A DNA stretch of 33,589 nucleotides. Origin: Paraglomus occultum (lineage: Eukaryota; Glomeromycota; Glomeromycetes; Paraglomerales; Paraglomeraceae). Below the pieces are notes generated by a model that saw only the letters and a program-made list of their open reading frames with translations, was not told the DNA's origin and did not search any database. This document shows positions 1 to 33,589 of this stretch, in pieces. A program made the position numbers and the translations under genes. The stretch lies in the NCBI GenBank assembly GCA_910592205.1, contig CAJVPJ010000226.1, forward strand, positions 1 through 33,589, in the 5' to 3' direction. Every line of letters starts with the position of its first letter. Position 1 is the first letter of the stretch.

Positions 1-870
1 TTTTTTGCTTAGTTAATATGTTCAATCTTGAAATTTTTAAAAAATGCTTGACCAAATACTTTTCCGAGGGTAGTGTATGTACTCGATTTTTCACAATTTC
101 AACAGTATAATCCACGTAATCTACTGTTGCTTGCGGTATAATTTCTTAATCAATCAAAACCACCATCACACTTAAATTTATTAGGTTCAAGTATCATAAA
201 ATTTAATTCGATACTTTTATAATGACCGCAAATACTAAATACAGATGGTGGCGTTATTTTTATCTGTCCGCCTGCATTATCACAGGTAATCTTTAATGTT
301 TTTTACTTTTATTTAACTTTTAATCCCATTGAATACTATGCTTAGTGTGTTATCAGGATCTTTCCCTATATTTTCCCGTCTTTATCAAAAAAGTAACTGA
401 TTTGTTCGCGTATTGCTTTATCTTAAATACCAAATAAATGTACTTTGCGCGGACTGAGATAATAAATCTTACTTACTGTACCTGCTAATCGGAATTGGGT
501 ACGTGAAAATTTGTGCTCAATTGTAATTATAATGAGCTGTAGCATCAACACTACAATAATCCGCTTTACCTCCTGTTACGGCATAATTATCATTTACCAA
601 TTTCCTTCGTTGCTCTGCTAATTTTGTATTTTTGTTGTAATAATTTCTCTCTAAGCTATTCCGAAAGTATCACATAAATCCGTTCTTTAAAACTTAAACT
701 AAACGCGCGGGATTAGTTTTCTGACGTTTTCCAAATGAGGTGACTAATTCTTAATATGTTTGAGATACATTTTCTGACAAAGAGGCCTTATCATGCTGTC
801 TACCGAATGCTTCAACTGGTATGCCTCGAGATTTCTCGCGTTTTAATTGACGCCTTTGAGGTTCTTTATC
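1..870 (-). mobile_element. Decayed transposon-encoded ORF (DN..GGQNKNN-type transposase-like family)
   Basis: Read on the minus strand, broken but collinear pieces of one protein appear: about 870-745 (a Lys/Arg-rich piece), 625-526 (containing VTGGKADYC and DATAHYNYN), 475-430 (YLSPRKVHLFG), 290-150 (DNAGGQIK, then KSIELNFMILEPNKFKCDGG) and 140-1 (ATVDYVDYTVEIVKNR). From memory, this order matches a widespread uncharacterised transposon protein family (probably the DUF7869 type) with a DN-x-GGQNKNN motif, an FM-x-GHTKF motif and a downstream VD-x-VD-I-VEIV stretch. Frames are joined by several frameshifts and stops, for example an in-frame TGA at 519-517 where the family usually has Trp. 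It is certainly non-functional. The C-terminal end runs off the left edge. The family name is tentative; coding origin is well supported. Confidence 0.55.
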
Positions 871-3539
871 AGGCGCAGTTAGTATCTATTATTCACAATG
901 TCTAATCAATATTTGAAGTTTACAATTTTTATTATTGATAGTCTATTATCAAACAATCAGCTCAAATGCTGTCTCACATGCTTCCGTACATTGCCTGCCA
1001 CTCCTAAGACTAAGACACACATGTCGCCATGCAATGACGAGATCTTCTTTTCATACGCCAATGAAGGTACCGCTTTTGAGGAATTTCTCTGATTGTACGC
1101 TTGAGAAACTAATGTAATATCCGGCTTTATACATTTCTTGTTATCCTGATATCTCTACGAAGTGGAAAATTCTGTTCTGGGACAATTTAACACTAGTGGA
1201 ATACACTGGGATAAACTGTCACGGCTTTGATATTCCACCCACTTAGTATTAAACATATTCAACTGCAGTTGTTTGCGTGATAAGAGTTTTCGCATACTAA
1301 TGCATGTTTTTACATTTCACGATTTTGTACCATTTTTTAACTTGACCTTTTATTGCACTGTCATGTTTAGGACCTGAGACAATTGAGTTTTGGAGTGAGT
1401 GACTGGGTTCTGAAAGGGAGTGGTCTTGAACTTAGACACAACATGACTATTAATTATTATGATTAATGGACCCCCATAGTTCAAACTATTCTGTGGAAAT
1501 TCTCATTGTGTTCACTTTTAACGCCGGTAAACAGGTAAGCAGTCGGGTAATTTGTTACAAGAGCTTGGTAACCCATGCAAAAAAGAAAGTCTCCAGGGTT
1601 GTGTAGTGCATTTTTAAGTTGTTTTCCTTTTTTATTCTAGCACATAGCATGATGCAAAAATTTCCAATAGAAATAATGCGTCCGTGCTCAAATATCAAAA
1701 CCGAACTATACACATCCCGTTGTCCTCAGCGGGTAGTACCTTAAGCGGACACCCACGATTGAAAAGATATTACTAGCCAAGTCAGGCCAAACGGACAACA
1801 AAGTTTTACAGAATGAATATATAGAAAGACTTGATCGTACAGGGTAAATATTTCAGCATATACAGAACGCATAATCTGTTATAAACGCTTTTTTTGCAAA
1901 TCAGTTTCTCATGATCTCGTCCTCCTCCCAAAGGTTATTTCAATGGTCTAGCCTTTCGTATAACAACCATGCCAAGACGACAGAGATTGTAATTGAAGCA
2001 ATGACTTGCTTACAAAGTTATTATGTTATTTCAACGTTTTGATGCACAAGCAGCGTAGATGATCTTTTTTGTACTTTATAATCGACTGTCTGAAAAAGCC
2101 AAGAAATAGGATAAAAATACCACCCAACCCGGTTTGTAAATGCTGTCAATGATCTCGCATTGTGGAATATGTGGCTCACCCATTGTGTGGCGTGCATGCC
2201 AAACATCGGCATACCATGAGAAAAAAGAATAAGTGCGGATGAGGGGTCTGTGAAACATTATATACAGTATACCGCTAATGGGCGATGAAAGGGACTATGA
2301 GGTTTATGAAGGCAATGACGACTAAAGAGGAAAATGGCGTTATCCGCTCGGAAGAATCTTCGCATACACAACGTTTTCTCTTGCTAGGTATAGCATGTCC
2401 ATTTAGAGATTTTGTTTATCGTTCAAGAATCTTAGAATATATATGCGTTGTAGTATGTATGTGCAGTATTTATATTATTTTTATATGATGATTATATAGA
2501 ATTTCCGCAGTAAGGTTAAGATATATACGGAAGTTTATGTCACAATAATATTAAGTAATCGTGATAATAACCTAAATTTCGCCGTTAGACAACAGCAAGA
2601 TAATAATAGTAGCGATAACAGATATAAATATGTGGGTGTAAAGATTACTAATTAATTGATATTTGGTTTTTATTAACGCTTATTAAACAAATTGCTTTTT
2701 TTGTAGGAAGGATTATGTATAATAATCACTCTTTGGGCTGTGTATTATTTTCGCTCTTGTCACTTCACTAATGTAAATGTAATTATAAATATATACAGAG
2801 TGCTAATTATAATTCCATCCCCCTTTATTCGATTGGCTCCGTCGAGCGCTAAAAATACCTTCTTGTAATACAGCAATATTATACAGTAGCCACAATAACA
2901 TATTCCCTACTAAGCTGCTTACCATTGTAAAAAACATTGTATTAGATGTCACCAAATAAAAATACTTCTCATTTCATCAATCACACCACCTCTTTTTCCC
3001 CGTCCTGACTTTGTTCCGTTTGAATGTATACGTCAATAGTTTCTGTATATTACGAGACTACGCGAGAACTGGACTACTAGCGTGAAAAAGATACGGCTAT
3101 CACTTCTTGTAATAATATATGTACAGTGTGACTACAATTGATAGCAGTTTCAAGTCGGACAATAACGAACAATCGATTAGCAATTACCACGGAAACCCGA
3201 CTACGCTTTACGTTAATTACATATTGGACTATATCGAACGACTATCTCGGCACAAAGTTTTAATACCAACAGCATTTTAGCAGGAAATACGCACTAACAG
3301 CATAATTTTAACACAAAAACGACCCGAAATCAAATATTCAATTCCATCATCAATCAATCGCTGCAATCAATTTTTGATGCATATGGTATTCTAGTTGTAA
3401 TTTTCTTAGGCATCGGGCTTCCCTTTGTATAATAGTAGAAGACTCCTGTATACTATTGAACAAGAAAAAAACAAAAACAAACAAAACAAAGCAAAACATA
3501 CGAACATTAATGATTAACCACATGAAACCATCAAAAAAA
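871..3539. other. Gene-poor spacer and upstream region of the kelch gene
   Basis: No convincing gene. Short ORFs (898-1117 plus; 2021-2258 minus) have no recognisable motif and no supporting splice context. The part next to 870 may hold further unreadable remains of the left-edge transposon. The last ~500 bases should contain the kelch gene promoter and leader. An A-rich tract (about 3462-3500) lies just before the first ATGs. Confidence 0.5.
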
Positions 3540-6500
3540 ATGTCGAGGCTGAAATCACCTCCGACCTTTACGATTCATTCCACTTTAATTTCTTCTTCAC
3601 CCCTTCATCATCTATCCCTTTTCTTTTTCCTAGTTTTTCTCCTTCCTATTTCTTTCACATACGCACAGTCCTCTCTTGGCCAACCGACAACCGACATTTC
3701 CTGGCGTGCGGGTCATTCCGCCTGTATAATATCCAACTATATGGTCCTCTTCGGCGGTGTAACTACTTCATCTGTTGACATATTCACGAATCCCGTAGCA
3801 AGTAACGATGTTGTAGTTTGGAGTGTATCCGATCAGCATTGGTATAAGCCTAACATAACTGCCGTTGCCGGAAGCACAATACCGCTCCCCCAGAAGTTCG
3901 TACCTAGCAACTGCCTCTCAAATGGAAAAATGTACGTCCTAATAGCTAATTCGACGGACCAGAATATTCAAAAGGAGATCGCAGTTCTGGATACAAATTA
4001 TTGGAATTGGCAAGAGAGTACTACCTGTAAGTTTTTTGTTGGGATTTAGAATGGTTAGCGTGACGTGATGGTTGAGTTTGGGGGACTGGCATGCTCGTGG
4101 GAGATGTGGGATGTCTGGGAATCTATTGAATATAGAGGGTCCAGATATTAAAGAGCGATGGATTCAAAAGTGATATATTAGCCCCCCAACGCCATTTTCT
4201 TTGATATCGGATCTTGTCTCGATATCTCTCTGTGCGATTTTGTTGCGGGTGGGATTTATTGCGCTTTCCGCAAGTTATTTGCGTTAACGCATAATTGCTC
4301 ATGTCGTTTAGCCCCATCCTAGTATATACAACTATTTATTCCCGTTACACAATCATACGACTGGGTTGCATTGATATTAATGGCTGGGAACTGTAACAAT
4401 AGTTTTAAAGTTTTTTGAATCTCATTGATGCGTGGGAAAGATATTAAGACTCAATGCTATGACGATTTAGGTTAAAGGAAAGGACCGGGCAGAAAAAAAG
4501 AGAGTTTCCATACCGTAACATGACAAATCTTTTAACATGTCTTCTTTGTAAACCACCATCTTTTATTAGCACCTGGGCCGCAAGATTTTCGCATAGGTGC
4601 AACACTCACAGCTGCAAATAATATACTATATCGATATGCTGGCCAGCAAGCTTCTCCTACAGGAAATCAACTGACGGGCATTAACAACTTGCTATATTCT
4701 TTGGTAAGTTTGAATGACAAGTGAATAATTTAAGAGAAAGGTTTTTGTGCATGGGATTGTATATAGACAATATAGCCGAAGAAGTGTGTGCAGATGACTG
4801 GTGGTAATTTGCTGTGAAGCAGTAATGGAAACATATACATTGGAAATAATTTCTTCATATTAATGTCTAAGCGTTAAGCCAATAAGGCTTGTGACAAGAA
4901 TAGTTTGCAGGTTCTAATACACGCCAGTGTTCGTGCGCAGCAATCTTGCATAGCAATCTTGTTTGTCACGTCAGTCTGACTGATCATAATATAATTCAAC
5001 CAAACAACAGGACCCGAACACTATGCAGTGGACGTCTCTTGCCAATGGTCCATCACTAGCATATCACACCGCTTGTTACTTGTCAAAGTTTGACATAATT
5101 GTCTACTTCGGTGGCCAAAATACTGATCACCAGGCGCAAGATGCGGTTACCACCTTCACCACAAAGCCAGGTGTGTGGAATCCATCCCTTCTGATTGCGG
5201 CGCCTAAGCCAAGGTAGGTAAAGATGTGGGAATTAGCTTAATATCGTGAAGTGGTAATGAACGTAGACACTTAGTCAACTTTTCCCATTCCGTTTAGTGC
5301 TCGACTAGGACATACAGCAGTGTGCACAGACAGTACAATGATTGTATTTGGTAATGTTTCGAAATATAGGCGGATGCCAATGTAACTTTGCTTTACATTA
5401 GCCAATCAAATATTTAGTAACATTTTTTCTGTCGTTTTTCTTTTCTCTCATAGGTGGTGGAACTCTATCCGCTAGCACTGGTGGTTCACCATCGGATGAT
5501 ACAGTATGGTTAGCAACAGCAACATCACCAGTTGACATTTCCTGGTCGACACCAGTAACAAATCGGACAAACAGTCCAGGTGCTCGCATGGGACACTCGG
5601 CCGTTCTTTCAGGAACTAACATGATTGTATTTGGCGGAATAGGGAGCGCAGTTGATGATAAAACAGTATACATACTAGACACCACTAAATGGACGTGGAG
5701 TTCCATCTCACCGGCAGGAAGTCCATCATCACCATCATCACCGTCATCACCATCATCACCAAATGCACCTACAGTATCGGGCAATTCGGCGTCTGGTCCT
5801 GGCCCTAATACTGGCAATACGTCTGCAAACGCGACTGGCAACAAAAAGTCACCAGTAATAATAATCGCTGCTGCTGTTAGCGGATTTGTCGGTGCTTTAT
5901 TGGTAGCGCTTGCAATTTTCGTTACCACCCGCCATTATAGACGCAAAAGCCGCAAACTTCAATTCGACGACGACGAAATGAGCGAAATCGATGCTGCTCT
6001 TGGTGGCAACTCAACCGACATGTCTCCCCCACCTCGATCTCGAGAAGTTATCCTCTCTTCACCAGTAGCAGCACGTTTAGCAAATAAAGACACGGTATTC
6101 AGCGTCGAAACATTACCGCGTTTACAACATGTTGATGGGATAGACAAGAGAGAGTCTGTCATTGCGCCGGAAGCAGCTAGATCGGCACCGTTGAATCCTT
6201 GGAACCGATTTAATGGACCTAGAGGACATTACGTAAGAGGAAGTACCGACTCGTTTGGGAATTGGCGTAATAAGGGTGAAACGGGCGAGGAAGAAGAAGC
6301 TGATATATGGACATTTGCATCGTCATTCTCGAATGACAGAGAACGCGAAAAAGATCATCAACGAGACGGATCTACACCTCCAATACGTTATATGCCACAA
6401 AGAATGGACTCTGTGGGAAGTGTGTCCTCTACTTTTGGCCAACGTGGTGGACACACGTATCCCTATCACCACGGACACAGCGCACATGCCTCTCACCCTT

Positions 6501-7276
6501 GGATGCAATCGCGTGGTGACGATGACGACCCCCATCAATCTGTCCCTTTGGCCATGCCTGTCGTGCAGCCAGAAGTCATCGTTACTGCTCCGCGTGTTCC
6601 GCCTAACGTTGCACCTATCGATTATAATGTGGGACCTGGAATGAATTCTCAGCAGTTTGGAAATCCTGGTGGCAATGGAGGTGGACATGTTAGGGCGGCG
6701 ACTGTGTCTGGACTAGGGGATAATCAGATGAGTTTGAATGATACGCTGAGTCCTTTGGATAGAATCGCTAGACTGTTTTCGGGTGGCGATGTTTCCGGTG
6801 CTATTGGTTTAAGTGAAAAGGAGAACATGATGTATCCATCCAATACGCACCGTTCCGCGAGCGAAGATAATGTTCTAAATACAAACTCTGTTCATGGACA
6901 ATCATTACTTACACCACAGCGCACAACACCAGCAGCAGAAGACGTGAGTTCGAATCTGACAAATTCTGGCAACAATGCGATCTACAATACGAATACATTT
7001 CACCAATCGGCTGACGATGTGAGCCATGTAAAAGACACTGTTAGTTTGCGCGGTGCAATATCTGTTGCTAGCGTCAAAGAAATGGCTGCGACGCATTCGT
7101 CGGTTACAAATGATAAGCTAACAGCGCAAAATCTTTACAAGAGTAGTCCGAGCCAGGAGAGTGTTACGAAAATTGCTGAATTGGCCGGGTCAAGTGGAAG
7201 TAATCAACAGGAAGTTACTAATGTAGAAAGTGGAGGAGAGACGAATACGGAACGGAAGAGATGGAGTTGGGGTTAA
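3540..7276 (+). CDS. Secreted/type-I transmembrane kelch-repeat (galactose-oxidase-like propeller) protein
   Basis: Five exons, joined in frame: 3540-4026, 4570-4703, 5011-5213, 5298-5350 and 5454-7276 (899 aa). Donors are GTAAGT, GTAAGT, GTAGGT and GTAATG; acceptors are TAG or CAG. Start: three in-frame ATGs exist (3510, 3522, 3540). I chose 3540 because it has A at -3 and gives the shortest n-region before a hydrophobic signal segment (about residues 22-41, then a YAQS cleavage-like site). The ectodomain carries kelch blades: the VLFGG, VYFGG, VFGGG and VFGGIG motifs are each followed by a Trp-rich strand such as DTTKWTW. A Ser/Pro repeat (about residues 383-396) leads to a single transmembrane helix (about 426-449), a basic stop-transfer HYRRKSRK, and a ~450-residue low-complexity cytoplasmic tail rich in Ser, Asn and Gly. 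A cell-surface role is inferred. Ligand and partners are unknown, and no catalytic oxidase residues were recognised. Confidence 0.85.
5722..5761 (+). repeat. 9-bp tandem repeat coding Ser-Pro linker
   Basis: About four copies of a TCATCACCA-like 9-mer encode SPSSPSSPSSPSSP, the extracellular juxtamembrane linker of the kelch protein. The repeat also explains the Asp/Gly repeats in a spurious antisense frame. Confidence 0.85.
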
Positions 7277-8498
7277 ATAGCGGGTTTTTGGTAAGGATGA
7301 CGCAGAGGAAAGTGTAGAATAAAACGTAATGCAAAAATATTTGGTAATGGTGGTGCCAGCTTGTAGTATCTTTGAAAATGAAACAAAATTATAATGTTAA
7401 AAAAAAAACCAACAATGTAGTAATACAACCAAGCAGTTTTCTTTTTCAAGTGACGAACAGCAGTAATTGAAACCATTGCAACGGGATGGGTGGGAGAGGA
7501 CGGTTGGCATAAAGATAGAACTATTTATATCTCAATGTAGCATTCAAATTAAGAACGTCACGACAATGATTATTATCACGATTTTTACGAATTTAAAACT
7601 TGTATATTTAGTTTCGAAATAAATCTTAAATTCTGCAGTATATGAATACTTGAGGCTAATGAACTGAGCATAGTAATATACTAATAATACTGTGGACTTG
7701 TTGCCCCATTACTGAAAGGTGTGATAATACGAAAAACCTAATTTGACAACGCGCAGTTAACAAAACTTTAGCCGACTACAGAATTTCAGTCTCATTGGCA
7801 TTATAATCTAATTTTGCATCCTGCATTTAAGAATTGTGCATGCGCCAATATATCTTAGCTAAATAGATGCTCACACCACTCGCTCTGTCTGTACATATTT
7901 CATATATCCTGAGTCATACTTTTTGTTTTATTATGTGATTCGATATCAAAGATGAGATAATGTGGGGCGGATTCATGGAATTTGGAGAAAATAGTAATAG
8001 GACGATAACAAAGGAACAACAGGGTTATAGAAGAAAATTTTGAGATGTGCGAGATATAGATGGGAGAGGTAGAATTGAACGGAAATAGAAGAGAGATGAA
8101 AAAATTTTGATGATAATGACTTTTAAGTAATTGTATACTCTCCTATGTTGTAGGAAAAGTCCAGTGTTCAAAAAAGGTATACTGACTCCTACTTGTGAAG
8201 TGACCAGTGTACAAATAGGGACTTTCGATAGATATTTCTAAATATAACAATATATACATACATATACACACACACGCACACATATACATATATGAATAAC
8301 AGATCAAGGGAAAAGCAAAACTGAGAAAAAACATGAAATATCCGCTCCAAATTCACTGTAAATATTTGACTGAGAAACAACGATATCACAATTATAATCA
8401 AGTGAAAAAAGAAAATAAAACCCAAAGAAAACGACTGAAATGGCTAAAACTGATGCGTAGCTTATTCCAACACACCGAAACACGTTTAATCAAAGCTA
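7277..8498. other. Convergent intergenic region (shared 3' flanks)
   Basis: Lies between the 3' ends of the kelch (plus) and KH (minus) genes. It contains AT-rich 3' UTR/terminator material, an AAATAAA-like signal near 7617, a purine-rich patch (about 7950-8110) and a dinucleotide microsatellite. Small ORFs here have no support. Confidence 0.6.
8250..8294. repeat. (TA/CA) microsatellite
   Basis: Imperfect alternating purine-pyrimidine run of TATACA, CACACA and ATATAC units. Likely simple-sequence DNA in the 3' flank of the KH gene. Confidence 0.8.
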
Positions 8499-9979
8499 TT
8501 ACACACCAGATTCGCCCCCATTACTAGCGTTCATGCGACGATCTTTTTCGCTCTCCAATTGATGATAAAGCAAGTACAAGGCCTTTTCATTCGCTTCAGA
8601 CGTTCCCTGGATAGTAAACATCCTTTCACCGGTTTCGTCGTGAGGCGTTTTCGCGATACTGATACGAGATCCGGAAAGACGACGGATTTCGGAAATTTTA
8701 GATCCAGCTTTGCCAATGATACATCCAACCATATCAGCGGGAATGCTAATATTCTGCACACGGGTTTGCGCGGGGTCAAAATTGGTCGATGAACGACGAG
8801 AACCAGAATAGTCACTTCCGGAACCGCCACTAGCAGCGCTGTTGCGATTAGGACGGGTGAAATCGGTTCCATTGCCAGTACGAATAGCATAGTCGTTCCT
8901 TCCTCTATTCGACGAATAACTAGGGGTCGTAATTCTAATAGCTGGATTATACAAAACCGTTCCAATCCCTCTTTCATTATCCTCAATCAAACACTTTCCA
9001 ATCTCCCATACTGCAATCTTAATCGCTTCGACGGTCCCTTGAACTTCAACAATACGCTCGGTACTTTGCGGCAACATTTCTTTCGACGCGACCATGCGAG
9101 CGTTAGAGACATCTTGAATGTGTTTAATTTTCGCTCCTTGGCGACCAATAATGGTACCCATGAGGTTATGCGAGATGAGAAGACGGACGGAGGTAAAGGC
9201 GTTTGGGGAGGGAGTAATGGGAGCACTGTTGGGGCTGGCGTTAACGGGGTTTTCGAGAAGTGTCTGGGCTATGAGAGAGTAGGCCTGGGAAACGGAAACG
9301 AAGGATTAAAAAAAGCGAACCAGTTAGAAGAGATGGGCTTACAGTGTCGAATATCACAACAAATGATTACATTTCGATAATTCTATATTCGTCGTTTCCG
9401 ACCCAATAAATTTCGGACAACATTCTTTCACAGAATTCTCTTTTAAAATCGGTCTCTTAATTAACGGAACATTTACCTTAGCTACTCCATCAAGGGTACC
9501 AACAACCGAGAGCACTCTATCATGAATTCCTTGGATAACCTTCGAGACACCAGCCTTGACACCAGTAACTTCTCTGAGTTCTGCGACATTCTTTCCGGCC
9601 TTACCAATGATAACTCCTGCCTCTTTAGTCGAGACGAGAGCTCTCAAAGTAAGAGTTTGACTGGCAATGCCATCAACGTCACCGTTTGGTTCCTTTGGAG
9701 CGTCTTCTGTGTGGTATTCTACGACAGTATTGATTGTTAGAAACTTTATTTAATACGACCGAAAAAGGAATGTATCCAAGAGGAAAACGCATATATATAG
9801 AACGTATGGTTTGACATACCAGCAGTCGTGCCATTACTGGTTACAGGTACTGCTACTTCAGTAGGCTCCGCGTCGGACCGAACAGTGTCGCCTCTGATGG
9901 AAATGCTCGCGGCATCGGCATTGACGTTTTCATAATTGTAATTGATAGTAGTTGTCTCTGACATCTCTTCCTTTGACAT
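8499..9979 (-). CDS. Triple KH-domain RNA-binding protein (PCBP/hnRNP K, yeast Hek2/Pbp2, S. pombe Rnc1 type)
   Basis: Three exons on the minus strand: 9979-9820, 9718-9477 and 9284-8499, joining in frame to 395 aa. Donors are GTATGT and GTAAAT. The first acceptor TAG follows a CTAAC branch-like motif; the second is CAG. Start is the first ATG (9979-9977); an alternative lies at 9964. Three KH domains are visible, each with the GxxG nucleic-acid-binding loop: KH1 IIGKAGKN (GKAG at 92-95), KH2 IIGRQGAK (181-184) and KH3 IIGKAGSK (325-328). A Gly/Ser/Arg/Asn-rich linker of ~80 residues separates KH2 and KH3, and the N-terminal 70 residues are acidic and unstructured. Length and architecture match fungal three-KH proteins (about 380-410 aa), which bind poly(C)/CNN-rich mRNAs and control mRNA stability, translation or localisation. 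Which of Hek2, Pbp2 or Rnc1 is the true orthologue cannot be decided here. Confidence 0.9.
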
Positions 9980-10450
9980 TGTTCACAAATGTATACGATT
10001 CGTGTGTAAATGAAATTTATATACTCTAATTATTTTAAGTAACTTTAAACTGATAGTAGCCGTTTGCTAGCAGTTCTAATATAGGAATAAGTCGTAACTA
10101 CTTGAGAAATAAAGATTATTGGATTATGCCAAATATCTTAACGAAAATGAAAATTCCAAGTAGTTTGGGCGAGGTCTCCGGACCCGTAATAATTCGAAAC
10201 GAAATTAGGTAGAGTTAGAGGACCAGAGAGAGAATAATCGATATAATTATATAGTTAACGAGAATTATGGCTAAAAGATCGAGTATTGTGAAATAACGTA
10301 AGCCAATTATATATATTTATATTCTTTTTTTTTGGTTTTTTTTTTATCTTTACACCGAAATACGATAATAAATGAAAAAGGGACGAAAGGAAGAAGTGAA
10401 AGGGAAGTAAATATTCGGATAGAAGTTGACGACAGGATGGTGAGAGACGG
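9980..10450 (-). promoter_or_regulatory. Promoter/5' leader of the KH gene
   Basis: Read on the minus strand, a long pyrimidine-rich stretch (TCTCACC..TTTTTTCTTCCCTCC to CTCTCTCTGG, about 10480-10210) precedes the start codon. This is typical of fungal core promoters and long leaders. No TATA box or defined factor site is certain. Confidence 0.4.
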
Positions 10451-10489
10451 GAGATATGGAGGGAAGAAAAAAGGGTGAGATTTTTTTTG

Positions 10490-10863
10490 CTATGGCTGAA
10501 GCACTTTTATCTGATTACGACGCACCTCATACATGGGATGTGATGATACAATGGGCGCTGAATGATGACGTGAAACAGATCTACAGTTGTATACAAAGAT
10601 CCTTCAGACCCTTTTGCAGGTTCGGCGATGTTGTGTTCTGAAGCGAGTGCAGAAAAGGAAGGTATCAACACTGTAGTGTGTACCTTTCCAAACTGGTCGA
10701 CGTAAACTGTTGTATCGGAAAAAGACATGTTGAGTTGATTTCGCTTTTCATTGGTATCAATCGCTAGGCAATGAGTAATATAAACGTAAAAAAAGCATTG
10801 CTGAGGTTTAGTGAAAGCCGTTGTCACCGAGACTTTCTTTCTCAGCAGCCATTTCTTACTCAT
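10490..10863 (-). CDS. Uncertain small gene with ambiguous splicing
   Basis: A minus-strand frame is open from an ATG at 10863 (MSKKWLLRKK) to 10507, and contains a second ATG at about 10728 (MSFSDTTVYVDQFGK). Two splice models read plausibly. (a) From the second ATG, donor GTACAC after FGK and acceptor CTTCAG give a short ending NLQKGLKDLCIQL. (b) With a first intron after RKK and acceptor CTGTAG, the protein would end ..YEVRRNQIKVLQP with the stop at 10490. Neither product is recognised. The donors are weaker than those of neighbouring genes, and an opposing plus frame (10456-10641) is also open. It could be a real small protein, an upstream exon, or chance. Treat as a candidate only. Confidence 0.25.
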
Positions 10864-10883
10864 TATGCACTAGTCGAATTTTG

Positions 10884-10903
10884 ACAACTTCGCATGAAGT
10901 TGT
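10884..10903. promoter_or_regulatory. Perfect 8-bp inverted repeat upstream of the small-gene candidate
   Basis: ACAACTTC-GCAT-GAAGTTGT. A CACGTG E-box-type hexamer lies at 10950-10955. Both could be regulatory sites upstream of the minus-strand candidate at 10863. Function is not shown. Confidence 0.25.
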
Positions 10904-10955
10904 GCACTACTTCACTGCAACTTGTGTTATTGTGATTATTTAGTTTTACCACGTG

Positions 10956-11699
10956 ATACTTATTTGTAATGACATCAACAAATCATCGTCGCACTTTGTG
11001 GGGATGAACTGCAAAGCAACGTTGAACATGATATAAATGAGAGGCTGTTTGGCTGAAAATTTAGTCAACTTTTCTCTGACAAATTTGATTTAGTGGAGAC
11101 GGCTATGGCTCATGCACAAACCATTGCTATAGATTATAATTTTAAATACATATCATGAACTTTTAAAGTTATCATTATGACGTATTTCATATAGAATCAT
11201 GTCTATATAAATTCTACTTAACTGTTGATCAGAATGTGGAACGTGAGCATTTTGTAACAGTAACATCGACGCTATCGATGGTTCTACCAAGCTTGTATTT
11301 TTAGTTCATAGTTTCTCTCTAACTAGTTTTTTGCACTGCAGCCATCCCGAAAATGTGATTACGAAACGCATCATATTTTAGCGATATAGGGATAATTCAT
11401 TTCGGCTGGCAAAAGTGTAAGCGATTGGGTAATGTTGACAGTCCTACCATTGACTTGAATTTTCAGCATAATTATCGAGAAAATTCTTCACAGTGTAGTA
11501 ATGTTTTATCGTAAATGCGCGACGTGTAACAAACAAACTGAATATCGCCAATAAGGAGTCCAAACTTATTGCCTAATAGTTAATAAGGAAACCGTTCTTC
11601 GTTCTTCTCAATAATGAGTTTACAACGCCGTTCCATTAATCTCACCAAACATGCTTTCCGAATTCTATCCACCCCCACTCCTCACCATATTAGACATTT
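10956..11699. other. Non-coding spacer
   Basis: No supported gene. The plus-strand ORF 11614-11856 overlaps the Tc1 relic in antisense and has no recognisable domain. Confidence 0.5.
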
Positions 11700-12072
11700 G
11701 TTAATTTATATCGGGTTTAAGGCAGGACTATTTGATGGCCAGTCCATAAACACTGGAATATTTCTTTCAAAAACTCCGTATCAAGACGATTCATGTGTTT
11801 TGTCTTGTTGTCTTGTTGGGGTCTCACCTACTTTCAAGCATTCTATTTACTGCTAGAATTTGTTTCCGGAAGATTTCTACATAATCCGTTATTCTTCCAT
11901 GCGACGAGTTTTGTTCGATCTTTGGGCATGGGACGGAGTGGCCGTTCTCCTTTGTACCAAAGTTTGACAGTGTTCTGGTAAACTTGGACCGCGGCTTTAT
12001 CAAAAAATAACGTCTTCCTCCAATTGTCATTAAGGTGCTTATGTGCTCACACTTATGGGCTTCGGTCAGCAT
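11700..12072 (-). mobile_element. Tc1/mariner transposase relic
   Basis: On the minus strand, frames broken by stops and shifts contain the family's landmarks in order: HLNDNWRKTLFFD (around the first catalytic Asp), QNTVKLWYKGERP and PMPKDRTKLVAW (about 12042-11890), QQDNKTKH (second catalytic Asp, about 11815) and DWPSNSPALNPI followed by a stop where the conserved Glu of NPIE should be (about 11740-11703). The order and spacing fit the DDE core of Tc1/mariner transposases. Several frameshifts and the lost Glu make it dead. No terminal repeats were found, so the true element boundaries are unknown. Confidence 0.75.
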
Positions 12073-12320
12073 AAGAGTTTATTTAAATAATGCTTTAGTC
12101 ATTTCTCTGTACTGATTGTCCCTACCTCGCGCGTACTGTTCCTTTTTTAAATGTGGTGAAATAGCGCGATGAATTTGTTGGCCATTGCGATCCGCAAATT
12201 TGACTCTGTGGTTTCTTGCTTACAAGTGGACATTGTTGAGTTACTTCTTCGATGTGTTAAATGAGATAAGACTGACTTTTCTTGTTGTATCCGAGTATTA
12301 GACAATAAGACATCCTTCTA

Positions 12321-12628
12321 CAGTCAAAGCTCAACCCAATAGGAAAAGAACAGCCCATAAAAGGGTAAGGAAGCCCTCTACCTTGGGAATTTGGTGCGAA
12401 AAACTAGTGAGTAATCACGAGGGGAGAGACTAATTAAATAATGTTAGTGTGCCACTGGCACTAGGAGCCTTATCTCGGTTATAATGAAAACTTGGACATA
12501 AGCCATGAACTCTACTACAGCATGAGTTTCCATAATAGCATGTATAATCTATTATAAATTGTGACAAAAAAGTTCTTTTATAACGCAATTTTATTGTAAC
12601 GAGATCAATTATAACGAGCTTTTGACTG
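12321..12628. mobile_element. MITE with pogo/Tigger-like terminal inverted repeats
   Basis: The 308-bp element starts CAGTCAAAGCTC and ends GAGCTTTTGACTG, an inverted pair with one indel. It is flanked on both sides by TA (12319-12320 and 12629-12630), the expected TA target duplication of the Tc1/mariner/pogo superfamily. The right subterminal region repeats TTATAACG-like motifs, as in pogo/Tigger elements. There is no coding capacity, so it is a non-autonomous element. Confidence 0.7.
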
Positions 12629-12630
12629 TA

Positions 12631-13430
12631 TGTGCACTAGAGATAACGATTCTATTTCACTTGTATTAGCCTTCGCCATATTAGTTATAAATGGTTTGCC
12701 ATGAAGGAAACATAGTGAAGCCGCTATGTTAAGCCACGAAAGACTTGCTTCGTTTTGATATATAAACAAATAACATGTTTAACATTTGTTCGAACACCGT
12801 CTTCAGCGAACAGTAGTATGAAAATATAATTTTTTTAGTGACATGTGTTATCAGTGAATGAGATGTACAGCGATACGTTCTTCGTTAATTACTGTCGTTA
12901 AAGAGGTTGGAAAGTTGCCTTCATATTCTTTCGTTCGATTGCGAAAATATGTTTTCTAGGTTTCGGAATGTTATACATGAAAGAGTAATAGTAAGGATAT
13001 GTCCATATACGCTAATTATATTTACAATCAAACTATTAGTTGGAATGACTCTTCTCTCATACGTTTTCTCTTCAATTCAGATAATATGCCAGCAGATGTG
13101 ATTGGGTGGAAATGGATGGAAAGGTATAGATAGCCTTACAACACCCGCGCCTCAGATAGTCTAACTTCTCTATGTATCTTTTGTACTCTTTGCTTGCCAT
13201 TATTCGATTTTCTCCTAGCAGTCATGTTTACGCGATGAAATGTTCTATGAAATTAGTCACGCGGTTATGCCTTACCTCATGCTCTGCATTGTGTCGTTAT
13301 CTGGTTTCACAAGTCAATCTCGATCAAAAACAATAACAAATATTAATTAATTATATCTACAGATTAGATCATCTGAAAGTTGACACTGCGGGAACATTTG
13401 GGCTTTGGATAATGTTTATAGGTATGGCGT
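12631..13430. other. Non-coding spacer upstream of the N-acetylglutamate synthase gene
   Basis: No supported gene or repeat seen. The ORF at 12907-13101 is hydrophobic by composition and has no motif. Confidence 0.5.
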
Positions 13431-13438
13431 TATATAAA
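13431..13438 (+). promoter_or_regulatory. TATA box candidate for the N-acetylglutamate synthase gene
   Basis: TATATAAA lies 66 bases upstream of the predicted ATG (13504), followed by a CT-rich stretch (AACCTCTCGG.. to CTCTTCCGCCC). Position and sequence fit a core promoter. No experimental support. Confidence 0.4.
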
Positions 13439-13503
13439 CAAACACTCGAAAGTTTATAACCTCTCGGTTTGTACTCTTCCGCCCACTGACTCGATTCATT
13501 ATT

Positions 13504-15483
13504 ATGCGAATATTTAGAACCACATATACGAAATCCCTTTCACAGTTAATAAACCCCATCACAATATGTAAAAATGGTCTCTTACGTCATTCCCGATACA
13601 GTTTCTCAACACAAACTGATAGGGTACGTAGTGTTGTTTGTAAGGAAACGTCCTGATTCAAATGGCTTGACAAATGTTTCAATTATAAAATCATTCATTC
13701 TATCAGAATACCGACATCTCTGACGAAACGATAATCGAACCAACGTACGCTAATGAAAGGGTACTCAATCAATTTTTAATAACGCTACTTTATCGCCGGT
13801 TATATTCTCTCTCGGCTAACTAATATCAACATTTATTTTTAAAATTAGGACCTAATATTGAGTGTACTTCACTTTCACCCAACCAAGCGTGAAATTAACT
13901 CTTACAAGAAAAGACATGTTAAAACATACCCTTCACCGGCGGCATCAACTCCTGTTCAATCGTCTCCAAGACAACACGAAACGATTCAGCAAAAAACTCC
14001 ACAACAACTACAGCAAACATCTCGCGAGCAAAGAGTTGAATTCATCAATAAATTATTCCAAGACACTATTGAACATTTGGCGCTAATTAAAATACAGTCT
14101 CCATTCACTCCGCTTAATTTAAGTTACGTTGCAAAAACGCTAGTACATCTCCAGAAGTTGGGTTTAATGCCAATAGCGGTTTTGGATAATGAATATTGGA
14201 ATACCCCTCAAAATCAGCAATATGACAGACTTCGTGACCTAATGATTGCTGAGGCTCTTAACGTCACCGAAGCCATTGAATCAGCCGGCGGTCGAGCGGC
14301 ACCCGTATACACTGGTGTGTTTTCAACGGAAAACAAACTGAGCGATTACGTCGTTCCCACTCCCGCCACAGATGGCAATCATCATATCAATGTATGTTTA
14401 TCATGGCTGAGGAATTTGACGGATCTAGGCCAGATACCGTTAATATTACCGACTGCTACAAATGATTGTTCGACGCAAAGGACAATATCGTCTAATTCTG
14501 GAATGGTCGCCTTATCATATGCCTTGGCCCATTTGAAAGCAGATGAGACAGAATCAGATACGGAAGGATCTAATGAAAAAATGGCATTTGAACCAACAAA
14601 GATTGTAGTTATTAATTCAGAAGGCGGTATTCCATCACCTGAGAGGAAAGGATCTCATGTTTTTGTCAACATTCAGTCGGAATACGACGATATCAAAAAT
14701 AGCTATCAATTAAATCCGCAGTGGTATTCCACACATCCAACGGGATTGGAAAATCTCGAAATGATTAAAAAATGTCTGGAGCATCTGCCAATAACATCCT
14801 CAGCAATAATGGTACCGGCTCATTCCCCGACTGGCCTAATAGCAAACTTAATAACAGACAAGCCTCTCTTTTCTTCATCACTTCCTATTCGTTCTGCTTC
14901 TGCCCCACTAACGACGACTACGGTCCTCCGTCATGGCTTAAAAGTATCTTATCACACCTCATTTTCCACTCTCAATATCGACTCGATGGTTAAACTCATC
15001 GAGTCGTCGTTCGAGCGTCGTTTAGATGTGGATAATTACTTAAAGAGGATGGAAACTTGTATCGATAGCATCATTCTCGTTGGCGACTATCAGGGTGCAG
15101 CGGTGATTACTAAAGAGAACGAGGATGGAGCGAGTAAAGGCAACATTTCATATTTGGATAAGTTTGTTGTAACGCCAGACAGTCAGGGAATTGGTGTGGC
15201 TGATATATTGTGGAAGCGGATTGAAGTTAATTATCCAAGTATTGTATGGAGAGCGAGAGCAGACAACAAGATTAACAAATGGTAAGTATGGGATGATGTT
15301 GACGTTACGCATCAGTTATGTCGTACTAATCGCCGAATTATCAGGTACTTTGAACGATCAACTGGTAATATGAGAGTACCAGGAACTAACTGGACAGTAT
15401 TTTGGTATGGAATGGAAGGAATTGACAGGATAAACGATTATATTAAAGTATGTCGGAAGATTCCACCATCACTGCATTCGTGA
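13504..15483 (+). CDS. ARG2: Mitochondrial N-acetylglutamate synthase (amino-acid acetyltransferase), first step of arginine synthesis
   Basis: Transfers acetyl from acetyl-CoA to glutamate in the mitochondrial matrix, the entry step of ornithine/arginine synthesis. Four exons, all in phase: 13504-13623, 13707-13760, 13849-15281 and 15345-15483; 581 aa, close to yeast Arg2 (about 574). Donors are GTACGT, GTACTC and GTAAGT; the last intron has a TACTAAT branch site. Exon 1 encodes a classic matrix presequence starting MRIFRTTYTKSLSQL, with Arg/Lys/Ser/Thr and no acids in its first 35 residues. Exon 3 opens with DLILSVL..PTKRE, the conserved N-terminal block of fungal enzymes. The C-terminal DUF619-type GNAT domain holds the acetyl-CoA loop QGIGVA (about 504-509) and the block ending INKW-YFERSTG..VPGTNWTVFWYG, conserved in fungal Arg2. 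The 54-nt exon 2 is the least certain part; exon 1 could also splice directly to exon 3 in phase. Feedback inhibition by arginine is a family property, not visible here. Confidence 0.9.
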
Positions 15484-17090
15484 AGTTGGCATGTTTTAAT
15501 CGGCGTAATAATGTCGATAACAAGGTGGATATAGTAGACGTTCTATTAATGGAATGTATTGGCTCATAGTTAATGTCTCATTTTGCCCAATTTTTCTATT
15601 TCTATTTCTTTTTCTTTTTTGTTTTCAAATATTCAATGTTTCTTGACTCTTGTTCTTATGTGTATAATTATTTAATCGTAATGTCGCGATATCGATGATA
15701 TGGGACAATTTAAATTCAGTTATGTAGTCTAATTAACAATCGAATAATAGAATCTAATATGAAAATATAAGACATTATTCGCTGATCATGCGTAATCATA
15801 CTCGCGGGCTCATGGCCAATTTTGATCTCTCGGGCTATGCTTGTATTTGACTTACTAGCCTAATTTGATAATGTTACGACTCTACAGATGAAGCAACTCG
15901 GTCTGTTGATGTCTGTTCGTTCCTAACAACAGCACTGACCGTATGCTTTCAAGTATGACATCATTCTTAAACCACAAACGCGGCTAGCTGGTTTCGTGTC
16001 CTTTATTAGGCGCAACTAAGGTGGATCTCTAAAGCTGCTTACGCGGCTAGCTGGTTATGATCCTATTGATTTTAGTTTTGAATTGCGGGTATGTGAATCA
16101 AGTTGTATATGATTTCTTTCTTGGTGTGTGTCTACTGATATTGAACAGTTTTTGCGGTATATGGGAACTTCTATGACCGCATATGGGCTCGTAGCAGATT
16201 GTAAATAATGGCACTTCCTCAAATGCACAATGGAAAATGCTGCTTATGTGGGAACAGAAGATGACTTGCAAAGGAGCGGTGTTTAGTGTCTGTTGGATTA
16301 CATCACATAGTCTCATGCCATGCGAGGTCTCAACTCAATGAGATATGTGATATAGTTATGCGAAATGCGTTGACTCGTAATATCTTGTAGCCCATTTCGC
16401 TAAAGTTTTCTAGTAAATGAAATTCCTCTAATTTGTTGAAATATATCGCGTCCAAGTCATTCTCATTTTTACATAAGACATGTTACCAGATATAATGCCC
16501 ATTCTGATCAAGTAAGTTATAATCTCAGTTCGCGTAAAGTAAAGCAGTGCGTGACAAATTAATTGAGAACAAAACAATAGGGTAAGCAACTAATAGCACG
16601 CTGGGTATTAGTATGATATTCGATGAAATTAAGAGATTAAAAGTTACTTGTGGTAATGCCGGTGAATCAAAATAATTTTACTATTTGAATTTACCTGTAT
16701 TTAGTAACTTGCGGTTATTTCGAAATAATCGGACATGCTAAAAATATAAATTGACTGTAGATCGAGATTGGGTGGGATCGTATTAAATGGCAAAATCGAG
16801 TACCGCGGGATTAAATAATACTAAGCTAGTTCAAAACTCGAATAACGATGCGGAACTCGACAACTATTATTGGAATTTAAATAACGATTGTTGTGTTCAT
16901 TACAATTCAACAGTTGAATAGTAAAAAAGTTAGACGATGAATAGCGACTATTTCGCATGAACCTTATTAATATCCTGATGTAGATGTGGTTGGTGAAATT
17001 ATGAAAACTTATTGTAACTACGAAAATGGTCTAATGTTTGTAAGTTGTATCCCGACTATTTAGCACTCAATGCATATAGTTATTTTATTA
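15484..17090. other. Non-coding spacer with a short direct repeat
   Basis: 3' flank of the N-acetylglutamate synthase gene (T-rich at about 15590-15650), then unannotated sequence. The only structure seen is a 16-bp exact direct repeat at 15978 and 16041. The minus ORF 16098-16316 has no motif. Confidence 0.5.
15978..16056. repeat. 16-bp exact direct repeat, 63-bp spacing
   Basis: ACGCGGCTAGCTGGTT occurs at 15978-15993 and 16041-16056. It is GC-rich in an AT-rich spacer. It may be a target duplication around a 47-bp insertion or a binding-site pair; nothing decides between these. Confidence 0.6.
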
Positions 17091-18100
17091 TTCTCATTAT
17101 ATATGTACGCAATTATCTATTCATTGACAAAGTAAGAGATAATTAAAAAGACTACTATCTTTATATTTATCAATCCATCAAATTAAAAATTGTTTGAAAA
17201 ATGATCAAAATAGAAAATAAGAGAAATAACAAAAGTAGAATATCAAGAAAATTCAATCAGTTAAAATTGTTATAGTTATTATTATTATGAGTTTGGAAAT
17301 CTTCTCTTGAGAAGTCAATTAGTAGTCGAATAAATTAATAGTTATCTTGACAAAGCTAAATAAAAGCCAAAATATAAAAATGTAACAGAATAGATAATGA
17401 GAATAACAAACAATTACAAAAAAAAGCCTTAAAGAAGCTTGGAGTGAAGATCAAGCGACTGTTGGTAGAAAGCTATTGACAAACTCAAAAATGGATTAAA
17501 AGTTTAGATAAGTAATTTATCAAAGAATTTCCTATGATCTTAGAGTTAGAAGAAATAAATTAAGTTTTGTTGCGATGGCTTTAATAATAATAGCTGATAA
17601 GAGAGTAAGCTCACCACTTGTCAAATAAAAAAATAAACGCAAGTTGACAGATAAATTAATTAATAATGACTGTGCTTGTCAAGAGTAACTAAAGAGAGGT
17701 TTGAAAATGGCCAGAGTAGTGTGGTAGATTACAAACAGATACTAATATCGATGTTTGCAGTATTAAGTATGTTTGTGTTTATTATTATGCTAAACATAAA
17801 AGGAGAAGAAGAAAAAATTTCCTGGTTCACTTAAACATTTATTTGCCTTCTACAAATAAATTATTAAGGAGAATTAGTCACAGCCGAGGAAACGTTAGAA
17901 ATTGGAAGAGAGGAAGTGGCCAAATTTCAAAAAAAGTCTTAGCGGCAAAGTAAAAGACGAAAACAAGAATTATTGAATAATAATAAGATAAAGAGTTTGG
18001 GGAAAAGTTGTACAACTGGAAGAGAAAACGAATTGTTGGAAGGACAACAAAATGGTCAAGTTGCTCAAATTAAAGTTGTTGGAAACTGATTAAACTTTTT
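17091..18100 (+). other. Purine-skewed block, possible decayed coding region
   Basis: About 1 kb in which the plus strand is markedly rich in A and G and poor in C, unlike the flanks. One frame near 17430-17625 reads protein-like for short runs (for example LKEAWSEDQATVGRKLL and VIYQRISYDLRVRRNKL) between stops. No family recognised. It may be a degenerate gene or retroelement. Confidence 0.3.
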
Positions 18101-20612
18101 GATTACTTTCTATAGATATTCATAGAGCGCTTGGTTATGTTTAAAACATATGCAATTTTTTTTCCTTAGCGTTCTTTAAATGCTTCTAATTCCGGATTTA
18201 ACGTAGTTTATTAGATGAGCCGATATTATATAGGAAATGTATTACAATATAATGATATTGCAAGTAAATGTTTATCTCAACCAGGCCAGGTTTACGTTTC
18301 AAATTTTATTCGCGAATGAGCCACAGCCATTAAATCATTCACCGAGTTGCAGTACTTATAAATGCACAGTATATTGGTATTGCCAAAAAGCTATGTTTAA
18401 AATAGTTCGAACATGTTCACTTTCGCAAGCATAAGAGTATTGAAGTGGGTAATATACATTGACAGTAAGTATGCATTAATTCATGTAAATTTCCAGATAA
18501 CAGACTAGCAACGATTTATTATACGCAGCAACAGTTTCCTAACTGCGGTATCAGGGGTGAATTGTAAACTGCGGAATCTGCGGAATCTCAAAAAGCGAAG
18601 ACAATAGACTGAGAGTGAATATTCTCTGCTTTCAATATTAAAGGTAAGCATTATACAAATATCCCCTTCCTCGGTGATCTTGTTTACTTTCGAGCGGCGG
18701 TGTTTATCGCACATGACCGCTTCATATTACCAAAAGAGTGTACATGTTGAGCTGCGATGCTAAAATTGACGCCTTCCAGCACCAAAACTCTGTTCCCGTT
18801 TAGAATATCGTACAATAAATTCTTTTACGGTAAAGGCTGGATTACGATATGAATAAACATTTGGGCTAATTCATATTTAGCCGAGTGTTTTTGCAGTGTT
18901 CTGAATTTATCATAGTTACAGCATGTGGCGTAAAACGACGAGCCCCATGGTGGCTGTTAATCTGCTATCGGTTGCGAGAAAGATTGGAATTCTGGACATT
19001 CTGTCACAGTCTTTAAGCTGTCGGACTTGCCCGTTGCTGAATCAGTTGACCAGTTTGTTTGTGTTGCACACAATGCAACGTAAATGATGCAAGTGTGCGT
19101 GAGTAGTTGAGAATGATTGAATATGATATTCTATATGGAATTTTCATGTACGAACGTAAGACCTTTCTCTGCGGAAGTGAGAAGAGGAATGTCTTGAGAG
19201 AATGGTATATGTAACCAAGCATTCTGAGAATGTCTGGCGTTTTATCAGTAAGTATAGCTAGCATATTAAGACTAAACGCTAATTCCAATTGGGGAGTTGA
19301 AGATGTGTGTTTGTTGTTTCGTTTTCGGCATTCACACCAGGTAAAGCTGATATTGTGTAACAGACAATGCACATGACAATGAAAACAAGACACCCGATGA
19401 CCCGAGCACTCTCATCATCGACTGTTGAATGTGGTACAGGCTTTGGATTGTTTTTGTTGGATTGAGGTTCAAATGTTTGTTACGGATGGAATACAGAAAA
19501 AAGAATGAAGATCTAACAACGATAGGCTGCAGGTGAAGGCCGTAAAGAAGTCATAGTGAGACTAGTAAGTACAATAAGATGGAAAGAAAGGGGGAAATAC
19601 TCACAACACAGAGGCCAGAAATATTGGTTGTTGGTCTTTGAGTCAACACAAACCGAGTGTGACAATGGTGCCACTATTTGCTTGATAATACGTTGTATAT
19701 TATTAATCCCCTTTTATTTTTGCAGTATTATTTGTTGTCGATATGTTATGGTAATTTTGCTTCCCTTTTGGGATATCCTACTCGTTTTTGTTCAATTATA
19801 GCATTCTAGCCATTGTATGAATGTTACCACCGCTTATCGTATATCAATCCCATATCACAAAGCATTTAATGAGTTACTTAGTCATCTATCCTTATTAGCT
19901 TTATCTTTCCTTCGTTGTACGTACCGTCTCTTTCACAAATTCCTATATTAACATTCTCATAGATCAAGTGGTGATGATGAAGCATGCAAATTGACTTGTA
20001 TGTATTATATGGTAGTCATTAGCATAATTGAGTTAGATCCTTACTGCTATAGGCAACTGATGTGAATATTGTAAAAGACTTTGACAATGAGGAAGTTGAT
20101 AATGCAGATATACAACGAAAGCAATATATTGATTAATTACAGGAAATATATGCAAAGTCGTATGCACAAAACTGTAACTTATATTCTCTTGCATATATTA
20201 ATAGACTCAAGTTTACCTCACAAGGAGTTTACTATTGTTTGAGATTATTATGTGCTACTGACGAGACTCGATGATGTTGATTACCCGTTCGCTGTTACTT
20301 TCTGTCACATATTTGTATTGTGGGCGTAGATGGTGTGATATAACGCGTGCTGCTTACAGATGTTATTAGAGAAAAAGGGGTGGGGTTTGGGGCTGGAGGA
20401 AACATCAGATCTGTTGTAAATGGGTCGAATCATTTCAAAAAGATCGAATGCGTTTGTTCATCCAAAATCGTGTTCCTGAGCCGAAACTAAAATATTTAGT
20501 TAGACCACATATGAAATTCGTTGTTCACTAGGCAATCAATTATCAATTAAATCAACAAGTAAGATTACGAGATTGATTATTACAAGTATTACTTAATTTT
20601 CATATAATAAAT

Positions 20613-20635
20613 AATACAATACAATACAATACAAT
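20613..20635. repeat. (AATAC)n microsatellite
   Basis: Four to five tandem AATAC units in the long spacer. Confidence 0.85.
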
Positions 20636-22606
20636 GACCGTATATATTCTCACCAGCCCCATCACAAATTTGACGTGCCAAATTTAGCAACGAATCTTTC
20701 AATTGGCGATCACTTGTAAGGAGGCGATAATTTGTTTTTTTTTTTTTTCATCTTCATGTGAGAGCAAGAACGTAGCACAGTCGTGCATTCAACTCTTTCA
20801 TTTTGCTCATTAAGCCGATCCTTGGATGAATATTCTCAGACAACTCCCGTCATCACGTTGGAACAGTTCTTTCTTTATTAGTGCTAGCAATGGTGGTGTG
20901 GCGTTTACTGTGTACATTCAGCCACAATCAAACTGGCCATAAATAAGCATAAGGCAGTCCGGGACTTTACATCTCCCCCAAAACGTTTGAGTCGATCCCG
21001 CTTTCAGAATTACCTTTTTTAGGTTGTATGCCACAACATACATATTTTGAAATGGTGCATTTCCGCATCGTAACATAAATAACAATAATGTTTATATATG
21101 TGTGTGTATGTACAGTACAATACTAGTGTAGCCTGAGAACAAAAAGTTTCATCCAAGTTTCAAAAATGCTGCTGGTACAATTACTACAGCTAATTATAAA
21201 TGCCAACCTATTGTTTGTCACCTATTTGTACCAGTTCGAAAAATAAAGTAGTATATGGCCGGGAGGGCATGATGTATGGACTAAAAAAGCATTCTGTTTA
21301 TGATTACGTGTTGTTTAATTTAGATTTCACGGAGGGGGAAAAGATGGATAAAGCATTGCGTGCAGATACGACACGTTGTGTATGCAATATACGTTACATA
21401 AATAATTCTAATTTTATCTCACTTTGCTATGAGGTCATAGCCAAATCACTGTTCTCAGTAGTTATTCGCCAAGTCTGATTAAGGTTTGACTTGGTGAGTA
21501 ATCCAATTACTACATAAAGGACTGTACCTGTTTGAAATTTCATTAGAGCAACCATTAAATACGTCCCATGTTCGTATCTGTGGGGTTGTGAATTCCCACC
21601 ATTCTAGTGAATCGCCCATCTTCTGAATCTGACATGCATGCTGACATTATGGGCTTGAAATGGGAATGGGTTTGTAAATAACACAGTTTGAGTGAGTTTT
21701 AAAGATAGGGAAACTGAACGTTACGTTGGGGTAATGATATGAAACGGGTAAATTGGCACTCATTTCTGATATTAATTAAAACTATATATGTTTTTTTAAG
21801 TTTTGTTATTTGCGTATACACATATTTTTGTATTATTTGCGTTCCAATTCACAAAAGCAAAACAAGGAGATTTGATGACAGCTTATTGGATTAATGGTAT
21901 GGGCACGATGCAGAATGAGCGACACATCATTAGCTTCCCGCAGTATAATTGAATGGATGGCATTTACAAATTAGGCTAGATACATTTTCTTTATATGAAC
22001 ACACTAGTGGCTGCGCATGAACACACATTGAACGGGAGACTGGCAAGGATAAAAAAACTCTTGTTCCCAATGACGCATTGTATAAAAAATAAAGTAGCAA
22101 ATCTTTTATTTTTCCAACCCATCTATTGCGCGTAAGGTTCCTAACTTTTTCCATCTTAGTCTCTGTAAATTTGAACTGCCCATGTTCATACAACCTCTTT
22201 CAACCAACCCCTTAATATTGAAAGGGATACTCGTTGTAACACTTTTGTATGACAAGCTAAAAATAGATGTTACACTAACGAATTGGGCGCTAACGTTTGT
22301 TCTCTCGCCTGCCTTTATGTGCATTAATTTGGCAGTTGTCAAACGCTTGCTTCCACTCACATAACAACACAGTCCGTTCGTGGTCATAAGTTGCATATGT
22401 CGATATCAGCTAACGTTATTGAGAATCGTATATATGATGTGCTTTCCAATCTACGACATGACAGTCATTGTCTTCAATTGCACTAAATCGTGCAAACGGA
22501 ATAATGCATTTTAGAAACATAAATACACAGTCAAACCCTTTTAACCTTTCAATTGATTGTCAACAATATGATGGTTATCCCCGATAACGTTTCGAAAAAA
22601 AAAAAC

Positions 22607-22675
22607 AAATGGGCAAATTTGTTTCCTCTCAATAATCGGCAACAATATTTCCATTCGACGAGAATTTGCCCATTT
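22607..22675. repeat. 13-bp inverted repeat
   Basis: AAATGGGCAAATT (22607-22619) and AATTTGCCCATTT (22663-22675) are exact reverse complements separated by 43 bases. A smaller GTTATC/GATAAC stem lies just upstream (22573-22587). This may be a foldback relic or a regulatory hairpin upstream of the Zn2Cys6 gene. Confidence 0.55.
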
Positions 22676-22881
22676 TTGCACGAGTGAAGTTTCACACACG
22701 TCCGCCTGATCTCTTTACAATGGTCGATCATAACTATTTACTGTTTAATGCAATATATTTAATGACGATTTCACTATTCTTCCAACAATTTTGGCACTCG
22801 CGCCACACAAACTTTGATTGGAACCACCCGCCACATTTGAATTAAGTGTACTATATCTACATAAAAAATCGAATTTTTGTG

Positions 22882-23276
22882 TATATATATAGGGCAGTCG
22901 TCGTCGCAAGCCCAAAACTTCAAAACCATGAACCCATACATACATGTATAACTGATTTATATCTTTATTAATTATTTACTGTCCCCATTAACTTCAACCG
23001 GAGCTTTATATACTTAACCCAACAAACACTATTACAATCACGTCTTCGTCTTCATATACACATCATTCGTCTTGCATCATACAACATACATATATCCATC
23101 AACACACAGTTAGTATTAATCCACAAACTCAAAACGAAGACGCATTATTTATACACTCAGCACCTAATACATTTTCGTTCATACTACCAGTTATATAATT
23201 GCTTTTTTTTTATCAACTAGTCTTTAAAATATTCGATCTGCTTCCATCAGAGACCGCACATTCATACAATATTACA
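22882..23276 (+). promoter_or_regulatory. Promoter/5' leader region of the Zn2Cys6 gene
   Basis: A TATA-like alternating run (22882-22891) is followed by a C/A-rich, G-poor stretch (22980-23190) up to the ATG at 23277, as is common in fungal leaders. A CATCAG at 23245-23250 could be an acceptor of a leader intron. Assignment is by composition and position only. Confidence 0.35.
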
Positions 23277-24323
23277 ATGACTGCTCACAGACCATCCAAC
23301 ACACAACATCCTCATTCACACTCGAGCGATGACATGCTGAAGCGAAAGAGGGGTCCAATCAACAAACGTGCGTGCGAGAGATGCCGTCAAGGTAAAGTAC
23401 GCTGTGACGGGAATGCAGAAACACTGAAGCCTTGTTCCAATTGTATACCGGATCAATGCGTTTATGATCAATCACCCAGAAAAAACAAACAGCTCGAACA
23501 CATGAAACAAAAGCTAGACAACACAGAAAGTAATTTAAAAGAGCAAAAGAAACAGATCGTGGATCAACATGCAACTATAAGAATTTTGCAGCTTGAGAAA
23601 AAAATCATGGGAATGTTAGCCGAGTCTGCTAACCAATATCTCAATGACAAGCAAGTTTTCCAAACTTTACATAAAGCAGTTTCTGAATCGAGAGTATTTG
23701 AGAATATTCTGTTTCTAATTGAAGAATGTTTGGGACGACTCAACAAACCAGACGAGCAGTACAGTGCAGTGATAGATTCCCTCAAACACGTTGCTGCAGC
23801 CACTGCTAATCTTCCGCCTGAAGTAAGCATCGACGTAGCGCTTGGTAAACGCAACGCCTACGTTAACATTGCAGCAGACATTGACTCGAGTTACCGCAAT
23901 TATCTGGCAACACCGAGTGATCAAAGAAATGCGGCGATTCAAGTTCATTTTCCAAATTCTGATGAAAGCAAGAAAGAGCCGGCTGACAGCATCGACCAGG
24001 ATGTAATAATGAACACTTTGGGGATCAGCAGTAGAAATGTAGACACTCTATCTAGTAATTCTAACGCAATGAGAATAGAAACGGTGGTTTCGCCCGTAGA
24101 TATTATGTCCCGGTCACCATCAGATTGCTGCACACCATCACCGCAGACCAGTTTTCCGTTTGAAAATTCTGTGATTTCTCCTATCGAGCTACTATCGAAC
24201 GTGGACAATAAATTCTATCCTCAAAATTCATACCTGAGTGCACCATACCCATCATCTGGATCTTCCACTGCTTCCACAGAGTACTCTTGGATTTTCAATG
24301 ATGCATTCGTAACGTTTGAGTAA
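23277..24323 (+). CDS. Zn2Cys6 (Gal4-type) transcription factor with coiled coil
   Basis: Intronless, 348 aa. The frame is open further upstream (to 23199) but only from a TTG, so the first ATG (23277, ACA-ATG-A context) is taken. Near the N-terminus, after a basic KRKRGP motif, sits a binuclear zinc cluster with six Cys at residues 33, 36, 43, 53, 56 and 61 (CERC..RCD..PCSNC..QC), spacing C-x2-C-x6-C-x9-C-x2-C-x4-C. A charged heptad region (about 66-112) predicts a dimerising coiled coil, as in Gal4-class proteins. The rest is Ser/Asn/Pro-rich and may be an activation domain. No fungal_trans middle domain is seen, and the protein is short for that class. It is a nuclear DNA-binding regulator by family; targets are unknown. 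The last Cys spacing (x4) is shorter than the usual x6-9. Confidence 0.85.
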   Translation: MTAHRPSNTQHPHSHSSDDMLKRKRGPINKRACERCRQGKVRCDGNAETLKPCSNCIPDQCVYDQSPRKNKQLEHMKQKLDNTESNLKEQKKQIVDQHATIRILQLEKKIMGMLAESANQYLNDKQVFQTLHKAVSESRVFENILFLIEECLGRLNKPDEQYSAVIDSLKHVAAATANLPPEVSIDVALGKRNAYVNIAADIDSSYRNYLATPSDQRNAAIQVHFPNSDESKKEPADSIDQDVIMNTLGISSRNVDTLSSNSNAMRIETVVSPVDIMSRSPSDCCTPSPQTSFPFENSVISPIELLSNVDNKFYPQNSYLSAPYPSSGSSTASTEYSWIFNDAFVTFE

Positions 24324-24339
24324 TTGGAATTGGGGGTTT

Positions 24340-24378
24340 TTGGTTGTTGTGTATTTTTTTGGTTGTTGTGTATTGTTT
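24340..24378. repeat. 19-bp tandem duplication in the 3' UTR of the Zn2Cys6 gene
   Basis: TTGGTTGTTGTGTATT is repeated at a 19-base period immediately after the stop codon. The U/G-rich motif UUGUUGUGUAUU resembles Pumilio-type or other 3' UTR element sequences, but no function is shown. Confidence 0.6.
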
Positions 24379-25993
24379 TGGTTTTACATAATTTACTTTT
24401 TACTATTGATGGTTCAAGGGTATTTAATATTTTATTTATTTCCGTATATCTTCGATTCAAGATGGACACTTTTGTTTTTCGTTATGTGTTAATATAAATA
24501 TTTATAAACGTATATATATGAATTTATTATGACTATGGTTTTAAATTCGTTTTTTATGCATTGTATTTTACAGACGTTTTTTCCCCCTTCCCCACAGCCC
24601 TTTCCTTGTATGATTAGAATTCTTACCTTCCCCAGATCCTCTTTACATAGAGGAATTACTGTAAATAAAAGCTTTGATTTTGGATGTTTCTAGAATGAAA
24701 TGTAAACGAATTGGTTAGCCTGAGGAGAAGTGTGAGATTATTGTAAATAAATGCCAAGCATCAGTTGTTTTTTTTTGTTGTTGTTGTTGTTGTTGTCGTT
24801 TGTCATCATCGATCTAGTTAACAATTATTATCACATTGAGATAATGTTCGCTTTGTCTATTGTTACCTACAACCTAATTTAGGTGTATGTCCCATTCAGC
24901 GTTTGTCTACATTCTTTTGTTACCTGTATTGCGGTTTGTCACATAACATACATGGTGGTGTGTTCAAATGTGCAACTGATGGTTGCGCATTGACATAAAT
25001 GGGGGCTAATAATTATTAATAACGTGTGTAACTATTCGCATTCAAATATTCCCAAAAACGGATGTCCGCTCCCCTTTCATTGTCGAAAGTTTCCTTTTTC
25101 TTTTCATACCCTTCTATCGCGCAGTTATATTCTCACTGGTTCATTTTGTTTTCGTTATACATTACCCTGCATAATCTTAAGGTTAATGCTAATTGGGTGA
25201 TTCAATAAGACTAGTTATGCTAATTCTTTGTGTATTAGTACCCGATTCTACGATAAGAAATGTGATGCGAGTACGTGGTACATTAATCAGTACGATGGTG
25301 AGTTTCCTGGTAGTTTGCATAAAGAGAATGCATCCGACAAGTATGCCTACATGTATTGATAGATTGATTATCAGGCCTTTTATCAGATAACGTGACTCGA
25401 TGCCAAGCATGGTCATTCAGTCAATATGCTTATGCCCACGTATGTCAAGTTTAGGATCCCAACATTCTTTCTTTCAACCAATTTCTCTAAAAGCATAAGA
25501 TTCGTCTTTTGCTATAAACGGACAAGGTGACCAAAAATTAGGATTTAAGTCTTGAAAAAACTTTTGTATGGTGTGACACGCAAGTTTCTCATTAATACCG
25601 GCATACGCTATGCAATTTATGTAATAAAGACGGTTATGATTTACCGAAATAGAAATCCTGTATTAATTCCTGCGAGGTAAAAAATAAGCAAACAAACCGT
25701 ATTTCCGATAACATTTACCGTTATGCTTAATCTTCAAAAACACAATCCAAAACCTCGCCAACATAAACATGTTTGACTTGCGGCCACTATTACTATTACT
25801 ATATGCAATTGCGCAGCTGTAACTGTAATATTCTTTTTCAAACATTCGTAACAGGCGTTTATTAGGCCCTTCAAATGACTATTGTATTGACAAATAGAGT
25901 TACATAATGGATAAAGCATGCTTAAAACCTTTAAGACTCTAAAAACGTTTATGTCAGCATATCAGTTATCTAGATTGTCTAATTATCATAGTT
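24379..25993. other. Spacer between the Zn2Cys6 gene and the first hairpin
   Basis: AT-rich 3' flank with a (TTG)n run at 24777-24796. Two overlapping opposite-strand ORFs (25189-25416) are open but carry no motif. No gene supported. Confidence 0.5.
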
Positions 25994-26107
25994 GTGTGGT
26001 AAAAAAGGGAAAAAACGGGCCCCCGCAGCAAGCCGAAAACCAATGCTCCACGCCACTTTGGTTTTCGGCTTGCTGCGGGGGCCCGTTTTTTCCCTTTTTT
26101 ACCACAC
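25994..26107. repeat. Perfect long hairpin element, copy A (50-bp arms, 14-nt loop)
   Basis: Left arm 25994-26043 and right arm 26058-26107 are exact reverse complements over 50 bp. They begin GTGTGGTAAAAAAGGG, pass through a CGGGCCCCCGCAGC core and end GAAAACCAA. The loop 26044-26057 is TGCTCCACGCCACT. The GC-rich core stands out from the AT-rich surroundings. A second copy lies at 27848-27966. No ORF on it is credible, and no obvious target-site duplication flanks it. Likely a foldback/MITE-type element, comparable in form to GC clusters or double-hairpin elements, but I do not recognise the family. Confidence 0.9.
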
Positions 26108-26245
26108 CGCTGAGACCATTGAAATTTCGTCGATAATAATTGTTGATATTTGGGATGGTTCTTTTTTAAAATTCGGGTCATATAATGCACGAATGTACAA
26201 TATTTCGGAGTTGGAACGATCACGGATAAAACACTGCTGGTTTAT

Positions 26246-26542
26246 ATGAAAAGGAGAGGATTAGAAAGTCATTTCAAAGTATTAGAACCAGTGATATCTC
26301 CGCAGAATTCAACAGAAAAGGCTCGTGGGGGATTGGGAGCAATTACTTCACGTCGATTTGGCATCGGAGCCAAGATTTTGCAAGAGATTTCTCCCAACAA
26401 TGCGACTGAAATTCTCTTCAACTTTTCTTGGAAATGGCCAGACTTGAAGGAAGAGGTTATGAAATATGCCAGACAATTTGCTTCTGATAAGGCAGTGGCT
26501 GAGCAAGAATTGCTAGATAAGATGGATTTCTGGAGAAACTGA
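26246..26542 (+). pseudogene. C-terminal fragment resembling BTB/POZ proteins
   Basis: A 98-codon frame starts with MKRRGLESHF and ends KMDFWRN. Its second half (ILQEISPNNATEILFNFSWK, then WPDLKEEVMKYARQFASDKA) resembles the helical segment after the BTB fold in fungal BTB/MATH-like proteins, where an alternating N-A-x-x-I/L-L-F-x-F-S-W-K-W/F-x-x-L-K pattern occurs. The similarity is from memory and tentative. GATTAG at about 26258-26263 could be an acceptor, so this may be a last exon whose upstream part is missing: copy A of the hairpin lies only 138 bp upstream and no other exon was found. Probably a truncated gene; it could still be expressed. Confidence 0.4.
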
Positions 26543-26767
26543 TAAGTAAGAGTTGCATTGGCGTGAAATGGAAATACAGTGACTTAAAAGGCTTGAATGT
26601 TCTGACGAGTATTAAGACGGCCAACCTGTTAAAGCAAATAGCTCTCATTTGAACCGCTCCGCGAGTAGTTAAAGCAATAGCTAATTGTAAGATTATGATG
26701 CCTCGCGTTTCCCCCAAAATTTTTTCTCTCAAATTTCTTATAGACAGACGGGGAGAAAAAAGCCGTC

Positions 26768-26863
26768 ATGTTCACCGCACGAGGTTTCGCTCGCTTTTCG
26801 CGACGAACTACAACCGTCGCTGCTCATTATATTCAGTTTTCGCCTGTCTTGCGACGGTTCTAG
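26768..26863 (+). CDS. Micro-ORF with mitochondrial-presequence-like N-terminus
   Basis: A 31-codon ORF (MFTARGFARFSRRTTTVAA..) is rich in Arg, Thr and Ala with no acidic residue, like a matrix-targeting presequence, and is preceded by an acceptor-like CTTATAG (about 26739-26745). It could be a first exon of a nuclear-encoded mitochondrial protein whose later exons are lost, or chance. An overlapping longer frame (26695-26937) has no motif. Confidence 0.2.
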   Translation: MFTARGFARFSRRTTTVAAHYIQFSPVLRRF

Positions 26864-27189
26864 TAGACGCAAGTGTATTAGTCGTGGTAGGTTTGGTAAA
26901 GCGGGCGGGTGGTTTTAGTTTTGAGGTTAGGGAATGATTTTGTCTTAATGCAGGCAATCGGTGCGACGAAGAAAAATAATAAATAAGTTTACGGGAGCAA
27001 AAATATTAATACGTAATGAGTCGCAAAGAAAATTCGGGACGTGTTGTAAAACTCTTGGAAACGTGCAGAAGAATACACAAGTAAAACTTGTGGACTCTAT
27101 GGTTTTATTCATACAAAGCTAGGTGGATCCAAAGCCCCCAATGCAAAACAAACTTTGATAGAATAAGATGATGCTCGTCGGGCCAGAAC

Positions 27190-27342
27190 ATAGATATGAT
27201 TATTATTTAATTTGTTATACCGATATAATGAGGTTTCCATAAATAATATCACTATAAAGAGGGCCTCTGATTATACCGATAAACTCGTTATACCGATGCA
27301 AATGGCCGGTGCCACTCGTATCGGTATAAAGAGGTTTGACTG
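27190..27342. mobile_element. Solo pogo/Tigger-like transposon end
   Basis: Read from the right, the sequence starts CAGTCAAACCTCTTTATACC followed by repeated CGGTATAA motifs (at least four between 27200 and 27330), with TA just outside (27343-27344). This is a canonical pogo/Tigger-type terminus. No matching left end was found within about 1 kb, so the element is truncated or one-sided. The left limit given is approximate. Confidence 0.55.
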
Positions 27343-27442
27343 TATATGAATTCCACCTCTATTTATGCACGCCCGTGATTTTCAGGTGATTTGTGCAAGG
27401 CTAATGGACATCAAAATATGAGGTCATTTCAACCACATTTAC

Positions 27443-27662
27443 CGACAATATTATTCTGTAGAGTATACGTAATTACTGGAAGTAAGGTTACTTCCATCTG
27501 AGCGAAAGTTTCCGGGGAAATTTCCAAGTTTACGATCATACCAGACAAAGTCTTAAGCACACCATTCGCTGCCATAGTCTTATCATCAATACTAAGAGAA
27601 TTTAAAAACTCTTCATCACGATCTTCAGGAATCGACTGGACAATTCGCAAATATGCATCACG
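27443..27662 (-). pseudogene. Isolated internal exon of an importin-7/8-type karyopherin (Sxm1/Nmd5-like)
   Basis: A 220-nt open exon on the minus strand is bounded by an acceptor (TCTCTCTTCGTAG) and a donor (GTAAAT). It encodes 73 residues beginning RDAYLRIVQSIPEDRDEEF, then DDKTMAANGVLKTLSGMIV and VTLLPVITYTLQNNIV. This corresponds to the HEAT-repeat region of IPO7/Nmd5/Sxm1 nuclear import receptors containing DDKAVTAMGILNTI in human IPO7. No upstream (VQLC..L-type) or downstream (DLYDE-type) exon can be found; instead a hairpin element lies 186 bp upstream and a pogo-like end about 100 bp downstream. The frame is intact, so the fragment is recent or was captured with its splice sites. Not a functional import receptor. 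Confidence 0.7.
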
Positions 27663-27847
27663 CTACGAAGAGAGAAAAAAATATTCAGCAACAACATCAG
27701 ACGCAGTTATACTAATCAATAGCTCACAATCATGACTTACTGTTAATAAACTGATGGGATATGTATATGTACCGGAGGGTAGAGGAAAGTGGTAATGCAG
27801 AGCAGGTAGATAGTTTCATCGAAAACTTGGAGAGATCACATAAATAA

Positions 27848-27966
27848 AAGTGTGGTAAAAAAGGGAAAAAACGGGCCCCCCGCAGCAAGCCGAAAACCAA
27901 AGTGGCGTGGAGCATTGGTTTTCGGCTTGCTGCGGGGGCCCGTTTTTTCCCTTTTTTACCACACTT
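27848..27966. repeat. Long hairpin element, copy B (inverted relative to copy A)
   Basis: Arms 27848-27900 and 27915-27966 pair over about 52 bp with a single one-base bulge: the left arm has six C in the core where copy A and the right arm imply five. The loop 27901-27914 is AGTGGCGTGGAGCA, the exact reverse complement of copy A's loop, so the whole unit is in the opposite orientation. Pairing extends two bases further (AA/TT) than in copy A, by chance or as part of a target site. Confidence 0.9.
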
Positions 27967-29071
27967 GCAAGCAGGAATTGTTGTCTTGGTGGTAACAATA
28001 GTATTCGGTGGATTTTTATTAGAATATTTTCCCACCATTCTTGATATGTCTTGCAATTTCAAGTAATAGTCCATTATTAAACTCTATAATAATAATGTCA
28101 AACACAATGTTAGACCAATAGTCATGTTTTGTAAGTAATTATTATTACATAATTTATACTTTGAAAGATACAGGTTGTTCATAAGTACATAAAATTGTTT
28201 CTTACCTGAGAATTGTCCATTTACTATTACCCAGCTTATATCGACAATTATTCACCAATAACAGATTCTCTTAATAATGTCTACATGTTAATATACAATG
28301 CAGACTTCTCCTTTCATATAGTGCATGACATAGTAATAGACTATTGTCTCACATTCTAAAACTATAAAGAAAAAATGGGTAATAATCTCAAATATCAGAA
28401 TGCACAAGTAATCTTGTATACAATAAACAAACTCTGAAGATGTAAGAGCTAATATTCAGTTACATTATGTCGCAAATACTGTTGGCATTGATTGGAAATT
28501 AAAGTTACATTACTTATACTATAAAAAGACAATTGAATTGGTCTATTGCATGTCATTTGAGATACGAATATCCAACAATTACAAAATCTCTAATTTTTTT
28601 CTAAATCTTTATAATAATAATGTCCAGCCCCATGTCAATTCTCATTGCATTCCTACCACACCTAAAAATTAACCAAAATTTTAGTATACTGTCATGTTTT
28701 GATTGAGGCACAACTCAAGGCTTTAGCATTGTCTAATTTATAATTCTTCTGCTGCTTATGCAAGTTGCTACTGATTTCTCCGCTATAACTATACTATATG
28801 TAGAACATGTTGCAACAAAACCAGACAAGTAAACGTTTAATTATGTGAGTTAAAAATGGCTAGCATGGCTGAAAAATTGGCTAAAGCAACTGAGTTTTTT
28901 CTTAACTTTGGTTTAGTATTAGCATTAGTGGCCCATGTCTGCATTCATGGATAAATTTAATTGCATTATTAATTATAACAGTAATATTTTATATAGGTCT
29001 ATCAATATAAACATAAAGTAATTTTATTAAATCCACTATTACTATGGTAACAAAAATTACAACACTATTAG
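27967..29071. other. AT-rich spacer
   Basis: No supported gene. A 32-codon plus ORF at 28856-28954 (MASMAEKLAKATEFFLNFGL..) is amphipathic/hydrophobic but too short to call. The minus ORF at 27730-28074 runs through the hairpin and is not credible as one gene. Confidence 0.45.
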
Positions 29072-29371
29072 AAGCATTTTAAAAAAACTCAAGGAGAAAA
29101 AATTGCGCCTTATGTTTTAAAAATCAATAATACCCAAACTCTCCAGGAATATCTAGATAAAAAACAATTACTTATGCAATTTATCAAAAAGAAAGGAATT
29201 ACAACTAATAAATGAGCATTAACATCAACACATAATAACCAAGAAAAAGCAAAAACTAGAAAAAACATAAGTAAATTTAACATAATAATAAAAGCTTCCC
29301 ATCGAGCCTCTATTGATTGAGCAACTTATAAAAGATTGTTTTTCATCGTTTCTGACTGTTTGATTTGTTGA
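29072..29371 (+). pseudogene. Decayed ORF with two in-frame TGA codons
   Basis: Between stops, 100 codons in one frame read as ordinary protein (APYVLKINNTQTLQEYLDKK, then KAKTRKNISKFNIIIKASHR), interrupted only by TGA at 29213-29215 and 29318-29320. Lys/Asn-rich composition suits an AT-rich fungal gene or transposon ORF. Family not recognised. TGA at both breaks is easily explained by CGA to TGA (C-to-T) decay or by TGG to TGA change. Confidence 0.4.
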
Positions 29372-29565
29372 TGAAGGACTGCTTGATTACATTTCATGTT
29401 TTGATATAATGATAATTAATGAGACAAATAACTTAATAGTAACGATTTGATTTTTGTAGACTTTATTGATTACAAAATGCGATCACTGTTGTTTGGTCAC
29501 TCTGGTGCAAATTTAAATTTTCGATAGCATTAATGTAAATTTTGTTTTCCGTTTTATAAAAATTT

Positions 29566-30185
29566 TCATCGTGGAGGTTGCAATGCCTTTTCCTTCGCGT
29601 AATTTACGGTCATTTGATCAAATAAAAAGTTTGGATCCAGCTCATCTTTTTTGCCAAACAAGTTTTCAAATTTCTTCCACAGTTTTTTGACGTCTGGTAA
29701 GTAACTCTAGTTTGCTTGGTTTGTTCTTATGTCTTTTCTTAGGCTCGATTAAATTGATTATTCAATTAATTTTTTGATTTATAACGTGGCAACAATATGG
29801 CTGATGTGAACTAACTTGATTTGGCTGTGACTTGCACAAATTTATGGACGAAGTTTGAAGTTTGCATATAATGTTTAAATGCACCATATTCACCTATAAT
29901 ATTTTTAATTAATTCTTTGTGTAGTGCATTTAGGTCTACGTTATCTTCAAGAATTGCGTCAACATGTTTAAGAAGGAATTCCCATGTTATTCCATGTTCC
30001 TTTAAGATTTCATAATCTCTTAGATACGCTCGTGAAGAATTTAGCAGATACACACCTGCATTTATTTCATCCCAAATATTTATTATATTTCGACCTGATA
30101 GTGGAGTGTATTTTGATACTGATTTGTGCGGTTGTTTAAATTGGTTGCATTTTGAATTAGTTGTTATAAACAATAAAGTGATCAA
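29566..30185 (-). pseudogene. Orphan two-exon gene fragment, 5' end missing
   Basis: Minus strand. Exon a (about 30185-29816) is open and encodes GRNIINIWDEINAGVYLLN, then RDYEILKEHGITWEFLLKH, LNALHKELIKNIIGEYG and HKFVQVTAKS. It joins in phase through a 122-nt intron (donor GTTAGT, acceptor CTTACCAG) to exon b (29693-29566), which encodes VKKLWKKFENLFGKKDELDP and ends EKALQPPR before the stop at 29566. Both exons are highly charged and look like a real intracellular protein. No family is recognised. The frame is open back to about 30217 but has no ATG before the core, so the first exon is missing or lies further upstream. Possibly a lineage-specific gene fragment; it could be the 3' end of a live gene. 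Confidence 0.45.
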
Positions 30186-30497
30186 GAATTCGAAACTCGC
30201 AAATTTCCCAACTTAATGAAAACAAGGTCTCCATTCATATTATTGTGCTGTCATATAGACTACAAAATAACGTTTGCTGATGGAGATTGCTCCGTTTAGG
30301 CAAAGAAGTTTTACGTTTTACATACAATTTGTTATTACGTGCGGTGCGATCACTCTGACTTTGGTCACATTCTGCATACGATAGTTACGCTGTGAAAGGT
30401 CCAGAAATTTCATAATAACACGTCATTGATAAGCCACCAGGATATAGATTACGTCGCGCAGATTTCATACAAAATTTTTCTTTCTTTCAACATATAG
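30186..30497. other. Spacer between divergent fragments
   Basis: No ORF or repeat seen. It ends in a TTTCTTTCAACATATAG acceptor-like tract leading into the next pseudogene. Confidence 0.5.
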
Positions 30498-32399
30498 GTC
30501 AAGTACGACGAGAGCGAACCGGTGAAAGTCAAATTTGGCGGAGAGGAAGCTTGCCACTAAATTGGGTGAAGTCGACGCTGACGACATTAGGCTCCGAAAA
30601 CATGAGGAGAAGGATCTGGAGCCTGATTTTTCGGCGGACAGAACCTTTGGTCCTACGCAAGAAACCCGCTCAAAGTTGTCGTCCGAAGTAACAGGCGCTA
30701 AAAGTTAGTGGTAACGACTTCGTGACTCGGGGGTGTTGGGAATAAAGAATACTGTGTACATAGGGTAGAATTGATTATTCAACCGTGTTTAGGGACGTGA
30801 AGCTGCTTTTGTAATATCTTTGTGATATTGACTATGTTGCATCAACGAGCGCGGATCTATCTTTTTTTTTTTGTTTAGCTTTCGATGTCACTATGAAGCC
30901 CAAAAGGGGACATCGTTTCCGTGGGTCACGAATATTAATGAGAACTCCATTGACAAGTTTAAGAGAAAGATTGGGCTGACATTGAAGATGTCAATGTGGC
31001 CATATTGGCGATTTTCGTAGGCACGAAAAAAGCCATTATTATGAATGATTCGGATTGCGGAGAACACTAAAGGTTATGGCGACAGCTGGAACCCTAAGTT
31101 TTAACGTTTCCCTCGAGACGTGTACGTATATTCGATAAGAGCATTGTTTCTTTATGAAAGCGCTGCCGCCCATCGCTATGCTATACTAACATTCTCTTCA
31201 TATAGTGTCAAAGGCTTTCTTGCTTACAACATCCACATCCTGCCACTAGTTTGACATCGAATAACGGTGATATTCTCAGAGGTGAAATATTTAATGCTGT
31301 GATTACCTCCAAGCTTCGGATAACTGTTCAATATTATGGTAATATCTCTATGTTTGACCAAACTTGTGCGTTCATAATGATGCGTGAGTTCAAAGTCGAC
31401 TTTCTATCAATCTCAACTTTCAATCATTAACGCGTATACCATTTAATTGTGTCCAATTAGCATATCCAAGAAGTCTGTCACTTTTTTGGCATCTCTGAAG
31501 GCGAAGATTCCTCTCTAAGTGCATTCCCGGTGTTTAATTGTGGTACGATTTCACTATTCTATCAAACCTTTACGGTCAGAATTCAGTATTGTACTTTCCA
31601 GATACAAGAACGATATAGATAGGCGGGGATCGAGCAGCCGAACAACATCTAGCGCATCTGATCAATGATTTGAAGTTACATAACCATGGTGAACATTGTG
31701 AACCTTGTGTTTCTAATGTGCAGTTTGACTCACCATTTTGATCGAATAATAGGCACTAAACGACACGACCGACCTCGACCTGACAAACGAGGCAACCAGC
31801 TCCCCATATGTCAGGTCCTTTCTTGTCGCAGCGATTCGTTGTTTCAAAGAAGATATCGTTCTCAGACCTCAAAAGAAACTTCGCGGAAGACATGGCCATG
31901 GGCCTGTAGACTTCGCTCTTGAGTCTCATCACGCAGGTGCAACAGTATGTGTTACTGAGGTCACAAAAGACGATCTCAAACAAGGGATTGCTCAGAATGT
32001 GGTCCAGCTTGAAGCATGCTTGGTATGTGAATGTATGGGATTGTTTTGGGCTATGCTAACTTACTATTGGGAATAGATTGGTTGCAAAGCACAAGTAGAA
32101 TGAAGTGGACGAAGACACTGTTGGTCTTGAAGAAGCATATGGGGATCATTACGGATGCTGAGAAGTGTATTTTCTCCATTGCAAAGTGAGCAATGACAAA
32201 GGGACCAAATTTGAGTTGTCAAAGCCCCCTGTCACTGTTGATTGGTTTGGAACTGTGGAAAAACACAGGGCTGATGTAAAAATGGTGTTAGTATTAGAGC
32301 ATATCCTTTTGGTTATTGAGTAAAATGGAGGAAGCAGAGGAAAATCTTGATATCCATGCCTTTCATATTGTGTTGGAGGAACTTACCAAAGAAACCTAA
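30498..32399 (+). pseudogene. Decayed Crinkler-like (CRN) gene with restriction-endonuclease-like domain
   Basis: Exon-like blocks follow one another on the plus strand. At 30498-30708 a header-like block (VKYDESEPVKVKFGGEE; EKDLEPDFSADRTFGP) carries two frame changes. At 30880-31120 a block with frame changes contains SIDKFKRKIG, WADIEDVNVAILAIFVG and LSFNVSLET. Then come 31461-31547 (EVCHFFGISEGEDSSLSAFP), 31637-31735 (EQHLAHLINDLKL) and 31753-32022 (YVRSFLVAAIRCFKEDIVLR, GHGPVDFALES, TEVTKDD, GIAQNVVQLEACL; donor GTATGT). Last is 32077-32399 (EVYFLHCKVSNDKGTKFELS and a degraded tail). The core matches the REase-fold C-terminal module of CRN-type proteins common in arbuscular-mycorrhizal fungi and oomycetes: GPVDF, E-x-K, then Q-N-x-V-Q-L-E. 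TAG, TGA and frameshifts break it. The acidic pair D..E is retained, but the expected Lys of E-x-K is Thr. Family assignment is from memory; several exon edges are guesses. Confidence 0.6.
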
Positions 32400-32483
32400 C
32401 TATCACTGTTACCGAAAAAGAGAAAAGAACCCATCTTTAAAAAATTTATGTCAGACGAAAAACCAACGGAGAAAGTTTGAGAA

Positions 32484-32958
32484 TATGATTGTAATTTTAC
32501 TTTTAATGGTCAGTCACTGTCTGGATGAATTGTTGAATGTGGCTTTGAAAATACACTTGTTGAAGCAATAGCTCAATTAATCAAAGCCTTTCTATCCCAA
32601 TGAAGTTAAATTGTATAGAGTTTTTGCTAAACTTCAGTGTATATATATATATATATATTTTCCAGAGTTGTTGTTTATAGGTTGAATATTGTTGGCACCG
32701 CATTGTATCACCATAAGATAAATAGATGGCAAAAGAAACGGGCTCTTAGTATTAGTGCACCAAAAAAAAAATTCATAATTCTTCACAATGACATTCATGA
32801 AGAAAATACCCTGATTGACGGAAGAGGATATTTTATATTATCTGACTAATTTTGGTATGTCAATTCAAATTATGATGAGAAGTTGTTTCTTAAAGAAAAG
32901 TCTGAATTATCACATTTATTATATTGCTATATTAATATTGGTATTAATATATGATTAA
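32484..32958 (+). pseudogene. Kinase-like domain remnant
   Basis: A broken frame at 32484-32600 (YDCNFTFNGQSLSG, stop, IVECGFENTLVEAIAQLIKA) precedes an acceptor-like TTTTCCAG at 32665. The next frame to 32849 ends in ILHNDIHEENTLIDGRGYFI-LSD, matching the protein-kinase catalytic loop (H-x-D-x4-N) and the strand before the Mg-binding motif. Directly after the Asp codon (32844-32846), four extra bases TAAT bring a stop. If they are skipped, the frame continues FGMSI, so the DFG triplet is split. Kinase modules occur as C-terminal parts of CRN-like genes, so this may belong to the pseudogene just upstream. Clearly inactive as it stands. Confidence 0.6.
32638..32659. repeat. (AT)n microsatellite
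   Basis: GTATATATATATATATATAT run just upstream of the kinase-like exon. It may be an expansion inside a former intron. Confidence 0.85.
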
Positions 32959-33371
32959 TATCAAATATTAACTGGCTAATTTTAATGATGCATGTATCAG
33001 ATGTAGATGGCTTACATGGTTATGAATAAAGTAATAAGCTATACAATTTGTAAAATTTAAATATAGGACTATCTGCATATGATAAATAACGAATATAATA
33101 TATAATGGCTCCAGTGAATATGAAAAAGCAATACGTTTCTTAAGATAGGTTGCAATGGTGGTTGCTCCGAGAGAAAACTTTGCTGAGTTACCATTACGTG
33201 AGGCGTTAGATCCGAGCAAGATATATTTTTAATGACCCAACTGAAAGCAATAACGATGGAGAAATAACTGCCAGTCGACGTCTTAAAAAGAAAACGCGTA
33301 CTAACAAGAGAATTTTTTATTATTGAGATCATAATACGTCTCTTTTACTTTGTCAGAAAACATATTCCAAT
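32959..33371. other. Spacer with weak coding-like traces
   Basis: A short plus frame at about 33154-33231 (MVVAPRENFAELPLREALDP) reads protein-like but stops at once. It may be more of the kinase-like gene or chance. Minus ORFs here lack motifs. Confidence 0.3.
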
Positions 33372-33589
33372 ATGTTAGGAATTGGTCGCATGCACTTCGA
33401 AAACGTTAGAAATTACCAAGCAACGAATGGTATAATACCGCGTGTTCATGGTAATGTAAAACGAACGCCGCGATGGAAAACCCAAATAACCATTGAAATG
33501 ACGTATTCCTCCCTGAATTTGCTGCGGAACGATAGGTGTCACCAACAACGGTACACAGATGATTAGAATGTAAGACAAGTGCCGAACGG
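33372..33589 (+). mobile_element. N-terminal fragment of the left-edge transposon protein family, running off the right edge
   Basis: The frame from 33372 reads GRMHFENVRNYQATNGIIPR then VHGNVKRTPRWKTQITIE before losing similarity. From memory, an N-x-R-x-(H/Y)Y-x-x-N-G-I-x-P-R-x-H-G-N-x-x-R-x-P pattern is the N-terminal signature of the same transposon protein family whose C-terminal half is seen, on the opposite strand, at 1-870. Stop at 33564-33566. No TIR visible within the window. Confidence 0.45.

Follow-up and report, generated by a model that had tools for sequence, protein, structure and literature searches.

The window, by which we mean the whole 33,589-bp stretch of Paraglomus occultum DNA analysed, comes from an arbuscular mycorrhizal, root-symbiotic fungus whose genome is called repeat-poor in the title of PMC9453076. 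It encodes an N-acetylglutamate synthase, and no tRNA was found in it. Both contig ends (78–654 and 33035–33502) belong to high-copy repeat families with dozens of matches at 72–86% identity, and another dispersed repeat family lies at about 28806–29785, where most of the longer matches are at 72–86% (40 candidates scored out of 289). At 22197–22240, Rfam gave a match below threshold to a CRISPR repeat family, which is probably due to chance, the host being a fungus. Our subject is a composite stretch of 1,971 bp (25994–27964), bounded on both sides by a long hairpin.

Hairpin A (25994–26107, forward strand) is a perfect palindrome, with 50-bp arms that pair at 50 of 50 positions and a 14-nt loop. 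Hairpin B (27850–27964, reverse strand) is the same unit inverted; when it is aligned to A after reverse-complementing, the sole difference is one added C within a C run. The original prediction had described exactly such a pair, a perfect copy and a reversed copy with an extra C some 1.74 kb apart, and the description holds in each respect, the distance between the two being 1,742 bp. The hairpins are not a product of chance: the longest perfect arm in ten first-order Markov simulations of the window was 10–12 bp compared with the 50 observed, and hairpin A folds as single-stranded DNA at −67.8 kcal/mol, where 200 shuffles average −18.8 (z = −16.6) and none of them does as well. The GC content of the unit is 0.535, against 0.372 for the window, and Rfam gave no structured-RNA family at the hairpins at E values up to 1. 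A target duplication was looked for at both borders, which share just the two bases TT (left flank ...ATAGTT, right flank TTGCAAG...) and nothing beyond; the first base of the stretch itself is G.

The assembly that was searched comprises 32.3 Mb in 1,408 contigs (C-numbers below), apparently of at least 10 kb each, the last being of exactly 10,000 bases and five others that were looked up being longer. For P. occultum, PMC9453076 gives a genome size of 39.6 Mb; its own assembly, made from bulk spore DNA (DAOM 240472), has 44 Mb, and the figure it gives from single nuclei is 49 Mb. On these sizes, between a fifth and a third of the genome perhaps lies outside the search. Within the 32.3 Mb, a DNA search and a 25-mer search allowing three mismatches placed the 114-bp unit at two sites only, hairpins A and B, and this copy number is a lower bound because contigs shorter than 10 kb apparently lie outside the search. 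The pair had been described as of foldback or MITE form, and many dispersed copies in a genome search would have defined a new foldback family. The foldback form, the recent origin and the lack of a target duplication (TT only) stand, but the dispersed copies that such a family should have did not appear, and a dispersed foldback family is therefore rejected for the 32.3 Mb searched. A plasmid, phage, bacterial or viral origin also found no support: the unit has no blastn match among plasmids, phages and E. coli genomes, and exact 22–25-base patterns taken from it gave no exact match in viral or prokaryote contigs. Within the scope of these searches, such a source for the hairpin is rejected.

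A feature that lay beyond the original prediction is that the DNA between the hairpins is mostly a patchwork of pieces present on other contigs. With the 1,742-bp interval as query and all 39 candidates scored, seven pieces (64, 104, 112, 119, 138, 180 and 299 bp; 1,016 bp in sum) matched seven contigs (C1215, C266, C642, C586, C7, C271 and C883) with no mismatch, which sets a rough 95% ceiling of 0.3% on divergence; each donor contig keeps its own copy. It should be noted that two of the pieces were listed at 99%, their alignments having been extended slightly beyond where the perfect match ends. Repeat families or diverged relatives account for four further stretches.

From the left, a diverged stretch (26115–26188, reverse strand) is 81% identical to C655:3907–3978. 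Piece 1 (26189–26368, forward strand, 180 bp) is 100% identical to C271 and represents a coding part of a CNH-domain gene in the sense direction. Piece 2 (26368–26471, forward, 104 bp), identical to the minus strand of C266, lies in sense within a 134-codon open frame that has no Pfam match, is BTB/BACK-like by eye only and has a metagenomic protein relative (P0123). Piece 3 (26471–26534, forward, 64 bp) is identical to C1215 and lies within a 97-codon open frame, also with no Pfam match; 62 bp of it are 95% identical to C113 as well. Piece 4 (26703–26821, forward, 119 bp; minus strand of C586, 100%) is the 5′ part of an ATP synthase beta-barrel-domain gene in sense, and piece 5 (26821–26958, reverse, 138 bp; minus strand of C7, 100%) belongs in antisense to a gene with Tau/MAP tubulin-binding repeats. 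Piece 6 (27066–27177, forward, 112 bp) is identical to C642, parts of it being 78–85% identical to C494, C430 and C491. There follow a repeat-family stretch (27187–27347, forward), with a best full-length match of 96% on C1048 and 100% identity over 75–77 bp where C708 and C76 begin, whose end resembles pogo-like ends, and a second such stretch (27343–27398, forward) with 86–95% identity to six contigs. Piece 7 (27393–27691, reverse, 299 bp; minus strand of C883, 100%) contains, in antisense, exon and apparent intron sequence from a split gene, which implies that DNA was copied and not mRNA; the donor exon has no solved-structure match and is importin-like by eye only. The last stretch (27734–27849, reverse) is again of a repeat family, at 81–88% to C57, C211 and C160 and 71% to C980. 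On C57 it forms the 3′ part of a gene with no Pfam match, which by eye looks like a transposase; the match on C160 extends to the base adjoining hairpin B.

By a hand count, 1,409 of the 1,742 bp (81%) are matched in the searched assembly. The remainder falls at 26108–26114, 26535–26702, 26959–27065, 27178–27186 and 27692–27733, and its share would be about that predicted from the portion of the genome outside the search. Separate searches with 26100–26195, 26530–26705 and 26950–27070 gave a single relative, at 81%, for the first of these. Pieces 3 and 6 could possibly have come from repeats, since diverged relatives of both (95% and 78–85%, respectively) exist elsewhere.

The edges of the pieces are sharp, identity falling to 20–36% in the 50 bases past each end of the seven. 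Perfect pieces adjoin each other at three positions (26368, 26471 and 26821), and each time they have exactly one base in common, which is compatible with end joining. As random blunt joins are expected to share no base in 54% of cases and one base in 29%, three joins cannot separate blunt joining from one-base microhomology. Between the diverged stretch at 26115–26188 and piece 1 (26188/26189), no base is shared. Joins at the repeat stretches near 27343–27398 overlap by 5–6 bases, the contigs matched there being candidate donors, and one of these repeat stretches may be an older nested repeat.

The left flank (6,994 bp, both candidates scored) has one match besides itself, at 92%. For the right flank, where 40 candidates were scored out of 487 and again 40 out of 289, no match above 94% identity was seen; high-copy repeats limited the scoring, so that a perfect short piece could have escaped and the control is partial. 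For window positions 1–18999, the window's own copy is absent among the 39 of 283 candidates scored, so this comparison is uninformative. The argument for an insertion is carried by the left-flank control together with the perfect pieces. Because the patchwork starts and stops at the hairpins, the two are better read, on the sequence, as both ends of one composite insertion than as dispersed foldback or MITE copies.

The cargo includes coding pieces in both senses, and three of the donors are named by their domains (the CNH-domain, ATP synthase beta-barrel-domain and tubulin-binding-repeat genes). Pieces 1–3 each retain the sense and frame of their donor, with the result that an open frame of 118 codons (26186–26542, forward strand) runs over all three. 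That both pieces after the first should keep sense and frame has a probability of approximately 1/36 by chance, and selection is not claimed. A predicted P. occultum protein, 9741_t (P0121, 101 aa), covers 83% of this fusion frame with 97% identity, taking in all three pieces; judging from the position of its start, its gene model apparently has a splice within piece 1. Pfam gave no family for the fusion frame, the donors of pieces 2 and 3 or the end of the C57 gene.

The near-identical inverted ends, with a cargo that stops at them, have the anatomy of a fragment-packing transposon. We therefore put at about 0.5 the probability that the 1,971-bp stretch is a single fragment-packing insertion, young and non-autonomous, with the two hairpins as its terminal inverted repeats. 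At least 11 short stretches of the fungus's own DNA (the seven perfect pieces and the four of repeat-family type) would have been copied in and joined end to end. The inverted hairpins would be what an enzyme recognises, the source of that enzyme would lie elsewhere in the genome, and the pieces would have been added inside the element by end joining. Addition of pieces by end joining has been proposed for Pack-type transposons and for multi-fragment Helitrons. That the ends are almost perfect and the pieces fully so points to a recent assembly of the patchwork. No transposase or Rep gene was seen inside the insertion, and no partner element with the same ends was found in the 32.3 Mb searched; the occurrence of the insertion in one copy only in those 32.3 Mb counts against this reading, in which movement is presumed, as does the lack of a target duplication. 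Seven of nine matches to the Helitron Rep domain in this genome lie above the Pfam cut-off, so that machinery able to capture fragments may be present. The matches above it are on C1142, C1319, C265, C1118, C183, C496 and C77, several of them in long open frames.

In its working the insertion is like a Pack element, but it is not filed as one. Pack-MULEs have long terminal inverted repeats, a cargo of unlinked host gene fragments and a 9–11-bp target duplication. The insertion resembles them in being non-autonomous and in having long terminal inverted repeats around several unlinked gene fragments with exon and intron; it differs in that its ends are perfect palindromes and the 9–11-bp duplication is absent, and membership is rejected on the latter ground. 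No relative with the same ends was found in the contigs searched, and Pfam detected no MULE among the frames scanned. Foldback elements such as FB and Galileo have long, internally repetitive ends with target duplications. The ends of the insertion can likewise fold back, but each is one short palindrome, and assignment to the foldback or MITE group fails for want of many dispersed copies in the 32.3 Mb and of a consistent target duplication.

Short nuclear fragments joined by end joining are also what multi-fragment insertions at repaired breaks contain, and this likeness gives the main competitor. A break, perhaps at a pre-existing palindrome, could have been end-joined with many short nuclear fragments, the palindrome being doubled and its loop flipped, with no transposon involved. 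The single shared base at each of the three perfect-piece joins, the presence of coding pieces in both senses from donors on seven contigs, and the single copy in the 32.3 Mb searched all fit such a scar. Solitary palindromes do occur in this genome. A scan of 269,057 bases was made with exact 14-base seeds, allowing loops of up to 60 and requiring arms of at least 20 bp. About 186 kb of these bases lie outside loci derived from the window, and there it revealed two other palindromes; the scanned loci overlap in part (as L007 and L059) and are not a random genome sample. One of the two (C57:50085–50169) is a solitary perfect palindrome with 38-bp arms and a 9-nt loop, present as a single copy in the searched assembly; the other, on C595 (L025:85–126), has 21-bp arms and no loop. 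The C57 palindrome starts with GTGT, as does the hairpin of the window. It was considered as the end of a second patchwork and rejected, since a search with 1,331 bp around it yielded 14 matches elsewhere in the assembly, on other contigs and at 70–99%, none of them perfect, and 12 of the 14 come from one stretch of about 140 bases. As this palindrome stands alone and not at the end of a patchwork, long palindromes here need not be transposon ends. Repair alone, in contrast, leaves unexplained why the same unit should stand inverted at both ends with the patchwork stopping there, and we know of no multi-fragment break-repair insertion with identical inverted hairpins at both borders. End joining with mostly 0–1 bp of microhomology has been described in human cells (PMC7969033), in line with such a scar. 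We regard a repair scar as a possible but rather unlikely account.

The patchwork could also have been made outside the fungus, during phi29 amplification or assembly. The assembly was probably made from amplified single nuclei; protein names in the style of 9739_t:CDS:2 presumably reflect the published single-nuclei assemblies, which they fit. Those assemblies were produced by multiple displacement amplification (MDA) and SPAdes from the combined reads of 7–24 nuclei per isolate (PMC10512289). The main text of that paper does not contain the word 'occultum', and PMC9453076 cites the work for single-nucleus Paraglomus assemblies. A technical chimera would be expected to have pieces that are 100% identical, just as observed here, and the linkage from flank to flank is given by the assembly only. 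MDA is described as producing about one junction per 22 kb, and in 127 of 475 junctions the segments joined were more than 10 kb apart (PMC1855051). At that rate, at least ten such junctions within 1,971 bp have a probability of about 2e-23 on a simple Poisson estimate that assumes independence, one of the ten possibly being an older nested repeat. Joins made by MDA are mostly local and inverted, whereas the donors of these 1.7 kb are on seven different contigs. Two stretches are at least 12% off every match listed, unlike a fresh chimera of the loci searched, although contigs outside the search could carry closer copies, and the pooling of reads from several nuclei in those assemblies also argues against an artefact. 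Complementary bases are present at the join in only 28–35% of long-range MDA joins (PMC1855051), so that low shared sequence does not exclude this origin. On balance we consider an artificial patchwork improbable.

An extreme form of a non-autonomous, rolling-circle element like Helitron2 or Helentron is, in our view, very improbable: the hairpins at both ends, the multi-piece captured cargo, the lack of a target duplication at a T-rich site (TT|TT), as in some but not all members, and the Rep domains of this genome (with no link to the hairpin unit) recall that group, but the insertion has no RepHel gene visible inside it, begins with G and not T, and has symmetric repeats of 114–115 bp flush with both borders, on which account membership is rejected, where the inverted repeats that define Helitron2 are of 8–15 bp and asymmetric, with the 3′ one subterminal (PMC3627910). 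Hairpins at both ends are described for Helitron2, one Chlamydomonas group of which inserts between TTTT and T/C with no duplication (PMC3627910), and two hairpins for Fusarium FoHeli1/2 (PMC5148889).

If the fragment-packing insertion is what we take it to be, a further step can be contemplated, and one we hold to be doubtful: that a hairpin-specific enzyme acts on free-standing, perfect hairpin ends and inserts with no duplication, that the interior is rebuilt by end joining of nuclear fragments, and that new chimeric genes such as 9741_t arise, which together would make a new kind of element in arbuscular mycorrhizal fungi. That fungal transposons capture genes is already known as such. In the open-licence literature surveyed by titles and the openings of abstracts, no hairpin-ended multi-fragment element was found for Glomeromycotina.

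Were the patchwork artificial, it would be a warning that dense multi-locus chimeras, annotated as genes, can occur in single-nucleus assemblies. If it is real, it would be a hairpin-ended element in need of its own enzyme, and a very early snapshot of gene-fragment shuffling, in which the donors are identical, the ends intact and a three-piece fusion already called a gene. As such, it would offer a testable entry to the making of new genes in the clonal, multinucleate arbuscular mycorrhizal fungi.
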